From Pedobacter puniceum (GTDB lineage: Bacteria; Bacteroidota; Bacteroidia; Sphingobacteriales; Sphingobacteriaceae): 64,000 nucleotides of DNA. The stretch covers positions 806,001 through 870,000 of the forward strand of contig NZ_WKJI01000001.1 of assembly GCF_009674685.1 (NCBI RefSeq). Direction: 5' to 3'. Shown in pieces: positions 1 to 64,000 of this stretch (position 1 is its first letter; the number at the start of each line of letters is the position of its first letter). Under the pieces are notes generated by a model. It saw only the letters and a program-made list of their open reading frames with translations, did not search any database and was not told where the DNA came from. Made by a program: the position numbers and the translations under genes.

Positions 1-168
1 AATTTTAATGCAGCTAATGTACACGCTATAGAGCTATATGATTATGAAAAAGACCCTTTAGAAACAAAAAATGTTGCTAACGACCCAGCCTACAAACAAA
101 TAAAAGAAGATTTAAGCAACAGAATGCATAAATTTTATGCAGAGCAAGCAGCAAAAGTTAAAAAATAA
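1..168 (+). CDS. Sulfatase, C-terminal fragment
   Basis: Only the last 55 codons lie in the window, in an open frame from base 1 to a TAA at 166-168. The fragment contains ELYDYEKDPLETKNVA, the usual closing motif of family S1 arylsulfatases of the iduronate-sulfatase/heparan type (ELYDLxxDPxExxNLA). These are periplasmic, formylglycine-dependent enzymes that remove sulfate esters from polysaccharides. The catalytic CxPSR motif would lie upstream and cannot be seen. The next gene starts 24 bp downstream and encodes an unsaturated glucuronyl hydrolase, which fits a PUL for a sulfated uronic-acid glycan. The family call is fairly secure; the substrate is inferred. Confidence 0.8.
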   Translation, partial: NFNAANVHAIELYDYEKDPLETKNVANDPAYKQIKEDLSNRMHKFYAEQAAKVKK

Positions 169-192
169 GCTAACCATCAATATATCTCAAGA

Positions 193-1386
193 ATGAAAAA
201 TTTAAAATTATTAGTAAGTGTTGTATCCCTAGGGTTTTTAAGTGAAGTTTCTTATGCTCAGGATGTTAAAAGTGCTTTTACTCATGCCGAGCTACAAGCA
301 ACAGAAATGCTAAAGCAAGTGAAACTGGCAAAAGAAAAAACTCCCACAAACAGTAAAAATGAGCCATTGGTATCTCCACGTACTTTAGAACACGGAGAAC
401 TAAAACTTGTAACTTCTAAAGACTGGACAAGCGGATTCTTTCCGGGTGAGTTATGGTATTTATATGATTATACCAAAAACCCTAAATGGTTAAATGCTGC
501 AAAAGCTTTTACTGCTGATATTGAAAGAGAAAAGTTAAATGCAACTACCCACGATATGGGTTTTAAAGTGTTTTGCAGTTTTGGTAATGCATACCGCTTA
601 ACAAATGATAATTATTATAAAGATGTTATCATTCAATCAGCTAAAACCTTAGCTACTAGATTCAATCCTAAAGTAGGTGCTATCCGTTCTTGGGACCATA
701 ACTCTGATAAATGGGATTTCCCTGTTATCATAGATAATATGTTAAATCTTGAGCTTTTATTTGAAGCTACCAAGCTAACAGGCGATTCTTCTTTCCATAA
801 AATTGCTGTAACACATGCTAATACAACTTTAAAAAATCATTTCAGACCTGATTATAGTACTTACCATGTCATCAGTTACAATCCACAAACAGGTGCTGTA
901 GAAAAGAAAAATACGCATCAGGGTTATTCGCATGAGTCTGCATGGTCTAGAGGGCAAGCTTGGGGATTATATGGCTATACTTTATGTTACCGATATACAA
1001 AAGATAAAGCTTACTTAAAACAAGCAGAAAATATCGCTAAATATATTTTTACACATAAAAACTTACCAGCAGACTTAATTCCTTACTGGGATTTTGATGC
1101 TCCAGGAATAACAAATGAGCCAAGAGATGTTTCTGCCGCAACTGTAATAGCATCAGGTCTTTACGAGCTAAGTAAATACAGTAATAATAGTAAGTTCTAT
1201 GTAGAAAAGGCAAATACCATTTTGAAAAATTTAAGCACAAAGTACATCGCACCAAAAGGTACTCATAAAGGTTTTGTATTGTTACATAGTACAGGGTCTA
1301 AGCCACATAATGGCGAGATTGATGTACCAATTATTTATGCAGAATATTATTATTTAGAAGCTTTATTAAGATTTAAAAATTTATAA
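193..1386 (+). CDS. GH88 unsaturated glucuronyl hydrolase
   Basis: This 397-residue secreted protein (signal peptide about 1-22, ending SYAQ) belongs to glycoside hydrolase family 88. These enzymes hydrate the 4,5-unsaturated uronic acid that polysaccharide lyases leave at the non-reducing end, which releases it. The expected (alpha/alpha)6-barrel motifs are present: DWTSGFFPGELWYLYD near 77-92, the catalytic Asp121 in HDMGF, the second Asp181 in IIDNMLNLELLFE, and SRGQAWGLYGYTLCYRYT about two thirds along. The length is normal for the family. It lies between a sulfatase and an SGNH esterase in one run, so its substrate is probably an unsaturated oligosaccharide made by a lyase of the same locus. 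The family is confident; the glycan is inferred. Confidence 0.93.
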   Translation: MKNLKLLVSVVSLGFLSEVSYAQDVKSAFTHAELQATEMLKQVKLAKEKTPTNSKNEPLVSPRTLEHGELKLVTSKDWTSGFFPGELWYLYDYTKNPKWLNAAKAFTADIEREKLNATTHDMGFKVFCSFGNAYRLTNDNYYKDVIIQSAKTLATRFNPKVGAIRSWDHNSDKWDFPVIIDNMLNLELLFEATKLTGDSSFHKIAVTHANTTLKNHFRPDYSTYHVISYNPQTGAVEKKNTHQGYSHESAWSRGQAWGLYGYTLCYRYTKDKAYLKQAENIAKYIFTHKNLPADLIPYWDFDAPGITNEPRDVSAATVIASGLYELSKYSNNSKFYVEKANTILKNLSTKYIAPKGTHKGFVLLHSTGSKPHNGEIDVPIIYAEYYYLEALLRFKNL

Positions 1387-1395
1387 GAAACAGAT

Positions 1396-2034
1396 ATGAA
1401 AAAGTACTTAAGTATAACTGCTTTATTAATTGTTGTGACTTTAGTTGCAGCTAGTTTTCAAACACCTAAAAATGTTTTAATTATTGGTGATTCTATTTCT
1501 ATAGGATATACACCATTTATCCAAAAAGCTTTAACAGGTGTTAATGTTGAGCATAATCCCGGTAACGGAGGCCCTACAACAAGAGGAGTACAAAATATAG
1601 AGAAATGGGTTGGAGATAGAGAGTGGGATGTTATCACCTTTAATTTTGGTTTACATGATATGGTTCATAGAGATTCTTCAAATAAATATGATGTTGTAAA
1701 AGGTAAAATCAGTGTTCCTTTAGAAGATTATAGAAAGAACTTACAAATCATTGTAGATAAGTTAAAAGAGACTACAGCAACTATAATTTTTATCAATACT
1801 ACAACAGTACCAGAAAATGCAGCTGGCAGAAAAGTAGAATCTCCGGCTCAGTATAATAAAGTAGCTCTAGAGGTGATGAAAAAGAATAAAATTGAAGTTT
1901 TAGATCTTTACAAGACATCTTTAACAGTACACCCAGCAAATTCTAAACCGGGTAATGTGCATTATACAGAGCAAGGCTACGAGTTATTAGCTCAGCCTAT
2001 TATAGAAAGAATAAAATCTCATTTAAAAAAATAA
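1396..2034 (+). CDS. SGNH/GDSL-type hydrolase (probable carbohydrate esterase)
   Basis: A 212-residue protein with an N-terminal hydrophobic signal segment (about 4-20). It carries the SGNH block I motif IGDSISIGY with the nucleophilic Ser, a block III variant NFGLHD where the usual Asn is His, and a block V-like GNVHYTEQGYELLA with the catalytic His but no clear upstream Asp at the DxxH position. It starts 9 bp after the GH88 gene and ends 3 bp before the beta-helix gene, so the three are almost certainly co-transcribed. In PULs such proteins usually remove acetyl or other ester groups from glycans. Deacetylation is inferred; the hydrolase fold is well supported. Confidence 0.85.
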   Translation: MKKYLSITALLIVVTLVAASFQTPKNVLIIGDSISIGYTPFIQKALTGVNVEHNPGNGGPTTRGVQNIEKWVGDREWDVITFNFGLHDMVHRDSSNKYDVVKGKISVPLEDYRKNLQIIVDKLKETTATIIFINTTTVPENAAGRKVESPAQYNKVALEVMKKNKIEVLDLYKTSLTVHPANSKPGNVHYTEQGYELLAQPIIERIKSHLKK

Positions 2035-2037
2035 CCC

Positions 2038-3579
2038 ATGCTCAGCAACATAAAAATAGTTAAAGCTATGCGCTCAATACATAAAATGGGTATTGTGTTA
2101 TTAAGCTTAATAATACTCTCTTTTACTTATTACAAAGAGTCAAAATTTTACACCGTAAATAAAGACGGAACGCTAACCTTTAGGCCTGATGAGAAAGGAA
2201 ATATCATCCCAGATTTTAGCAGGGTAGGTTACCATATGGGAGATAAAGAAATTCCTGATGTTAAGGTAGTTAAAACCATTTCGCCTGCTAGCGATGGAAG
2301 TAGCCAAGAAATCATCCAAAAGGCAATAGATCAAGTATCGGCTATGAAGCCTGATAAAGATGGTTTTAGAGGCGCTATTCTACTTAAAAAGGGTGTTTAT
2401 AAAATCCCTGGAGCTATCACTATTAAAACCAGTGGTATTGTTTTAAGAGGAGAGGGTAATGATGCCAACGGAACTAAATTAATAGCTACCGGTAAAGATA
2501 GAAGAGTGCTTGTGCAAGTTTCTGGTGAGGGCGCACCTAGAGAGGTTAAAGGTACCAGAACTACTGTAACAGAAGACTATGTACCTGTGGGTAGGTTTTA
2601 TTTGGAGGTAGAAAAGCCTGAGAATTTTAAAGTTGGCGATGAGATTATCATTTACAGACCAGGTACTGATGCTTGGATTAAAGACCTTCAAATGGATAAA
2701 ATTATAGAAAGACCGGGTACTATCCAATGGGATGCTAAAAGCTATAATTTAACTTTTGAGAGAGCTATTACTGCTGTAAAAGGTAATAAAATTTATATCA
2801 ATCAACCTATTGTAATGCCTTTAGAGAAAAAGTATGGTGGTGCAGAAGTTTATAAATTTACTTTCGCCGGAAGAATACAAGAAGTAGGTGTAGAAAATAT
2901 ATTATTCGAATCTGAATATGCTTCGGATACAGATGAAGAACACTCTTGGAAAGCCATAGAATTTGATAAAATCGATAATGGATGGGTAAGAAATGTTATA
3001 TCTAGATACTTTGCTACTTCTTGTGTAAATGTGGATAGATATGCCAGATATGTTACCGTAACAGATTCTAAATGTTTAGATCCAAAATCGGTTATTACCG
3101 GAGGTAGAAGATACAGTTTTAATGTTGATGGTGCTTTTAATTTGGTTAAAAACTGCGAAACCACAGAAGGAAGACATGATTATGTAAGTGGCGCTAGAAC
3201 CATGGGGCCAAATGTGTTTTACAATTGCAAAGCATCTAATACCCATGCAGATATTGGTCCGCACCACAGATGGTCTGCTGGTGCTTTGTACGATAATATT
3301 GTAACAGATGGCGAAATCAATGTACATGATCGTGGTAATTGGGGTTCTGGACATGGTTGGGTAGGTACTACCCAAGTTTTATGGAATTGTACTGTAAAAA
3401 GAGCTGCCGTACAAACACCATGGATTTCTGGTAAAAATTACTGTATTGGTTTAGTTGGACAAAAATATGCTGGTCGTTTAGAGGGTAAGCCCGATGGAGA
3501 ATGGGAAAGTTTAGGTCAACATGTTAATCCGCAATCATTATACATAGCTCAACTAAAAGCTAGAAAAGGCAATAAATAA
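2038..3579 (+). CDS. Secreted right-handed beta-helix protein, possible polysaccharide lyase
   Basis: This 513-residue protein has one hydrophobic N-terminal segment (about 17-30), a pectate-lyase-like entry region near residue 95 (DGSSQEIIQKAIDQV, then GAILLKKGVYKI and GIVLRGEGN), and many beta-strand-rich turns after that. This is the layout of right-handed parallel beta-helix lyases and epimerases. The C-terminal half is rich in His, Arg, Asn and Trp (GRHDYVSGART, GPHHRWSAGALYDN, NVHDRGNWGSGHGW), a likely binding surface. Being in a run with GH88 suggests it makes the unsaturated ends that GH88 removes, but I cannot assign a PL family. Translation may instead start at the Met near 2068, which gives a cleaner signal sequence. 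Confidence 0.75.
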   Translation: MLSNIKIVKAMRSIHKMGIVLLSLIILSFTYYKESKFYTVNKDGTLTFRPDEKGNIIPDFSRVGYHMGDKEIPDVKVVKTISPASDGSSQEIIQKAIDQVSAMKPDKDGFRGAILLKKGVYKIPGAITIKTSGIVLRGEGNDANGTKLIATGKDRRVLVQVSGEGAPREVKGTRTTVTEDYVPVGRFYLEVEKPENFKVGDEIIIYRPGTDAWIKDLQMDKIIERPGTIQWDAKSYNLTFERAITAVKGNKIYINQPIVMPLEKKYGGAEVYKFTFAGRIQEVGVENILFESEYASDTDEEHSWKAIEFDKIDNGWVRNVISRYFATSCVNVDRYARYVTVTDSKCLDPKSVITGGRRYSFNVDGAFNLVKNCETTEGRHDYVSGARTMGPNVFYNCKASNTHADIGPHHRWSAGALYDNIVTDGEINVHDRGNWGSGHGWVGTTQVLWNCTVKRAAVQTPWISGKNYCIGLVGQKYAGRLEGKPDGEWESLGQHVNPQSLYIAQLKARKGNK

Positions 3580-3601
3580 TTTCAATACTGTTATATTTAT
3601 A

Positions 3602-3640
3602 AAATAAACTTTATCCAAAAAGGGTAAAGTTTATTTTTTG
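3602..3640 (+). terminator. Rho-independent terminator after the PUL run
   Basis: The 15-base arms 3602-3616 (AAATAAACTTTATCC) and 3622-3636 pair with a single T/G wobble, leave a five-A loop, and run into a T-rich tail. It sits 22 bp past the beta-helix stop and ends just before the ATG of the DUF2264 gene, so it may attenuate rather than fully separate the two. Confidence 0.75.
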
Positions 3641-3641
3641 T

Positions 3642-4856
3642 ATGATGAAAAAGCTATTTACCCTATTACTGCTGACATTAATCAGTCAGAAATTTTACGC
3701 ACAACAATTACCAGCGCCAGAAAAGCAAAGAAGCTATATGGTGAAGGCAATGTTGCAAATTGCCGACCCGGTTTTGCAAGCGCTTAGTAAAAACGAGCTA
3801 AAACAAACCATGCCTGTTGAGGCTAAGTCTCCAAACAATGCAAAATGGACTCATTTAGAAGCTTTTGGTAGAACCTTAGCTGGTATTGCACCTTGGTTTG
3901 CCTTAGGCGCTGATGATTCTCCGGAAGGAAAATTAAGAGCAAAATATATTCAATTAGCACAGTTGTCGCTTAAAAATGCTACTGATGAAAATGCTAAAGA
4001 CTATCTCAATTTTACTGATGGTGGCCAACCTTTGGTAGACGCAGCTTTTCTTGCACAAGCTTTATTAAGAGCGCCAGACCAATTATGGAAACCTTTAGAT
4101 AAGCAAACACAAGCTAATATTATTAAAGCTCTAAAGACTACTCGTAAAATCAAACCTTATTACAATAATTGGCTTTTATTTAGCGCAACAGTAGAAGCTG
4201 CCTTACTTAAATTTGAAGGTAGTTGCGATTTAATGCGTGTGGATTATGCCATAAAAGAACATTTAAACTGGTATAAAGGCGATGGTGTTTATGGCGATGG
4301 ACCAGATTTTCATTGGGATTATTATAACAGTTTCGTTATCCACCCGATGTTTTTAGATGTGTTACAAACGCTTATAGGCGCAGGCATTAAAGAGCAAGAA
4401 ACTTATGCCAAAGAACTTAAAAGAGCAGTACGTTATGCCGAAGTTCAGGAACGTTTAATAGCTCCGGATGGTACTTATCCTGTTATAGGACGTTCTATGG
4501 CTTACCGTTTCGGGGCTTTTCAATTATTATCACAAATAGCTTTAATGAAGGCATTACCTAAAAATGTATTGCCTCAACAAGTGAGATGTGCATTATATAC
4601 TATGGTTAAAAATCAAATTGAGGCGCCCAATACTTTTGATAAAAATGGTTGGTTAACCATTGGTGTTTATGGGCATCAGCCAGAACTTGGCGAAACCTAT
4701 ATTTCTACCGGTAGCTTATACCTTTGTTCTCAAGTATTTTTGATTTTAGGTTTACCTGATACTGATGAGTTTTGGGTAGCACCCAATGCCAATTGGACAT
4801 CTAGAAAAGTGTGGTCTGGTGAATCTATTGCTATTGATAAAGCTTTGAAGGAATAA
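3642..4856 (+). CDS. DUF2264 protein, probable glycan-active enzyme
   Basis: A 404-residue secreted protein (signal peptide about 1-21, ending FYAQQ) covering a whole DUF2264 domain. Landmarks are WTHLEAFGRTLAGIAPWF, LNFTDGGQPLVDAAFLAQ, NNWLLFSATVEAALL and GDGPDFHWDYYNSFVIHPM. From memory, members of this family have been classed as a glycoside hydrolase family acting on glucuronic-acid-containing glycans (GH154); treat that as recalled, not checked. The many aromatic and acidic residues fit an (alpha/alpha)-barrel carbohydrate enzyme. It closes the PUL remnant but follows a hairpin terminator, so it may be expressed at a different level. The start could be either of the two tandem ATGs (3642 or 3645). 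Confidence 0.85.
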   Translation: MMKKLFTLLLLTLISQKFYAQQLPAPEKQRSYMVKAMLQIADPVLQALSKNELKQTMPVEAKSPNNAKWTHLEAFGRTLAGIAPWFALGADDSPEGKLRAKYIQLAQLSLKNATDENAKDYLNFTDGGQPLVDAAFLAQALLRAPDQLWKPLDKQTQANIIKALKTTRKIKPYYNNWLLFSATVEAALLKFEGSCDLMRVDYAIKEHLNWYKGDGVYGDGPDFHWDYYNSFVIHPMFLDVLQTLIGAGIKEQETYAKELKRAVRYAEVQERLIAPDGTYPVIGRSMAYRFGAFQLLSQIALMKALPKNVLPQQVRCALYTMVKNQIEAPNTFDKNGWLTIGVYGHQPELGETYISTGSLYLCSQVFLILGLPDTDEFWVAPNANWTSRKVWSGESIAIDKALKE

Positions 4857-4895
4857 AATGTCTTGGATAAGTTTTATTTACTTCTAAAATTTCTT

Positions 4896-4926
4896 TTGAA
4901 TAATAGTGACTTATAAGTTACCTTTG
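4896..4926 (+). promoter_or_regulatory. Bacteroidota-type promoter of the toxin-antitoxin pair
   Basis: A TTG at 4896-4898 is followed after exactly 20 bases by TACCTTTG (4919-4926), matching the Bacteroidota primary sigma consensus TTG-N19/20-TAnnTTTG. The toxin ATG begins only 5 bases past the -7 box, so the transcript would have almost no 5' leader. Confidence 0.7.
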
Positions 4927-4931
4927 TTGAA

Positions 4932-5303
4932 ATGAAAGTAAGAGAAGTTGTAGCTTTTAAAGATTATTTTGAAAATTTCTTACGTGAACAACCAATTAAA
5001 GTTCAGGATAAGATTTTTAAAATTATTGAAGCTATTGAAACTCTGGAAAGAGTTCCCTCTAATTATTTGAAATTCTTAGTTGGAACAAATGGCCTTTATG
5101 AAGCAAGAATTCAGCTGGGTTCAAATATTTGGCGTGTATTCTGCTTTTTTGATGATGATAAGCTTGTGATTCTTCTTAATGGCTTTCAGAAGAAAACTCA
5201 GAAAACTCCTAAGAATGAAATTCAAAAGGCTCTTCATTTAATGGATGAATATTTTAACTCAAAAATGAAAGGATATGGAAACAAAAAGCTGGAAAGAGAT
5301 TAA
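4932..5303 (+). CDS. higB: RelE/HigB-like toxin (Gp49 family)
   Basis: A 123-residue protein of the phage-derived Gp49/HigB group in the RelE/ParE fold. The core reads FLREQPIKVQDKIFKIIEAI, then LVGTNGLYEARIQLGSNIWR, VFCFFDDDKLVILLNGFQKK and TPKNEIQKALHLMDEY, which is the typical order: helical start, beta-sheet, the conserved NGFxKKTxKTP motif and a final helix. HigB toxins are ribosome-dependent mRNA interferases. The toxin gene comes first and overlaps the antitoxin by 29 bp, the order characteristic of higBA. A consensus promoter lies directly upstream. The family is confident; the choice of higB over a generic RelE name rests on gene order and the motif. Confidence 0.88.
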   Translation: MKVREVVAFKDYFENFLREQPIKVQDKIFKIIEAIETLERVPSNYLKFLVGTNGLYEARIQLGSNIWRVFCFFDDDKLVILLNGFQKKTQKTPKNEIQKALHLMDEYFNSKMKGYGNKKLERD

Positions 5304-5565
5304 AGATACTGTCTATGGTATTAAGGGTACAGAAAGAAGAGATGAGTTAGAAAGAGATGTTGAAGGTTTTAAAATAGGTTTATTACTTCGTAAAGCTAGA
5401 GAGGATAAACATTTAACTCAATCTGAACTAGCAGACCTAGTAGACAAAAAAAGAGAATATATCTCAAGAATAGAAAATAATGGTAGTAATTTAACCTTGA
5501 AAACCCTTTTTGATATTGTAGAAAAAGGGCTAGGAGGTAAGGTTAAGATATCTATTGAACTCTAA
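5275..5565 (+). CDS. higA: XRE-family antitoxin (HigA-like)
   Basis: A 96-residue protein with a charged N-terminal third (residues 1-32) and a Cro/CI-type helix-turn-helix at about 35-90: LLRKAREDKHLTQSELADLV, DKKREYISRIENNGSNLTL, TLFDIVEKGLGGKV. Its ATG lies 29 bp inside the end of the toxin gene, so translation is coupled. In HigBA systems the antitoxin binds the toxin and the shared promoter, repressing it conditionally. The operator is probably the 4896-4930 region, but no clear palindrome is visible there. The call is strong. Confidence 0.9.
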   Translation: METKSWKEIKDTVYGIKGTERRDELERDVEGFKIGLLLRKAREDKHLTQSELADLVDKKREYISRIENNGSNLTLKTLFDIVEKGLGGKVKISIEL

Positions 5566-5581
5566 AAATAAGTGGAATAGA

Positions 5582-6571
5582 TTAAGCATTCAATAATTTA
5601 TTCCACATTTGTTCATCAACAGGAATACCCTTTTCGGTGTTTTCTTTTCTGATGTGGAGGGTTCTTTCTCCGGGATAGTAAATTTCTTGTCCTTCAATAG
5701 TTTCTGCGGATTTGGTATAAGCCACAATTTCATCAATGATATTTTGGCTGTTTGGAAATAGCTTAGTATCTATACACATATAAACTTGTGAAATACCTGT
5801 TTCTTTCTCGCTTTGGGTAATTTTAGCAGTAGAAGAGCCTCCGCTTAAAATACTTACTAATAAATCTAGCATAATACTTAATCCAGAGCCTTTCCACATA
5901 CCAACAGGTAAAGTTCTTCTGGTTTTATATATAGCTGATGGATTTTTAGTTAACTCGCCAATAGCATCATAACCACCAAAATAGGGTAGCTCTTGCTCTT
6001 TAAGTTTGTATTCCTGAAGTTTTCCGTAAGAAAACTGCGACATCGCCATGTCTAAGACAATATGTCCGTTTGGATGCGGTACTGCAATAATAAGCGGATT
6101 GTTACCGATAGTTGGCTTTTTTGCGCCCCAAGGAGGCATGATAGCAATGGTATTGGTAAAACTGATACTGATACATCCTGCTTCTGCAGCTTGCCAGCCA
6201 TAAGTGCCGCCACGCATCCAGTGGTTGGTATTTTTTAAGGCTATACAAGCTATGCCGTTTTCTTTAGCAACATCAATAGCTCTTTGCATACAAAAACTAG
6301 CGTTCAGCATACCTGGTCCAAAATTGCCATCCCATTGTTCTAATAAACCGTGTTTGGTTATTTGAGTAGGCTCTGCATCAACATTTACCAAACCTTGTTT
6401 TACATAGTCTGCAAATACTTCAAACCTATTTAAACCATGAGAATAAACGCCATCTAAACTATTATTAGTGAAAATTTGGGCACAAGCTTGGGCTTTTTCA
6501 TCTTTAAAGCCTAGTTTTTTTAATACCCTTACAAATTCTTGATAAAGTTCTTGATAGCTTACTCTTTTCAT
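5582..6571 (-). CDS. Ldh-family NAD(P)H oxidoreductase, 3-dehydro-L-gulonate 2-dehydrogenase-like
   Basis: This 329-residue protein belongs to the malate/L-lactate/ureidoglycolate dehydrogenase family (Ldh_2), which lacks a Rossmann fold, and most resembles YiaK/DlgD. It shows the family signatures DGVYSHGLNRFEVFADYVK, the catalytic-His region ALKNTNHWMRGGTYGWQAAE, and PPWGAKKPTIGNNPLIIAVP. YiaK reduces 2,3-diketo-L-gulonate, and related enzymes act on keto-uronate products. It converges on the toxin-antitoxin operon with 16 bp between stop codons and is followed upstream by the ABC-F terminator, so it has its own promoter. Its closeness to the uronate PUL suggests a role in uronate catabolism, but that link is speculative. 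Confidence 0.82.
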   Translation of the reverse strand: MKRVSYQELYQEFVRVLKKLGFKDEKAQACAQIFTNNSLDGVYSHGLNRFEVFADYVKQGLVNVDAEPTQITKHGLLEQWDGNFGPGMLNASFCMQRAIDVAKENGIACIALKNTNHWMRGGTYGWQAAEAGCISISFTNTIAIMPPWGAKKPTIGNNPLIIAVPHPNGHIVLDMAMSQFSYGKLQEYKLKEQELPYFGGYDAIGELTKNPSAIYKTRRTLPVGMWKGSGLSIMLDLLVSILSGGSSTAKITQSEKETGISQVYMCIDTKLFPNSQNIIDEIVAYTKSAETIEGQEIYYPGERTLHIRKENTEKGIPVDEQMWNKLLNA

Positions 6572-6600
6572 GTTTTAAAATTAATACTTTAATCTCCTTT

Positions 6601-6641
6601 AAAAAACAAAAACCCGATTGTTATTTCTAGCAATCGGGTTT
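6601..6641 (-). terminator. Terminator of the ABC-F gene
   Basis: Perfect 11-base arms AAACCCGATTG (6610-6620) and CAATCGGGTTT (6631-6641) with a 10-base loop. Read on the minus strand, the hairpin is followed by a T-rich run (6609 down to 6601). It lies 20 bp past the ABC-F stop codon. Confidence 0.88.
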
Positions 6642-6661
6642 ATGAATATCAAAATTAAAGC

Positions 6662-8293
<1,632 letters not shown>

Positions 8294-8303
8294 TTATTTT
8301 GCG

Positions 8304-8311
8304 CAAAGGTA
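8304..8311 (-). promoter_or_regulatory. -7 box of the ABC-F gene
   Basis: The minus-strand octamer TACCTTTG matches TAnnTTTG and ends about 20 bases before the ABC-F ATG. A good TTG -33 element is not evident at 19-21 bases, so the promoter is only half supported. Confidence 0.5.
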
Positions 8312-8353
8312 AGGTTTATCTGTGATAAATAAGGCTGGCTTTTATATTAATTG

Positions 8354-8917
8354 ATGGATAAAGAACAATTAACCAACTTTTTAAAGCATCATTACCATAA
8401 ACAAAAAACTATTGATTTAGCAAAACAGGTAGAAAGTGGTTCTATCAATATGGATGATGTTTTACAGCTTTGCTTTCAGCAAGATAAACAAATTGCTTTT
8501 AGAGCGGCTTGGCTTTTAGAATATGCAGAAATTGAAGCTCCTGCTGTTTTTAAACCATTAGTTCATCATTTTCTAAAACTTTATAAAATTACAGATAACC
8601 CTAGCGTACAAAGACACTTTTCTAAAATAGGAATGCGATTGGTGCATCGCAATTGGAAAGATTTTTATCAATTAACAACTCAAGATTTAAGTATCTTATT
8701 AGAACCATCTTTTGATTGGTTGATAAATCCTAAAGTACCAGTTGCCGTGAAATGTAATTGCCTAGATATCATTTATGCACTTTCTGATGAGCAAGATTGG
8801 ACTTTAGAAGAACTTAAAGTTGTTTTACAGAATTTTTTAACTTCTTCTTCTCCAGCTTTAATTTCAAGAGCAAAAAGAGTATTGTATAAAATAAAGAGGA
8901 AAGAGCAAAAGCGTTAA
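8354..8917 (+). CDS. Conserved HEAT-like helical protein of unknown function
   Basis: About 187 residues, all predicted helical with no signal peptide or membrane segment. The middle (QDKQIAFRAAWLLEYAEI, then VQRHFSKIGMRLVH, KVPVAVKCNCLDIIYALSD and LISRAKRVLYKIK) has the paired-helix rhythm of HEAT/ARM-type repeats, suggesting a small scaffold. No catalytic motif was recognised. The frame is open from a TTG at 8351, but the ATG at 8354 is the natural start. The gene diverges from the ABC-F gene and converges on the next minus-strand gene with a 1-bp gap. Confidence 0.7.
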   Translation: MDKEQLTNFLKHHYHKQKTIDLAKQVESGSINMDDVLQLCFQQDKQIAFRAAWLLEYAEIEAPAVFKPLVHHFLKLYKITDNPSVQRHFSKIGMRLVHRNWKDFYQLTTQDLSILLEPSFDWLINPKVPVAVKCNCLDIIYALSDEQDWTLEELKVVLQNFLTSSSPALISRAKRVLYKIKRKEQKR

Positions 8918-8918
8918 T

Positions 8919-9374
8919 TTATCTAGCAGTTCTGCGTTTGCCTTCTGCTGATAATGCAAAGCTATTGCTTCGAGTAAGTTTTTTAATATAATCAGTTTTT
9001 CTAAAACGTAAAGCGCTCCAATCTTCATCAATAGCTATTTGCCTCACAGGTTCTAAATTATATTTTCCTATGGCTTTCCAACCGTTATCCCTGTTAAATT
9101 CACAAGTGTACTTTTTTGATGTTCCTTTTGGATAGCAGTACCATAAAATAGCATCTCCCTCAAGTTTTGGATAAATGATGGAGATGCTATTGTCTATTTC
9201 TTCTTGCTTGGTTGCAAACACCATAATGAAGTTAATTTCTTTATCATCCAAAGCTTTATGAATTGCTGTAAATTGCTTCATAACTTCTAATTCATCATCA
9301 AGGCTTTTTGGAGCATTAATGATATAAATAGCTTTCTGATCTTTGAAATTTAATTTCTTAAATAATGGTGTCAT
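8919..9374 (-). CDS. Conserved protein of unknown function
   Basis: A 151-residue cytoplasmic protein. I do not recognise a characterised family. It has an alpha/beta look: YIINAPKSLDDELEVMK, then FIMVFATKQEEIDNSI, AILWYCYPKGTSKKY and the conserved-looking end IDEDWSALRFRKTDYIKKL. The Asp/Trp/Arg cluster near residues 115-125 is the most motif-like part. It is the last gene of the minus-strand run that begins near 13.9 kb, 10 bp after the DUF3050 gene. Function unknown. Confidence 0.65.
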   Translation of the reverse strand: MTPLFKKLNFKDQKAIYIINAPKSLDDELEVMKQFTAIHKALDDKEINFIMVFATKQEEIDNSISIIYPKLEGDAILWYCYPKGTSKKYTCEFNRDNGWKAIGKYNLEPVRQIAIDEDWSALRFRKTDYIKKLTRSNSFALSAEGKRRTAR

Positions 9375-9384
9375 TTGTTTTGGT

Positions 9385-10173
9385 TTATGCCATCACTTGT
9401 TTTTTAGCCAAAAGTTCATGGTAAACACCATCCCAAAGTTGTATGCGTTTTTGTAATGATGCTATGGTTGCCGTTTTTGCTTCTTCCCAATATTGCTCAT
9501 CATCGCCACATAAATTGGCTGTCATTTGTAAGGCTAAATGACTGTGATGATCTCCATCAACTTCTATATGCCTTTCTAAATAATACTTGAAAATAGAAAT
9601 ATTATCTGGGAATTCTTTATTGATATCGTTAATGATAGACATAAACATACCCGGAATTAAATCTTCTCTGCCAAACGTAAAAATTGCCGACTGTAAATGA
9701 CTTTTTTCGCTGGCAATCGTTTCAAAAGTGAAGTTTACGAAAGCTTTGGCTGCTTCCGAAGTATGTGCAATATCAAAAGCTTGATTTAAATCTTTGCCGC
9801 TTTTTAGGGCATCAATAAAAGTATTAATTTCACTTACATCGGCACCGCATTGTTGCATAGCATCTAAGTAAATTTCAAAATGACTTTTACGTACACCATG
9901 CATATCTACATCCGATTCTTCGCCAACCACAATCTCGTTAATAAGAAAACGCGTATCAGCATCACCAACCGGAAACCAAGGCGTGTTTACACAGGTAAGA
10001 CTATTTTGTAGGGTTTTTAAGAGCGACATAAAATCCCATACAGCATAAACATGATATTTCATAAAAAGCTTTAAATCATCTAAATCTTTAATAAGATGAT
10101 AAACTTTATGATTGATGATTTCTTGTCTTAAAGGCTCTATTTCTTCTTGAATTTTTTGAATTTGATATTGCAT
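9385..10173 (-). CDS. DUF3050 protein (haem-oxygenase-like fold)
   Basis: A 262-residue all-helical protein matching DUF3050 over its length. Family landmarks are HKVYHLIKDLDDLKLFMKYH at about 23-42, VYAVWDFMSLLKTLQ, then TPWFPVGDADTRFLINEIV and, near the C-terminus, YYLERHIEVDGDHHSHLA. The conserved His/Glu/Asp residues (HVYAVWDFM, ERHIEVDGDHH) resemble the metal or haem site of haem-oxygenase-like and TenA-like proteins. No activity is established that I know of. It is cytoplasmic and lies in a minus-strand cluster of small conserved genes. Confidence 0.85.
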   Translation of the reverse strand: MQYQIQKIQEEIEPLRQEIINHKVYHLIKDLDDLKLFMKYHVYAVWDFMSLLKTLQNSLTCVNTPWFPVGDADTRFLINEIVVGEESDVDMHGVRKSHFEIYLDAMQQCGADVSEINTFIDALKSGKDLNQAFDIAHTSEAAKAFVNFTFETIASEKSHLQSAIFTFGREDLIPGMFMSIINDINKEFPDNISIFKYYLERHIEVDGDHHSHLALQMTANLCGDDEQYWEEAKTATIASLQKRIQLWDGVYHELLAKKQVMA

Positions 10174-10251
10174 GTTCTAATGTTTAATATTCTTCAATCA
10201 TTAGTTTAAAAACGAGGGTATGAGGGTATTGGTTTTGAGATTATTTAAATT

Positions 10252-10542
10252 TTACCATTTAGAAAACCATTTGCTATCTGCATAAAAAGTTCCGAAAGGT
10301 ACTAATGAAACCAAAAATGCTAAAGTCATTTGCCAAAATTTCCATTTTAAAACATAGCTAACTCTTAGCAACAGGAATACATAAAGCACAAAAAGAAGTC
10401 CGTGTGCCATACCCACCACATAATTGGGTTGTGGCATAGCAAACTGATATTTTAAAATCATGGTGAAACCTAGTAAGATATAAGACCATCCTTCTAAAAT
10501 GGCTATAGATCTAAATTGTTGGAGCGGCGTTTTAAATTGCAT
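10252..10542 (-). CDS. DUF3817 integral membrane protein
   Basis: A 96-residue protein with three hydrophobic spans (about 12-30, 42-62 and 70-86) and the DUF3817 signatures FRSIAILEGWSYILLG and VGMAHGLLFVLYVFLLL, with invariant-looking Glu, Gly and His. Members are small inner-membrane proteins of unknown function. It starts 2 bp before the end of the next gene upstream and belongs to the same transcript. Confidence 0.8.
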   Translation of the reverse strand: MQFKTPLQQFRSIAILEGWSYILLGFTMILKYQFAMPQPNYVVGMAHGLLFVLYVFLLLRVSYVLKWKFWQMTLAFLVSLVPFGTFYADSKWFSKW

Positions 10543-10544
10543 AA

Positions 10545-10922
10545 TTATAATTGTTCTGAAACTCTTTTGAAAATGAAGGCACTTAATCTTTTATTAATTT
10601 CTGATGCGTTTTGTAAATAAAAATCTAATTCCTCAGAAGTTAAAAAACCGGCAATTACACCAAATAACATCGTTTTTAATTGGATGTTTGATTTTAAAGC
10701 CTGCTGTAAAAGTTTAACCTTATCTAAGCTTTGCTGCTGAGAGAAATTTTTATAGTTTTTTTGTAAGAAATCTGTACAAATACGAACTAAAACGTCATTC
10801 TGAAGTTTTAAAACGGCTCTTAAGGTGAAGTTTTGAAACTTGCTTAAATCTTCTGCTATGCTTTCTGGGTTTTCAATAACAATTGCAGGTCTGTAATGTA
10901 ACAGAAATTCGTCTCGGTTCAT
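10545..10922 (-). CDS. Small helical protein of unknown function
   Basis: A 125-residue cytoplasmic protein, mostly amphipathic helix (LSKFQNFTLRAVLKLQNDVL, then VLKLQ and LKTMLFGVIAGFLTSEELDF). It has no signal peptide and no recognised motif. It is wedged between the MATE exporter gene (1 bp upstream) and the DUF3817 gene (2 bp downstream), so it is clearly part of the same transcription unit. Function unknown. Confidence 0.6.
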   Translation of the reverse strand: MNRDEFLLHYRPAIVIENPESIAEDLSKFQNFTLRAVLKLQNDVLVRICTDFLQKNYKNFSQQQSLDKVKLLQQALKSNIQLKTMLFGVIAGFLTSEELDFYLQNASEINKRLSAFIFKRVSEQL

Positions 10923-10923
10923 C

Positions 10924-12273
10924 TTAAATTAATTTTTTAGAAAGCTTTTGAAAACGTAAAAAGAGGAGAATACTGGCTACTAATAAGCCCAAAGTAAGAC
11001 CTATCCAAATGCCACTTACGCCAAAATTTAGTGTTATACCTAAATAGTATCCAACCGGCAAGCCAAATACCCAATAAGCCATAAATGTAATGAGGGTAGG
11101 CAAGTTTACATCGCCCATACCTCTTAAAATACCTAAGCCAACTACCTGTGCGCCATCAAATAATTGGAAAATAGCAGCTATTAATAATAAACCAGCGGCA
11201 ATTTCTATTACAGCTGTATCTTTAGAATAAAAAGCTGGTAAAATATTATTAAGTCCCATGAAAAGAGCTGCTGTAATACTCATAAACACCAATACAATGT
11301 GGTAGCTGCTAATGGCAGATAAGCGTAGGTATTGGAAGTCACTTTTACCAAAATTATTTCCGGTTTTAATAGTGGCTGCTGCCGATATTCCGCTGGCCAT
11401 CATGTAAGTTGTTGCGGCTAAATTGATAGCAACTTGGTGTGCAGCTTGCTCAACGGCACCAATGGTTCCAATTAAAATAGCGGCCCCACTGAAGGCACTC
11501 ACCTCAAAAGTATATTGCATGGCCGTTGGTGCACCTTGCTTAAATATTCTTTTTAACCTTATTTTATCGATAAAATTCCAAACAAAGTTTTTAAGATATT
11601 TTCTGAAGTAAACCGACTTGAATACATAAATCACCATTATAATGGCCATAATACTTCTATCAATAAGGGTACTGTAGCCAACACCTTTAACACCCATTGG
11701 GCTGATACCAAATAAGCCTTTTACAAAGATTATCCCTAAAATAATATTGATAACATTTCCCCAGATAGAAATCATCATAGCTTGTTTGGTAAAGCCTAAT
11801 CCCTCTGCAAACTGCTTAAAAGTTAGAAATACCATTAATGGGATAACAGATAAGCCTAATAAATTGAGGTATGGCTTGGCGTGGTAAACAACCTCTGGCG
11901 CTTGGTCTAAATGATCAATAAACAATACCGAGCCAAAGTAGATGAAGCAAAACAAAGCAATACCTGTAAATATATTGATGATTAAGCTGTTGCTTAATAG
12001 TTTACCACATTCTTCAAAATTGTTTTTGCCATTTTCTTGAGCTACCAAAGGGGTTAAGCCATAAGAAATTCCTATGCCTAATACCATGATAATCATGAAA
12101 ATGCTATTAACCAAAGAAACAGCGGCTAGTGGTATAGTACCTGCAAATTGGCCAACAATAATACTATCTGCTGTATGTACTAATGTATGTCCTAGTTGAG
12201 AAATTACTACCGGAATAGCCAGCGTTAGATTCTCTTTATAGTGTGGTTTATATTTATTGTAAATTTTTTTCAT
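10924..12273 (-). CDS. MATE family multidrug/cation antiporter
   Basis: A 449-residue inner-membrane protein with about 12 hydrophobic spans and the MATE pattern of two homologous halves. The N-terminal signature is AIPVVISQLGHTLVHTADSIIVGQFAG and the second half opens with the equivalent APTAMQYTFEVSAFSGAAI. MATE proteins export cationic drugs, dyes and metabolites using a sodium or proton gradient. The start is the ATG at 12273 preceded by a gap of 13 bp to the AlbA_2 gene. The family is secure; the substrate is unknown. Confidence 0.93.
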   Translation of the reverse strand: MKKIYNKYKPHYKENLTLAIPVVISQLGHTLVHTADSIIVGQFAGTIPLAAVSLVNSIFMIIMVLGIGISYGLTPLVAQENGKNNFEECGKLLSNSLIINIFTGIALFCFIYFGSVLFIDHLDQAPEVVYHAKPYLNLLGLSVIPLMVFLTFKQFAEGLGFTKQAMMISIWGNVINIILGIIFVKGLFGISPMGVKGVGYSTLIDRSIMAIIMVIYVFKSVYFRKYLKNFVWNFIDKIRLKRIFKQGAPTAMQYTFEVSAFSGAAILIGTIGAVEQAAHQVAINLAATTYMMASGISAAATIKTGNNFGKSDFQYLRLSAISSYHIVLVFMSITAALFMGLNNILPAFYSKDTAVIEIAAGLLLIAAIFQLFDGAQVVGLGILRGMGDVNLPTLITFMAYWVFGLPVGYYLGITLNFGVSGIWIGLTLGLLVASILLFLRFQKLSKKLI

Positions 12274-12286
12274 GATGTAAACCCCT

Positions 12287-12922
12287 TTAAGAGGCTGTAT
12301 AAAATTCTTCTTTTTCTGTTGTATGCACCCTAATAACTCCCGATAGAATAAGGTTAACCATAATTCTAGATGCTCTTCTTCTAGAGATATTCATCATTTT
12401 CGCATATTCTTTAAGGGTGATACGTTCGTTCTCCTCTAGATATTCTAAAAGGGCTTTTTCTTTAGAAGAGTAAGTAATCATAACGCCTTCCTCATCTTGT
12501 TGTTTACGTAAAACATCTACAACAATTTTACTTGCTAAAACACTTTTATCTTTTACCCTAATGTAAACCCACCATTTTTGGTCTTCGCCAAGTGCATAAT
12601 GTGGCTTGGTATCGCTTGAGGATATTGAAACTACCAGTACCAATTTATCTTCAACATAAACTTCTTCAAAAATGGGCTCTAGCATAGGTTTTGCATAAAA
12701 AGTACAGGCTTTCTCAATCATGTACTTTTCTTCATCTTCTGCTTTTACACCTTTAATTGTCCCATCATCAGCCACGCCAATTAATAATTTACCGCCTTTG
12801 TTATTAGCAAAAGAAACCATGGTTTTAGCAATTTTCTCGCAAGAGGTAATGGTTCTTTTAAAATCTAACGCTACACCTTCGCCTTCAAAAATAAGCTGCT
12901 TAATATGGTAAGGTCTTAGCAT
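12287..12922 (-). CDS. AlbA_2/Schlafen-type domain protein with C-terminal winged helix
   Basis: A 211-residue protein. Residues about 5-135 form an AlbA_2 (Schlafen AAA_4-type) domain: EGVALDFKRTITSCEKIAK, MVSFANNKGGKLLIGVADDG and IKGVKAEDE. A winged-helix segment follows (ALLEYLEENERITLKEYAKM, then ISRRRASRIMVNLILSG). This layout is usual for putative transcription regulators in bacteria, although related domains in Schlafen proteins are nucleases. It precedes the MATE exporter by 13 bp, so it may control that gene. The regulatory role is inferred. Confidence 0.8.
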   Translation of the reverse strand: MLRPYHIKQLIFEGEGVALDFKRTITSCEKIAKTMVSFANNKGGKLLIGVADDGTIKGVKAEDEEKYMIEKACTFYAKPMLEPIFEEVYVEDKLVLVVSISSSDTKPHYALGEDQKWWVYIRVKDKSVLASKIVVDVLRKQQDEEGVMITYSSKEKALLEYLEENERITLKEYAKMMNISRRRASRIMVNLILSGVIRVHTTEKEEFYTAS

Positions 12923-12923
12923 G

Positions 12924-13388
12924 TTAATGAGTTTGATATGGCGTTAAAATCTCTAAAAATCTATCTGCTGCCTTTAAAGGCTCAAAACCAAATTGCTTGT
13001 ATAAACCATGAGCATCTAAAGTAGCTAGTAACCATCTTTTTATCCCTTTTAAATCATCATTATTGATAATAGTTTGCATCAACCATTTAGATAAACCTTG
13101 TTTTCTATAATCTGGTAAAACAAATACATCGGCTACATAAGCAAAGGTACTTTCATCGGTAATTAAACGAGCAAAACCTATTTGCTTTTGCTGATGATAA
13201 AGTCCGTAACAGATAGAATGCTGAATAGCTTTTTCTAAACGTTCTTTACTGATACCTTTTGCCCAATAGGATTCTTGGCTCAAGAAATTAAATATCGCTT
13301 CAAAATCTAGCAAAGATTTATCTGTAGAAATGTTGAAACCTTTTTTTAAGAAGGTATCATCATTCATAAAAGTTTTTATGATTCCCAT
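12924..13388 (-). CDS. GNAT family N-acetyltransferase
   Basis: A 154-residue cytoplasmic protein with a GNAT core: IGFARLITDESTFAYVADVF (beta4), VLPDYRKQGLSKWLMQTII (motif A, with the acetyl-CoA pyrophosphate loop), WLLATLDAHGLYKQFGFEPL (motif B). The substrate cannot be told. It lies directly between the DUF4442 gene (stop next to this start) and the AlbA_2 gene in a tight run. The ATG at 13388 is used; a second Met seven codons in is possible. Confidence 0.9.
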   Translation of the reverse strand: MGIIKTFMNDDTFLKKGFNISTDKSLLDFEAIFNFLSQESYWAKGISKERLEKAIQHSICYGLYHQQKQIGFARLITDESTFAYVADVFVLPDYRKQGLSKWLMQTIINNDDLKGIKRWLLATLDAHGLYKQFGFEPLKAADRFLEILTPYQTH

Positions 13389-13874
13389 CTAATAAGCAAT
13401 TGTGTGGTGTTCTCCCTGATATAAATTTCTAACGTAAACTTCATTACTTACTACCGCACAAACTTCTCCTTTTTTATTGGTAATAGATATAGGTAATGCT
13501 TTTACAAATTTACCTACTGTTTTAAGCTGATGTTCTGCTTCTGCAATATCTTCATCAGAAATAGAAATTTTGAAATATAAATCTGTATTACCAGGTTTTA
13601 AATATTGTATATGAGCACTTTTGAGCCAAACTCTGGTTTTATAGCCTTTTTTTCTAAAAATCTGATCGAAAAGTAAAGCATAAAAAGGGTCTGATGCACT
13701 AAAAATAGTTCCCCCAAAGATGCTTTTATTGTAATTTGTGTTAAAAATGCTTTTGATGATTTTTACCTCTACCGATTTAAAATCGCAACTAAACTTTTGC
13801 ACCCAAATCCTTTGAAAGAATAAGGGAGGGTAAAATCTGAGCGCCCACTTTAAAGTTTTTGGAGATACCTTCAT
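13389..13874 (-). CDS. DUF4442 hotdog-fold protein (thioesterase-like)
   Basis: A 161-residue protein with the DUF4442 (YiiD_C-like) hotdog pattern: WALRFYPPLFFQRIWVQKFS, NTNYNKSIFGGTIFSASDPFYALLFDQ and VWLKSAHIQYLKPGNTDLYFKI. The SIFGGTIF/ASDP stretch corresponds to the acyl-thioester-binding helix region. Related proteins are predicted acyl-CoA thioesterases, but no substrate is established here. It heads the tight run that continues through GNAT, AlbA_2 and MATE. Confidence 0.8.
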   Translation of the reverse strand: MKVSPKTLKWALRFYPPLFFQRIWVQKFSCDFKSVEVKIIKSIFNTNYNKSIFGGTIFSASDPFYALLFDQIFRKKGYKTRVWLKSAHIQYLKPGNTDLYFKISISDEDIAEAEHQLKTVGKFVKALPISITNKKGEVCAVVSNEVYVRNLYQGEHHTIAY

Positions 13875-13909
13875 GAAGCATAAATATCCACAATATAAAC
13901 AGCACCATG

Positions 13910-13938
13910 AAATTTAGCCCGCTTTATGAGCTAAATTT
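13910..13938 (-). terminator. Hairpin after the 13948-14466 gene
   Basis: Arms AAATTTAGC (13910-13918) and GCTAAATTT (13930-13938) with an 11-base loop, lying 10 bp past the stop of the upstream minus-strand gene. There is no long T-run, so it is at best a weak terminator. Confidence 0.4.
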
Positions 13939-13947
13939 TACAAAGCC

Positions 13948-14466
13948 TTAATAGATATCTTGCATACTAAAGAATTTGCGTTGAGTTTTTACTTCTGCAA
14001 TTAAGGCATCAAATTCTTGTTGATAATCAAACTGTAAATCTTCATCTAGCTTAGGAATAAGCTTGTAAATTCTTTTTAATTGCCTGTATAATAAGCCAAT
14101 TAGAGGTTTATGGCTAGTATGGCATATCCCAGCATTTAAAAATAGTCGACAAAAATGTATGCTAATGTCAAGCTCGAAAACTTTAACACCTATAAATTTA
14201 ATATGCTTATTCATGATTCTGATGGTTTTTCTTAAAACCTTAGTACAGGTATAATCAGAATAGGGGAGCTTCTTAAAATCTTCGTCTAACAACTTTTTTA
14301 CATCTTCAACATAATCATCTGCTCGTTGGTTAAAAAAGAGCAGAAAGTTTAGTAATTCTTTATTCTCTGTCTTGTATTTGGACAATCTTAAACAATATTC
14401 TGCTAAAACCTCTTTAGGTAATTCTTGTAGCTCTTTTCGTATCAGATTTAATTTTGGGGCTTCCAT
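13948..14466 (-). CDS. Conserved helical protein of unknown function (DUF6155-like)
   Basis: A 172-residue all-helical cytoplasmic protein. The beginning LIRKELQELPKEVLAEYCLR and LSKYKTENKELLNFLL resemble DUF6155-type proteins, but I am not sure of the family. The rest is basic and amphipathic (CTKVLRKTIRIMNKHIKFIG, LIGLLYRQLKRIYKLIPKLD) with three Cys residues in the middle. It diverges from the symporter gene and has its own hairpin downstream. No function can be given. Confidence 0.6.
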   Translation of the reverse strand: MEAPKLNLIRKELQELPKEVLAEYCLRLSKYKTENKELLNFLLFFNQRADDYVEDVKKLLDEDFKKLPYSDYTCTKVLRKTIRIMNKHIKFIGVKVFELDISIHFCRLFLNAGICHTSHKPLIGLLYRQLKRIYKLIPKLDEDLQFDYQQEFDALIAEVKTQRKFFSMQDIY

Positions 14467-14478
14467 CAGGATATGCTT

Positions 14479-14508
14479 TTGTGCTGTAAGCCAAAATAGT
14501 TACTTTTG
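14479..14508 (+). promoter_or_regulatory. Promoter of the dicarboxylate symporter
   Basis: TTG (14479-14481), a 19-base spacer, then TACTTTTG (14501-14508): a full match to the Bacteroidota TTG-N19-TAnnTTTG consensus. The symporter ATG follows 22 bases past the -7 box. Confidence 0.75.
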
Positions 14509-14530
14509 TTGAATTCCCAACAAGCAATGC

Positions 14531-15910
14531 ATGAAATTTAAAGCAAGTACTTTATTTACGCTCATCAGTATTTTTGTAGCGGCACTTCTCACCTTATTAA
14601 ATCATTATCAAATAGTAGCTATAGATAGCCAGGTTCTTATTGGCTTTAGATGGTTAGCTATTGTAGGTTTGTTTTTATATGGTTTGAGGAAAAAATCTTT
14701 AACATCATGGATATTAATATCTATGGTAGTTGGGGCCGAGATTGGAAATGATTTTCCTAACATCGGGATGGAATTGCAGGTTTTAAGTAAGGTTTTCCTT
14801 AAAATGATTAAAACCATTGTAGCCCCTTTATTATTTGCTACGCTGGTTTTCGGAATAGCCGGACATTCAGATTTAAAGCAAGTAGGTAGAATGGGCTGGA
14901 AATCTCTAGTTTACTTTGAGGTTGTTACTACCATTGCACTTTTCTTAGGTTTGGCTGCTATAAACATCTCTAAAGCAGGTGTAGGCATTGGTAACCCACC
15001 CGGTGCTGTTGAGGAACTTCCTAAAGTAGAGGCGCAGACTACCTCTGATATTATTTTGCATATTTTTCCAGAAAACGTTGCAAAATCTGTAGCAGAAGGT
15101 CAGGTACTACAAATTGTAGTTTTCAGTATCCTATTTGGTATCGCTTTAGCAATGGTAAGAGAAGATAAACGTCAACCTATGTTGAAGTTTACAGAAAGCT
15201 TATCAGAAGTGATGTTCAAATTTACCAATTTGGTCATGTATTTTGCTCCTATTGGGGTTGGTGCAGCCATAGCTTACACCGTTGGGCATATGGGTCTAGG
15301 TATTTTGGTGAATTTATTTCAGCTATTAGCTACTTTATATGTGGCTTTAATAGTGTTTCTAGTGGGCGTTTTATTCCCAATAGCACTTATTGTTGGTGTT
15401 CCTATTAAGAAGTTTTTAAAGGCAATTGCCGAACCTGTTTCTATTGCATTTGCCACTACAAGTTCAGAAGCTGCGTTGCCAAGAGCGATGGAAGCTATGG
15501 AGCGCATTGGAGTGCCACGTAAAATTGTTGCTTTTGTAATGCCTACAGGTTATAGTTTTAATCTGGATGGGACTACGCTTTATTTGTCTCTAGCAGCTAT
15601 ATTTGTGGCGCAAGCCGCCGGGATGGAGTTTAGTTTTGGACAACAATTGGTTATTGTGTTTACTTTAATGTTAACCAGTAAAGGTGTTGCAGGTGTACCT
15701 AGAGCTTCATTAGTGATATTATTAGGTACCGCAGCTTCTTTTGGGATGCCTGTTTGGCCAATATTTATCATTTTAGGTATAGATGAACTGATGGATATGG
15801 CCCGTACTTCTGTAAACGTAATAGGAAATTGTTTAGCCACCGTAGTGATAGCGAAATGGGAAGGCGAGTTTGATGAAAATGCAAATAACGAAGAGATAAC
15901 CACGATATGA
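14531..15910 (+). CDS. Dicarboxylate/amino acid:cation symporter (DAACS/SLC1 family)
   Basis: A 459-residue inner-membrane carrier with about eight spans plus re-entrant hairpins. The family signatures are complete: MIKTIVAPLLFATLVFGIAG in TM3, the serine-rich hairpin FATTSSEAALPRAMEAM, the sodium site GYSFNLDGTTLY, and the second hairpin MLTSKGVAGVPRAS with PIFIILGIDELMDMARTSVN. These proteins import glutamate, aspartate or C4-dicarboxylates with sodium or protons. The extra N-terminal spans (about 40 residues) are longer than in GltP but seen in Bacteroidota homologues. Its stop overlaps the next start by 4 bp. The substrate class is secure; the exact substrate is not. Confidence 0.94.
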   Translation: MKFKASTLFTLISIFVAALLTLLNHYQIVAIDSQVLIGFRWLAIVGLFLYGLRKKSLTSWILISMVVGAEIGNDFPNIGMELQVLSKVFLKMIKTIVAPLLFATLVFGIAGHSDLKQVGRMGWKSLVYFEVVTTIALFLGLAAINISKAGVGIGNPPGAVEELPKVEAQTTSDIILHIFPENVAKSVAEGQVLQIVVFSILFGIALAMVREDKRQPMLKFTESLSEVMFKFTNLVMYFAPIGVGAAIAYTVGHMGLGILVNLFQLLATLYVALIVFLVGVLFPIALIVGVPIKKFLKAIAEPVSIAFATTSSEAALPRAMEAMERIGVPRKIVAFVMPTGYSFNLDGTTLYLSLAAIFVAQAAGMEFSFGQQLVIVFTLMLTSKGVAGVPRASLVILLGTAASFGMPVWPIFIILGIDELMDMARTSVNVIGNCLATVVIAKWEGEFDENANNEEITTI

Positions 15911-16407
15911 GTAACAAAGCAAAAAAAATATTCTTAGCATTAAGTATTGTAGTACCCTTTCTTTTATACTGTGTTTTTTACTACAGTAAAATGATTAGTA
16001 ATGCCCCTTATAAATACTCTGAGTTTACCTCTATTACCTTAAAAGCGGGTTTAGGTAAAAATTATGAGAAGACCTTTAATTCTAAAACCCAAGATTTTCA
16101 ATATATAGATGTAAATGATTCTTTAGTTAAAACGAAGGTTCGTTTAAATAAAGATGATTTACTTTTCTTGCACAGAAAAGCAGCTGAATTGGGTTTTTGG
16201 GATTGGCCTGAGCAAATGATAGGCGATGAAACTGGTAAAGCTCCACGCTATTATCTGGAGTTTGAATACCAGCGTAAGAAAAAGTTTATGGAGATAGATG
16301 CCGAGTATAATGAAAATACGAAGCTAAGAGATGCAGCCTTACAGTTAGTTAAAACTGTTGATCAAGCCATTTTGGATGCTCAAGACCGAGAAAATAAAGC
16401 TAAATAA
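15907..16407 (+). CDS. Membrane-anchored protein of unknown function
   Basis: A 166-residue protein with one N-terminal transmembrane segment (about 8-28, LALSIVVPFLLYCVFYY) and a soluble alpha/beta domain presumably in the periplasm (YSEFTSITLKAGLGKNYEKT, LHRKAAELGFWDWPEQMIGD, YYLEFEYQRKKKFMEIDAEY). It overlaps the symporter gene by 4 bp (ATGA), so the two are translationally coupled. No known domain was recognised; a role linked to the symporter is only suggested by coupling. Confidence 0.7.
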   Translation: MSNKAKKIFLALSIVVPFLLYCVFYYSKMISNAPYKYSEFTSITLKAGLGKNYEKTFNSKTQDFQYIDVNDSLVKTKVRLNKDDLLFLHRKAAELGFWDWPEQMIGDETGKAPRYYLEFEYQRKKKFMEIDAEYNENTKLRDAALQLVKTVDQAILDAQDRENKAK

Positions 16408-16433
16408 TAGATAAAAATTAATTGTTTAATAGC

Positions 16434-16463
16434 TTGTTTTAAATAATTATATGCGTATATTTG
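16434..16463 (+). promoter_or_regulatory. Promoter of rplU-rpmA
   Basis: TTG (16434-16436), 19-base spacer, TATATTTG (16456-16463). This is a full Bacteroidota consensus match and leaves a leader of roughly 30 bases before the rplU ATG. Confidence 0.82.
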
Positions 16464-16497
16464 CACCTCATTTTAAAACAAAATAAATTATTTAACC

Positions 16498-16809
16498 ATG
16501 TACGCAATAGTAAATATAGCAGGACAGCAATTCAAAGTTGCTAAAGACCAGCATCTTTTTGTACACAGATTACAAGGTGATGAAGGCGCTAGTATTGAAT
16601 TTGACAATGTGTTATTAGTTGAAAACGAAGGTAAATTTACCGTAGGTACACCTGCTGTAAAAGGAGCAAAAGTTTCTGCTAAAATCGTGTCTCATTTAAA
16701 AGGTGATAAAGTAATCGTTTTCCACAAGAAAAGAAGAAAAGGATATAAAAAGAAAAACGGACACCGTCAGTTCTTCACTAAAATCCAGATTGATAGCATT
16801 ACTATATAA
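16498..16809 (+). CDS. rplU: 50S ribosomal protein L21
   Basis: A 103-residue protein matching bL21 end to end: [18 protein letters not shown] at the start, [20 protein letters not shown] in the middle, and the rRNA-binding basic segment [20 protein letters not shown] at the end. It binds 23S rRNA domain I/L20. It is followed by rpmA after 52 bp, the conserved bacterial gene pair, and is driven by a strong consensus promoter. Confidence 0.98.
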
Positions 16810-16861
16810 TTAATTAGGTAACAAAACGTTAAACATCGTTTAGCAAAATAGATATAAAACC

Positions 16862-17284
16862 ATGGCACATAAGAAAGGAGCCGGTAGCTCTAACAACGGT
16901 AGAGAATCACAAAGTAAGCGTTTAGGTATTAAAATTTTTGGCGGACAAGCTGCTACTGCAGGAAACATCATTGTTCGTCAGCGTGGTACTAAGCACCATC
17001 CTGAGAAAAACGTAGGAATTGGTAAAGACCATACTTTGTTTGCTTTAATTGATGGTAAAGTAGTTTTCAGAAAGAAAGCAGATAATAAATCTTATGTTTC
17101 TGTAGTTCCTTTTGAAGTAGCTGCACCAGTTGTAGAAGATAAACCAGCTAAAAAAGCTGCTGCACCTAAAGCAAAAGCAGAAGTAGCTGTTGAAGCTGCT
17201 GCTGAAGAGCCTAAAGCAGAGAAAAAAGTAGCTGCTAAAAAAGCACCTGCTAAAAAAGCTGATAAAGCAGAAGACGCAGAATAA
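16862..17284 (+). CDS. rpmA: 50S ribosomal protein L27 with long Ala/Lys-rich tail
   Basis: Residues 1 to about 87 are a normal bL27: [40 protein letters not shown] and [20 protein letters not shown]. The N-terminus near the peptidyl-transferase centre has no Firmicutes-type presequence. The protein then continues for about 53 residues of low-complexity Ala/Lys/Glu/Pro sequence (repeats of [13 protein letters not shown]), making 140 residues where 85-90 is usual. The tail is open, in frame and ends in a proper TAA before a strong terminator, so it looks real. Such tails occur in other Bacteroidota, but their function is not known to me. Confidence 0.97.
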
Positions 17285-17304
17285 TTAAATTCTTAAAGAA
17301 ATAT

Positions 17305-17339
17305 AAAAGCCTGTTAGGATATGCTAACAGGCTTTTTTT
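17305..17339 (+). terminator. Terminator of rplU-rpmA
   Basis: Perfect 13-base arms AAAAGCCTGTTAG (17305-17317) and CTAACAGGCTTTT (17324-17336) with a 6-base loop and a T-run to 17339. It lies 21 bp past the rpmA stop. Confidence 0.92.
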
Positions 17340-17485
17340 GTATATAATCGGTGAATCAATTACCCATTTGGTTGAAAGTGATTAATTACCAACTTTATAT
17401 TTTCCGTTTATTAGTTGTTGGTTTTACAGTACTATTTTATAAATGGCTAATTTACTGGATGAAATAAACTTGATAGATTTTCTTA

Positions 17486-19357
17486 TCAATAATCTAAATA
17501 ATCTTGGTAAATCCCTTGCATCATAGCTTTCGCTTTTAATAATAATGCCTCTTGTTTTTCTGGGCTTACGGACTTAGGTTTTTGATAAATAATAGTTTGA
17601 CTAATAGGGTCATAAGAGATAGCTTGGTTATCTTCAACTATTCCAAATCCATTATCCCAATTATAAAAAGAAAAACCTTTGGTAGCTGTATTAAGCAGGT
17701 TATTACTGTACTTATAAGCTTGTGTTTGTAAACTTAATTGACCCATTAAGGTTGCAGCAATATCTGTTTGATTCCCAATTTTATCAATCACTTTGCCTTT
17801 GTACGTTTCTTGTAGTGCACCACCAAAAACTAATAAAGGGATATGGTATCGCTCGGTCATAAAGCTTTCATAAATATTTTTTGGTAAACGATGCCCGTGG
17901 TCTGCCACAACAACAAATAAGGTGTTATTGTACCAAGTTTCTTTTTTAGCTTCTTCTACAAAATTTAATAAGCATTCTGCTGTATAATGGCTGGTACTTC
18001 TAAATTTGTTTTCTATATTTTGTTTACCAAAAGCTCCTTCTTGCGGAAGTTCAAAAGGTTCATGATTGCTTAAAGTTAAAAGGGTAGAGAAAAATGGCTG
18101 ATTTTCATGATTTAAAAACTGAAGTTGTTTTTTAAAGGTAACTTCATCATAAGCACCCCATTTTGATGTTAAATCTTCACTGTTAAAATCAGAAGCATCT
18201 TCTAATTTATGAACTTGACTGCTTATTAGGTAGGATTTAAAATTAGAAAATTCTGTGTCTCCACCATAAAAAAATGATGTTTTATAACCCGCTTGGCCCA
18301 AGGATTTAATTAAAGAAGGTAGCTTTTCTTGTTTATCGTTCTCTTTAATGATGCTTCTGATGGCTTGTGAAGGAAAACCACTTAGAATTGCTATCAAACC
18401 TTTGTCTGTTCTATCTCCAGAGGAATAAATATTACTAAACAATAAACCTTCTTTAGTTAAAGTGCTAAATGCAGGAGTAATGCCTTCTTCTCCACCTAGT
18501 TCTTGTACCACATCAGCTGTAAAGCTTTCTAGAATAATTAAAACAACGTTTGGTTTATTTACATTTAAAATCTTGAGTGTGTTTGTAGAATCTGTTTCTG
18601 GATAAAGCTCCTTTAAAATAGCCTCTTGCTGTACCTTATCTAGATATTGATATGGATTTTTCTTATCTGCTTTTTTAATATAATTTGAAAGTAAAAGCCA
18701 ATCGGTATTAATAGCTGCATGGTTTAAAATAGGTTTTTCGCTAAAATAAACTTTACTTGGGTTCATAGGTGCAATTCCCCAACCACCTCTTATAGCTAAA
18801 AAAGTTAAACCTAAAATCAATAAAGCTATAGGGAACTTTACTAGAAAATAAGATTTATTTAAATCTGGTTCTTGCCTAAAGATGATTTTATTGCTGAGAT
18901 AAAATCCAAACATACTTAAAGCAAAAACTATAAATAAGCTACTAAAAAGGGGAGAAGAAGCTGCCGAAGCCATAGCCTCTGATGGAGATTCGAACAAAAA
19001 ATCTACTGCTCTAGCATTAATTTTTGTGCCCCACTCGGTATAAATGTTAAAATCTACAGCTGTAATCACAGCTGTTAAAAAAGTGAAAACAAATGTGTAG
19101 TTAAGGATAATTTTGCCTTGCAAAGGTATTTTAGGAATTAACCAACTGATGATAAATAGGATAAATGGTATAACTGATAAATAACCCGCCATGGATGCAT
19201 CCATATGCATACCGTATAAGAAAGACAGGAAGATTTCATCGTTTGACACATCATCCAATCGTTCTATATTCCACCCGAAGAATACAATACGATTAACTAG
19301 AAAAAAAACTATCCAGAAAAGGAAGTACCTGATAAAAAAAGAGAGGCTTTTAAGCAT
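17486..19357 (-). CDS. LtaS-like phosphoglycerol transferase/sulfatase-fold membrane protein
   Basis: A 623-residue protein with five N-terminal membrane spans (about 1-205) and a large periplasmic alkaline-phosphatase-superfamily domain (about 265-600). Motifs match LtaS/OpgB-type enzymes: NVVLIILESFTADVV with the nucleophilic Thr, YSSGDRTDKGLIAILSGFPS, FFYGGDTEFSNFKSYL and the metal-binding VVVADHGHRLP. In Gram-positives LtaS polymerises glycerol phosphate. In Gram-negatives these proteins are thought to move phosphoglycerol or phosphoethanolamine onto envelope glycans or lipids. The acceptor cannot be told. It is a single-gene unit. Confidence 0.9.
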   Translation of the reverse strand: MLKSLSFFIRYFLFWIVFFLVNRIVFFGWNIERLDDVSNDEIFLSFLYGMHMDASMAGYLSVIPFILFIISWLIPKIPLQGKIILNYTFVFTFLTAVITAVDFNIYTEWGTKINARAVDFLFESPSEAMASAASSPLFSSLFIVFALSMFGFYLSNKIIFRQEPDLNKSYFLVKFPIALLILGLTFLAIRGGWGIAPMNPSKVYFSEKPILNHAAINTDWLLLSNYIKKADKKNPYQYLDKVQQEAILKELYPETDSTNTLKILNVNKPNVVLIILESFTADVVQELGGEEGITPAFSTLTKEGLLFSNIYSSGDRTDKGLIAILSGFPSQAIRSIIKENDKQEKLPSLIKSLGQAGYKTSFFYGGDTEFSNFKSYLISSQVHKLEDASDFNSEDLTSKWGAYDEVTFKKQLQFLNHENQPFFSTLLTLSNHEPFELPQEGAFGKQNIENKFRSTSHYTAECLLNFVEEAKKETWYNNTLFVVVADHGHRLPKNIYESFMTERYHIPLLVFGGALQETYKGKVIDKIGNQTDIAATLMGQLSLQTQAYKYSNNLLNTATKGFSFYNWDNGFGIVEDNQAISYDPISQTIIYQKPKSVSPEKQEALLLKAKAMMQGIYQDYLDY

Positions 19358-19416
19358 GCTGCAAGTTAAATAACTTACATTTAGCTTAAAAGCCTTTTGT
19401 GAAATTTTAAGGAAAA

Positions 19417-20088
19417 TTATCTTCCAGACATACTCATCAACTCTTCCATAGTCATTTGAGTATAACCTTCTGGAATGGTAAGATTTAAGCCTGTTACCGT
19501 TTCTGCTTTTAACTCTTTGAAGCTTAACTTAACTTTCATACCGTTCATATTGGTAACAAAAACCAAAGGTGTACCTTCTATTTTGTCTTTAAAAGCTTGG
19601 GTAAAGCTATTACTAGGTATTTCCAAATCTTTGGTAGTCCAAATCTCTATTTGATTACCTGTTTGTTTGTCTTTGGCATTGTATTTAATGGTGTTGTATC
19701 CTGATATCACTTTACTTTCTGTTGTTTTAGAAAATTCATAATCAGGCATCATTTCTTTTTGTTTTTCGTAATCAGCCTCAGTAAATTTTACTGCAATTTT
19801 TTGTTTAGCCATTGGGATATCCATCAACATTAAACCAGTATTGGTTTTGCTGTCTGATGTCATCTGATTGGTCATCATCCCTAAATCCATTACAAATTTG
19901 CTTAAGTTTTCTTTGTAATAAATTTTGTATTCTTTTGGAAGCATAGCAGCTGCCATTTGCTGGTCTGGTGGCAAATCATATTCAGCAGCATAGCTGATAT
20001 ACCCTTCATTAACTTTTTGCTGAGCTTGTGTAGCTAAGGACCCTAGGCAGATGAATGCGATAAGACCAAGTGTTATCTTCTTTATCAT
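19417..20088 (-). CDS. Secreted GLPGLI/DUF4412-like protein of unknown function
   Basis: From the ATG at 20088 the product is 223 residues with a clear signal peptide (MIKKITLGLIAFICLGSLAT, cleavage near QAQQ). An upstream ATG at 20163 keeps the frame but puts 25 polar residues before the signal, so the inner start is preferred. The mature part is beta-rich: VNEGYISYAAEYDLPPDQQM, KYYKENLSKFVMDLGM, ISGYNTIKYNAKDKQTG and IEIWTTKDLEIPSNSFTQAF. This pattern matches the DUF4412/GLPGLI group common in Bacteroidota. It is likely periplasmic or surface-exposed. No activity is known. Confidence 0.75.
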   Translation of the reverse strand: MIKKITLGLIAFICLGSLATQAQQKVNEGYISYAAEYDLPPDQQMAAAMLPKEYKIYYKENLSKFVMDLGMMTNQMTSDSKTNTGLMLMDIPMAKQKIAVKFTEADYEKQKEMMPDYEFSKTTESKVISGYNTIKYNAKDKQTGNQIEIWTTKDLEIPSNSFTQAFKDKIEGTPLVFVTNMNGMKVKLSFKELKAETVTGLNLTIPEGYTQMTMEELMSMSGR

Positions 20089-20176
20089 AAAATTGTTTTT
20101 TTTATAATATGAAAATAGTGATTTTATTTTATCAGCACTATTTTTAGCTGAAAATAAGTGCATTTAGACTAAAAAA

Positions 20177-22243
20177 TTATAGGTTTATCTCTAATGCTGG
20201 CTTTCTTTTTAAAATATGAGTATAAATTCCATGTTTTTGAGCTTGTTTTGACATAGTTTCTATCTTGTAGTCTTTGTTTTTTCCATCAATAATAAAGCTT
20301 TTTGTTTGATATAGTTTTGCTAGCTGAGGTAGATTAAATATTTTATCTCCACTTAAAAGCAGCCAATCATGTTTGGTTTGGTCATCATCTAAGTGCCGCA
20401 TAATTTTTAAGCTTTTATTTTTGGTCTTGATGATGCTATTATATGCTTGGTTATGGGTATTGATAATTGCCAGTTTGGTAATTCTACAACTATCTAAATA
20501 AGGTTTAACAGAAAATTTATAAGTATAATCATCAGGATTTAAATCTGTAAATAAAGTAGCTGTTCTTCCTTTTAGCATCGCAACAGCGGTATTTTTACGT
20601 AAGGTAAAGAATATGATTTTTTCTTGTTGTATGTGTTGCAGGGTATGATAACTGTGCATACTGACTAAAACGAGTGTTAAAACAATTATGATTTTTAGCT
20701 TTTGGCTAGCAGATACTAGCTTCAATAAAAGCAATAATAAAATGATATACATCAAAATGGTTTCTGTTTGATAAAGCCATATTTGTGTGATATTAGCATG
20801 AGGGATTTGTTCTATCAAAATCAAAAACTTATTGGTAAAATAAATGATTTGATTGAGGCATTCGCCTATGATTTCTGCTAAGATTTCTGAAAATGAGGCG
20901 ATTACTAAAAATCCCAAACCACCATACATAATTACCAAAGCTGGTAAGGCCATATATAAATTGCTGATGATAAAGTACAAAGGGAACTGATGAAAATAAT
21001 ATAAGCTGATAGGTGTAGTGGCTATTTGTGCAGCTATGGATACACTGACGCATTGCCACATCCAATCTAAAATTCTGTTTTGCGGTTGAAAGCATTGGTA
21101 AATAATAGGTTGTATATGTACCAAGGCCATCACCGCTAGGAAGGAGAGCTGGAAACCAATATCCATCAAATTAAACGGATTAATGATTAATATAACAAAT
21201 GCGGCAATGCCTATCACATTAAATATATTGGTTTTAATGGTTTGATATTTGGCAACCAAAATTAGCGAAAGCATTAAAGAAGCTCTTAAAATAGAGGGGG
21301 CTAAGCCTGTTATAAGCGCATAAAACCATATTAAACTTAGCATCAGCGTAAGCTTTATAGTTTTTCCGTAAGGTAATTTTTCTAGCGGCTTAAAAAGAAG
21401 ATTTAAGAGTAATACCACAATAGCCACATGCATGCCAGAAACAGAAAGAATATGTAAAGTACCCGTGTTGGAATAAGCTTGAAGGATTTGCGGGTCTAAA
21501 TCTGCCCGGTAACCTAAAATTAAGGTAGAAGCAACTGCCTTAGAATCTTCATAAGCCAAATATTTTTTAAACTTTTCTACTTGTTCTTCTCTAAATTTTA
21601 AGGCAAAGCTGATGATAGGATTCCCTTTTTCTGATGTAAGTTTAACTGTTTCTTTAAGGTGAATAAAGCTTTGATGATAGATTTGTTTATGCGCTAAAAA
21701 CCTTTTGTAGTTAAATTCGGCTGGGTTATAGGCGGGTTCTGTTTCTTTAATTTTTGATTTGATGAGTAGTAAATCGCCATACCGATAAGGGAATTTTTTA
21801 GTGGTATCATAACGCATGGCTAATAGTAAATTGCCTGATGCTTTTATTAGCTTTTGATTTAATACGTTATTTTTTACCTTAACAGTAAACCTTGCAATAT
21901 CTCCTTTTAGTTTAGGTTGTTCTGTAACGATAACTATATGATGATTTGCTTGATGCTTAGAAAAATGATGACTGTGATGAATTTCTTTAGAGGAGGTGCA
22001 AAAAATAATACCTGTTAAAAGAAATTGAAGTGCAATTAAAAATGTAGGTAAATAATTATATTGATAAAGCTTAAAGCGCTTTGTTATAAATAAGTAGGCG
22101 GTTAAGATGAGGATATTACTCGCCCATAAGATAAACCAAAAATTATGTGGTATTAAATCTAGGCCAATAGCCAATGAAATACCAATCACGAAAAACCATA
22201 AATACCTAAAAAAAGGAATTTCTCCTTTAAAATATGCTATCAT
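20177..22243 (-). CDS. comEC: ComEC/Rec2-family DNA uptake channel protein
   Basis: From the ATG at 22243 the product is 688 residues (an in-frame TTG lies at 22285). It has N-terminal spans, a DUF4131 beta-domain (about 100-190) and the Competence domain of multiple spans (about 220-500) with STGTLHILSVSGMHVAIVVL-type motifs, TGLAPSILRASLMLSLILVA and NLMDIGFQLSFLAVMALV. ComEC carries single-stranded DNA across the inner membrane. The C-terminal metallo-beta-lactamase-like nuclease domain of ComEC is absent; only about 150 residues follow without an HxHxDH motif. This shorter form is usual in Bacteroidota. The next gene downstream of its promoter side encodes a helix-hairpin-helix envelope protein, which supports a link to DNA uptake. 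Confidence 0.9.
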   Translation of the reverse strand: MIAYFKGEIPFFRYLWFFVIGISLAIGLDLIPHNFWFILWASNILILTAYLFITKRFKLYQYNYLPTFLIALQFLLTGIIFCTSSKEIHHSHHFSKHQANHHIVIVTEQPKLKGDIARFTVKVKNNVLNQKLIKASGNLLLAMRYDTTKKFPYRYGDLLLIKSKIKETEPAYNPAEFNYKRFLAHKQIYHQSFIHLKETVKLTSEKGNPIISFALKFREEQVEKFKKYLAYEDSKAVASTLILGYRADLDPQILQAYSNTGTLHILSVSGMHVAIVVLLLNLLFKPLEKLPYGKTIKLTLMLSLIWFYALITGLAPSILRASLMLSLILVAKYQTIKTNIFNVIGIAAFVILIINPFNLMDIGFQLSFLAVMALVHIQPIIYQCFQPQNRILDWMWQCVSVSIAAQIATTPISLYYFHQFPLYFIISNLYMALPALVIMYGGLGFLVIASFSEILAEIIGECLNQIIYFTNKFLILIEQIPHANITQIWLYQTETILMYIILLLLLLKLVSASQKLKIIIVLTLVLVSMHSYHTLQHIQQEKIIFFTLRKNTAVAMLKGRTATLFTDLNPDDYTYKFSVKPYLDSCRITKLAIINTHNQAYNSIIKTKNKSLKIMRHLDDDQTKHDWLLLSGDKIFNLPQLAKLYQTKSFIIDGKNKDYKIETMSKQAQKHGIYTHILKRKPALEINL

Positions 22244-22302
22244 AGGGTAGAAGAATGAATTGATTTTTTGTAGATGAAAAATCAATTCCTATAAACGTTT
22301 AA

Positions 22303-24366
22303 TTAAAATTGATACCTAATTTGCACTTTTACTTCTGATCTTAAATTGCCATCTATTTGGTCTAAACCAGAGCCAATAGTTTCTAAATCTGTATAATGTG
22401 TAAAACTGTATTTTAACCAAAAATCAACACCTCTTTTTAAGGTATATCTGCCGTTAAGGTAAAATCTTATACCTTTATTTTGCAAGCCTGGGATAGAAAA
22501 TCCATATAATACATCGTTTTCATAAGCATATATTCTGGTATCAAAACCTTCGGTATTGAAATACGCTATCCTAGCATTTCCTGATAATTTAGAGCTAAGC
22601 GGATTATAAAGTACATCCTGATAAAGCAATAAACCATAAGTATTCTGTGTGCTTTCTTTTTTGAACTGCGTAACTTCTGCTCTGTTTCTTAAACTGAAAC
22701 TCTTGTTGAGAGCATATTGTACCTCAAAACGATAATTTTGTCTTCTAATAGTTTCTAAAGTGTTTATAGGTGTAGTTGCTCCGGAAACATTTTGTTGCTT
22801 TTCTTCTATACGATACCTCAGGATAAATTTTGTTGTTCTTTTTGGCGAATATGTAAACTGACTAAAAAGCTCATGCCCTACAGAGGGGGCATCAACCCTA
22901 AACCTTAGCCACGGGAACTTAAATAAATCTGTATAAACATTAAACTCATATTTCCTTCCAGATTTATATTGCAAACCACCAAAAAAACCTCGCTCATTAA
23001 AGGCTAAGCTACCTTCACTAATTCCTTGGTTAAAATAAGAGTAATAATCTTTCTGATAATTTCTGTGAAATACTAAAGCAGAAATTTGGGGAGTTAAACT
23101 AGCAATAGCGCCATTAATAAAAGCAACGCCCGAGTTTACACTATGGGCCAATTCTCCAAATAGGTAAATATTGTTTAGGGTATAATTGTAATGAGCACCT
23201 AAATTAGTGAGTCTTCTTCCGGTAAACTCAAATTGGTTATATACAGCGTTTCCGGGTGCAAAATTCTCGCTATAGTTAGATTGATATGCTGTTAAACCAA
23301 GTGATAGCTTGCGATAGTTATATTGTAAATTACCTCCTAAAACTAATTGACTAATACGGTTTTTGTTGGCTAACTCGTTTTGGGTACGGTGTAAACCACT
23401 TATCTGTAAAGATGTTATTTCTGATAAATTGGTAACTGCATTTAGACTACTTCCTGCATCTAGCCTTCTAAAGGAGATGAAAGGTGTAAAATCAAACCTG
23501 CCAAAATTAATTTGCGTAGCTAAACCTCTAAAGAAAGAAAACTCATTGATAGAGGTATAAGGTCTTAAACCTAAATCTTGTTTGGCGATAGAAAATAAAT
23601 CGGCACCTTTACCAAAGCTTAAACCACTCCATAAGGTTAAACCTTGTCCAAATTGTAAGGAGAAATCACCTAAAACAATTTTTTTAAATTTAGATACATC
23701 TTTAACATATAAACTGGCCGATACAAAATCTGGTCCTATAGACCTACCTTGGGTAGTCCAAAACTGCTCGCCTGCATCTTTATCTAAGTTTAAAGAAAAC
23801 TGCAGGTTATTAAGGTAATTAAATCTGTAACGAGTAAAAACACGGTCTGGGGTGCCCAAGTAGCGTGAGCGACCAGTTTCTTCTGGTATGTTGAAGCCTG
23901 CTTGTTCTTCTAAAATACGTCCGTATCTTACAATTAAATCACTCCGGCCTTCTTTCTTTAAATTAGCCCAATTGAAGTTTTCAAAGCCGGTGGGCGAGTT
24001 TATACTGCTAAAATTCAATAAAGTTCTTATGGTTTGTAAATCAAAACCATCAATACTTTGAAGTTCTAAAATATCAATGAGTTTACCATTAACAGCGATA
24101 TGGTCTAGCAAGTTGCTAATTTGTAAAGGATTTAAAAATACCAGTTCCTGCAACTCATCTCTACTGGCTTTATTAAGGTTTAGCGGGTTTCTACGATAAA
24201 AATTTAAACGCTCTACAAGCTCTGTATAATCAAAATCTTCTGATTGATTTTCGGCAATAACTTCTAGTATGTATTCAATGATAGGGTCGTTAGATTGCTG
24301 TGCCTGGAGTCCAAGACTTAGGCAAAGAAATCCCGTTAGGAGTAAAATTTTAATTCTAGAAAGCAT
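22303..24366 (-). CDS. Helix-hairpin-helix protein with outer-membrane beta-barrel
   Basis: A 687-residue protein from ATG 24366 with a signal peptide (LLLTGFLCLSLGLQAQQ). Next comes a ComEA-like helix-hairpin-helix module at about 40-110: LNLNKASRDELQELVFLNP and IDILELQSIDGFDLQTIRTL. The rest (about 150-687) is a run of amphipathic beta strands with aromatic girdle residues ending in VKVQIRYQF, which is typical of an outer-membrane barrel. HhH modules bind DNA non-specifically. The gene ends 17 bp from comEC's upstream ORF region on the same strand. It overlaps the neighbouring barrel gene by 11 bp. A DNA-receptor or uptake role at the outer membrane is an inference. Confidence 0.8.
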   Translation of the reverse strand: MLSRIKILLLTGFLCLSLGLQAQQSNDPIIEYILEVIAENQSEDFDYTELVERLNFYRRNPLNLNKASRDELQELVFLNPLQISNLLDHIAVNGKLIDILELQSIDGFDLQTIRTLLNFSSINSPTGFENFNWANLKKEGRSDLIVRYGRILEEQAGFNIPEETGRSRYLGTPDRVFTRYRFNYLNNLQFSLNLDKDAGEQFWTTQGRSIGPDFVSASLYVKDVSKFKKIVLGDFSLQFGQGLTLWSGLSFGKGADLFSIAKQDLGLRPYTSINEFSFFRGLATQINFGRFDFTPFISFRRLDAGSSLNAVTNLSEITSLQISGLHRTQNELANKNRISQLVLGGNLQYNYRKLSLGLTAYQSNYSENFAPGNAVYNQFEFTGRRLTNLGAHYNYTLNNIYLFGELAHSVNSGVAFINGAIASLTPQISALVFHRNYQKDYYSYFNQGISEGSLAFNERGFFGGLQYKSGRKYEFNVYTDLFKFPWLRFRVDAPSVGHELFSQFTYSPKRTTKFILRYRIEEKQQNVSGATTPINTLETIRRQNYRFEVQYALNKSFSLRNRAEVTQFKKESTQNTYGLLLYQDVLYNPLSSKLSGNARIAYFNTEGFDTRIYAYENDVLYGFSIPGLQNKGIRFYLNGRYTLKRGVDFWLKYSFTHYTDLETIGSGLDQIDGNLRSEVKVQIRYQF

Positions 24367-25156
24367 ATCCAAGAGCAATTTGAGGTGAATAGCCTAGTAT
24401 AGGGTGCGAGCTGATAGCAAAATCAAGATTTATTTTTTGATAAAGGATGCCAAAACCACCAAACTGCTGAAAAGTATTAACAGATGTACCACCTCTTAAA
24501 GCCAAAAATGGGGCAATCTTATATTCTAAGCCAGTTTTAAAATCTAGCTTTCCATCTACAACTTGTTCAATTTCTGAAGTGACTAAAAGTTTATCTGTAA
24601 AAGTATAACTAGCTCCAATTTGATATAAAGCAGGTAGGGTATTACTTTCTGTTTCTGTATATTGGCTTTTGTTAGGGTTGGCTGCATGTGCTGCTACCCA
24701 AAAATTTTTAAATACTTGATATTGGAATCCCACTTGAAAGCTAAAAGTGCTAGTATTACCATAATTTTGAATGCTTAGCTGGTGATAGTTAAGTGTTAAG
24801 GCTGTTGAAAAATTTTCGCCAAAAGCTTTGGCTAAACTAAGGCCCGATTTTAGCTCTTGATACACTGGCGAACCATAAGATTGAAATGATGCTCCTAAGC
24901 TGTATTTTTTTAAAGGAATTACTACAGCCGCAGATTTAGTGCTTAGTTCTTTTACAGAAAATCTGTTTTCATAAGCAATGGCAAAAGCAGTATTTTCAAT
25001 TGAAGTAATGCCAGCAGCGTTATTTTTAAGTGTCCAGATGTCTTGCATTGCAACGCCTGCATTTGCCATAGCCTGAATACGCGGACCGTTTAGATTTTGG
25101 GCAAAAACAGTGCAAGAAAATAGTGTAAAAATGAGAGTAGTGTAAAATTTTATCAT
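24356..25156 (-). CDS. Outer-membrane beta-barrel protein (PorV/PorQ-like)
   Basis: A 266-residue protein with a signal peptide (LIFTLFSCTVFAQN) and a beta-barrel pattern. The opening GPRIQAMANAGVAMQDIWTL and KNNAAGITSI is the start of PorV/PorQ/UPF0164-type proteins, followed by strand pairs such as YSLGASFQSYG, STFSFQVGFQYQVFKNFWVA and the C-terminal SPQIALGYAF ending in aromatic Phe. PorV and PorQ take part in type IX secretion, but this protein is too short to be assigned to that. It is the first gene of the run leading to the HhH barrel and comEC. Confidence 0.75.
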   Translation of the reverse strand: MIKFYTTLIFTLFSCTVFAQNLNGPRIQAMANAGVAMQDIWTLKNNAAGITSIENTAFAIAYENRFSVKELSTKSAAVVIPLKKYSLGASFQSYGSPVYQELKSGLSLAKAFGENFSTALTLNYHQLSIQNYGNTSTFSFQVGFQYQVFKNFWVAAHAANPNKSQYTETESNTLPALYQIGASYTFTDKLLVTSEIEQVVDGKLDFKTGLEYKIAPFLALRGGTSVNTFQQFGGFGILYQKINLDFAISSHPILGYSPQIALGYAF

Positions 25157-25237
25157 CCATATTAAGTTGACGGATTGAAAATAGTAAAATGCTCGATAAA
25201 AAGTGAAAAAATTAATAAGAACGGCAATAATTTTCTA

Positions 25238-26284
25238 ATGCTTAATAATAATTTAACATTTGAGGTACTTTTAATAGGAGATTCTGGTAATATTAGCAGA
25301 AATAAACCTGATGCTGCCTTAGAATTACTTAAAAATCATTTGCCACAGCATGAAAACTCTGCTGTTATTTTTCTTGGAGATAATATTTACCCCAATGGAC
25401 TACCAGCACCAGGTACCATTTTGAGAGAAGATGCAGAAACAGTACTCAAAAAGCATCATGATGCTTTAAAAGATTATAAAGGCAAGGTTGTTTTTATATC
25501 GGGTAATCACGATTGGAATAAAGGAAAAGCCAATGGTTTAGCCTTTGTTTTAAGGCAAGAAGAATACCTAAAGCAATTGTTTGATGATAAATTTTCTTAT
25601 TTACCACCTCTGGGTTGTCCGGGGCCATCAGAAGTTATTTTAAATGATGATTTGGTGCTGATAGCCATTAATACGCAATGGTGGGTGCAAAAAGGAGTGA
25701 GGCCTATTGGCAAACAATATGGCTGTGATGTAGAGAACGAAGCGCAATTTTTTACTAAGCTAGAGCAACTTTTAAGCAAACATCAATCAAAGAAAATTTT
25801 AGTCATAGGGCATTACCCTATTTATAGTTATTCTTTACATGGCGGGAAATATAAGCTTAAGCATCATTTATTTCCGTTCACTTTATATAAAAAGAAAGCC
25901 TATTTGCCACTGCCTTTTGTAGGTTCTTTATTGCCACTTTACCGTAAATATGTTGGGGCTAGGGAAGATTTAGCTCATCCAAGATTTAAAATTTTAAGAA
26001 AGCGTTTAAAAGAGATATTTAGAAAATACCCGGGTTTAATTTATGCAGCCGGGCATGAGCATAATCTGCAATACATAGAAAAATACCATAACCATTACAT
26101 TGTAAGTGGTGCAGCATCAAAAGCTACCTATGTTTTAGATGGTAAATATTCTAGGTTTGGGATATCTGGAAAAGGATTTTTTAAACTTAGGCTTTATAAA
26201 AATATGAAGATTAAAACAGAGGTTTTAATTACAGATAAAGACAACCCTTTGGGCGAGTTAGTCTATCAAGGTTGGATAGTTTAA
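25238..26284 (+). CDS. Calcineurin-like metallophosphoesterase
   Basis: From ATG 25238 the product is 348 residues (an in-frame TTG at 25175 would add 21). The metal-site motifs are in order: LLIGDSGN, FLGDNIYPNG, VVFISGNHDWNKG, LVIGHYPIYS and AAGHEHNLQYI. This is a dinuclear-metal phosphoesterase. No signal peptide is seen, so it is likely cytoplasmic or on the membrane surface. The 3' end overlaps the convergent lipid-kinase gene by 27 bp. The substrate is unknown. Confidence 0.88.
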   Translation: MLNNNLTFEVLLIGDSGNISRNKPDAALELLKNHLPQHENSAVIFLGDNIYPNGLPAPGTILREDAETVLKKHHDALKDYKGKVVFISGNHDWNKGKANGLAFVLRQEEYLKQLFDDKFSYLPPLGCPGPSEVILNDDLVLIAINTQWWVQKGVRPIGKQYGCDVENEAQFFTKLEQLLSKHQSKKILVIGHYPIYSYSLHGGKYKLKHHLFPFTLYKKKAYLPLPFVGSLLPLYRKYVGAREDLAHPRFKILRKRLKEIFRKYPGLIYAAGHEHNLQYIEKYHNHYIVSGAASKATYVLDGKYSRFGISGKGFFKLRLYKNMKIKTEVLITDKDNPLGELVYQGWIV

Positions 26285-27157
26285 ATGAGCAGGTATAATC
26301 ACTTGTAAAGCAGCAGGTAAACAAGTTAAGTTAATTTCTTTTGTTCTACCTATTACCTCGCCATCTATTTGTAAAAGTGTTCTTCTCTTACTTCTTATGA
26401 TAGCTTTTTTACAGCTAATGGTTTCAAAATAAGCCGAATAATTCAGTCGGTTTCTAAACATTTTTATAGCAATAGAAAACAAGTGGATTTTAGCAAAAGG
26501 TTTAATAATGCAAATCTCAAACAAGCCATCGTTAAGTTTTCCTTCCGGATTAATGACTGCACCTGTACCATAGCGGGTAGCATTAGCAAAAGTTAAAGAA
26601 ACAGCTTTTACTTTTCTGGTTTTCTCTTCTGTTTCTATCAAAAAGCTTCTGGATTTGATGAAGAAAATCTCGTTAAATAAATGCTTAGCATAGGTTATCA
26701 ATCCGCGTTTACGATCTAACTGAAACCTTTTTACAATTCTTGCATTTAGGCCAACATCAGCTAAATGGGCTGATATATTTTGGTTAATGCTTAATAAATC
26801 AATGGTGACTGTTTTTCCGGTTTGTAGTAATTTGATACATTCATCCGCAGCAGCGGGCATATTAAATTCTTTAGCCATACCATTGGCAGATCCATTGGGG
26901 ATAATCAATAATTTAATAGGTGTATTTTTGATGATACTTGCTACCAAATTAACTGTTCCGTCACCTCCGGCGGCAGCCACAATAGCTGGTTCATATTGCT
27001 GAATAGCGCTTTTAATACCTTGTTCAGGATTATCTCCTAAATAATAGATGTGAAATTTGTAGTTTAGTTGCTTACTTAAATCAACAATAATGTCTTTAAG
27101 ATTAGTTGGTTTATCATCACCTGCTTTATGGTTTATAATAAACAAGATATTCTGCAT
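26258..27157 (-). CDS. YegS/DagK-family lipid kinase
   Basis: A 299-residue protein of the diacylglycerol-kinase catalytic domain family. It has the nucleotide-binding motif AAAGGDGTVNLVASII near residues 75-90, the LLIIPNGSANGMAKEFNMP loop, and the C-terminal lobe with GTGAVINPEGKLNDGLFEI and LLQIDGEVI. Members phosphorylate diacylglycerol, phosphatidylglycerol or sphingoid lipids; Bacteroidota make sphingolipids, so a sphingoid base is possible, but that is only inference. The gene converges on the phosphoesterase with a 27-bp overlap. Confidence 0.9.
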   Translation of the reverse strand: MQNILFIINHKAGDDKPTNLKDIIVDLSKQLNYKFHIYYLGDNPEQGIKSAIQQYEPAIVAAAGGDGTVNLVASIIKNTPIKLLIIPNGSANGMAKEFNMPAAADECIKLLQTGKTVTIDLLSINQNISAHLADVGLNARIVKRFQLDRKRGLITYAKHLFNEIFFIKSRSFLIETEEKTRKVKAVSLTFANATRYGTGAVINPEGKLNDGLFEICIIKPFAKIHLFSIAIKMFRNRLNYSAYFETISCKKAIIRSKRRTLLQIDGEVIGRTKEINLTCLPAALQVIIPAHLNYPTLID

Positions 27158-27202
27158 CGTGGGCTTTTTTACGAAGAATGATAAACAAGAATCATACCCG
27201 CT

Positions 27203-27538
27203 TTATAGCTCTTCATTAAGGTTAAGCATAAAAGCTTTTAATTTTTCTAAAGAGTCTATAATCTTTTGGTTTTCAGCAACTTCATTTCTGTTACCTTTCA
27301 TGTAGTCTTTAGCTCCCTGTAAGGTAAAACCTTTATCTTTTATGAGGTGGAATATGATTTTTAAGTTCTCAATATCTTCTGGCCTAAATAAACGATTGCC
27401 CTTAGCGTTTTTCTTAGGTTGCAGTATTTCAAATTCCTTTTCGTAGAATCTAATCATTGATGTATTTACCTGAAACATATCTGCAACTTCACCTATTGGG
27501 TAATACAGCTTGTTTATTTCTTTCTCTTTATAAGGCAT
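27203..27538 (-). CDS. MerR-family transcription regulator
   Basis: From ATG 27538 the product is 111 residues; an in-frame TTG at 27568 would add 10. It is a one-domain MerR-type protein: KLYYPIGEVADMFQVNTSMI, RFYEKEFEILQPKKNAKGNR and LFRPEDIENLKIIFHLIKDK, then a helix that would form the dimer coiled coil. No effector-binding domain or Cys cluster follows. It is the gene after the M23 peptidase (about 32 bp), so it might be co-transcribed. The target is unknown; similar small regulators in this lineage are housekeeping. Confidence 0.88.
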   Translation of the reverse strand: MPYKEKEINKLYYPIGEVADMFQVNTSMIRFYEKEFEILQPKKNAKGNRLFRPEDIENLKIIFHLIKDKGFTLQGAKDYMKGNRNEVAENQKIIDSLEKLKAFMLNLNEEL

Positions 27539-27570
27539 TTTTAATGATATTGATGAAATGAAAATCAAAA

Positions 27571-28539
27571 TTAATCAAAAGATTGGTTTTCTCTTGATGC
27601 TACTTCTAACATGGCCATATATTCTGATGGTGTTAAATCGTTAAAGAAGAAATTAATAGGATTAATAGGTTTACCACCTTTATAAACTTCATAATGCAGG
27701 TGTGGCCCGGTAGAAGCGCCAGTATTTCCTACATAACCAATAATATCGCCACGCTTAACTCTTTGTCCTTTCTTAACTTTAAACCTGCTCATGTGTGCAT
27801 ATTTGGTAGAATAACCGTAACCATGACTAATAATTACCCTGTTGCCATAGCCTCTTTCATTACCAACTGCTGCTATATAACCATCGCCAGTAGCATAAAT
27901 AGGAGTGCCAATTGGAGCGGTAAAATCCATACCTTCATGCATTTTTCTAATTTTATAGATAGGATGTATCCGATACCCAAAACCAGAAATAGCACCTTTT
28001 AACTTCCTGCTATCCACAGGTTGTACAGCAGGGATAGAAGCCATCATTTTTTCTTTAGAATTTACAGCTTTTGCCAGCTCATCATAAGATTTTGATTGTA
28101 CGTAAAGCTGTTTAGAAAGAATATCAACTTTTTTAGTAGCCTCAATCATCAGGTTGGCATAGTCGTAATTTTCTAGGTTTTTATATCTGTTTATCCCACC
28201 AAAACCAGCATTTCTAACTTCTTTAGGTATCGGCTCTGCCTCAAAAATGACGCGGTAAATATTGTCATCTCGCTCTTGCAAATCATCCACAACAGCATTC
28301 AATTGCTTTAAACGATCTTGTAAAATCTCGTATTGTAAGCTCAATTGGTTAATCTCTCTTTTCAATTGCTTTTCCTTTGGCGAATCAAAAAAAGTATAAG
28401 CAAAGGCAATAATAATGAAAGAGAACACCAATGCGGTAGAAATAAAACCTAGTGCTTTTAAAACTTTAATCCCAAGACTAAGCCTTACCTTTTCATATTT
28501 AAGGGTTTGGGTATTAAAATAGTATTTCGTTTTTGCCAT
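27571..28539 (-). CDS. M23-family peptidase (LytM) with coiled-coil and one membrane span
   Basis: A 322-residue inner-membrane-anchored protein: one span (about 26-50), a coiled-coil stalk (about 55-95, LKREINQLSLQYEILQDRLK) and a C-terminal LytM domain. The zinc residues are present: MHEGMDFTAPIGTP (HxxxD) and GPHLHYEVYKGGKPI (HxH). Such proteins cut peptidoglycan cross-links or, when degenerate, activate amidases; here the active site looks complete. It diverges from argS, with the ATG at 28539. Confidence 0.92.
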   Translation of the reverse strand: MAKTKYYFNTQTLKYEKVRLSLGIKVLKALGFISTALVFSFIIIAFAYTFFDSPKEKQLKREINQLSLQYEILQDRLKQLNAVVDDLQERDDNIYRVIFEAEPIPKEVRNAGFGGINRYKNLENYDYANLMIEATKKVDILSKQLYVQSKSYDELAKAVNSKEKMMASIPAVQPVDSRKLKGAISGFGYRIHPIYKIRKMHEGMDFTAPIGTPIYATGDGYIAAVGNERGYGNRVIISHGYGYSTKYAHMSRFKVKKGQRVKRGDIIGYVGNTGASTGPHLHYEVYKGGKPINPINFFFNDLTPSEYMAMLEVASRENQSFD

Positions 28540-28649
28540 TTCTGATTTATTGTAGCTAGCATGAGCATGCGCTATCTTTCAAATTTAATTAAAATATTGA
28601 AAACGTATCAATTTGTGAAAAGGTATAAGGCTAAGATTTATGCGCTAAA

Positions 28650-28680
28650 TTCGCTAACATTTAATATTTGATTATTTTTG
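28650..28680 (+). promoter_or_regulatory. Promoter of argS
   Basis: TTC (28650-28652, one mismatch to TTG), a 20-base spacer and TATTTTTG (28673-28680), matching TAnnTTTG. The argS ATG begins only 5 bases past the -7 box, so the mRNA would be leaderless or nearly so. Confidence 0.6.
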
Positions 28681-28684
28681 CCCC

Positions 28685-30460
28685 ATGAATTTTTTACCAG
28701 CAGCCATAAGCCAAGCTTTCAAAGCTTTATTTGATATTGAAATTGCAACAGCACAAATTAGTTTAGAACAAACTAAGAAAGAATTTGAAGGTCATTTTAC
28801 TTTGGTTGTTTTCCCTTTTGTAAGACAAACAAAAAAATCTCCGGAACAAACGGCAGCCGCTATTGGCGAATATTTAAAAAACAATTACCCAGAAGTTGCA
28901 GATTTTAATGTGATAAAAGGCTTTTTAAATATTGTTTTAGCCGATGCTTTTTGGTTAAATGTTTTGCAAAATGATATCGCCAAAGCAGGGTTTGGAAGTG
29001 TTTCTCCAAATGGTAAAAAGGTAATGGTAGAATATTCATCGCCAAACACCAATAAGCCATTACACTTAGGACACGTTAGAAATAATCTTTTGGGTTATGC
29101 CGTTGCCGAGGTTTTAAAAGCCAATGGTTACGAGGTCACCAAAGCCAATTTGGTTAACGATAGGGGAATACATATCTGTAAATCTATGTTGGCATGGCAA
29201 AAATTTGGTGCTGGTGAAACGCCACAATCATCTGGTTTAAAAGGCGACCATTTGGTGGGTAAATACTATGTTATTTTTGATAAAGAATATAAAAAGGAGA
29301 TAGATGCTTTAAAACAAGCTGGTAAAACAGAAGACGAAGCTAAAAAAGAAGCCCCTTTAATGAAAGAAGCCCAGGCTATGCTGCTAAAATGGGAAGAAGG
29401 AGATGAGGCCGTAATCTCTTTATGGAAAACCATGAATGGCTGGGTTTATGAAGGTTTTGATAGCACTTACCGCAAACTTGGGGTAGATTTTGATAAATAT
29501 TATTACGAGTCTAATACCTACTTATTAGGTAAAGATATAGTTGAAGAAGGTTTGGCTAAAGGTGTTTTCTTTCAAAAAGAAGACGGCTCTGTATGGATAG
29601 ATTTAACCAGCGATGGCTTAGATGAGAAATTGGTTCGTAGGTCTGATGGTACTTCGGTTTACATTACCCAAGATTTAGGAACAGCACAGTTAAAATACGA
29701 TGAATTTGGTGTAGATAAATCTATTTATGTAGTTGGAAATGAGCAAGATTACCATTTTAAAGTGCTATTCTTAATCTTAAATAAATTGGGTAAAACCTGG
29801 GCCGATGGTTTATACCACCTTTCTTATGGCATGGTAGATTTACCTAGCGGTAAAATGAAATCAAGAGAAGGTACTGTGGTTGATGCTGATGACTTGATAC
29901 GTGAAATGGAAGATACCGCCAGAGAAAAAACAGAAGCCTTAGGCAAAGTAGACCATTTTAGCGATGAAGAAAAAGCTAAATTGTTCTATATGATAGGTAT
30001 GGGTGCTTTAAAATACTTCTTACTAAAAGTAGAACCTAAGAAACGCCTTTTATTTGACCCTAACGAGTCTATAGATTTCCAGGGAAATACAGGGCCTTTT
30101 ATACAGTATACACATGCCAGAATACGTTCTGTAGTAAATAAAGCTAATTTTAACGAAGAAGCTACAACAGCTTTCCAAAACATCAATAGTTTAAAAGAAA
30201 CCGAATCTGAATTGATACAGATTTTAAGTCGTTACCCACAGGTTTTAGCTGTAGCTGCCAGAGATTATAACCCGGCAGCCATGGCCAATTACGCTTATGA
30301 GCTTGCAAAAAGCTATAATAAATTCTACCAAACAGAAAGCATTTTAAAAGTAGAAGAGGAAGATATTAAAAACTTTAGACTATTACTTTCTTATCATACT
30401 GCCTTAACCATTAAAAAAGCAATGGGTTTATTAGGTATTGATGTTCCCGAAAGGATGTAG
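28685..30460 (+). CDS. argS: Arginyl-tRNA synthetase
   Basis: A 591-residue class Ia aminoacyl-tRNA synthetase. It has an N-terminal Add-1 domain (1-110), the HIGH-type motif SSPNTNKPLHLGHVRNN near 120, GNEQDYHFKVLFLILNKLG, the KMSKS counterpart GKMKSREGT, and the C-terminal anticodon-binding DALR domain (GNTGPFIQYTHARIRSV onwards, ending GLLGIDVPERM). It charges tRNA-Arg with arginine. The length is normal. It is followed by 690 bp of repeats before the next gene. Near-leaderless transcription is suggested by the promoter position. Confidence 0.97.
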   Translation: MNFLPAAISQAFKALFDIEIATAQISLEQTKKEFEGHFTLVVFPFVRQTKKSPEQTAAAIGEYLKNNYPEVADFNVIKGFLNIVLADAFWLNVLQNDIAKAGFGSVSPNGKKVMVEYSSPNTNKPLHLGHVRNNLLGYAVAEVLKANGYEVTKANLVNDRGIHICKSMLAWQKFGAGETPQSSGLKGDHLVGKYYVIFDKEYKKEIDALKQAGKTEDEAKKEAPLMKEAQAMLLKWEEGDEAVISLWKTMNGWVYEGFDSTYRKLGVDFDKYYYESNTYLLGKDIVEEGLAKGVFFQKEDGSVWIDLTSDGLDEKLVRRSDGTSVYITQDLGTAQLKYDEFGVDKSIYVVGNEQDYHFKVLFLILNKLGKTWADGLYHLSYGMVDLPSGKMKSREGTVVDADDLIREMEDTAREKTEALGKVDHFSDEEKAKLFYMIGMGALKYFLLKVEPKKRLLFDPNESIDFQGNTGPFIQYTHARIRSVVNKANFNEEATTAFQNINSLKETESELIQILSRYPQVLAVAARDYNPAAMANYAYELAKSYNKFYQTESILKVEEEDIKNFRLLLSYHTALTIKKAMGLLGIDVPERM

Positions 30461-30515
30461 AGGGGGATTCAGTTGTTGGTTGTCTGTTGCCGGTTTCCAG
30501 TTATGGGTGGTGAGT

Positions 30516-30553
<38 letters not shown>

Positions 30554-30738
30554 TTTGAATGAGTGAATGCTTGAAGACAAGTTTCCTGTTTTTGATTTTT
30601 ACTTTTGAATCAGTTATCAGTTGATAGTTTTGAGTTCTGGGTGGTGAGTTGGCAGTTTTTTAATTTTTAATTTTTCCTTTTGAATTTTCACTTTTGAATT
30701 TTTCCTTTTTAATTTTTCCTTTTTCCTTTTGAATTATA

Positions 30739-30870
30739 TTTAACCACAGAGTTCGCAAAGAACACAAAGCTGGGCGGAGAACTTCATGATTGATTAACTA
30801 CGGTATTAAACGCCAAGCTAGGTTTACGGCTTTTAGGAAACTCCGAGAACTCTGTGCCTCCGTGGTTAAA
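30739..30870. repeat. Long inverted repeat of the ACCACAGAG type
   Basis: The segment opens with TTTAACCACAGAG (30739-30751) and closes with CTCCGTGGTTAAA (30858-30870), an inverted pair with one mismatch, enclosing further partly paired DNA (AGAACACAAAG ... CTCTGTG). Elements with these ends are scattered in many Bacteroidota and other genomes. No open frame. Likely a REP/MITE-like element. Confidence 0.7.
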
Positions 30871-31098
30871 AATACTATTCTACAGATTGGTAAGCTTCCG
30901 TTTTATTAGGCATTGGGTGTCTATAATTTTGACTTTCAATAAATATTTACTTATTTAGAATTAAATCTACTTCATGAAAAATACCCATGAGATTTGATAA
31001 CAAATTATATTTAATAGAATTAAATAATAATATACAAGGTGTACGTATACCACTGCTTTATGTTGTATTTGTGCAACTTTATGGGATATATATACTAG

Positions 31099-32016
31099 TT
31101 AGCGACAAGTTTAACGTACCGCAAAAGCATAACTTAAACCGACAGTAACACATTGAACAAAATCTTGATTCGTAACATTAACAAGCGAAATGCCTTAATA
31201 GTAATTGGCATCAATTTTCTCTTACTCCTTATTTATTACATTGCTCATACTCATATACAACATTTAAGGTTCGCTACATTTTCGTTAACAATCTTAATTC
31301 TTCCATTTATACTAGGTGGTTCTCTTTATTTACTGAAAAAAATCTACTCTTGGAAATTGACTTTTTATAGTGCTTTAGTAATTACTTTGCCTCTAAGTTT
31401 GTTTATATTGTATGCTTATAAGTCATCAGATGTTACTGATTTATATTTTGACGAAAACAATATTCACCCTCAACAGTGGACAGCTGAAGAAAAAGTAAGA
31501 AAATTTATCCTTAACAACGCTGCCTTCCCGAATTCTTACCATTCAATTAAATTTGGGAATTTATCAAAAGACCAAATTTATAAAGCCGATAAGAGTTACG
31601 ATTTAAACATTTTAAAGAATGAATTAGACAGAGATCCAAGGTCAACTTTAGATGAAATTTTAAATACTAATACAAAGCAAAAGTTAGACGATATAAGCTA
31701 TTCCATAACACATACATATGAGTTGGCTGACAATAGTGGTGTAAAACATAGATGCCAGTCACATATTACATTTGACAGCGTCATGACAGTAGTTTTCTTA
31801 GTCAATAATGAAGATTTTTTAGTTAAGCTGTGGAATGAAAAAAATTATAAATCAACAAGTTGGGAGAAGCAATATGGAAAGCAAACCAGCCGCTAACAAC
31901 GGGTTTAAAAAATTGCGGGTGACGTGGTTTTACTTCCTACATCTTAATTCATTAAGTTTGTACGGGCAGACCAATTTTTGCTTTCTATGCCTTTGCAACA
32001 CAAATTTGCAAAAACG
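31099..32016 (+). mobile_element. Candidate solitary integron-type gene cassette
   Basis: A GTTAGCG core at 31098-31104 and a GTTAG core at 32016-32020 bound one gene and its downstream imperfect palindrome. The CGCTAAC (31891-31897) at the end of the gene is the exact reverse complement of the GTTAGCG at the left border, as R'' and the cassette's own first bases are in real integron cassettes. If cut between G and TT at both cores, the mobile unit is 31099-32016 (918 bp). No integrase or further cassettes are visible, so this is an inference from structure. Confidence 0.55.
31153..31896 (+). CDS. Cassette-borne membrane protein of unknown function
   Basis: A 247-residue protein with three hydrophobic spans at about 14-34, 41-60 and 69-89, then a soluble C-terminal part of about 155 residues (WTAEEKVRKFILNNAAFPNS, LDEILNTNTKQKLDDISYSI, KHRCQSHITFDSVMTVVFLV). 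No family was recognised. The frame opens with TTG at 31153, the only start-like codon before the first span, 55 bp from the left core site. The stop TAA overlaps the R'' box (AGC CGC TAA C), the tight ORF-to-attC packing typical of cassettes. Base use differs by eye from the neighbouring chromosome, with more CAA, AAC and TTC-type codons. Confidence 0.7.
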   Translation: MNKILIRNINKRNALIVIGINFLLLLIYYIAHTHIQHLRFATFSLTILILPFILGGSLYLLKKIYSWKLTFYSALVITLPLSLFILYAYKSSDVTDLYFDENNIHPQQWTAEEKVRKFILNNAAFPNSYHSIKFGNLSKDQIYKADKSYDLNILKNELDRDPRSTLDEILNTNTKQKLDDISYSITHTYELADNSGVKHRCQSHITFDSVMTVVFLVNNEDFLVKLWNEKNYKSTSWEKQYGKQTSR

Positions 32017-32022
32017 TTAGAA
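31891..32022 (+). other. attC-like recombination site
   Basis: About 130 bp. R'' CGCTAAC (31891-31897) faces GTTAGAA (32016-32022); once circularised the site would end GTTAGCG, a perfect mate. Next to the R boxes, 31898-31915 (AACGGGTTTAAAAAATTG) and 32000-32015 (ACAAATTTGCAAAAAC) are partly complementary, as L boxes. The middle is 80-odd bases of unpaired sequence, long but in the range of attC sites. Confidence 0.5.
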
Positions 32023-32300
32023 TCGGTAAACACATCGTTGAATTTGAGCAAGGCGGTAAGGAAAAAGCAGCGTATGGAACTTTTCTATTTGAACAACTTT
32101 CCAAAGATTTAACTCGACTTTACGGAAAGGGATTTAGTAGAGCTAACTTGTTGTATATGAGAAAGCTTTATTTAAACTTTCCAAAAAGTGAGACACTGTC
32201 TAACGTATTGAGTTGGAGCCACTATTTTGAGATTCTACGTTCCGACAACAAACTTGAAATCAGCTTCTACACTAAACAAGCCTCAATGGCGCAAGAATGA
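32007..32300 (+). pseudogene. Truncated DUF1016 (YhcG-type) nuclease fragment
   Basis: An open frame without a start codon encodes about 95 residues that match the DUF1016 N-terminal domain: IGKHIVEFEQGGKEKAAYGT, LFEQLSKDLTRLYGKGFSRA, NLLYMRKLYLNFPKSETLSN and LSWSHYFEILRSDNKLEISF, ending YTKQASMAQE and TGA. Full-length members have more N-terminal sequence and a C-terminal PD-(D/E)XK nuclease domain; both are missing. The recognisable frame begins at the right-hand core site of the cassette, so the gene may have been cut there. No promoter is visible. It is presumably inactive. Confidence 0.8.
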
Positions 32301-32624
32301 AGACCTAGGCAAGCGGGCAAAGGCTTCTTGTGCCGCCATATAGCGTAGATACTTTAATATTTTGCATAGATTACCCATCATTATTTTGACCACTAACCTA
32401 AATGACACTATCTCTTTTCTTAACCCTAGCACCAAACCTACGAACATAAACCGGGGCGAGGGCGGTACCCCGCAGGACATTTGAAGCTTCTGCGGAAAAT
32501 GGACGAGGAGTAAAGCAAAGCACCGGACTAGCCCTTTAATAGCTGCAATAGCCCTGCTTTTCTAAATAAAAAACAGCTTTTATGGTTTATTGATGTTGTT
32601 TTGGTGTAAGAAACGCTATAAGAA
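32301..32624. other. Intergenic, no gene seen
   Basis: Contains a slightly more GC-rich stretch (about 32449-32540) with short words also found near 35.4 kb (GGACTAGCCCT). The minus-strand open frame here has no domain features and is judged spurious. Nothing else was recognised. Confidence 0.6.
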
Positions 32625-33512
32625 CTACCTAAACTTCTCGGCCACTACTAAATCTTTAGTGCCATGTTGGTAATTATAAAAACCTTCGCCAGATTTAACG
32701 CCTTTTTTACCTGAAGTTACCATGTTTACCAAAAGCGGACATGGTGCATATTTAGGATTTCCAAAGCCTTCGTGTAATACTTTAAGGATGGCCAGGCAAA
32801 CATCTAAGCCAATAAAATCTGCCAGTTGAAGTGGCCCCATAGGATGAGCCATGCCCAATTTCATCACAGTATCAATTTCTGTAACGCCTGCAACGCCTTC
32901 ATACAAAGTATAAATAGCTTCATTTATCATGGGCATTAAAATCCTGTTGGCAACAAAACCGGGATAATCATTCACCTCGACAGGTATTTTATCTAGCTGC
33001 TGGGCAAGTGCCATGATTTTTGCAGTGGTATCGGCAGAGGTTGCATAGCCATTAATGACTTCTACCAGTTTCATCACCGGTACTGGATTCATGAAATGCA
33101 TACCAATAACTTTGTCTTGCCTTTGCGTAACGGCTGCAATTTGGGTGATAGCTATGGAAGAAGTATTGCTGGCTAAAATGGCTTCTGGCTTGGCATATTT
33201 ATCAAGCTCTTGAAATATTTTCTCTTTTAAAATAGCATTTTCTGTGGCTGCTTCTACTACCAAATCTACATCTTTTACAGCCTCGGCTAGGTTGGTATAG
33301 GTAGTAATATTTGCTAAAGTTTGCTGTTTATCTGCTTCTGTAATGAGGTTTTTAGCTATCTGCCTGTCTAAATTTTTAGCTATAGTAGCGAGGGCTTTTG
33401 TTAAGGCATTGGCTTGTACATCTACCAAAGCAACTTTAAACTGATGTTGTGCAAAGCTATGTGCTATGCCATTTCCCATGGTACCAGAACCAATAACTGC
33501 AATACTTTTCAT
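32625..33512 (-). CDS. 3-hydroxyacyl-CoA (3-hydroxybutyryl-CoA) dehydrogenase
   Basis: From ATG 33512 the product is 295 residues (a TTG two codons earlier is in frame). It has an N-terminal Rossmann domain with AVIGSGTMGNGIAHSFAQ, then DLVVEAATENAILKEKIFQE, the catalytic region ASNTSSIAITQIAAVTQRQD, GMHFMNPVPVMKLVEVI, and the C-terminal helical dimer domain (VNDYPGFVANRILMPMINEA, MAHPMGPLQLADFIGLD). It oxidises 3-hydroxyacyl-CoA to 3-ketoacyl-CoA with NAD+, as in beta-oxidation or butyrate/PHB-type metabolism. It follows bioD by 13 bp, on the same strand. Confidence 0.94.
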   Translation of the reverse strand: MKSIAVIGSGTMGNGIAHSFAQHQFKVALVDVQANALTKALATIAKNLDRQIAKNLITEADKQQTLANITTYTNLAEAVKDVDLVVEAATENAILKEKIFQELDKYAKPEAILASNTSSIAITQIAAVTQRQDKVIGMHFMNPVPVMKLVEVINGYATSADTTAKIMALAQQLDKIPVEVNDYPGFVANRILMPMINEAIYTLYEGVAGVTEIDTVMKLGMAHPMGPLQLADFIGLDVCLAILKVLHEGFGNPKYAPCPLLVNMVTSGKKGVKSGEGFYNYQHGTKDLVVAEKFR

Positions 33513-33525
33513 GTGCAAAAAAGGT

Positions 33526-34134
33526 TTATAATGTGAGGTGTTTCCCTGCTTCTTTAACGCTGTTTTTATCTAAATTGTTTAGCACCGGGATAGTTCCTAA
33601 ATGTTTAAGCTTGGTATATTGGGTAATATAAGCTTCAGAATCTGGATTATGACCATTAAAAAGAATACCTTTTACAGGGATGTTTCTGCTTTTTAACAAT
33701 TCGTAACTTAAGAGTGTATGGTTAATGCTGCCTAAATAATGTTGAGATACTAAAATTACTTCTGCTTTTAGCTGAGCTATTAAATCTACTATCAAAAACT
33801 GCTGATTTAGCGGAACCATTAAGCCACCAGCGCCCTCAATAACTAAGGTGTTTTGCGTTTCTGGTACTTTAATAGTGTTGATGTTTATTTCAATACCATC
33901 TAAACGGGCTGATAAATGTGGCGAAAGAGGCTGTGTAAGTTTGTAAACTTCTGGATGAAAATAAGTTTTATCGTTACTTACCAATTGTTTAACGGTGATG
34001 GTATCAGAATTTTCTAAATCTCCTGATTGTATGGGTTTCCAATAATCGGCTTTTAAATGCTCTGTTACGATGGCTGATGTTACGGTTTTCCCTACGCCTG
34101 TGCCTATACCTGTGATAAAAATGGGTTTCAACAT
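33526..34134 (-). CDS. bioD: Dethiobiotin synthetase
   Basis: A 202-residue protein with the P-loop FITGIGTGVGKTVTSAIVTE at 5-24, YWKPIQSGD, the Mg/ATP residues in VIEGAGGLMVPL and VSQHYLGSINHTLLS. BioD makes the ureido ring of dethiobiotin from DAPA, CO2 and ATP, the third step of the biotin pathway from pimeloyl thioester. It lies 1 bp downstream of bioF, so translation is coupled. The bioA, bioB and bioC genes are not in the window. Confidence 0.95.
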   Translation of the reverse strand: MLKPIFITGIGTGVGKTVTSAIVTEHLKADYWKPIQSGDLENSDTITVKQLVSNDKTYFHPEVYKLTQPLSPHLSARLDGIEININTIKVPETQNTLVIEGAGGLMVPLNQQFLIVDLIAQLKAEVILVSQHYLGSINHTLLSYELLKSRNIPVKGILFNGHNPDSEAYITQYTKLKHLGTIPVLNNLDKNSVKEAGKHLTL

Positions 34135-34135
34135 A

Positions 34136-35242
34136 TTATATTTTAGCTAAAGCTTCACTTAATTTTTCTATTTCTTCGTCTGTATTAAAGGTATGTAAAC
34201 AAATTCTTAACCTTTCTTTGCCTACCGGAACAGTTGGACTTAAAATGGGTCTGATATCAAAGCCGCTTTCGTTTAAAGTTGCAGCTGCTTGTCGGCAAGC
34301 GGTATTGCCCGGGATAATTATCCCTTGGATAGCGCTATTGCTTGGCATTAATGCAATACCTAATTTGCTGGTTAATTGTTTGAAATAAGCTATTTTTTTC
34401 TGAATAAGAAGTGTATAATCGCTACTTTTTAATTGCTCATAAGCTGCTTTTATGGTGTATAAGCTGTGTGGTGGTAGGGCAGTGGTGTAAATAAAAGAAC
34501 GGGCGAAATTGATGAGGTAGCTTCTAAGTTCATCGTTACCTAATACCATAGCTCCATGGCAGCCCAAAGCTTTACCGAAAGTAACTACGCGGGCAAATAC
34601 TTGATTTTCTAAACCCAACTCGCACACCAAACCTCTACCATGTTTGCCAAATATACCCGTAGCATGTGCTTCATCTACGATGAGGTAAGCACCATATTGT
34701 GTTGCAAGTGCGGTTATTTCTTTTAAAGGTGCATGGTCTCCGTCCATAGAAAAAATACTTTCTGTAACGATGAAAATATTCCCTTGGCTGTTTTTAATTT
34801 TTGATTCGAGATGCGCTAGATCATGATGTTTAAAGGTATAACGTTGGGCATAGCTTAGTCTAGCACCATCAATAAGACTAGCGTGGATAAGTTCATCGCA
34901 AATAATGGTATCGCCTTTTTGGGGCAGGCTAGAAAGCAAACCTATATTGGCATCATAACCCGAGTTAAAGATTAAGCCTGATGCAGCCTGATGAAAACGA
35001 GCGATTTCTTTTTCTAAGGTTTCTGTAAAACTTGAATTTCCGGTGATGAGTCTAGAACCGCCAGCACCATTTCGTAATTTTTGTGAGTAGGCAATTTCAT
35101 CAACCCATTCTTTTACAGATAAAGATTTAGCAAAACCCAGATAATCATTAGAAGAAAAATCAATAAGATTATTCTCGCTTTTTAAGGTTCTTAAAGCGTT
35201 AGCGGCAATTCTTTCCTGTAGTTTTTGATGGATGAAATTCAA
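34136..35242 (-). CDS. bioF: 8-amino-7-oxononanoate synthase
   Basis: A 368-residue PLP enzyme of the alpha-oxoamine synthase family. Motifs: SSNDYLGFAK, RNGAGGSRLITGNSSFTETL, FNSGYDANIGLLSSLPQKGD, IVDEAHATGIFGKHGRG and the PLP-lysine motif VTFGKALGCHGAMVLG. It condenses pimeloyl thioester with alanine to KAPA. The frame opens with TTG at 35242, and there is no near ATG downstream before conserved sequence, so a TTG start is likely. bioF is the first gene of bioF-bioD-3-hydroxyacyl-CoA dehydrogenase. A minus-strand TATTTTTG box lies about 12 bases upstream of the start. Confidence 0.93.
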   Translation of the reverse strand: MNFIHQKLQERIAANALRTLKSENNLIDFSSNDYLGFAKSLSVKEWVDEIAYSQKLRNGAGGSRLITGNSSFTETLEKEIARFHQAASGLIFNSGYDANIGLLSSLPQKGDTIICDELIHASLIDGARLSYAQRYTFKHHDLAHLESKIKNSQGNIFIVTESIFSMDGDHAPLKEITALATQYGAYLIVDEAHATGIFGKHGRGLVCELGLENQVFARVVTFGKALGCHGAMVLGNDELRSYLINFARSFIYTTALPPHSLYTIKAAYEQLKSSDYTLLIQKKIAYFKQLTSKLGIALMPSNSAIQGIIIPGNTACRQAAATLNESGFDIRPILSPTVPVGKERLRICLHTFNTDEEIEKLSEALAKI

Positions 35243-35853
35243 GTTTTTTTATTCAAAAATAAAGAAAGATTTTGAAATGATTATTTCGTGTTTAGGCTGA
35301 GGTCTAATATCTACCTGCCGCAGGCAAGTATTTAATATAAATGATGATGAAATGACGTGTTTAGGTAATTCGATAGTCGAGCCTAAGCACAAACAACCGT
35401 TTACGCCCAATTCCACCTTGGCGGTTGCGGCATCTACAGGACTAGCCCTAGCAGAACCTTTAGAAGCAAGCGGCGCAGCGGAGAGTTTATTCAATTAGCT
35501 TATTGTTTTTTTAAAGGCTTTCATGTGTTCGCTTAGCTCGGGTTTGGGTACTTTTTGCGGAAACATGCGAAGCATTCATGAAGGCCAAAACATAAAACTA
35601 ATACTTTGAATAAAAGTAACTTGACATGGCCGGTCAAGAGGCCGGAAAGCCCTGTGTGAATGCCTGATTTTTAATGTTTATTAATAGCTTCAATGATAGC
35701 GGAGTTGAAGCCTTTTAATCCCTCGACTCCGCTCAGTATGACAAACTCTTCGTTAAGGATAATAATTCTGTTCGTACATTAAATTCCTATTTAATAAAGT
35801 AGTTATTCCTGTATAGTGATGATTTTTAATACATTCTTCTATCTATTAATTTA
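35243..35853. other. Intergenic repeat-rich region between bioF and the repressor gene
   Basis: About 600 bp without a convincing gene. It holds a palindromic dispersed-repeat type segment at about 35510-35605 (GGCTTTCATG on one side, CATTCATGAAGGCC on the other) and a conserved-looking Bacteroidota word near 35724-35745 (CTCGACTCCGCTCAGTATGA). A similar TTTTTAAAGG...CATG...TTCGC sequence recurs at the very end of the window. Confidence 0.6.
35254..35261 (-). promoter_or_regulatory. -7 box upstream of bioF
   Basis: Minus-strand TATTTTTG matches TAnnTTTG and lies 12 bases upstream of the bioF TTG. No clear TTG -33 mate is seen at 19-21 bases, and no BirA-type palindrome was recognised. Confidence 0.4.
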
Positions 35854-36636
35854 TTAGTTCGGTTTGTTTTTTTGCATTTCTACTAAAGACTTTTGCATTT
35901 GGGCCATCATGCTGGTTAGAGTCTCCATGGTAGGCTCTGGCATTGGCTGTGGTAATTCTGTAGAAATAAATGCTTTTGCCTTCCAAATTTCTAAAATATC
36001 TTCGGCCTCTATGGTATAAGGTTCGTAAACAGGGTTGTCTGATGATAATTTTAAGCCTTTATCTGGTCTGAATTTGCTGCTTAACCTTTTATAAACTACG
36101 CCTTCGTTTTTACTAATCACAATAGCAGTTTCGCCAACTTTAATATCGTTACTCCAATTTTCTACATATTCTGCAATAATGATAGAACCAGAAGGTAGCG
36201 GTAACATAGAATCTCCTTTAATTTCAAAAGCCCTGTAAGTGCCTTGTTTAAAAATAGGTAAAGAGAAACGGGGTAGGGTGCTTACATATTCAGGGTCGCT
36301 ATAACCATTAAGGTAACCTGCACTAGCCTTAACCTGTACCAATTCTATGTTTTCTTTATCATCTTGGTCTACCGTAATACTTAGTACACGAAGGTTAGAA
36401 GGGTCTCCTTTAGGTTTGGGTGCCCATTTATCATTTATCTTTTCATTGATGAAATCATCAATACTTAACTCAAAAAAGTCTGCGAATTTTTTTAGCAAAT
36501 CATATTTTGGTTCTGCCCGGTCTTCTTCGTAGGCGCCAATTAAAGATCTTTTAATTTCCATAACATCAGCAAATTGCTGTTGTGTTAGGCCTTTTTTCTT
36601 TCTGAGGTATTTTAAATTATCAGATATTTTTCCCAT
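35854..36636 (-). CDS. XRE/S24 self-cleaving repressor (LexA/CI-like)
   Basis: From ATG 36636 the product is 260 residues; a TTG start six codons earlier is less likely. Residues 1-65 form a Cro/CI helix-turn-helix (NLKYLRKKKGLTQQQFADVM, IKRSLIGAYEEDRAEPKYDL). Residues about 95-225 form an S24 domain with the cleavage site ASAGYLNGY (Ala106-Gly107), the nucleophile Ser143 in KGDSMLPLPSG and Lys183 in VVYKRLS, so the self-cleavage dyad is intact. A coiled tail (about 230-260) rich in Gln and Met ends the protein. This suggests stress-triggered derepression. Two palindromes overlap its promoter region, so it probably autoregulates. Confidence 0.9.
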   Translation of the reverse strand: MGKISDNLKYLRKKKGLTQQQFADVMEIKRSLIGAYEEDRAEPKYDLLKKFADFFELSIDDFINEKINDKWAPKPKGDPSNLRVLSITVDQDDKENIELVQVKASAGYLNGYSDPEYVSTLPRFSLPIFKQGTYRAFEIKGDSMLPLPSGSIIIAEYVENWSNDIKVGETAIVISKNEGVVYKRLSSKFRPDKGLKLSSDNPVYEPYTIEAEDILEIWKAKAFISTELPQPMPEPTMETLTSMMAQMQKSLVEMQKNKPN

Positions 36637-36645
36637 TTCTAAAAA

Positions 36646-36674
36646 TATTTGCAAATACTAAAATTATTAGTATT
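36646..36674. promoter_or_regulatory. Palindromic operators between the repressor and the 36721 gene
   Basis: A perfect 12-bp palindrome TATTTGCAAATA (36646-36657) partly overlaps an inverted repeat AATACTAA (36654-36661) / TTAGTATT (36667-36674) with a 5-bp spacer. Both lie 10-38 bp upstream of the repressor ATG and 46 bp before the divergent gene. They are the obvious binding sites for the S24 repressor, but this is inferred. Confidence 0.55.
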
Positions 36675-36720
36675 TTTATGCTCATAAAATTAGCAATAAA
36701 AAATTAATAGCCAAATAATA

Positions 36721-37089
36721 ATGTTAAAGAATTTAAATGCAGATCAAATGAAGAATATCGTTTTTATAGTTACAGACAGAAATAGAAATAATTTACATGT
36801 TGGTTTAAGTGCTGATTTAATAAAAACCATGAACTTCTACCGTAAAATGCCGAACCTATTTTTTGATGCCGGGCAACAGTTAACTCGCTTAGTTTATTTT
36901 GAAGAGTTAAGTTCTGAAGCTATGGCAGCAGAGCGTTTTAAAATGATTAACAAATTTACCAGGTTACAAAAAGAGAAGATGATAAGAAACGTTAATCCGG
37001 ATTGGATTGATTTAACTACCGGATTAGACTATGAGAAGATGTTAAAAACAGGCTTCCAAGTGAAACCTGTTTTTAGCTTTATGTCTTAA
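36721..37089 (+). CDS. Degenerate GIY-YIG-like nuclease-domain protein
   Basis: A 122-residue protein of the UPF0213/GIY-YIG type as found in Bacteroidota. The two signature triads are altered: GIY lies in IVFIVTDRNRN and YIG in NLHVGLSADLI. The later part LVYFEELSSEAMAAERFKM and NPDWIDLTTGLD keeps the metal-binding Glu position of the fold. Loss of the GIY and YIG tyrosines makes normal nuclease chemistry doubtful. It diverges from the LexA-like repressor with shared operators, so it may be in the same regulon. The first ATG is used; the Met ten codons later also suits. Confidence 0.7.
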   Translation: MLKNLNADQMKNIVFIVTDRNRNNLHVGLSADLIKTMNFYRKMPNLFFDAGQQLTRLVYFEELSSEAMAAERFKMINKFTRLQKEKMIRNVNPDWIDLTTGLDYEKMLKTGFQVKPVFSFMS

Positions 37090-37587
37090 TTATTGTTTGA
37101 TAAATTTAAGCGCTGCCGAATTGATGCAGTATCTTAAACCTGTAGGAGCGGGGCCATCATCAAAAACATGGCCTAGGTGTAAACCTGTTTTAGCTTCTAC
37201 AACTTCATCCCTAACCATGCCATGGCTGTTGTCTTTTACCCAAATAACAGCTTTATCATTAATGGGTTTGGTGAAACTTGGCCATCCGGTACCAGAGTCA
37301 AACTTGTCTTCAGAACTAAAAAGTGGTTCGCCTGTTGCGGCACTTACGTAAATCCCTTTTTCATGGTTATTGTAAAACTCATTCTTAAAAGGAGGCTCTG
37401 TCCCTTTGTTCACCATAATTTCATAAGCAACAGGAGATAATATTTTCTTCCACTCGCTTTCTGCTTTTTGAACAGGGAATACCAAAGCTTTTTGCTCATC
37501 TTTTTTAGAAGATGTATGATTATTTTGTCCGCAAGCAGCTAAACTGAACACTGCTAAACTAAATACGGTTGATATAAACTTTTTCAT
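37090..37587 (-). CDS. msrB: Peptide-methionine (R)-S-oxide reductase, lipoprotein
   Basis: A 165-residue MsrB. The lipoprotein signal ends LAAC with Cys19 as the lipidation site, so it acts in the periplasm. The catalytic motif GLRYCINSAALKF with its Cys and the HLGHVFDDGPAPTGLRYC surround are intact, as is GTGWPSFTKPIN. The structural zinc cysteines seen in many MsrBs (CxxC) are replaced (VSAATGEPLFSS). It repairs oxidised methionine in envelope proteins. It converges on the 36721 gene with adjacent stops. Confidence 0.94.
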   Translation of the reverse strand: MKKFISTVFSLAVFSLAACGQNNHTSSKKDEQKALVFPVQKAESEWKKILSPVAYEIMVNKGTEPPFKNEFYNNHEKGIYVSAATGEPLFSSEDKFDSGTGWPSFTKPINDKAVIWVKDNSHGMVRDEVVEAKTGLHLGHVFDDGPAPTGLRYCINSAALKFIKQ

Positions 37588-37625
37588 ACTATTATATACG
37601 TTTATAAGGCTATATCAGTTTTATA

Positions 37626-40600
37626 TTACCATCCTGGTGCAAAAGCTAAACCAAATACAGGTTTCTGAATATCCACACGGTTAAACGGAATTGCCAGATA
37701 TGGTTCTAATACAAAATATCCAAATACGTTAACCCTGGCAGATATACCTGCACTTAAAGCTGGTACTCTTACATTATCTTCGTAAATAGGTGTATTTGTT
37801 GTTGCATCTGTTCCTATTCTACGTGGAGCTTTTCTGTCCCATGCAATCCTATCACCTTCATTCCAAGAAACGCCGGCATCAAAAAATAAGTTTAAATCAG
37901 AGAATAAGAATTTAGATGGGAAAGCAGCTAATTTCTCTGGCCCGGTGAAAGGTAACCTCACCTCAAAGTTAGAGATTAACATTCTGTTACCAATTAATTG
38001 GTTAATGTTAAAGCCGTTTTGTTCTCCGGTTAAGTTTCTACCATTGTAAAAGCTATTAGCTTCATAACCTCTTATCAAGAAAGGCATCCCTATAAATAAA
38101 GGGAACAATTGGTTGTTTACGTTTCCTATACGACCGTAACCATAAATCCTACCTGCAAAAGTTACTGGTTTTACCCTCACATATTTTCTTAAATCAGCAA
38201 TTGGAGCGGTATATTGGAAAGTACCAAAGTTTTGTTCTATTCCTATTCTGTACCTATAACCGCCTAAAGGAGCTGCTACACCCGAGTAAGAATTATCACC
38301 TACTAAAGCTGTATTTAGCTGGAAAACTGTGAAAGATCTTAGATTGAAACCTTGGTCTTGTAAAAATTCTTCTCTTGATACTTTTCTTCTATCTTGAAAA
38401 AGAGGGAAGCCTGTATTAGGATCGTAATAAGTACTATATCTATCAACGCGATACGAGTAATATGAGGCACCTGCACCCAACTCAAAACGGGTTGTTTTAG
38501 AGAATGGATAAGAGGTAAAGCCTTGTACAGATTCTTCAAATGTTCTGATAATGTCTATATATTCCTCAACAGTTGGCGTAGTTCCTCCATTTTCAAGAGG
38601 TAAATCGGTAGCTTTTATACCAAATAAGCCCGATTGAAAAGGTAAATGAGATACAGAAGCCCCCCAGTTCCATCTACTTTCTTGGTTGATATAGGCAAAC
38701 TGTGCACCAAAATCATAAATTTCACCATTTACAGCTGCAGCAGCAAAGATTTGGTTTCTGCTTAAAATATCGCTAAAAATAGCCTGTACTCCAGATTGCA
38801 TACCAGTTCCAAATCTGCTGGTAGCCACACCAACACCATTACTAGCAATATAATCTAGTTGAAATTGAGATTTAAAAGGAATAGCTTTAACAGAGTCTAC
38901 AGGTGTATCATCATATGCAAGGAAATTATCTAAGTTTTTATTGATGATATTTACACCAACAGAACTTGGTGGAGGCAAAGTAGCTGCTGTAAAATCTACG
39001 GCGTTGCTGTTTACTAAAGTGCCTTTAAATTCATTAACATGTGCATTGTAAAGCGTATAACGTTGAGAACGATAATAGGAGTAAACTATTTCGTTATTTT
39101 TTGAGATGCTTAAAGCTGGCGAACTTTCTGTAATACCACTTATACCCGTGAAATAATCTGTTAATTGCTCTACAGTTTGCTTGGAGATATTGTAACGATA
39201 CATGTTCCTAAAGCCATCTCTGTTAGATAAGAAATAGATATTTCTATCATTAGCATCAAAAACAGGATTTAAATTATTAGCTTTTGGAAAAACATCGATA
39301 TTGGTAATTTTCTTAGTGGCAACATCCAATACGGCTAAGCTCATGCTGATGAAAGCGCTTAAATCTTTTCCTAAATTTAATCTATCTGTAGAGAAAACAA
39401 TTTTTTTACCATCTGATGAGTAGCTAGGCTGATAATCTGTAAACTTATCATTAGTAAGCTGTGTTAACTCTTTAGTTTCTAGGTTGTAAGAGAAAATATC
39501 GCTTTGTCCATCTTTAAGACCAGAAAAAGCTATTTCTTTACCTGTTGGAGACCAATTTAAATTGCCAAACTGTTCTACCTTACCCATTGATTTTTGTAGA
39601 ACTGTTTTTCCGTTATCAATATCTATGATGATAAGCTTGTTTCTGCCTTCAGAAAACGCACTTAAAGCAAATTGTTTGCTGTCTGGAGACCATGAACCGG
39701 CAGATTCTATATAGTTAAACTCATCTATATGACTGTTTTTTATTTTGGATGTTAATTTCCGGATGATTTTTCCGGTTTTTGCATCAGCAAGAAATAAATC
39801 AATTGAAAAAAGCTCTCTTTCTGAAAGAAAAACAACGTATTTACCATCTGGGCTGATAGCAGGGGCTAAGTTCATTTCTCCACCGTTTTCATTATCTATC
39901 AGTTTGTTGCCAATAGGTTTTTGTGTTGTGTCTTTTAAATAGGGAGTATAAGCATTCTCTAAAGAGCTTTTCCAAAGGCTAGAGAGTGTTTTTTCATCGT
40001 AACCAAAAGTTCTTCTGATAGCCATCTCATAACCAAACTTTGCAGTAGATTTAAAGAAAGGCATAATAATGGTATCACCATAGGTAGAACCTATAAAAGC
40101 CCAGAAAGCTTGTCCGTAACGATAAGGAAAATACTTGCTGTTGGTGGTTAAATCTCTTAGCGTTGGAATATCTTTATTCAGCACAGCATCACGCATCCAC
40201 ATGGCTGTATTAGCATCTACTTTACCTAAAGAAAGGTATTCTGCCATTCCTTCAACCATCCATAAGGGTAAATTTCCGATATTTTCTAGTTGCGTAGAAT
40301 CTCCTTCTATTAAAGAGTGATACTGGAAAGCATGAACCAACTCGTGGCCAAGGACGTGTCTGGTTTGGAAATTACTTTCTTGAATAGGCATAAAAACCCT
40401 GTTTTTTAAACCTTCGGTAACACCACCTGTTCCTACACCAATTTCAGAATTGATGATAGTTGTTTGTTGAAATTCTGGCGAGTTTCCATAAAGGATAATA
40501 GGGTTGGGGCGTTTAAAAGTATCTCTAAAAATTTGTTGATGTAAAGCATACCAAGCTTCACTTTCTTTTGCAAAATTCTTGATTAAGCTATCATTTTCTG

Positions 40601-40778
40601 TGTAATAGTAGAGGTGAAAATGTGGTGTCTCATAAACCTTAAACTTAAGATTTTTATATCTTACTTTGTTTTGCCCGAAATACTGTGCCTGTGTATTTCC
40701 AGCAAATAATAAGAATAGGAAGCTAAAAAATAAGGTAGTGTAAGTTTTAGCTTTATTAAATTTTAAATTCTTTACCAT
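37626..40778 (-). CDS. Three-part envelope protein: metallopeptidase-like, TolB-like propeller, outer-membrane barrel
   Basis: A 1050-residue secreted protein (signal about 8-32). Residues about 45-290 resemble a gluzincin (peptidase MA-like) domain: HVLGHELVHAFQYHSLIEGD gives HExxH at 145-149, and WMVEGMAEYLSLG supplies the Glu. Residues about 300-600 contain PD40/WD40-like repeats (AISPDGKYVVFLSERE, YSSDGKKIVFSTDRLNLG, NDRNIYFLSNRDG), a TolB-type beta-propeller. From about 650 to the end is a BamA-like barrel (EVRLPFTGPEKLAAFPSKFL, FDAGVSWNEGD, ending FGLAFAPGW). The combination is found in Bacteroidota; the role is unknown. If active, the peptidase would face the periplasm or outside. Confidence 0.85.
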   Translation of the reverse strand: MVKNLKFNKAKTYTTLFFSFLFLLFAGNTQAQYFGQNKVRYKNLKFKVYETPHFHLYYYTENDSLIKNFAKESEAWYALHQQIFRDTFKRPNPIILYGNSPEFQQTTIINSEIGVGTGGVTEGLKNRVFMPIQESNFQTRHVLGHELVHAFQYHSLIEGDSTQLENIGNLPLWMVEGMAEYLSLGKVDANTAMWMRDAVLNKDIPTLRDLTTNSKYFPYRYGQAFWAFIGSTYGDTIIMPFFKSTAKFGYEMAIRRTFGYDEKTLSSLWKSSLENAYTPYLKDTTQKPIGNKLIDNENGGEMNLAPAISPDGKYVVFLSERELFSIDLFLADAKTGKIIRKLTSKIKNSHIDEFNYIESAGSWSPDSKQFALSAFSEGRNKLIIIDIDNGKTVLQKSMGKVEQFGNLNWSPTGKEIAFSGLKDGQSDIFSYNLETKELTQLTNDKFTDYQPSYSSDGKKIVFSTDRLNLGKDLSAFISMSLAVLDVATKKITNIDVFPKANNLNPVFDANDRNIYFLSNRDGFRNMYRYNISKQTVEQLTDYFTGISGITESSPALSISKNNEIVYSYYRSQRYTLYNAHVNEFKGTLVNSNAVDFTAATLPPPSSVGVNIINKNLDNFLAYDDTPVDSVKAIPFKSQFQLDYIASNGVGVATSRFGTGMQSGVQAIFSDILSRNQIFAAAAVNGEIYDFGAQFAYINQESRWNWGASVSHLPFQSGLFGIKATDLPLENGGTTPTVEEYIDIIRTFEESVQGFTSYPFSKTTRFELGAGASYYSYRVDRYSTYYDPNTGFPLFQDRRKVSREEFLQDQGFNLRSFTVFQLNTALVGDNSYSGVAAPLGGYRYRIGIEQNFGTFQYTAPIADLRKYVRVKPVTFAGRIYGYGRIGNVNNQLFPLFIGMPFLIRGYEANSFYNGRNLTGEQNGFNINQLIGNRMLISNFEVRLPFTGPEKLAAFPSKFLFSDLNLFFDAGVSWNEGDRIAWDRKAPRRIGTDATTNTPIYEDNVRVPALSAGISARVNVFGYFVLEPYLAIPFNRVDIQKPVFGLAFAPGW

Positions 40779-40817
40779 GGTTTTGAGCTATAAATCTTAA
40801 TCATTTGTATGGATGAT

Positions 40818-43277
40818 TTACTCTTGTTCTTCTTTTCTTTTTTCTCTCTGCAATTTTCTTTCTTCCTTTTTACTTAAAGGTGCTTCTGCTTCTTGCTTTT
40901 GAGTAGTAACACCTTGTTTAACATCAGGAGCTTTATTCTGGTTTTTATTTTCGGTTTTTATTTCTGTTTCAGGATTTACTTCCTGGTTCTGCTGTGCATC
41001 AGGATTTTCAATTTCCATTAACATCAAAGAATCTACCGCTAAGCTATCTGTGCTATTGGTATCTACTACAATTCTCGGACTAGGGCATATATAAGTACGA
41101 GTAATTTCTACATCTGGTTTAGGGAAAGGCCCTGGCGTAATGCCTGTTTTAGGGTCTCGGTATACTTTTTCCATAAATTTACCAAAAATAGGCAAGGCCG
41201 TTCTGGAGCCTTCGCCTGTTTGTGCGTCTTTAAAGTGTATACTTCTGTCATCAGCACCAACCCAAACACCTGTTACTAAATCTTTGGTGATACCCATGTA
41301 CCAACCATCAACATAATCTGATGATGTACCTGTTTTACCACCAATTTGGTTGTTTTTCTTCCATAAATCCCATTCCCATAAAGCTTGAGAAGTACCTCCA
41401 GGTTCTTCCATACCGCCTCTAAACATGTATAACATTAACCATGCTATTTCTTCGCTTAGCACCTGTGTATGCTTAGCTTTAAATTCTTCTATAAGGTTAC
41501 CATCCAAATCTGTAATTCTTTCTACCAAAATAGGGTCTACTCTTTTACCTTTATTTAAGAAAGTACCATAAGCCCTAACCATTTCATAAACACTAACATC
41601 ATTAGAACCTAAGCTTACAGAAGGTACGGATTGTAGTTTACTTTCGATACCGCATTCATGCGCTAATTCTACTACTTTATCCCAACCTACTTGTTCTGTA
41701 ATTTGTGCGGTGATAGAGTTTACAGATTTTCCCATGGCCCAGCGTAAAGACATTTCGCGGTAAGAGAAGTTCCAATCGGCATTTTTGGGTTCCCAAACTT
41801 CTGTTTTAGAACCTAGCTTATATTCTATTTTAACAGGTTTATCGGTAAACTTATCGCAAGGGTTTAAACCACTTTCTAAAGCCGCTAGATAAGCAAAAGG
41901 CTTAAAGGTAGAGCCCGCCTGACGCTTAGATTGCTTTACATGGTCGTATTTGAAGTAGTTATAATTATCGCCACCAACCCACACTTTTATTTTACCAGAG
42001 AATGGGTCTAAAGTCATCATACCTGTATTTAACATTTTGGCATAATAGGTTAAAGAGTCTATGGTAGAAAACTCCACTTCTTTATCGCCATCCCAAGTAA
42101 ATACGGTCATTTTCTTAGGTTTGTTTAAGTAATAATCAATAGAATCTCTATTGTTTTTAAGGCGCTTTTTAAAATCGGCATACCAAGGCAGTTTTTCTAA
42201 ATTATTTTCTATAAAATTAGGGATAACATTACCTTCAGAATCTCGCCATGGCTCTTCATCTCCCCAAACGTTATTAAATCTTCTTTGCAAGATTTTCATG
42301 TGGTCTTGTACCGCTTCTTCGGCATATTTTTGCAGCCTAGAATCAATAGTGGTATAGATTTTTAGGCCATCTTCATATAAATCATAGCCGTTTTCATCAC
42401 ACCATTCTTGTAGCCATTTAGCAACCGCTGTTCTTAAGTAAGAGTCGCCATCGTTTTTTCCAGTATCTTTACCTAAATTAAGTTTTAAAGGTTTTTTTAC
42501 TGTTTTTTGATAGGTAGCATCGTCTATATACTCGTACTTAAGCATTTGTGCCAAAACAATGTTTCTTCTGTCTAATGCTTTTTCTGGGTTTTTAATAGGG
42601 TTGTAGGTTGATGTTGCTTTAAGCATCCCTACCAATAGGGCTGATTCTTCTAACTTAACCTTATCTACAGCTTTGTTAAAATAATGCTTTGCTGCGGTGT
42701 TGATACCATAAGAATTATTACCAAAAGGTACGGTATTAAGGTACATCGTGATGATATCTTCCTTAGAATAATTGGCTTCTAATTTATAGGCAGTTAGCCA
42801 TTCTTTAAATTTAGAAACTAAGGTTCTTACTACTGGTATATGTTTAATTAAACCTTGTGATTTATTATTTCTGGTTCGATATAAGTTTTTTGCTAATTGC
42901 TGTGTGATTGTACTTCCACCACGTTTATCTCCGGTAACGGTAGAGATAATTCCTGAACCTATAGAAAGGAAATCAACCCCAGAGTGTTTGTAAAACCTGG
43001 CATCTTCGGTAGCAATTAAGGCATTTACAATGGTACTATCAATCTGATTGAAATTAACTGGCGTACGGTTTTCTTTATAGTATTTACCAATGAGTTTACC
43101 GTCTGAATAATAAACTTCTGATGAAAGGCTTAGCGATGGAAATTTAATGTCTTTTTTTACTGGCGAGTAACCAAAAAGCCACAAAAAATTAAGTTCTACC
43201 GCACAAATGAAAATAATAAATAAGTAAATAACAATACTGAAGTATCTGAGGGGCTTATTGGGTATTTCTTTAAACAT
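40818..43277 (-). CDS. Class A penicillin-binding protein (PBP1A-type)
   Basis: An 819-residue inner-membrane protein: one N-terminal span, a GT51 transglycosylase domain (ALIATEDARFYKHSGVD, GGSTITQQLAKNLYRT), an insert, and a transpeptidase domain with SxxK in RQAGSTFKPFAYLAAL, SxN in GKSVNSITAQI and KTGTSSDYVDGW. The last about 90 residues are disordered and charged (Glu, Gln and Lys runs). It polymerises and cross-links peptidoglycan. Both active sites look complete. A single-gene unit. Confidence 0.95.
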   Translation of the reverse strand: MFKEIPNKPLRYFSIVIYLFIIFICAVELNFLWLFGYSPVKKDIKFPSLSLSSEVYYSDGKLIGKYYKENRTPVNFNQIDSTIVNALIATEDARFYKHSGVDFLSIGSGIISTVTGDKRGGSTITQQLAKNLYRTRNNKSQGLIKHIPVVRTLVSKFKEWLTAYKLEANYSKEDIITMYLNTVPFGNNSYGINTAAKHYFNKAVDKVKLEESALLVGMLKATSTYNPIKNPEKALDRRNIVLAQMLKYEYIDDATYQKTVKKPLKLNLGKDTGKNDGDSYLRTAVAKWLQEWCDENGYDLYEDGLKIYTTIDSRLQKYAEEAVQDHMKILQRRFNNVWGDEEPWRDSEGNVIPNFIENNLEKLPWYADFKKRLKNNRDSIDYYLNKPKKMTVFTWDGDKEVEFSTIDSLTYYAKMLNTGMMTLDPFSGKIKVWVGGDNYNYFKYDHVKQSKRQAGSTFKPFAYLAALESGLNPCDKFTDKPVKIEYKLGSKTEVWEPKNADWNFSYREMSLRWAMGKSVNSITAQITEQVGWDKVVELAHECGIESKLQSVPSVSLGSNDVSVYEMVRAYGTFLNKGKRVDPILVERITDLDGNLIEEFKAKHTQVLSEEIAWLMLYMFRGGMEEPGGTSQALWEWDLWKKNNQIGGKTGTSSDYVDGWYMGITKDLVTGVWVGADDRSIHFKDAQTGEGSRTALPIFGKFMEKVYRDPKTGITPGPFPKPDVEITRTYICPSPRIVVDTNSTDSLAVDSLMLMEIENPDAQQNQEVNPETEIKTENKNQNKAPDVKQGVTTQKQEAEAPLSKKEERKLQREKRKEEQE

Positions 43278-43389
43278 ATATAAAGATGAAAAAAAGATGC
43301 TTTGATTTATAAATAGCTACAAAAATAATTAGCCAGCGAACTAAAACGCTAAATTATGGCTAAAATTTCAGTTTGCTAAATTTTAAATG

Positions 43390-44166
43390 TTAAATCAAGT
43401 TAAAATCATCAGCATCTTTTAAGAAAGGCATCTCTGTTCTTACCCTTTCTACTTCGGCTTTATTAATGGTAAAGGTATAAAGGTCTTCTTCGTCTCTTTT
43501 ATAATAGATAACATCACCAGCCGGGCTTAAACAAGTGGTGTCTCCGCTATAATATATTTGTTTACCATCATAACCTACACGATTTAAAGCGATGATAAAT
43601 GATTGATTTTCAACTGCTCTGGCAGGGATAAGCATACGCCAGTGATGTGCTCTTTTCTCGGGCCAATTGGCTACTACCAAAAGTAAATCATACTGTTGTT
43701 GATGGTTTCTTAGCCATACCGGGAAACGTAAATCATAACAAATGGCTAATCTTATTTTCCAACCTTTAAGCTCTACAACAACTTGTTTATTGCCTGCAGT
43801 ATAAGTTTTATCTTCTTCTCCTAAGCCAAATAAGTGCTTTTTATCATAGGTTTCATAGCTTGCATCCGGACGCATCCAAACCATACGGTTATAGAAATTG
43901 CCATTTTCTTCTATGATAAGGCTTCCGGTAACCACAGCATTGAATTTTCTAGCCGTGTCTCGCATCCAGTTAACGGTTTTACCATCCATTTTTTCTGCGT
44001 TATCAACAGCATTCATGGTAAAACCTGTATTAAACATTTCTGGTAACACAATTAAATCTGTACGCTCTCTAATATCAGATAGCTTCAAACTTATATTTTG
44101 GAGATTCTTGGCAGAATTTTCCCAAAACAGATAGGCTTGTAAGAGCGTAACTTTTAATTGTTCCAT
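43390..44166 (-). CDS. Omega-amidase-type carbon-nitrogen hydrolase (YafV-like)
   Basis: A 258-residue nitrilase-superfamily protein. The Glu-Lys-Cys triad is in place: VLPEMFNTGFTM (Glu), YDKKHLFGLGEE (Lys) and RLAICYDLRFPVWLRN (Cys). It resembles YafV/Nit2, which removes the amide from 2-oxoglutaramate and 2-oxosuccinamate. It lies 3 bp downstream of an aminotransferase of the KAT/YbdL type, so the two probably form the glutamine-transaminase/omega-amidase pathway. Cytoplasmic; no signal. Confidence 0.9.
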   Translation of the reverse strand: MEQLKVTLLQAYLFWENSAKNLQNISLKLSDIRERTDLIVLPEMFNTGFTMNAVDNAEKMDGKTVNWMRDTARKFNAVVTGSLIIEENGNFYNRMVWMRPDASYETYDKKHLFGLGEEDKTYTAGNKQVVVELKGWKIRLAICYDLRFPVWLRNHQQQYDLLLVVANWPEKRAHHWRMLIPARAVENQSFIIALNRVGYDGKQIYYSGDTTCLSPAGDVIYYKRDEEDLYTFTINKAEVERVRTEMPFLKDADDFNLI

Positions 44167-44169
44167 CTT

Positions 44170-45315
44170 TTAAATTTTAACTAGGTTATTAACGGCTTTT
44201 TCTAAAGTTTCTTGCTTTTTCGCAAAACACAGCCTTAAGGTTTTGTAATCTGTAGTTTTAGAATAAAATGGAGAGGCAGGTATACTGGCTACTTTATATT
44301 CTTTTAACAGTTTTATAGCCATATCGGTATCTTTATCAAAAGATATCTTCTCGTAGCTAACCATTTGAAAATAAGAGCCTTCACAAGGTAATAAAGTTAA
44401 TTTAGTTTCTTGCAATAATTTTCTAAAAAAATCTCTCTTTTCTTGATAAAAGCTAGCCAATCCTAAGTAAACATCGGGTTTTTGCATATACGTATTTATG
44501 GCATATTGCATGGGTGTGTTTACAGAAAATATCTGGAATTGATGTACTTTTCTAAATTCTTTCATCAAAGCTTCTGGGGCGCAGCAATAACCAATTTTCC
44601 ATCCTGTGGTATGGAAAAGTTTTCCGAAACTGGCTGTAACAAAGGTTCTTTCTTTCAGCTCGGGATAAGCTGCTAAGCTTAAATGTTTTCTGCCATCGTA
44701 GGTTAAGTGTTCATAAACTTCATCACTCACGATAATAATATCTGTATTTCTGGTGATATTGATGAGTTCTTTAATATCGGTCTCATTCAGTGTTCTGCCT
44801 GTAGGGTTATGAGGTGAGTTTACGATAATCATTTTTGTATTAGCAGAAACTAGTTTTTTTACCGTACTCCAATCAATTTCATATTCTGGAGGTGCCATTT
44901 CATAAGCCTTAACTAGGCCGCCCAAAAGTCTTACCATGGGCGCATAAGCATCGTAAGCAGGCTCAAAAATAATGACTTCATCATTTGGTCTTAGAATAGC
45001 AGTGATGGCTGTAGAAATGGCTTGCGTACCGCCCGCTGTAATGGTTATCTCTGTTTCCGGATGGTAATATGACTGATGTAAATTTTCTATTTTAGCGCTT
45101 AAAGTTTCTCTTAAAGCTAATAAACCAGGCATTGGAGCATACTGGTTATGGCCTTTTTTCATTTCTTTAAAAACCAGTTCTTTGAGTTTTTCATCACAAT
45201 CAAAATCTGGAAAACCTTGAGATAAATTAATGGCATCATATTCTTGAGCCAAAGCACTCATTACAGAAAAAATAGTCGTAGTAACGTTAGGTAACTTTGA
45301 AATAATATTAATCAC
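44170..45315 (-). CDS. Class I/II aminotransferase, YbdL/methionine aminotransferase-like
   Basis: A 381-residue PLP enzyme when started at GTG 45315 (a TTG at 45339 would add 8). Landmarks: INLSQGFPDFDCDEKLKELV, NQYAPMPGLLALRE, VNSPHNPTGRTLNETDI, VSDEVYEHLTYDG and the PLP-Lys motif ASFGKLFHTTGWKIGYC. YbdL-type enzymes transaminate methionine and glutamine with keto acids, which serves methionine salvage. The downstream omega-amidase would pull the reaction forward. The pairing supports this role. Confidence 0.92.
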   Translation of the reverse strand: MINIISKLPNVTTTIFSVMSALAQEYDAINLSQGFPDFDCDEKLKELVFKEMKKGHNQYAPMPGLLALRETLSAKIENLHQSYYHPETEITITAGGTQAISTAITAILRPNDEVIIFEPAYDAYAPMVRLLGGLVKAYEMAPPEYEIDWSTVKKLVSANTKMIIVNSPHNPTGRTLNETDIKELINITRNTDIIIVSDEVYEHLTYDGRKHLSLAAYPELKERTFVTASFGKLFHTTGWKIGYCCAPEALMKEFRKVHQFQIFSVNTPMQYAINTYMQKPDVYLGLASFYQEKRDFFRKLLQETKLTLLPCEGSYFQMVSYEKISFDKDTDMAIKLLKEYKVASIPASPFYSKTTDYKTLRLCFAKKQETLEKAVNNLVKI

Positions 45316-45407
45316 GAGCTTTAAATTAGAACATCCCAAAATAATATTATTTTTAAACTAACAGAAACCTAATCTTTTTGTTATAGAAGAATTATATAAA
45401 CTAAACC

Positions 45408-46187
45408 ATGGACAATACCATAAGCTATCAATCTAAAGCCAATAAATTATACATCATTTTAGGCGGTTTTTTTATTGCCAATGCCATACTTGCCGAATTT
45501 ATAGGGGTAAAAATATTTTCTGTTGAAGAATCTATAGGCTTTAAAAAGTTTGATATAGATCTTTTTGGGGTAGAGGGTTTATCTTTTAACATGTCTGCAG
45601 GGGTACTAAACTGGCCTTTTGTATTTATCATGACCGATATTATAAATGAATATTATGGTGTTAAAGGCGTAAAATTCTTGTCCTATTTAGGTGCTGCTTT
45701 AATAGCTTTTGCTTTTTTAATGGTAGGTTTTGCCATGTCTTTAAGTCCTGCAGATTTTTGGTTAATCCAAAATATTAACGGAGAAGCTTTAAATATGAAT
45801 AATGCCTTCTCGGCTATTTTTGGGCAAGGTATGTGGATTATTGTAGGCTCTATCACCGCATTTTTAATAGGGCAGGTGGCAGATGTTAGCGTCTTTCATA
45901 AGATAAAGAAACTAACGGGCGAGCGTAATTTATGGCTAAGAGCCACGGGTTCTACCTTAGTTTCGCAACTGATAGATAGCTTTGTAGTTATTTTTATAGC
46001 TTTTTATCTGAACCCACAATACAGCTGGAGTTGGCAAATGGTAGCTGCAATAGGTTTGGTAAATTACACCTATAAGTTTATTGTAGCTTTATTATTAACG
46101 CCTATCTTATATGTTTTACATAGTGTTATTGATAGGTATTTAGGAAAAGATTTGGCGCAGCAATTGATAGCCAAAGCTGCTCAGTAG
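45408..46187 (+). CDS. Queuosine precursor transporter (YhhQ/DUF165)
   Basis: A 259-residue membrane protein with about six spans. Family motifs include IGVKIFSVEE, NWPFVFIMTDIINEYYG, ANFMSLSP-like segments, RNLWLRATGSTLVSQLIDSF and KFIVALLLTPILYVLHSVI. YhhQ imports preQ0/preQ1 for queuosine modification of tRNA. The paired polar residues DIINE and SQLIDS in the spans are characteristic. It is followed 24 bp later by the PAP2 gene on the same strand. Confidence 0.92.
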   Translation: MDNTISYQSKANKLYIILGGFFIANAILAEFIGVKIFSVEESIGFKKFDIDLFGVEGLSFNMSAGVLNWPFVFIMTDIINEYYGVKGVKFLSYLGAALIAFAFLMVGFAMSLSPADFWLIQNINGEALNMNNAFSAIFGQGMWIIVGSITAFLIGQVADVSVFHKIKKLTGERNLWLRATGSTLVSQLIDSFVVIFIAFYLNPQYSWSWQMVAAIGLVNYTYKFIVALLLTPILYVLHSVIDRYLGKDLAQQLIAKAAQ

Positions 46188-46211
46188 TCCTCTATAATAG
46201 CTACAATTAAA

Positions 46212-46904
46212 ATGATTAAAAACACTTATCAAAAGCTGGTTAAAACCTTGCTTTTGCTTTTTTCAGAAACGGCAGTTCTTTTTTTATTATTGTTTACCGC
46301 ACTTATCGTTTTTCTGTTTACTGCAAAAATGGTGTTTATTGATGAACGCCTGGAGTTTGACTTATATGTTTTTAAGCTTTTATCTGGGCATGTAAACCCA
46401 ACTTATACGGCCATCATGCTGTTTTTTACGCAATTGGGTAGCTCGGTAGTTATCACCACAGGAAATATTTTATTGATAGCCTATTTCTTGTTTTTAAAAA
46501 AGCGGCGATGGTTTGCCTTAAAAGTACCCGCGGTATCTTTAAGTAGTTTAGCCTTAATGTTAAGCTTGAAAAGCCTTTTTAACCGACCAAGACCGCTATC
46601 GCCTTTGCTTTACCAAGAGCTAGGCTTAAGTTTCCCGAGCGGACATGCCTTAAGTGCTGTAACTTTTTATGGCTTAATCATCTATTTAATCTCCATCAGC
46701 AGCTTAACCAAACAAACCAAGTTCTTTATTAACAGTCTTTTAGTTTTCATCATCTTTATGGTAGGTTTAAGCAGAATATATCTAAGGGTACATTATACCA
46801 GCGATGTAATTGCCGGTTTTTGTGCTGGTATTTTATGGCTTTGGTTAGCTGTTAAAATATTAAACGGCATTGAGAAATTTAGCAGGAGGGAGTTGGGGGG
46901 GTAG
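46212..46904 (+). CDS. PAP2 superfamily phosphatase
   Basis: A 230-residue membrane protein with five or six spans and the three phosphatase motifs: KSLFNRPRPLSP, SFPSGHALSAVTFYG and RIYLRVHYTSDVIAGF. The Arg, Ser-Gly-His and Arg-His residues needed for catalysis are all present. Such enzymes dephosphorylate undecaprenyl pyrophosphate, phosphatidate or phosphatidylglycerol phosphate. The substrate is not clear. It ends directly at the tandem repeat array. Confidence 0.92.
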   Translation: MIKNTYQKLVKTLLLLFSETAVLFLLLFTALIVFLFTAKMVFIDERLEFDLYVFKLLSGHVNPTYTAIMLFFTQLGSSVVITTGNILLIAYFLFLKKRRWFALKVPAVSLSSLALMLSLKSLFNRPRPLSPLLYQELGLSFPSGHALSAVTFYGLIIYLISISSLTKQTKFFINSLLVFIIFMVGLSRIYLRVHYTSDVIAGFCAGILWLWLAVKILNGIEKFSRRELGG

Positions 46905-47032
46905 TTTGTTAGGTGGTTAGGTGGTTAGTTTGTTGGGTGGTTAGGTGGTTAGTTTGTTAGGTGGTTAGTTTGTTGGGTGGTTAGGTGGTTAGTTTGTTAG
47001 GTGGTTAGTTTGTTGGGTGGTTAGGTGGTTAG
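46901..47032 (+). repeat. Tandem repeats of GTGGTTAG units
   Basis: Built from an 8-mer GTGGTTAG and 16-mers GTGGTTAGTTTGTTAG/GTGGTTAGTTTGTTGG. A higher-order 40-bp unit (8+16+16) is repeated exactly at 46937-46976 and 46977-47016. It starts at the PAP2 stop codon. Not CRISPR: units are contiguous without spacers. Confidence 0.92.
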
Positions 47033-47126
47033 GTTTTATTGATTGATTTTTGATGGATTGAATGAGTGATTAAGCTTTCCTAGATTTTTTAATTTTTCCT
47101 TTTTCCTTTTGAATTTTTCCATGTCG

Positions 47127-47158
47127 TTGCGATGAGGAACGAAGAAGCAATCTATTTT
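47127..47158 (+). repeat. Dispersed repeat, copy 1
   Basis: A 32-bp word starting TTGCGATGAGGAACGAAG and ending CAATCTATTTT, found again unchanged at 47290-47321. Words of this kind are scattered in many Bacteroidota genomes. Confidence 0.85.
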
Positions 47159-47289
47159 TAATTTTTCCTTTTGAATTTTGAATCAGTTGTCGGTTGCCAG
47201 TTTTGAGTTTTTAGTTCTGGGTGTGAATGTTATTGATTGATTTTTGATGGATTGATTTTTGATTGAATGATTAAGAGATTTTTGTGTTA

Positions 47290-47321
47290 TTGCGATGAGG
47301 AACGAAGAAGCAATCTATTTT
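47290..47321 (+). repeat. Dispersed repeat, copy 2
   Basis: Second identical 32-bp copy of the 47127-47158 word, 163 bp downstream, in the same low-complexity DNA. Confidence 0.85.
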
Positions 47322-47548
47322 GAATTTTGAATTTTTAATTTTCACTTTTTAATTTTTCCTTTTGAATTTTCCAAAAAAAACGAAAAATTTTAGTTTTCCA
47401 CACTTGTAAATGTTTGTTTATCAGTGTTATATTTTATTTTTTATTGTTTTAGCCGTGTTTAAGAATTTGCCTGTTTAAAACTCCATATAGAAACTCTTTA
47501 ACTGCTATTTAAATTTGTATTGATTGATGTAATCAGATACAAATAGCT

Positions 47549-48226
47549 ATGAGAAAAATGCCGATATCTTCCGTTTCTATAAGCCAGCGTGGTGTTGTGG
47601 GTATACCTAAATCTAACTCTGAACTTGTTTTTAGGGGAAGATTAATTTTAAAGAATATTTATTTAACCTATCATTTTTCTACCGAGAAAGAATTAAAAAC
47701 GGGTATGCAAATGCCCGAGGATTATTTCTTAGCTATTATTCCTTTTTTAGAGGAAGAGGGTTTAGATGCTGCTCATGAATATTTAAGCTTTAGTGCTGCT
47801 GGTATTGCTATTAAAGGGTTTGAAGGTGGTTACAGTCATTACAGCAGGGAAAAGTTGGCGCTTCTGTACATCATCATTAATTACGAGTTGGGGAGAAAGC
47901 TGCAAATTAATGCTTTAATTAAAGATGAGCTTATTGGTATTAAGAGCATGGCAGATTTGGTAGACTGGGTAAGTAACTATCAAAACGAAAAGGATATGCA
48001 GCGTATTTTAGAAAAAGATAATTTAAGTACAGCTACTGCTAGGCCGCATAAATCTAATCCTATAAGCCCAGATGATTTACTTACCCGAAAGGAGTTGGCT
48101 AGTAAATTAAATATCTCTACCAGAACCATCAGCAGGCATCCCGATAAGTTTGTTCCTATTTTAATAGGTAAGCGTTACCATTACAGTTTGCAAGATAGTT
48201 TAAGGTATAAAAACGTAAAACTTTAG
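47549..48226 (+). CDS. Protein with C-terminal helix-turn-helix, unknown function
   Basis: A 225-residue cytoplasmic protein. The first about 170 residues have no recognised domain; they include a helical part (EDYFLAIIPFLEEEGLDAAH, LALLYIIINYELGRKLQIN). The end reads LLTRKELASKLNISTRTISR, HPDKFVPILIGKRYHYSLQD, a MerR/excisionase-type winged HTH as used by DNA-binding Xis-like proteins. It stands alone between repeat arrays; the 11-bp direct repeats 200 bp downstream could be its target. Not sure; nothing else links them. Confidence 0.7.
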   Translation: MRKMPISSVSISQRGVVGIPKSNSELVFRGRLILKNIYLTYHFSTEKELKTGMQMPEDYFLAIIPFLEEEGLDAAHEYLSFSAAGIAIKGFEGGYSHYSREKLALLYIIINYELGRKLQINALIKDELIGIKSMADLVDWVSNYQNEKDMQRILEKDNLSTATARPHKSNPISPDDLLTRKELASKLNISTRTISRHPDKFVPILIGKRYHYSLQDSLRYKNVKL

Positions 48227-48650
48227 GCTTCATAAACTCAAAAATAGCTATCTCTTATTCCTTCATTCTTAGCTGCCCGGCTAGATAAATCATTCTAAAC
48301 AAGGCTTAATTTCATCCTGGCTAAGCCTAAAAAAATCCTTCATCATTAAGCTTTTAGTTTTTGTCAACTTTTTTGATAAAAAAAGGTCTTAAATCTGTTA
48401 TTTTCTTCAAGCTATGTTCACCCTAGGATCACCCTACTATCACCCTAGGATGAACCTAGCTTAATTGAGCTTTTAAATGATGACACAAGTAGGAAAATAA
48501 TGGACAAAAGATGACAAATTGATACAATTGAGACAGTTTTTAGTCAATAGTGTACATGTTTAGACATAGTATGCCAAAATTCTGGAAGCCTAAAATTAGC
48601 CTCTACTTTTGGGATATGAAGCAATGGAGCTTCTGTAAAATTTATTAAAT
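48227..48650. other. Intergenic region with iteron-like repeats
   Basis: Besides the 11-bp repeats it contains a hairpin AGGCTTA (48303-48309) / TAAGCCT. No coding frame. It may carry the promoter of the 48651 gene, which I could not identify. Confidence 0.55.
48419..48451 (+). repeat. Three 11-bp direct repeats (iteron-like)
   Basis: CACCCTAGGAT (48419-48429), CACCCTACTAT (48430-48440) and CACCCTAGGAT (48441-48451) follow without gaps; outer copies are identical and the middle one differs in two bases. The period of 11 bp is one helical turn. The array is framed by GTTCA before and GAAC after, giving a partial inverted symmetry. Confidence 0.85.
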
Positions 48651-49211
48651 ATGGCTATAAGTCAGAACAACGTTATTACCCACGGTTTAACGGGTAAAAT
48701 TGGAGATTTGCTTGTTTTTAAAAGGCAATTTGGTAAAACAGTAGTTACCAAGATACCTGCAAAAACCACTATTGCACCTACCAGCAACCAAACCGAGGTT
48801 AAAGATAGGTTTACCTTAGCTAGTAAGTTTGCTAAACAAGTATTACAAGACCCTGTATTAAGCTTGCAGTATACTACTATGGCTAAAAAAGGGCAAAGGG
48901 TTTACAATGCAGCTTTTGCCGATTATTTTGTAGCCCCAAGTTTAAGCGACCCTAGAGGTGTTTATGATGGGGGAGTTGGTACCCAATTGGTGATTAAAGC
49001 CATTGATAACTACGAGGTAAAAGAAGTGCAGTTGGCTATTTATGATAGCACCGGCGATTTGGTAGAAGAAGGTAATGCTACTTTACTAATAAGCGGGGTA
49101 GACTGGCAGTTTACATGCACTACTGCTTTTGCCAACCCCACTGGCTGCAAACTTTTATGGAGCGCTACAGATTGGGCTGGCAATACCACAGAACTAGAAA
49201 TTACCGTGTAA
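48651..49211 (+). CDS. Conserved Bacteroidota protein of unknown function
   Basis: A 186-residue protein without a signal peptide. The start MAISQNNVITHGLTGKIGDL and LVFKRQFGKTVVTKIPAKT, with NQTEVKDRFTLASKFAKQVL, is a pattern I associate with uncharacterised Bacteroidota proteins. The C-terminal 90 residues look like a beta-sandwich (VKEVQLAIYDSTGDLVEEGN, LLWSATDWAGNTTELEITV). No catalytic site was recognised. A strong terminator follows directly, so it is a single-gene unit. Function unknown. Confidence 0.75.
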   Translation: MAISQNNVITHGLTGKIGDLLVFKRQFGKTVVTKIPAKTTIAPTSNQTEVKDRFTLASKFAKQVLQDPVLSLQYTTMAKKGQRVYNAAFADYFVAPSLSDPRGVYDGGVGTQLVIKAIDNYEVKEVQLAIYDSTGDLVEEGNATLLISGVDWQFTCTTAFANPTGCKLLWSATDWAGNTTELEITV

Positions 49212-49236
49212 TTTAAAACTTATGCTAAAATTGTGA

Positions 49237-49273
49237 ACGGCTACCAAAGATGATTTGGTAGCCGTATTGTTTT
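49237..49273 (+). terminator. Terminator after the 48651 gene
   Basis: Perfect 12-base arms ACGGCTACCAAA (49237-49248) and TTTGGTAGCCGT (49254-49265) with loop GATGA, then ATTGTTTT. It marks the left edge of the defence island. Confidence 0.9.
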
Positions 49274-49568
49274 GGGGTATTTTTTTTAACTACAAATTAG
49301 AATTTAGATAATATTATTATATTCGTTTGCTTGAAAAATTTAAACATCTATTTACTCGATATAAATGTCTTGATAGTTAATTAGAAAGTGTTTGTGAGCT
49401 GGATATTTTTATAGAGTTTATACAACCGTGTTAGAAAAAGTAGGTTGATAAGTAATGATGTTTTTAGCTGTATATTGAAGACAATATTTTTTGCAATATG
49501 TTATTTATTATAAGAAGGATTTTCGCTTCTATCCCTTACGCTGGATAATGATATAAATTAGTTTTAAA
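49274..49568. other. AT-rich leader of the defence island
   Basis: About 295 bp with no coding frame between the terminator and the HNH gene. It must hold the promoter of the six-gene run, but no full TTG-N19/20-TAnnTTTG match was found. Nothing else was recognised. Confidence 0.55.
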
Positions 49569-50624
49569 ATGATTTTACCAGAATCAAAAGAATTACCTGT
49601 AAATTTATTAGCTGCTTGTTTCAATAAAACTAGTGCTACTTATAAATTTTACTGGCTTCTTTCAATTCTACAAGCAGTTGAAAATGGAACTTTAATAGTT
49701 ACTAAAAGAGAATTGTTTTCGAGAATGATTTCTAATTCTTGGTTTACTGTAAACTATTTTAATGTATCGTTTGGTAAACAAGATTTAATACAAGACGCTA
49801 TTCGCTCAATAAATAGTTTCGAATCCATTACAATTGACGAGAAAAGAGAAATAGTTTTTCAAAAACTTCTTACAACAAAAAATTCAGAAACAGAAAGACT
49901 ACTTTGGCATTTTAATAAAAATGTTCCTCACTGGTTTTTAAGTCCTTGGTTCCCAAAAAAAGAAAATGAAACAGACTCAATTAGAGAAAAAAGAATTTAT
50001 TCTGATTCTCAAAGATTTGAATCAAAAAGTTTATACGCATTATATCAAGATTATATTGAAATAAATCCCTATTGGGTTAATTATTTGATTTCTAATGCAA
50101 GAGTATTGAAGGATTTCTGCTTTTGGAATTTGGCTTTATTTTTACAATCTAAGAATCCAAATGTACCTGATATTCCTAATAAACTAATAAAACCAGCAAC
50201 TAGAAACGGATTAAATAAACAAAGAACTCAATTTTGGGATGTTGTTTTGGATGAATTAGGTTCGGTAAATTGTATTTATACAGGAGAAAAATTAATAAAG
50301 GGAAATTATGCGGTTGAACATTTCATTCCTTATTCATTCGTATCTCACGATTTAATTTGGAACTTGATACCAGCAAATAAATCTTTTAATAGCTCAAAAA
50401 GCAATAAACTACCTATTCTTGATAAGTACTTTGAACCGTTCTATGAGTTGCAAAAAAAAGCTTATGAAATTGTAAGAAGAAGAACGCCTAAGAATAAATT
50501 ACTTGAAGATTATCTGACCGTTTTACAAATTGAGGAAGACAGTATTAATCATGATAAGTTTAAAGAAATAATACAGCCTTTAGTATCAATTGCTTCCAAT
50601 AATGGTTTTGAATTTATGAAATAA
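49569..50624 (+). CDS. HNH endonuclease-domain protein
   Basis: A 351-residue protein. About 230 helical residues with no recognised domain (starting VNLLAACFNKTSATYKFYWL) precede a C-terminal HNH domain: Cys235 in NCIYTGEKLIKG, His251 in VEHFIPYSF, Asn265 in DLIWNLIPANKSFN and Asn279 near KSNKLP. The pattern Y-T-G, then H-x-x-P, then N...N..K resembles HNH_4/Cas9-like HNH modules. Only one Cys is present, so it lacks the paired zinc knuckles. Its stop overlaps the next gene's ATG by one base. It probably cuts DNA as part of defence; the N-terminal part may sense or bind. Confidence 0.85.
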   Translation: MILPESKELPVNLLAACFNKTSATYKFYWLLSILQAVENGTLIVTKRELFSRMISNSWFTVNYFNVSFGKQDLIQDAIRSINSFESITIDEKREIVFQKLLTTKNSETERLLWHFNKNVPHWFLSPWFPKKENETDSIREKRIYSDSQRFESKSLYALYQDYIEINPYWVNYLISNARVLKDFCFWNLALFLQSKNPNVPDIPNKLIKPATRNGLNKQRTQFWDVVLDELGSVNCIYTGEKLIKGNYAVEHFIPYSFVSHDLIWNLIPANKSFNSSKSNKLPILDKYFEPFYELQKKAYEIVRRRTPKNKLLEDYLTVLQIEEDSINHDKFKEIIQPLVSIASNNGFEFMK

Positions 50625-51484
50625 TGCAACAATCTAACCTCCATAGTCATTTAACAGCAAAAAAAAGAGATACACTTTCCTTTCCAGCGAAACTTTTGCT
50701 CAATAAAAACTTATTGGTTGACGATGTTTTGGATTTTGGTTGTGGTTTTGGAAAAGATGTTGAATTACTAAAAGCAAAGGGGATAAATATAGAAGGCTAC
50801 GATAAGTTTTATTTTCCAAATTATCCAAATAAAAAATTCAACACCATTATTTGTTTTTATGTGCTGAATGTTTTGTTACCCGAAGAACAAGCTACAGTTT
50901 TAATGGAGCTCTCGCAATTGTTAAAACCAACTGGAAAGGTTTATATAGCAGTTAGGCGAGATTTGCAATTTGAAGGTTATAGAACACACAAAATTTATCA
51001 AAAGAAAACTTATCAATGTAATGTTGTTTTAAATTCAAAAACATTTTTCAAAAATGAAAATTGCGAAATATATGAATATCAACATTATAACCAAATAAAA
51101 AGAACTGAAAACACAGATTGTCCATTTTGTAATCCCAATTCTGAACATGAACTTATAGTGGAGTCCGCAACCGCTTATGCCATCTATGATAAATTTCCTG
51201 TAAATGATGGTCACGTGTTGATTATACCAAAAAAGCATTGTTCCAATTATTTTGATTTATCTTTCAAAGAACAAGCAGCTTGTATCTTTATGTTGAATAA
51301 ATTGAAGGAAGTAGTTGCAGCAAAGTTCAAACCAGATGGGTTTAATGTTGGAATTAATATTGGTGAAAAAGCTGGTCAAACTGTTAATCACGTTCACATA
51401 CATTTGATCCCAAGATATGATGGAGATGTAGAAGAACCAAGAGGCGGCGTCAGAGGTGTAATTCCTAACAAACAGAAATATTAA
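50624..51484 (+). CDS. Methyltransferase-HIT hydrolase fusion
   Basis: A 286-residue fusion. Residues about 10-150 form a Rossmann methyltransferase domain: motif I DFGCGFGKD (37-45), the acidic SAM residue in EGYDKF, and FNTIICFYVLNVLLPEE. No NPPY or DPPY motif is present, so it does not look like an adenine or cytosine-N4 DNA methyltransferase. Residues about 163-286 form a HIT domain: CPFC (166-169), DGHVLIIPKKHCSNYFDL, and the histidine triad HVHIHL (His256, 258, 260). HIT enzymes hydrolyse nucleotidyl phosphoramidates and related bonds. It overlaps the HNH gene and ends 2 bp before jetA, so it is co-transcribed with Wadjet. The chemistry is unknown. Confidence 0.88.
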   Translation: MQQSNLHSHLTAKKRDTLSFPAKLLLNKNLLVDDVLDFGCGFGKDVELLKAKGINIEGYDKFYFPNYPNKKFNTIICFYVLNVLLPEEQATVLMELSQLLKPTGKVYIAVRRDLQFEGYRTHKIYQKKTYQCNVVLNSKTFFKNENCEIYEYQHYNQIKRTENTDCPFCNPNSEHELIVESATAYAIYDKFPVNDGHVLIIPKKHCSNYFDLSFKEQAACIFMLNKLKEVVAAKFKPDGFNVGINIGEKAGQTVNHVHIHLIPRYDGDVEEPRGGVRGVIPNKQKY

Positions 51485-51486
51485 TA

Positions 51487-52947
51487 ATGGCAGACATTTC
51501 TCAAATACTAAATACTTTAGACAGTTCTCCAAGTGTTAGTTTGCTACGTTTACGAAACAGAGAAATGATTATTGAATTTCTCATCAGGACTTTTGTAAAT
51601 AAACAAAGTTCAATTTCATCGGAAAATATTCATTCTCAATTAGCTGATTTTATAGAAGGACAAAGAATTGAAATTGATGAAGATAGTGAAATCAATATTT
51701 TGGACACTTATGAAGAAAAAGCCAAAAAATATATCCAAAACTGGACTAATAATGGCTTTTTGACGAATTATCCTGATGAACAAGGTGAAGTTTTTTATGA
51801 ACTTTCTTCACATTCAATCAAAACCATAGATTGGTTGACAAGTTTGAAAAAGGAAGAGTTTGTTGGTACTGAATCTAAATTCAATAACATACTAAATCAA
51901 TTGAAAGAGTTGGTAGAGTTTACCAATGAAGATGCTGAAAAACGAGTTCAGTTGTTAGAAGAGAAAAAGTTAGAAATTGAACAACAAATTCAACGAATAA
52001 AAATTGGCGAAGACGTTAAGGTATTTGAAGAATTTGAAATTGTACCTCGTTTCAACCAACTCAACCAATCCGCTAAAGAATTACTATCTGACTTTAAGGA
52101 AGTTGAAGATAACTTTAAAGAAATTACAAAGGGAATTTATCAAAAACACACAGACGGAAGTTTATCCAAAAGTGATATACTGGAATTTACTTTTGATGCA
52201 CTTGAATCATTGAAAGAAAGCCAACAAGGAAAAAGCTTTTATGCTTTCTGGTCATTCATATTAAATCCAGATTTACAGCAAAAATGGGAAAGTCTGACTA
52301 AGGATTTATACATAACTTTGGAACAAAAATCAATCCCAGTAAGGGATACATTCCTGATAGGAATGAAAAAGCATCTCCACAGTTCTGGACAAAAAGTTTA
52401 CAAAGCCAATGATAAAATGGCTGAAAAACTAAGTCGTATAATTCGTGAAAATGAAAGTTCTAAATCAGAAGCCACGAAAAAAATAATTCAAGACATCAAG
52501 AAACAACTTGTAGAAATCAGTAAATCAAAGAACAAACCTGATATTTCAATTGAGCTAGAAACTTCAACGGAAATAAATATTTCATTTGAACGCAAACTCA
52601 CGAAAGAGCAATCCGAAGAAGTTACATACACTAACAAACCAAAAATTGCCAACGAAGACATTACATCATCTAATCAATTAGGAAGGCTCTTTTCACAATC
52701 TAACATTGATAAAGAATTATTGAGAAAAAGGATAAAAGATATACTTAGAGAAAAATCGCAGACCACACTTTTAGATGTTGTAGAAAATTATGGTGGTCTT
52801 GAAAAAGGATTGCCTGAGTTGTTCGGTTATATAGGCATTGTGAAAGAATTCAAACACATTATCAATCCTGATAAGACTCAAAGTATCATTTTTGATGCTA
52901 CCAACCGCAAGCAAATTAAAATTCCTGAAATTATTTTGACCAAATGA
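51487..52947 (+). CDS. jetA: Wadjet protein JetA (DUF3375)
   Basis: A 486-residue protein matching DUF3375, the kleisin-like subunit of Wadjet. The N-terminus has a helical winged region (LRLRNREMIIEFLIRTFV, ISSENIHSQLADFIEGQRI), then a long charged coiled part (EEKKLEIEQQIQRIKIGED, LLSDFKEVEDNFKEITKGI) and a C-terminal winged helix (LLRKRIKDILREKSQTTLLD, ELFGYIGIVKEFKHI). JetA bridges the JetC heads as MukF does for MukB. It is the third gene of the run and overlaps jetB by 4 bp (ATGA). Confidence 0.93.
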   Translation: MADISQILNTLDSSPSVSLLRLRNREMIIEFLIRTFVNKQSSISSENIHSQLADFIEGQRIEIDEDSEINILDTYEEKAKKYIQNWTNNGFLTNYPDEQGEVFYELSSHSIKTIDWLTSLKKEEFVGTESKFNNILNQLKELVEFTNEDAEKRVQLLEEKKLEIEQQIQRIKIGEDVKVFEEFEIVPRFNQLNQSAKELLSDFKEVEDNFKEITKGIYQKHTDGSLSKSDILEFTFDALESLKESQQGKSFYAFWSFILNPDLQQKWESLTKDLYITLEQKSIPVRDTFLIGMKKHLHSSGQKVYKANDKMAEKLSRIIRENESSKSEATKKIIQDIKKQLVEISKSKNKPDISIELETSTEINISFERKLTKEQSEEVTYTNKPKIANEDITSSNQLGRLFSQSNIDKELLRKRIKDILREKSQTTLLDVVENYGGLEKGLPELFGYIGIVKEFKHIINPDKTQSIIFDATNRKQIKIPEIILTK

Positions 52948-53522
52948 GCAGTTTAGAAAAACATATTACCCCTTATAGCAAAGCCATTGTGAGGTTGTTG
53001 AAATCAACCGTAGAACGAAACTCCAATGTATGGGATGATGTAATAAATTATCAAAATGAAATCCAGGATTACATTAGTAAAATTGGATTAGAGTTAATCG
53101 TTAAAAAAGATGAAGGATTTGCTTTTTTAAAACAACTTGAAGATAGTGAAGGTAACACTCTCGGATTAGTTCAAAGGCGACAAATCGGTTTTGAAACGTC
53201 TATTGTGCTCGTTGTTCTAAGACAAAGCCTAGAAGATTTTGACAGCAATCCTACACAATTGGCAACCGAAAAATTTATTACAAATACAGAAATAAAAGAC
53301 GAGTTAGAATTATTTCTACCAGGAAAATATAACAAGGTCAAATTCATTAAAGAACTTGATAAATATATCAATGCAGCTGTTGATTTAGGCTACCTAAAAG
53401 AAATCAGCAAAAAGGAAAATGAAACGAAGTATCAAATACATAGAATTATTAAAGAAAAAATCACTATTGATATTTTACAAGATTTTGAAAATAAGTTAAA
53501 AGATTATGTTGAGTCTGTTTAG
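52944..53522 (+). CDS. jetB: Wadjet protein JetB (DUF4194)
   Basis: A 192-residue protein of DUF4194, the MukE-like kite subunit. The sequence is alpha/beta with winged-helix features: AIVRLLKSTVERNSNVWDDV, YISKIGLELIVKKDEGFAFL, RRQIGFETSIVLVVLRQSLE and KFIKELDKYINAAVDLGYLK, ending with LKEISKKENETKYQIHRII. It overlaps jetA by 4 bp and jetC by 17 bp, so the subunits are made in a coupled way. It binds JetA in the loop-extruding complex. Confidence 0.92.
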   Translation: MSSLEKHITPYSKAIVRLLKSTVERNSNVWDDVINYQNEIQDYISKIGLELIVKKDEGFAFLKQLEDSEGNTLGLVQRRQIGFETSIVLVVLRQSLEDFDSNPTQLATEKFITNTEIKDELELFLPGKYNKVKFIKELDKYINAAVDLGYLKEISKKENETKYQIHRIIKEKITIDILQDFENKLKDYVESV

Positions 53523-56500
53523 TACAAGTTCCGACAAAGCGGGGTTCAGACTTCAATATATGGAAGTTTACAACTGGGGAACATTTAATGAAAAGGTTTT
53601 TAGAATAAATCCGAAAGGAAATAATTCACTTCTGACTGGTGCGAACGCATCTGGAAAGAGTACATACATTGACGCATTGCTTACTCTAATTGTTCCTGCA
53701 AAGAAAGACCGTTTTTACAATCAATCTTCGGGCGTTGAGAAAAAAGGCGACCGTACCGAAGAAACCTATGTGTTGGGGCATTACGGAAATATTCAAGAAG
53801 AAGGAAAAACTTCTACTTCTACACAAAAATTGCGTGATACAAACACATATTCCGTAATTCTTGCTTCGTTCTCCAATTCCGACCAAAAACAAATTACACT
53901 TTTTCAAGTACGTTGGTTTTCGAATAATGAATTAAGACGGCAATTCGGAATTGCTCACGTTCCTCTTGAAGTAGAATCTGATTTTGGTCAATTCGATTCA
54001 AAAGGGAATTGGAAAAAGGTTTTAGATAAAAAGTATAACTCAAATGTTACAAAAAAGAAAATTGAGTTTATAGATGGTCCTACTGCTTATGCAGAAAGAT
54101 TGGCGGACTTATTTGGAATGCGTTCCACAAAAGCGTTGACTTTATTTAATCAAGTTGTTGGAGTAAAGGTGTTGGAAGACTTAGATGATTTCATAAGAAC
54201 TAATATGTTGGAAGAACAAGATGCAGAAGCTGAGTTCATTCAACTAAAAGAGAGTTTCTTGACTTTAATGGATGCTAAAACCAACATAGAAAAGGCTAAA
54301 GAGCAAATCAAACAATTGACTCCAATCAATGAAATTGCATTAGCACTAACCAATATTAAGGCGGATTTATTTCAATTAGAAACGTCAAAAGAAACGGCAG
54401 TTTATTGGTTTGCCAAAAAAGGTGTTGAGTTAGGTGAAAAAGAATTGGGGAAATGCAATGAAGTATTACAACGATTAAATGATGAGCTAATTGAATTACG
54501 AAATAAGGAAGAAATACTAAAAGAAGAAGAACGGACAATTTCGATTTCCATTGAAAAAGATGAAGTCGGAAGTAAAATCAAAGATTTAGAGAGGGATATT
54601 AGAAATCTTCAAAACTTAAAAGATAACAGAAGTCGAAAACTTGATGAATACAATAAAATAGCCCAAAACTTAAATTTTAGCACTAACCCAAGTGAAGATG
54701 CTTTCATCACAAACAGAGAAAGTGCGAAGCAATTAAAACAAACCACGCAACAAGAGATTGAGTTAGAAAATGAAAATCTTCGAACCTTAAAAAATGAAGA
54801 AGATAAACTCAAACAAGATACCGAAGATTTAGTAAAAACAATAAAAACGCTTCAAGAAAATAAAAATAATATTGCTGGGCGTGAAGCTGAAATACGAGAT
54901 GAAATAATTGCACACATTGGAGCAAGTCGAGAAGAAATCCCTTTCATTGGAGAATTGATTAAGGTAAAGGATGATGAAATGAAGTGGGAATTATCAATTG
55001 AGAAAGTACTTCACAATTTTGCCTTACGATTGATTGTTCCACCAAAGTACTATTCATTAGTGAATCAATATGTTAACAGCAATAATTTGAAAGGTAGAAT
55101 TCGTTACGACAAGTATGAAGACCAAGACTATCTTAAAAATTTTAAAAACAAGATTCTAATTGAAAAGTCATTAATCAACAAAATTGAAATTAAACCTAAA
55201 ACGCAATATTATGATTGGATTGAGAACTATTTAGGATCACAATTTGATTTTGTGTGCGTAGATAATCTTTCGGAATTTGAGCAATTCTATGAAATGGCAA
55301 TAACTCAAAATGGTTTAATAAAATTCAAAAGGGGTAAACACGAAAAAGATGACCGACCACATATTACTCGAAAAGAAAATTTTGTATTGGGATGGGATAA
55401 TAAAGAAAAACTATCTTCATTAAAGAAAGAATTAATCAATCTTCAAACTCAACAAACTGAAAATAAAAAAGCGATTGCAAGTAAAATAACCGAGATAAAA
55501 AACTTAGGGACTTTTAGAGATGATTGTCAGAGCCTGTTTTCAAAGTTCGACAAATACGATGAAATAAACTGGCAATCGTATGCTAACGAGATTCAAGAAA
55601 AAACAGAACAGAAAGATAAACTAGAAAAAACAAACAATCGAGTAAAGCAACTTCAAGAAGATTTAAAAAAGGTTCAAGACGCTTTGAAACAGCTTTCTGA
55701 TGTTCAAATTTTTAATAAGGGACAAGAAATATTTACCAAGAAAAATGAAGTTGTCACGATTGAACAATCAATCAGGAGTAACAAATCTATTTATGAGCCA
55801 TTAGGAATTGTTGATGTTTCAATGTTTGAAAAACAACATTCCGATTTGCTGAATATTGAATATGCAACCTTTGAAACAAGTCGTGAGAGATTCCAAAAGG
55901 AAAATTCAAGACAAACAAGAGAGCTTGAAGAACAAAAGCAAAGGAAAGAACGAGAAGTAATCATAAAGATAAACGATTTTAAACAACCTTCAGAAGCTAT
56001 ATTAAGCAAATTTAAGGATTGGCGTTCTGATGTTAATTCCCTACCTGATTCAACACATTTAGAGTTAATCAGTGAATATCAGAATTTCTTAGCTAGGTTA
56101 GAAAATGATAATCTTCCAAAGTTTGAAAAGAAATTCAATGATTATTTACAAGAAACTATTACCAATAAAGTTGGTGATTTTAGAATGTTCTTTGAAAACT
56201 GGTCAGACTCAATCAAGGAAAACATAAAGCATTTGAACGAATCTTTAAAAGAGATTGATTTCAAAAATAAACCCCAAACCTACATTCAACTTGTCGCACC
56301 TAACAAGATTAATGATGAAGTGAAAGAGTTTAGAAAACTTTTAGAAGAAGCCGTTCCCAATGTTTACCAAATGGAAAAAAATATTGAAGGCAGGAAACAT
56401 CATTTTAATAACTACATTCAACCATTTATTGAGAGATTAGACAAAGAAGAATGGCGAAAAAAAGTAATAGATGTTCGTTCTTGGTTTAGTTACAAAGCGG

Positions 56501-56910
56501 AAGAGTTTTACAAAGAAACAAATCAAAAGTTTAAGACTTATGAAGCAATGGGACAACTATCAGGTGGTGAAAAGGCTCAACTTACCTATACTATTTTGGG
56601 TTCTGCTATTGCTTATCAGTTTGGTTTAACACGATATAATCAAGGATTAGAATCTAAATCTTTTCGCTTCATTGCCATTGACGAAGCATTCAAGGCTCAA
56701 GATGAAGACAAAGCAAGGTACTTAATTACACTTTGTAAACAACTTCATTTGCAATTACTAGTCGTTACACCAAGCGATAATATTCACATAGTAGAAAACG
56801 ATATTTCATTTGTTCACTTTGTTGAGCGTAAAGAAGAAAGACATTCGTGGCTGTATGATATGCCAATTGAACAATTCAAAGAAGAAAAAGCAAATTATCT
56901 GACTAAATGA
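53506..56910 (+). CDS. jetC: Wadjet SMC-like ATPase JetC
   Basis: A 1134-residue MukB-like SMC ATPase. Walker A GANASGKST lies at 45-53 and the N-terminal head also has YNWGTFNEKVFRINPKGNN. Two long coiled-coil arms follow, roughly 270-480 and 640-800, with a hinge-like region between (FIGELIKVKDDEMKWELSI, LIVPPKYYSLVNQYVNS). The C-terminal head has the ABC signature MGQLSGGEKAQLTYTILGS (from 1018) and Walker B FRFIAIDEAF (to about 1062). JetC extrudes DNA loops and lets the complex sense small circular plasmids. Start ATG 53506 lies inside jetB. Length and motifs are complete. Confidence 0.95.
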   Translation: MLSLFSTSSDKAGFRLQYMEVYNWGTFNEKVFRINPKGNNSLLTGANASGKSTYIDALLTLIVPAKKDRFYNQSSGVEKKGDRTEETYVLGHYGNIQEEGKTSTSTQKLRDTNTYSVILASFSNSDQKQITLFQVRWFSNNELRRQFGIAHVPLEVESDFGQFDSKGNWKKVLDKKYNSNVTKKKIEFIDGPTAYAERLADLFGMRSTKALTLFNQVVGVKVLEDLDDFIRTNMLEEQDAEAEFIQLKESFLTLMDAKTNIEKAKEQIKQLTPINEIALALTNIKADLFQLETSKETAVYWFAKKGVELGEKELGKCNEVLQRLNDELIELRNKEEILKEEERTISISIEKDEVGSKIKDLERDIRNLQNLKDNRSRKLDEYNKIAQNLNFSTNPSEDAFITNRESAKQLKQTTQQEIELENENLRTLKNEEDKLKQDTEDLVKTIKTLQENKNNIAGREAEIRDEIIAHIGASREEIPFIGELIKVKDDEMKWELSIEKVLHNFALRLIVPPKYYSLVNQYVNSNNLKGRIRYDKYEDQDYLKNFKNKILIEKSLINKIEIKPKTQYYDWIENYLGSQFDFVCVDNLSEFEQFYEMAITQNGLIKFKRGKHEKDDRPHITRKENFVLGWDNKEKLSSLKKELINLQTQQTENKKAIASKITEIKNLGTFRDDCQSLFSKFDKYDEINWQSYANEIQEKTEQKDKLEKTNNRVKQLQEDLKKVQDALKQLSDVQIFNKGQEIFTKKNEVVTIEQSIRSNKSIYEPLGIVDVSMFEKQHSDLLNIEYATFETSRERFQKENSRQTRELEEQKQRKEREVIIKINDFKQPSEAILSKFKDWRSDVNSLPDSTHLELISEYQNFLARLENDNLPKFEKKFNDYLQETITNKVGDFRMFFENWSDSIKENIKHLNESLKEIDFKNKPQTYIQLVAPNKINDEVKEFRKLLEEAVPNVYQMEKNIEGRKHHFNNYIQPFIERLDKEEWRKKVIDVRSWFSYKAEEFYKETNQKFKTYEAMGQLSGGEKAQLTYTILGSAIAYQFGLTRYNQGLESKSFRFIAIDEAFKAQDEDKARYLITLCKQLHLQLLVVTPSDNIHIVENDISFVHFVERKEERHSWLYDMPIEQFKEEKANYLTK

Positions 56911-58055
56911 TTACACCAAAGGAAATAAAGGACAAAACAGAAAGAAAGTACATTTCATTTCTTCAATCTTTGGTTGAACAGCGACCTTTTGAGAAATTGG
57001 TTATTCGTGGCGATAAGACGTACACCAAATCTTCGCTGTCGGAATTTGAGAGAGAAATTCAACAAATTCATAGCCATTCAAAGGAGAAAAAAGGTTTTGG
57101 CTATACATTGGAATTTCAAAAAATAAAGACAAAGCATTTAGGAACTCAAGATTTGCCAATTTCAATTTACTTTGATAATGAAAAAGATTTTTTGAAATTC
57201 TTAGGTAAAGAGTATGAGGTTGATTCCTTCAAGTTAAATTTTGAGATAATCCTTCGGGAATTCCCTGAACTCAGAGAATGGATAATTAAAAATCCCAAAA
57301 AGGTCATTGACAATGCAAATGAATGGAAAAATATTTTGCAAGTGTGTCAATACTTCAAACAAAATCCAAAACCAAATTTATACATAAGAGAATTGCCGGT
57401 AAAAGTTCACACAAAATTTGTCGAGAGAAATAAAAGCATTATCAAGGAACTGCTAGATGTTCTAATATTGGAACACGTAAAAAGTGAAGAAAAAGAATTT
57501 GAAAATAGGTTTAATTTAAAATACGTAGAACCTCAAATTCGATTTAAAGTTCTTGACAAAACAATATCGAACAGATTTTTTTCGGGAATTAATGATATTG
57601 CAATTCCAGTTAGCCAATTTGAAAAATTGGATTTACCAATCTTTAAAGTATTGGTTGTAGAAAACAAGACAACACTTTACACCACTTTGACACTTCCGAA
57701 AATGAATGACACCATTGCAATTTTTGGTAGTGGATTTAGTGTTTTCAATCTTAAAAATGTACGTTGGTTTGACAAACTTAAATTACTTTATTGGGGCGAT
57801 ATAGACGTTCAAGGCTTTGAAATTCTTTCACAATTCAGGACTTACTTTCCGCAGACTAAAAGTGTTTTAATGGACAAGCAAACCTTTGATAAGTTTTTTG
57901 AAAACGACAATGGAAGACCGACAAACATTTCCATGAAACTTAACTTGACTGACGAAGAACAAGAGCTTTACGAGGTTTTGAGAACAAACAACTGGAGACT
58001 TGAACAAGAGAAAATTCCATTAGAATATGTAAACAAATACTTTGACACTGAATAA
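56907..58055 (+). CDS. jetD: Wadjet nuclease JetD (DUF3322/DUF2220, TOPRIM)
   Basis: A 382-residue protein: DUF3322 in the N-terminal half (ISFLQSLVEQRPFEKLVIRG) and a DUF2220 TOPRIM domain after about 230. The metal residues are Glu252 in LVVENKTTLYT and Asp298/Asp300 in LYWGDIDVQGFEILSQF, all present, so it should cut DNA. It is related to Spo11/topoisomerase VI subunit A. In Wadjet it cuts plasmid DNA once JetABC has extruded it. It overlaps jetC by 4 bp and closes the operon. Confidence 0.93.
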   Translation: MITPKEIKDKTERKYISFLQSLVEQRPFEKLVIRGDKTYTKSSLSEFEREIQQIHSHSKEKKGFGYTLEFQKIKTKHLGTQDLPISIYFDNEKDFLKFLGKEYEVDSFKLNFEIILREFPELREWIIKNPKKVIDNANEWKNILQVCQYFKQNPKPNLYIRELPVKVHTKFVERNKSIIKELLDVLILEHVKSEEKEFENRFNLKYVEPQIRFKVLDKTISNRFFSGINDIAIPVSQFEKLDLPIFKVLVVENKTTLYTTLTLPKMNDTIAIFGSGFSVFNLKNVRWFDKLKLLYWGDIDVQGFEILSQFRTYFPQTKSVLMDKQTFDKFFENDNGRPTNISMKLNLTDEEQELYEVLRTNNWRLEQEKIPLEYVNKYFDTE

Positions 58056-58132
58056 CTCAACCTTATTAATAAATCATGTGTGGCAAAGAGAACTTGTAAA
58101 TATAAGTGTAAGCTCCCCTGTTTTTTAAGCCA

Positions 58133-58152
58133 TTCAAAAGTTTCCTTTTGAA
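58133..58152 (+). terminator. Weak hairpin after jetD
   Basis: TTCAAAAG (58133-58140) and CTTTTGAA (58145-58152) with loop TTTC, 78 bp past the jetD stop. There is no T-run after it, so it may be a processing hairpin rather than a terminator. Confidence 0.35.
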
Positions 58153-58251
58153 GATAAAGTGAGAATAGACTTTAAACTAACCCATTTAATAAAACGCAGA
58201 AAGCAAAAACAAGCCATTTAGGCTAAATTATTATATTATACAAGGTTAGGC

Positions 58252-58309
58252 TAAAAAACGATACAATCGCCACCCCAATTAAGCACTCATTACAAACGAG
58301 TGCAAGATG
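58252..58309 (+). repeat. 58-bp direct repeat, left copy
   Basis: A 58-bp sequence (beginning TAAAAAACGATACAATCG) that recurs at 58489-58546 with two mismatches. It includes the small palindrome CTCATTACAAACGAG. Confidence 0.88.
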
Positions 58310-58313
58310 TTTT

Positions 58314-58448
58314 CCTCCCTCTTTAATTCTCCCTCCAGAGGGAGACACTGGGTGGAATACCTTGCAAACGCATAGATAGTTTTCTTTAAAAAGATTAGTC
58401 CTAACCCATATGCAAAGTATCCCCCTCTTGAGGGGGTGTAGGGGGAGG
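58314..58448. repeat. MITE-like palindromic element, copy 1
   Basis: 135 bp with terminal CCTCCCTC and GGGGGAGG, subterminal palindromes CTCCCTCCAGAGGGAG and CCCCCTCTTGAGGGGG, and an AT-rich middle. A relative lies at 63446-63586. Elements of this build, with CCCTCC/AGGGGG ends, are common in Bacteroidota genomes. Confidence 0.75.
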
Positions 58449-58488
58449 TGTAACAAAAATTAAGTTAAAATATCTGCGATAAGCAATA

Positions 58489-58546
58489 TAAAAAACGATA
58501 CAATCGCCACCCCAATTAAGCACTCGTTACAAACGAGCGCAAGATG
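58489..58546 (+). repeat. 58-bp direct repeat, right copy
   Basis: Right copy of the repeat at 58252-58309. The two mismatches change the palindrome to CTCGTTACAAACGAG, which keeps the stem. The two copies bracket the MITE-like element. Confidence 0.88.
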
Positions 58547-58575
58547 GTAAGATAAAGTTCAAGATGAAAAACACA

Positions 58576-58608
58576 AAAAAGCCAAGAGTTTCATACCCTT
58601 GGCTTTTT
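58576..58608 (-). terminator. Terminator of the FKBP gene
   Basis: Perfect 11-base arms AAAAAGCCAAG (58576-58586) and CTTGGCTTTTT (58598-58608) with an 11-base loop. It lies 24 bp past the minus-strand FKBP stop and gives T-runs on both strands. Confidence 0.88.
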
Positions 58609-58632
58609 AAGAAATTACAATTTTCTTATCTG

Positions 58633-59355
58633 TTACTGACCAATTTTAATCAGTTCAATTTCAAAAATTAAAGTGCTATAAGGAGGAATATCTTGTCCGG
58701 CACCATTTTCTCCGTAGCCTAGTTTATAAGGAATATAGAATTTGTATTTAGAACCTACAGACATCAGTTGTACACCTTCTGTCCAGCCCGGGATAACCCT
58801 ATTTAATTGTAAGTTGATAGGCTCGCCACGGTCATAAGAGCTATCAAATTGCTTGCCGTCTAACAAAGTACCTTTATAATGTACAGTTACAAAATCTTCT
58901 GCTTTGGGTTTTGCACCAGTACCTTCGGTAATTACTTCATATTGCAAGCCGCTTGCAGTTTCTTTAACACCAGCTTTTGCTTTGTTTTCTGTCAAGAATT
59001 TTTCATTAGCTGCAATAGCTTCGCTAAATTTTGCTTTGGTAGCTGCTTGTAAAAAACTGCCAATAGCGTTAGAAGCCTGCTCATCTGTTAAAAGGGCAGA
59101 GTCGCCTTTAAAAACATCTTCCATAGCTTTAGAAAGCATGGCATAGTTTAAAGAAGTTACACCATCTGCTTTTAGGCCTTGAGCTATTTTAAAACCAAAA
59201 GAATAGCTGGCAGAGTCTACCGCTGTTAATGCAGGCGCTACAACTGCTGCTGGCGCTTTTGTAGCTGCTTTCTTTTTAGATTTAGTTTGTGCGTTAATAC
59301 TTGTAAAGCTTCCTACTAAAAGTAAAGCTGTTAAGGTTAAATATGTTCTTTTCAT
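58633..59355 (-). CDS. FKBP-type peptidyl-prolyl isomerase (FkpA/Mip-like)
   Basis: A 240-residue secreted protein. A signal peptide (about 1-22, SINAQ) is followed by an Ala/Lys-rich linker (KKKAATKAPAAVVAPA), an FKBP_N dimerisation domain (VDSASYSFGFKIAQGLKAD, EQASNAIGSFLQAATKAKF) and a C-terminal FKBP domain (AEDFVTVHYKGTLLDGKQF, VIPGWTEGVQLMSVGSKYKF, YGENGAGQDIPPYSTLIFEI). It is a periplasmic folding helper for outer-membrane proteins. The active-site residues look complete. Confidence 0.95.
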   Translation of the reverse strand: MKRTYLTLTALLLVGSFTSINAQTKSKKKAATKAPAAVVAPALTAVDSASYSFGFKIAQGLKADGVTSLNYAMLSKAMEDVFKGDSALLTDEQASNAIGSFLQAATKAKFSEAIAANEKFLTENKAKAGVKETASGLQYEVITEGTGAKPKAEDFVTVHYKGTLLDGKQFDSSYDRGEPINLQLNRVIPGWTEGVQLMSVGSKYKFYIPYKLGYGENGAGQDIPPYSTLIFEIELIKIGQ

Positions 59356-59463
59356 TTAATTAAAATATGGCTAAATATATAAATAACAAACGAATCTAAA
59401 ATTTTACTGGGAATAGTTTTTTTGTTTGTGATGATTTGCTAAATAAATTAGTATTTTAGCTGT

Positions 59464-60837
59464 ATGGATAGGTTGTATGCAATTGTGGATATAGAAACTA
59501 CTGGAAGTCATGCTAGTGCCAATGGCATTGCAGAGATTGCTATAGTGATATTTGATGGCACAAAGGTGATAGAAAAGTTTGAATCTTTAGTAAACCCGCA
59601 ACAAACCATACCGCCCTTTATACAATCCCTTACCGGTATTGATGATGAGATGACTGCCCAAGCACCTTTGTTTGAAGATTTAGCTCCACAGATTTTCAAT
59701 TTATTAGAAGGGAAGGTGTTTGTAGCACATAACGTAAATTTTGATTATTCTTTTGTTCATTACCATTTAAAAAAGGCGGGTTATCAGCTCAATAGCAAAA
59801 AGTTGTGTACAGTACGTCTAGCCAGAAAAATACTACCCGGTTTTCCGTCTTACAGTTTAGGTAAACTCTGCAAGCAATTAGATATCAGTATAGAAAATAG
59901 ACACAGAGCCATGGGCGATGCCTTTGCTACAGCTTCTTTATTTAAGATACTCATCAACAGAGACCATTCTGATGTGATTGCTTTGGCACTAAAAGCAAAT
60001 TCTAAAGAGCAGATTTTACCACCACTTTTAGATAAAGAGCAGCTTCAAAAGCTACCGCATGCGCCAGGTGTTTACTATTTTAAGAATAAGCAGAAGAAAA
60101 TTGTTTATGTGGGTAAGGCTGTAAATATTTACAAACGTGTTTGTAGTCATTTTGCCAATAACAATCCGGATGAAAAGAAACAAGCTTTCTTAAAGCATGT
60201 CAAGTATGTAGATTTTGAAGTCTGCGGTTCAGAGTTACAAGCTTTAATTTTTGAGGCTATAGAAATTAAAAGATTATGGCCCAAAGAAAATAGGGCTTTA
60301 AAAAATCCGGAGTTGAGGTTTGCTTTGTATGTTTACGAAAATCAGGCAGGTTATCTTACTCTTGGAGTTGGTAAAAAGATAAAGTATCTGAAGCCTTACC
60401 ATAGCTTTAACAGCAAAGCAGAAGCTGTTTTGTTCCTCAGAAAATTGATAGAAAACCACGAGTTATGCCCTAAGTTTTGCGGGTTTAAAAGTGTTTTAAT
60501 TACAGAAAATCCTGCTACTATGTGTTGTGATGCTTGCTTAAAACAAGAAGATGCGCTTACCTATAACCAAAGGGTTGATGCTGCTTTAAATTCCATTGCT
60601 GATGAATTTAAGAGCTATCTGATTATAGATGAGGGAAGAGACGAACATGAAAAATGCTGTATCTTGATAGAAAAAGGAGATTTTTATGGGATGGGCTATA
60701 TACCTAGTCAGGAAATTGTGTGTCAGTTAGATGATATCAAAACTAAAGTAACACCTTATCCTTCTTACAGTTTTATCCAGAAAACTGTTTTTGATTTTGC
60801 ATTCAAAAACCCTGATAAACTAATCTTGTTACAATAA
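59464..60837 (+). CDS. DnaQ-like exonuclease fused to GIY-YIG nuclease
   Basis: A 457-residue protein with two nuclease domains. Residues 1-170 form a DEDDh exonuclease: AIVDIETTGSHAS, VAHNVNFDYSFVHYH, and ENRHRAMGDAFATASLF. Residues about 195-290 form a GIY-YIG domain like UvrC's (HAPGVYYFKNKQKKIVYVGK, AVNIYKRVCSHFANN). The remaining about 165 residues hold several Cys (CPKFCGF, MCCDACLKQE), maybe a zinc site. UvrC/DnaQ-like fusions occur in other bacteria as UvrC homologue Cho-like repair proteins. A DNA-repair function is inferred. It starts 109 bp from the divergent FKBP gene. Confidence 0.9.
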   Translation: MDRLYAIVDIETTGSHASANGIAEIAIVIFDGTKVIEKFESLVNPQQTIPPFIQSLTGIDDEMTAQAPLFEDLAPQIFNLLEGKVFVAHNVNFDYSFVHYHLKKAGYQLNSKKLCTVRLARKILPGFPSYSLGKLCKQLDISIENRHRAMGDAFATASLFKILINRDHSDVIALALKANSKEQILPPLLDKEQLQKLPHAPGVYYFKNKQKKIVYVGKAVNIYKRVCSHFANNNPDEKKQAFLKHVKYVDFEVCGSELQALIFEAIEIKRLWPKENRALKNPELRFALYVYENQAGYLTLGVGKKIKYLKPYHSFNSKAEAVLFLRKLIENHELCPKFCGFKSVLITENPATMCCDACLKQEDALTYNQRVDAALNSIADEFKSYLIIDEGRDEHEKCCILIEKGDFYGMGYIPSQEIVCQLDDIKTKVTPYPSYSFIQKTVFDFAFKNPDKLILLQ

Positions 60838-60868
60838 GATTTAAAATAAGATGTTTATCTTCATCAAT

Positions 60869-62446
60869 ATGAAAAGAATATTTTTAACTGCTGCCATCGT
60901 GGGCGTTTCCTCGGTTATTTTTGCTCAGGATCAAACGCCTGTAAAATATGCACAAAGCATAACTGTTGCAGATGCTACCAAAAAATTAAGTGTTTTAGCT
61001 GCCGATGATTTTGCTGGTAGAGAAACTGGCGATTTAGGTGCACAAAAAGCTGCTGATTATATCAAAAATCATTTTAAAAGTTTAGGACTAAAAGCTCCGG
61101 TTAACGGAGATTATTTTCAGAAACTAGATTTAAGAGAGCAATATCTTTCTAAAACCAATGTGATTGCTAATGGCGAGGCTTTAGAGTTTTTTAAAGATTT
61201 CTACATCAGTGGGGTATCACAAGCTAAGCTCCAAAAGACATTTAAAAACTTTGTTTTTGTTGGCTATGGCATCGCATCAGAGAAGTATGATGATTTAAGT
61301 AATCTTAATTTAGAAGGTAAAGTTGCTATTATATTGCCTGGGGAGCCTTCCAAAGATGGAAAATCATTGATTACGGCTAATGGTAATTATTCTGATTGGA
61401 CAAGCAACCGAACCAAGAAAATAGATGCATTAAAAGCCAAAAAGCCTCAGGCTATTATCATTGTGAGCGATCAGGTAAACCGTATGTCGCAAAACGGAAC
61501 TCGTAAAGACCGTCCGGCTTTGATGTTAGGCGATGCTAAATCTAATACTCCTATTATTTATTTAACCAAAGCTGCTTTAAGCAAGTTGATGGGGGGTACT
61601 AAGAAAGATCTAACAGCAGAAACGAATCAGATTCTTAACGGATTAAAACCTGCTTCATTTACCTTTAATGGTAATTTAGATGTTGATGTGGAGCTTACCA
61701 TCAAGCCTCTAGAAGCTCATAATGTTTTAGGATTTTTAGAAGGTACAGATGAAAAGCTGAAAAAAGAAGTTGTGGTTATTACGGCACATTACGACCATAT
61801 TGGTGTTGCCGATGATGGCGATGTTTATAATGGAGCTGACGATGATGCATCGGGTACAACAGGTGTAATGGAGTTAGCAGAAGCTTTTGTACAAGCTAAA
61901 AGAGAGGGTAAAGGACCTAAAAGAAGTATTTTATTTATGACCGTAGTGGGCGAGGAGAAAGGTTTATTAGGCTCTGAGTGGTATTCTAGAAATCCTGTTT
62001 TTCCTTTAGCTAATACCATCACCAATTTAAATATTGATATGATTGGTAGAGTAGGTGATATTTATAAAAACAATCCAGATTCTGCAAATTATATATTCGT
62101 AATTGGTTCTGATAAGTTAAGTACTACTTTAAAGGAGATTAGTGAAAAGGCTAATAAAACCTACTCAAAAATGGTTTTAGATTATCGTTACGATGATCCA
62201 TCAGATCCAAATCGTTTTTATTACCGTTCTGATCATTACAATTTTGCTAAGCATAACATCCCGGTTATTTTCTATTTCAATGGTACACATGAAGATTATC
62301 ACAAAAAAACCGATGAAATAGGAAAAATAAATTTTCCTTTATTAGTGAAAAGAGCGCAGTTGGTGTTTTACACTGCCTGGGATTTGGTTAACAGAGCAGA
62401 ACGCCCGGCTGTAGATAGGCAAAATGATATGCCTAGTAATAGATAG
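60869..62446 (+). CDS. M28-family peptidase with PA domain
   Basis: From ATG 60869 the product is 525 residues with a signal peptide (AAIVGVSSVIFAQDQ). An upstream ATG at 60851 is in frame but gives a less natural start. A PA domain (about 110-260) precedes the metallopeptidase: VVVITAHYDHIGVADDGDV, YNGADDDASGTTGVMELAEA, FMTVVGEEKGLLGSEWYS, NLNIDMIGRVGD and YYRSDHYNFAKHNIPVIF. All zinc ligands (His, Asp, Glu, Asp, His) are visible. Periplasmic or surface aminopeptidase-type enzyme. Confidence 0.94.
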   Translation: MKRIFLTAAIVGVSSVIFAQDQTPVKYAQSITVADATKKLSVLAADDFAGRETGDLGAQKAADYIKNHFKSLGLKAPVNGDYFQKLDLREQYLSKTNVIANGEALEFFKDFYISGVSQAKLQKTFKNFVFVGYGIASEKYDDLSNLNLEGKVAIILPGEPSKDGKSLITANGNYSDWTSNRTKKIDALKAKKPQAIIIVSDQVNRMSQNGTRKDRPALMLGDAKSNTPIIYLTKAALSKLMGGTKKDLTAETNQILNGLKPASFTFNGNLDVDVELTIKPLEAHNVLGFLEGTDEKLKKEVVVITAHYDHIGVADDGDVYNGADDDASGTTGVMELAEAFVQAKREGKGPKRSILFMTVVGEEKGLLGSEWYSRNPVFPLANTITNLNIDMIGRVGDIYKNNPDSANYIFVIGSDKLSTTLKEISEKANKTYSKMVLDYRYDDPSDPNRFYYRSDHYNFAKHNIPVIFYFNGTHEDYHKKTDEIGKINFPLLVKRAQLVFYTAWDLVNRAERPAVDRQNDMPSNR

Positions 62447-62563
62447 TTTTTAGGACAGTTAGGAAACGCTGATATGACTTTTAATAATTTCTAGCTGATT
62501 TCTTTATTTGGTACAATTTTTAATAGCATTAGAATAGTTTTATTAATAGCTAAACTTATCAAT

Positions 62564-62872
62564 ATGAAAAGATTAATTTACTTCGCATTAACAGTATTCA
62601 TGTTTATGGGTTCTGTAAATGCTTTTGCATCTGGCGCAGAAAAACGTAACCCAGAATTAACAGAACGTCAGAAAGTAAGATTACAAGAAATTTCTCAACG
62701 TGTTGAGGAAATCAAATCTTTAGATCGTTCTAAACTAAGTAGAGAAGAGCGTAAAGAAATTAAAAATGAGTTGTTAGAGATGAAAAAAGAATCTAAGGCA
62801 TTGTCTGGAGGTGTTTATTTATCTGCAACAGCTATTATCATTATTTTATTAGTATTGATTTTAATTTTCTAG
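62564..62872 (+). CDS. Small secreted-membrane protein of unknown function
   Basis: A 102-residue protein: signal peptide (LTVFMFMGSVNAFASG), a very charged helical middle (LTERQKVRLQEISQRVEEIK, REERKEIKNELLEMKKESK) and a C-terminal span (ATAIIIILLVLILIF) ending in Phe. The charged helix may form a coiled coil in the periplasm, with the end anchored in the membrane. Small proteins of this build are frequent in Bacteroidota. A perfect 16-bp terminator follows. Confidence 0.8.
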   Translation: MKRLIYFALTVFMFMGSVNAFASGAEKRNPELTERQKVRLQEISQRVEEIKSLDRSKLSREERKEIKNELLEMKKESKALSGGVYLSATAIIIILLVLILIF

Positions 62873-62890
62873 AATTATATCTCTTAAGGT

Positions 62891-62926
62891 AAAAAAGCTC
62901 GATTTTAATCAAAATCGAGCTTTTTT
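62891..62926 (+). terminator. Terminator after the small membrane protein
   Basis: Arms AAAAAAGCTCGATTTT (62891-62906) and AAAATCGAGCTTTTTT (62911-62926), perfect over 16 bases, loop AATC. Confidence 0.95.
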
Positions 62927-63072
62927 ATGATGTTGATTTTAGTGATTGTTTTTTTATGGGGAGTGAAGATTTATTTATGTTATATAAGTTTTTCTTACCC
63001 TAGTAGGTTAGAGGCTTCTTTTTATTGGCTATTGCGCTCAAGGCTTTTCGGCCTCATAGGCGGCCAGCCCTA

Positions 63073-63100
63073 TTTACTTTTTTCTTGATAAAAAAGTAAA
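63073..63100. repeat. Palindrome TTTACTTTTTT/AAAAAAGTAAA
   Basis: Arms at 63073-63083 and 63090-63100 around CTTGAT. This motif, with a following CAAAAA, is a recurrent intergenic word in Bacteroidota that I recall from other genomes. Confidence 0.7.
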
Positions 63101-63445
63101 CAAAAACGAGGAACGAGTTCATGAATGCCTAAGAAAAACCATAAACAAAAAATGAATAAATCAAGGCTGATGAATATTTGTCGTTCCGTCTAAATAAATC
63201 TTTATCCACAATCCTGAGTGGTGTGTAAGTTTATGCTTAGTGAAGGCTTGTACAACACCCGTCGGATTGCTCCCTGATACTGCTTAATGAAAGTTTATGC
63301 AAAAGATTTATTTGCCTGCACTTCCAAATCTTCATAGGCCGTCCTTCGTTCTTCGGAAACATGAGTTTTATATTTAAAGGCAATTCTTAAATATCCGCTT
63401 TTTAGGTTCTTTTTGCTTTGTAATCAGTACTTTATACTTGAAATC

Positions 63446-63586
63446 CCTCCCTCTTTGATTCTCCCTCCAGAGGGAGATACTGACGGCATACCTATCAAGT
63501 ATATTATAAACAGAAATCTTATTTTAATAAGACAAATCCTCATCCATTTGCAAAGTATCCCCCTCTTGAGGGGGTGTAGGGGGAGG
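63446..63586. repeat. MITE-like palindromic element, copy 2
   Basis: 141 bp, same layout as 58314-58448: CCTCCCTCTTTGATTCTCCC start, CCCCCTCTTGAGGGGG and GGGGGAGG end. Both ends are nearly identical between copies and the middle has drifted. Sits in the long gene-free tail. Confidence 0.75.
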
Positions 63587-64000
63587 TTCTTTATACGCTA
63601 CCTTCTACTATATCTAAATTTCAACTATAGAGATTTTTTACCTTATAATCCGTACTTTTCTACTCCCAGAAAAGAACAACCATTCATAAAAAAAAACAAC
63701 CTAAACCGAAGCAAATGAGCAACAATAAGTTTATTCGTTAATAGTTTATGAGTTTGTTAGGCTGAAATATCCAATATTTAGGCATCTTTTTACTTTATAC
63801 TTTTTACTTAAATAAAGCTTATAGCGAATGCGGTTTGCGTTCGAGCTTACACTAACGTTCATAAACCGCTTGCTAGCAAAAATAAGCGCTCACTGTTTTT
63901 GAGTGTGGGTAAGACTTGTGTGGTAATGGCTCCTGCGGGATTGTTCAAGGATTTATTCATTAGTTTTTATTGATTTTTAAAGGTCTTCATGAATTCGCAC

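What the first reader, a model, noticed from the sequence alone, without database searches (positions are those of the whole stretch)
49569..58055. Six-gene operon: HNH nuclease + methyltransferase-HIT fusion + complete Wadjet (JetABCD)
Seen directly: all six genes are on the plus strand; the HNH/fusion junction overlaps by 1 base, the fusion/jetA gap is 2 bases, and jetA/jetB (4), jetB/jetC (17) and jetC/jetD (4) overlap. Established: JetABCD is a plasmid-restricting SMC complex with the JetD nuclease. Inferred: the two extra genes are fixed partners, perhaps a second nuclease and a nucleotide- or RNA-modifying enzyme that signals or limits the response. The operon starts after a strong terminator and has no gene inside from other processes, so it looks like one inherited unit. 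I know of no described Wadjet variant with this pair.
Basis: partly seen in the sequence, partly recalled or inferred. Interest (0 to 1): 0.88.

Follow-up and report, generated by a model that had tools for sequence, protein, structure and literature searches.

The report
Portable nuclease pair joined to Wadjet
Two extra genes in front of a bacterial plasmid-defence operon turn out to be a separate, mobile two-gene unit whose DNA-cutting half is swapped between species while its partner stays the same, and which looks related to enzymes that detect sulphur-marked DNA.

Summary
All six genes, overlaps and gaps are as described; jetABCD is a complete type I Wadjet. The HNH + methyltransferase-HIT pair is real but not a fixed Wadjet partner. 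Of 80 named loci with the fusion gene (the best 80 of 379), 79 have a related HNH gene directly upstream, 5 have jet genes, and 17 have phosphorothioation (ssp/dnd) genes (8) or sspB fragments only (9). Of 21 JetA loci read, only the window has the pair. Yet the junction recurs in two gene orders, with gaps of 15 bp or less. The pair is a portable module: MTase-HIT is constant, while the HNH gene is exchanged like a cassette, at exact gene ends, between two families alike only in the HNH core. The HNH N-terminus carries an invariant Tyr-Lys in the register of the sulphur-contacting residues of sulphur-binding domains (reverse search negative), and the one locus without such an HNH has a sulphur-binding-domain nuclease instead. 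Best reading: a modification-sensing, type IV-like nuclease plus helper. Target mark and MTase-HIT reaction are inferred.

The parts
49569..50624 (+). HNH nuclease, type A (351 aa): N-terminal part resembling a sulphur-binding domain (motif TYKF, Y25-K26) and a C-terminal Cas9-type HNH_4 domain (H251, N274)
50624..51484 (+). Fusion protein (286 aa): class I SAM methyltransferase domain (about 8-155, related to TIGR04096) plus HIT hydrolase domain (about 162-286, H256/H258/H260)
51487..52947 (+). jetA (DUF3375), type I Wadjet
52944..53522 (+). jetB (DUF4194, MukE-like)
53506..56910 (+). jetC (SMC/MukB-like ATPase)
   Evidence: Walker A GANASGKST and signature LSGGEKAQ read by eye in the translation
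56907..58055 (+). jetD (DUF3322 + JetD_C nuclease)
49237..49265 (+). terminator-like stem-loop upstream of the operon
   Evidence: such sites are not above the shuffled count
58575..58575 (.). right-hand synteny break: the stretches read from two congeneric genomes (G009, G011) match the window only from here on, so the island is absent at that place

Best explanation
The first two genes form an autonomous, mobile two-gene module. SHOWN: an HNH nuclease gene lies directly upstream of, and usually overlaps, a highly conserved methyltransferase-HIT fusion gene. The fusion is the constant part. The HNH gene is a cassette that is replaced by HNH genes of another family at exact gene boundaries. 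The module is repeatedly found built into operons of other DNA-targeting defences: phosphorothioate modification (ssp/dnd) most often, Wadjet second, a PDC-S41 helicase twice. INFERRED: the HNH protein works like a modification-dependent (type IV) restriction enzyme. Its N-terminal sulphur-binding-domain-like part reads a backbone mark or backbone state of DNA, and the Cas9-type HNH domain cuts. The MTase-HIT partner does the same job for every HNH type, so it acts after or beside recognition, probably on a nucleotide or DNA-end intermediate (a HIT enzyme, HINT1, can take sulphur off nucleoside 5'-phosphorothioates). In this genome, where DndC and SspD queries found nothing, it would add a second, mark-dependent barrier to incoming DNA alongside Wadjet, which removes small circles.
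For: Unit: 79 of 80 fusion loci have a type A or B HNH gene directly upstream; 47 type A, 32 type B, 1 none. Swapping: HNH type needs 18 changes on a quick fusion tree, at least 9 forced by starred branches. In L106/L116 and L114/L117, 91-95% DNA identity flanks a fully replaced HNH gene. Sulphur link: the N-terminal half has the ScoMcrA SBD (5zmo Z 6.5, rmsd 3.2, 118 residues; 5zmm Z 6.3) as best VIA-align matches. A 20-column profile around the HNH Tyr-Lys finds the exact HK/YK site as the top position in 12 of 14 SBD proteins, the same 12 with Y and K masked; 200 column-shuffled profiles average 0.035 of 14, maximum 5. The SBD profile scores type A HNHs at the median above all but 1 of 860 decoys. 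L132, the one locus without a type A/B HNH, has a relative of NF045808 'phosphorothioated DNA-binding restriction endonuclease' (E 2e-26, below that model's cut-off) 26 bp upstream. The MTase domain matches TIGR04096 (E 7e-16). ssp/dnd genes or fragments in the flanks of 14 of 80 loci against 0 of 20 JetA loci by the same search; tblastn adds three weak stubs. HNH and HIT active-site residues are invariant in the 34- and 45-sequence alignments.
Against: Sequence profile searches with the HNH N-termini do not reach the SBD in the PDB. The reverse profile search (HNH N-termini against SBD proteins plus decoys) is not significant, and hhalign gives the right register only at 1% probability or another register. 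In the register test the two SBD proteins that fail (L214, L215) are the only two over the NF045808 cut-off; type B alone gives 5 of 14 and type C 7 of 14. Z 6.5 is in the range of chance arrangements; an ORC chain (Z 5.9) is tied and Foldseek did not list the SBD among its 50 best. The window protein has Tyr, not His, at the first contact position, and NF045808 is not among its NCBIfam matches at E up to 1. A2, C and D HNHs have medians under 57, 169 and 120 of 860 decoys with the SBD profile. 63 of 80 loci have no ssp/dnd trace, and 9 of the 17 traces are sspB fragments only. Two of ten fusions have changed HIT histidines. No activity was measured.
Confidence: 0.57

Rival explanations
1. The six genes are one dedicated, extended Wadjet: HNH and MTase-HIT act in the Jet pathway as second nuclease and modifier.
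For: Tight operon in the window (gap 2); recurrent junction in L072, L080, L108 and, in reverse order, L109/L110; MTase-HIT-jetABCD is one homologous block in the window and L072.
Against: 75 of 80 fusion loci show no jet gene; 20 of 20 other JetA loci read lack the pair. At one Lunatimonas site jetABCD is present (L108) or absent (L113) behind the same pair.
Confidence: 0.13
2. Toxin-antitoxin or abortive-infection pair: HNH is a self-toxic nuclease and MTase-HIT keeps it inactive by chemical modification; released on infection.
For: Overlapping genes, a constant partner with swappable nucleases, an N-terminal Tyr-Lys conserved in all nuclease types compared, which could be a shared modification or docking site, and HNH-HIT versions on plasmids.
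Against: Full-length HNH genes exist without a fusion gene in the stretch read (L051, L053, L059, L060), and G030, which holds L059, has only a HinT-like match to the fusion in its genome. The HNH position can be taken by an SBD-type restriction enzyme relative.
Confidence: 0.15
3. Ordinary restriction-modification: the methyltransferase protects host DNA from the HNH enzyme.
For: A nuclease and a methyltransferase in one operon.
Against: No [DNS]PP[YFW] motif of DNA amino-methyltransferases (CFYVLNVL at that place). The methyltransferase stays constant while nucleases of different families come and go, so it can hardly share a recognition sequence with each. The methyltransferases among the 50 listed fold matches are mostly small-molecule enzymes.
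Confidence: 0.06
4. Selfish homing-type element that inserts in defence operons.
For: HNH genes are common in homing elements (recalled); sspB 5' stubs with 28-113 matched residues lie in front of HNH in nine loci.
Against: No sspB 3' part was found in those loci (some contigs are short), sites are diverse (atpG-like gene, jet, ssp, dnd), and a conserved two-enzyme fusion is unusual baggage for a homing gene.
Confidence: 0.05

Closest known systems
Type I Wadjet (JetABCD)
   Same: jetA-D complete, in that order, strong PADLOC type I matches
   Different: preceded in the same operon by an HNH gene and a methyltransferase-HIT gene, which belong to a separate module
ScoMcrA-like phosphorothioate-dependent restriction enzymes (SBD-HNH; NCBIfam NF045808)
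   Same: SBD-like N-terminal fold and motif register, HNH nuclease at the C-terminus; one locus of 80 has a relative of this family in the HNH's place
   Different: HNH of the Cas9 type (HNH_4), Tyr for His116, no NF045808 match listed, constant MTase-HIT partner, no SRA domain among the Pfam matches
TIGR04096 DNA phosphorothioation-associated putative methyltransferase
   Same: homologous N-terminal methyltransferase region (8-143, E 7e-16)
   Different: the window protein has a HIT domain instead of the rest of the 478-position model and scores 58 bits against a cut-off of 150
Thoeris type II ThsC (HIT accessory protein, PADLOC)
   Same: HIT domain as an accessory of a defence system (PMC8565338, passages; PADLOC match E 4e-12)
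   Different: a different, TIR/NAD-based system; a methyltransferase or HNH partner is not mentioned in the passages seen
SspE and DndI phosphorothioation-sensing effectors
   Same: effectors that sense phosphorothioate DNA and go with sspABCD or dnd genes (titles and abstract starts in search listings)
   Different: their domains were not compared here (an HNH-type part is recalled); the window HNH carries HNH_4 (PF13395) and a MTase-HIT partner

Membership tests
Type I Wadjet | adjacent jetA (DUF3375), jetB (DUF4194), jetC (SMC), jetD (DUF3322/JetD_C) | tested here: met
Type I Wadjet | restricts small circular plasmids | not testable with these tools
   no assay; motifs intact on reading
Wadjet with fixed HNH + MTase-HIT subunits | pair present with most jet operons and absent elsewhere | tested here: not met
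   0 of 20 other JetA loci read (of 56) have it; 75 of 80 fusion loci show no jet gene
PT-dependent SBD-HNH restriction enzymes (NF045808 / ScoMcrA) | match to the curated family model | tested here: not met
   not among the matches of the window HNH at E up to 1; the L132 neighbour matches at 92.7 bits, cut-off 180
PT-dependent SBD-HNH restriction enzymes (NF045808 / ScoMcrA) | sulphur-binding-domain fold | tested here: inconclusive
   best VIA match Z 6.5; register test 12 of 14; reverse profile search and hhalign not significant
PT-dependent SBD-HNH restriction enzymes (NF045808 / ScoMcrA) | His116-Arg117(Lys) and Pro165 of the sulphur pocket (PMC6224610) | tested here: inconclusive
   Lys conserved, His replaced by Tyr (two NF045808-matching proteins, L222 and L230, also have YK); Pro equivalent not settled
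PT-dependent SBD-HNH restriction enzymes (NF045808 / ScoMcrA) | binds or cuts phosphorothioated DNA | not testable with these tools
   needs EMSA and cleavage assays
HIT hydrolases | HxHxH active-site motif and HIT fold | tested here: met
   PF01230 86 bits, cut-off 21.5; H256/H258/H260 invariant in 45 sequences, but L061 lacks the middle and L062 the first His among ten more diverse fusions; 3imi Z 15.4
DNA N4/N6 methyltransferase of an R-M system | [DNS]PP[YFW] motif (motif recalled) | tested here: not met
   CFYVLNVL at that place in the alignments
TIGR04096 | score over the curated cut-off (150 bits) | tested here: not met
   58.1 bits, N-terminal part only
Toxin-antitoxin pair | toxin gene not kept without the partner | tested here: inconclusive
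   full-length HNH without a nearby fusion in L051, L053, L059, L060; partner elsewhere in the genome looked for only in G030

The most novel reading that the evidence does not exclude
The module is a phosphorothioate reader-and-eraser. The HNH cassette reads backbone sulphur with a divergent sulphur-binding domain and cuts. The constant MTase-HIT enzyme S-methylates the freed or exposed phosphorothioate so that the HIT histidine can displace the sulphur. This would be a dedicated enzyme for removing backbone sulphur in a DNA defence system, shared by Ssp, Dnd and Wadjet operons.
Probability: 0.13. Interest if true: 0.88.

Novelty: new variant of a known kind. Interest (0 to 1): 0.66.

Why it matters
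Defence modules are usually catalogued as fixed gene sets. Here one conserved enzyme (methyltransferase-HIT) stays in place while its nuclease partner, and even a whole Wadjet operon beside it, is exchanged at exact gene ends. This explains an odd-looking 'six-gene Wadjet', names a candidate new effector module of phosphorothioate systems (many of which lack DndFGH: PMC10853773, passages), and gives a direct test of what methyltransferases of the phosphorothioation-associated kind (TIGR04096-like) do.

Tried and rejected
Six-gene dedicated Wadjet: rejected as a fixed set. R-M: disfavoured for lack of a DNA amino-methyltransferase motif and for constant MTase with changing nucleases. Homing element: not supported. 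RNA-guided HNH (Cas9/IscB-like): no Rfam family at gathering score in 46000-60000; not pursued further. The viral collection scan with the fusion gave 6 weak matches, all in the methyltransferase half. Viral structure library: no match at E 0.001 for the HNH model. Sequence searches of solved structures with HNH N-terminal profiles gave nothing relevant. HNH types A and B share only the HNH core by hhalign; their N-termini alone align at TYKF with 1.4% probability. A possible 25-bp remnant of the fusion upstream of jetA in the pairless G442 locus was inspected and is too short and gapped to claim.

Limits and dropped rows. The genome scan kept the best 80 of 379 relatives; many are metagenome-assembled genomes; 10 of the 80 loci are shorter than 10 kb; L118 has its HNH gene in two pieces, and in L078, L082 and L090 it is cut by the contig end. 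Only 20 of 56 other JetA loci were read, some cut by contig ends. Of 25 loci fetched with NF045808, 13 have the HKP/YKP N-terminus and were used; the other 12 lack it and were dropped; only L214 and L215 are over the model's cut-off, but the profile of the 13 finds the solved SBDs (8h0l E 2e-24, 5zmo E 3e-4). In one search two decoys were dropped before counting because they are real family members (the L132 SBD protein and a piece of the L118 HNH). In one search five of 90 HNHs lacked the [TS]YK[FY] pattern and were left out, and 400 of the decoys were used. Own-genome DUF4007 search found none, but its controls rang nowhere. DndC and SspD were then searched with positive genomes included; the genome of L101, which holds sspB, also gave no SspD match, so a negative does not exclude every phosphorothioation system. 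In the revision of this report the confidence of the best explanation was lowered from 0.60 to 0.57 because the two SBD proteins that fail the register test are the two best members of the reference family; rivals were raised slightly.
Full report
OBSERVATION. reproduces all six plus-strand genes with the stated overlaps. Pfam, PADLOC and NCBIfam give: HNH_4 (Cas9-type HNH) at residues 235-282 of gene 1; a class I methyltransferase plus HIT domain in gene 2; and a type I Wadjet (JetA1, B1, C1, D1) in genes 3-6. The methyltransferase half also matches TIGR04096, 'DNA phosphorothioation-associated putative methyltransferase', over residues 8-143 (E 7e-16, well under that family's cut-off). The upstream stem-loop exists, but such sites are no more frequent than in shuffled sequence.

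THE PAIR IS A UNIT OF ITS OWN. A search of 395 genomes of the phylum with the HNH protein gave 25 genomes (the window's included) with a match at E 1e-5 or better, several of them matches of the HNH core only. In 20 regions fetched around matches, none showed a jet gene, while 9 held a fusion gene directly beside an HNH gene. A scan of one genome for each of 84,980 species with a fusion alignment found 379 relatives, of which the best 80 were kept. In 79 of these 80 a type A or B HNH gene lies directly upstream, usually overlapping by 1-49 bases. Jet genes occur in 5 of 80; 70 of the 80 loci are at least 10 kb long. From the other side, JetA occurs in 57 of 395 phylum genomes. I read 20 of the 56 loci other than the window, and none has the pair in the stretch read, including G442, whose JetA is 93% identical to the window's.

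THE WADJET JUNCTION IS RECURRENT BUT MODULAR. All five jet-linked named loci have the junction within 15 bp on the same strand. In L072 (Aequorivita), L080 (a Chitinophagales MAG) and L108 (Lunatimonas) jetA follows the fusion at -4, 9 and 15 bp. In L109 and L110 (Cognataquiflexum) the order is reversed: jetABCD, then 12 bp, then the pair. At the DNA level the window and L072 are 78.7% identical from the seventh codon of the fusion gene to 26 bp before the end of jetD (7453 columns), while their HNH genes are of different types. The window and L080 are 86.8% identical from the exact HNH start codon to the end of the L080 contig. L108 and L113, two Lunatimonas at the same site, are 84.9% identical through the pair, after which jetABCD is present in one and absent in the other, with similarity resuming at L108 17552 / L113 11341. 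L109 and L115 share a left flank, the fusion gene and what follows, but the block in front of the fusion (jetABCD plus HNH type A) is replaced in L115 by other DNA with HNH type B. On a JetA tree of 16 sequences the 'pair' label needs 4 changes. In the stretches read from two congeneric genomes, the window's right flank is conserved only from 58575 on, so the island is absent there. That such blocks move between lineages is an inference from these comparisons.

THE HNH GENE IS A SWAPPABLE CASSETTE. The fusion protein is conserved (59-85% identity to the window's in a 45-sequence alignment). Its partner HNH belongs to one of two families, type A (47 loci) or type B (32), which share by hhalign only the HNH core and by eye the N-terminal TYKF motif. 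On a quick fusion tree the A/B label needs at least 18 changes, 9 of them forced by starred branches; shuffled labels average 25 and 1 of 500 is as low, so the type is partly inherited and often changed. One search shows the event itself. L106 (type B) and L116 (type A), both Algoriphagus, are 94.2% identical up to 39 bp before the L106 HNH start and 90.9% identical from 17 bp into the L106 fusion gene; the HNH gene between is replaced. L114/L117 show the same (95.4% before, 94.9% in the fusion). L110/L115 show a larger exchange in front of the fusion. In the fourth pair examined (L139/L142) only the fusion gene aligned in the part shown. Other arrangements exist: HNH plus a stand-alone HIT gene in two genomes of the window's family and on Bacteroidota plasmids, and HIT followed by HNH on proteobacterial plasmids. 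The six HNH proteins of these kinds that I translated all have TYKF near the N-terminus; Tyr-Lys is invariant in the alignments of types A and B.

LINK TO PHOSPHOROTHIOATION, FOUR LINES. (1) Neighbours: PADLOC names immediate neighbours SspD (L088, L096, L145), SspB (L101), DndC (L138) and SspA/DndA (L148; a cysteine desulfurase, which could also be a housekeeping type). phmmer finds SspB, SspD or DndC in the flanks of 14 of 80 loci: full-length genes in 8 (L071, L088, L096, L101, L138, L143, L144, L145) and SspB fragments only in 6. tblastn adds short sspB 5' remnants in L076, L081 and L140 (28-31 residues, two of them weak), giving 17 of 80, or 18 with L148. In nine loci, L148 included, such a gene or fragment is within 25 bp on the same strand. 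None of the 20 JetA loci, used as a defence-island control with the same phmmer search, has one (one-sided Fisher p 0.034 for 14 of 80 against 0 of 20). (2) The methyltransferase half resembles TIGR04096. (3) Fold: the HNH model (mean pLDDT 90) has the sulphur-binding domain (SBD) of ScoMcrA as first and second VIA-align match for its N-terminal part (5zmo Z 6.5, rmsd 3.2, 118 residues; 5zmm Z 6.3); the HNH part matches Cas9 HNH domains. These Z values alone are weak; an ORC chain at Z 5.9 is tied, and Foldseek's 50 best do not include the SBD. (4) Sequence: I collected 13 SBD proteins with the NCBIfam model NF045808 (2 of them over its cut-off; their profile finds the solved SBDs 8h0l and 5zmo). 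This profile scores type A HNHs at the median above all but 1 of 860 decoys, type B above all but 20; A2, C and D medians lie under 57, 169 and 120 decoys. A 20-column profile around the HNH Tyr-Lys, scanned along 14 SBD proteins (the 13 and L132), puts the His-Lys or Tyr-Lys site first in 12 of 14; the same 12 remain with Y and K masked; 200 column-shuffled profiles give 0.035 of 14 on average, at most 5. By type alone: A with A2 13, B 5, C 7, D 11 of 14. The two that fail the pooled test are L214 and L215, the two proteins over the NF045808 cut-off. The site is His116-Arg117 of ScoMcrA, which contacts the sulphur and where most homologues have Lys (PMC6224610, passages; correspondence through the alignment). 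Against this, the reverse profile search and the profile-profile comparisons are not significant. The natural substitution in L132 weighs in favour: the only one of 80 loci without a type A/B HNH has, 26 bp upstream of the fusion, a 334-aa protein matching NF045808 over residues 38-333 (E 2e-26, 92.7 bits, cut-off 180) and the solved SBDHga1 (8h0l, E 8e-6).

HOW IT PROBABLY WORKS. Shown: the HNH residues H251 and N274, the HIT residues H256, H258 and H260, and glycines of the SAM-binding motif are invariant in the 34- and 45-sequence alignments, so all three domains are likely active in the window; among ten more diverse fusions two have altered HIT histidines (L061, L062). Inferred: the HNH protein reads a feature of the DNA backbone through its SBD-like part and cuts. 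Because the MTase-HIT is constant across different nucleases, its task should be independent of target sequence. HINT1, a HIT protein, removes sulphur from nucleoside 5'-phosphorothioates and releases H2S (PMC8775712, abstract start and passages); this makes handling of sulphur-bearing products plausible but does not show it. In the window's genome, DndC and SspD queries that found their targets in control genomes found nothing, nor in the genomes of L072, L080, L108, L109 and L132; other phosphorothioation systems are not excluded. There the module would act on marked DNA coming from outside, or on another backbone feature, beside Wadjet.

WHAT IS KNOWN. Of ten full-text searches, six were aimed at such a pair and four at its context. 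No listed title or abstract start describes an HNH plus methyltransferase-HIT pair, with or without Wadjet; two searches listed 20 of 67 and 20 of 21 papers, and the library holds only open-licence papers. Passages opened in PMC8565338, PMC13092281, PMC12839542 and PMC10853773 do not describe it either. A HIT protein as a defence accessory is known in Thoeris type II (PMC8565338), and diverse nucleases beside Dnd modification genes are known (PMC10853773; 'HIT' occurs 0 times there as a whole word).

VERDICT. The pair is a portable nuclease module with a swappable nuclease, joined to several DNA-targeting defences, and probably related to phosphorothioate-sensing restriction. Function is unproven.

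Noticed in passing
L073, L074, L075, L076, L077, L079, L081, L096, L140 (in front of HNH); L088 (in front of sspD); L150 (behind the fusion, opposite strand): 5' fragments of sspB (DUF4007), 28-117 matched residues with different break points; no 3' part of sspB found in these loci. Mostly with HNH type B.
   Followed up: partly
L071 10852-11106; also L077, L078, L084, L089; L128 elsewhere on the other strand: An 80-84-aa ORF (no Pfam match for the L071 copy) directly behind the fusion in five of six loci, with both HNH types: a possible third gene of the module.
   Followed up: partly
12 loci: L104, L105, L106, L112, L114, L116, L117, L118, L120, L121, L124, L125: The module sits at one chromosomal site downstream of an atpG-like gene (named by eye), with HNH types A and B alternating.
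   Followed up: partly
window 48651-49211: 186-aa ORF without a significant Pfam match; similar-looking ORFs lie near the pair in L072 (8019-8822), L087, L138 and L148 (cluster; likeness to the window ORF judged by eye). Possibly a marker of a recombination hot spot.
   Followed up: no
G013:C1:467617-467787 (L004, L065): Fragment matching the last 57 residues of the MTase-HIT protein (67% identity, one stop) in a genome of the window's genus: probably a remnant of a lost module.
   Followed up: no
Streptomyces phage phiSASD1 (L162 2060-3387): A PAPS-reductase-like gene next to a HIT gene, echoing the SspD-like/HIT neighbourhood in bacteria.
   Followed up: no
L091 10959-12941, L137 2538-4514: PDC-S41 (Schlafen-group-3 helicase) beside the pair in two loci, 97 bp behind and 17 bp in front.
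   Followed up: no
window 46900-47045: Short tandem repeats of a TTAGGTGGTTAG-like unit in the intergenic stretch left of the island.
   Followed up: no
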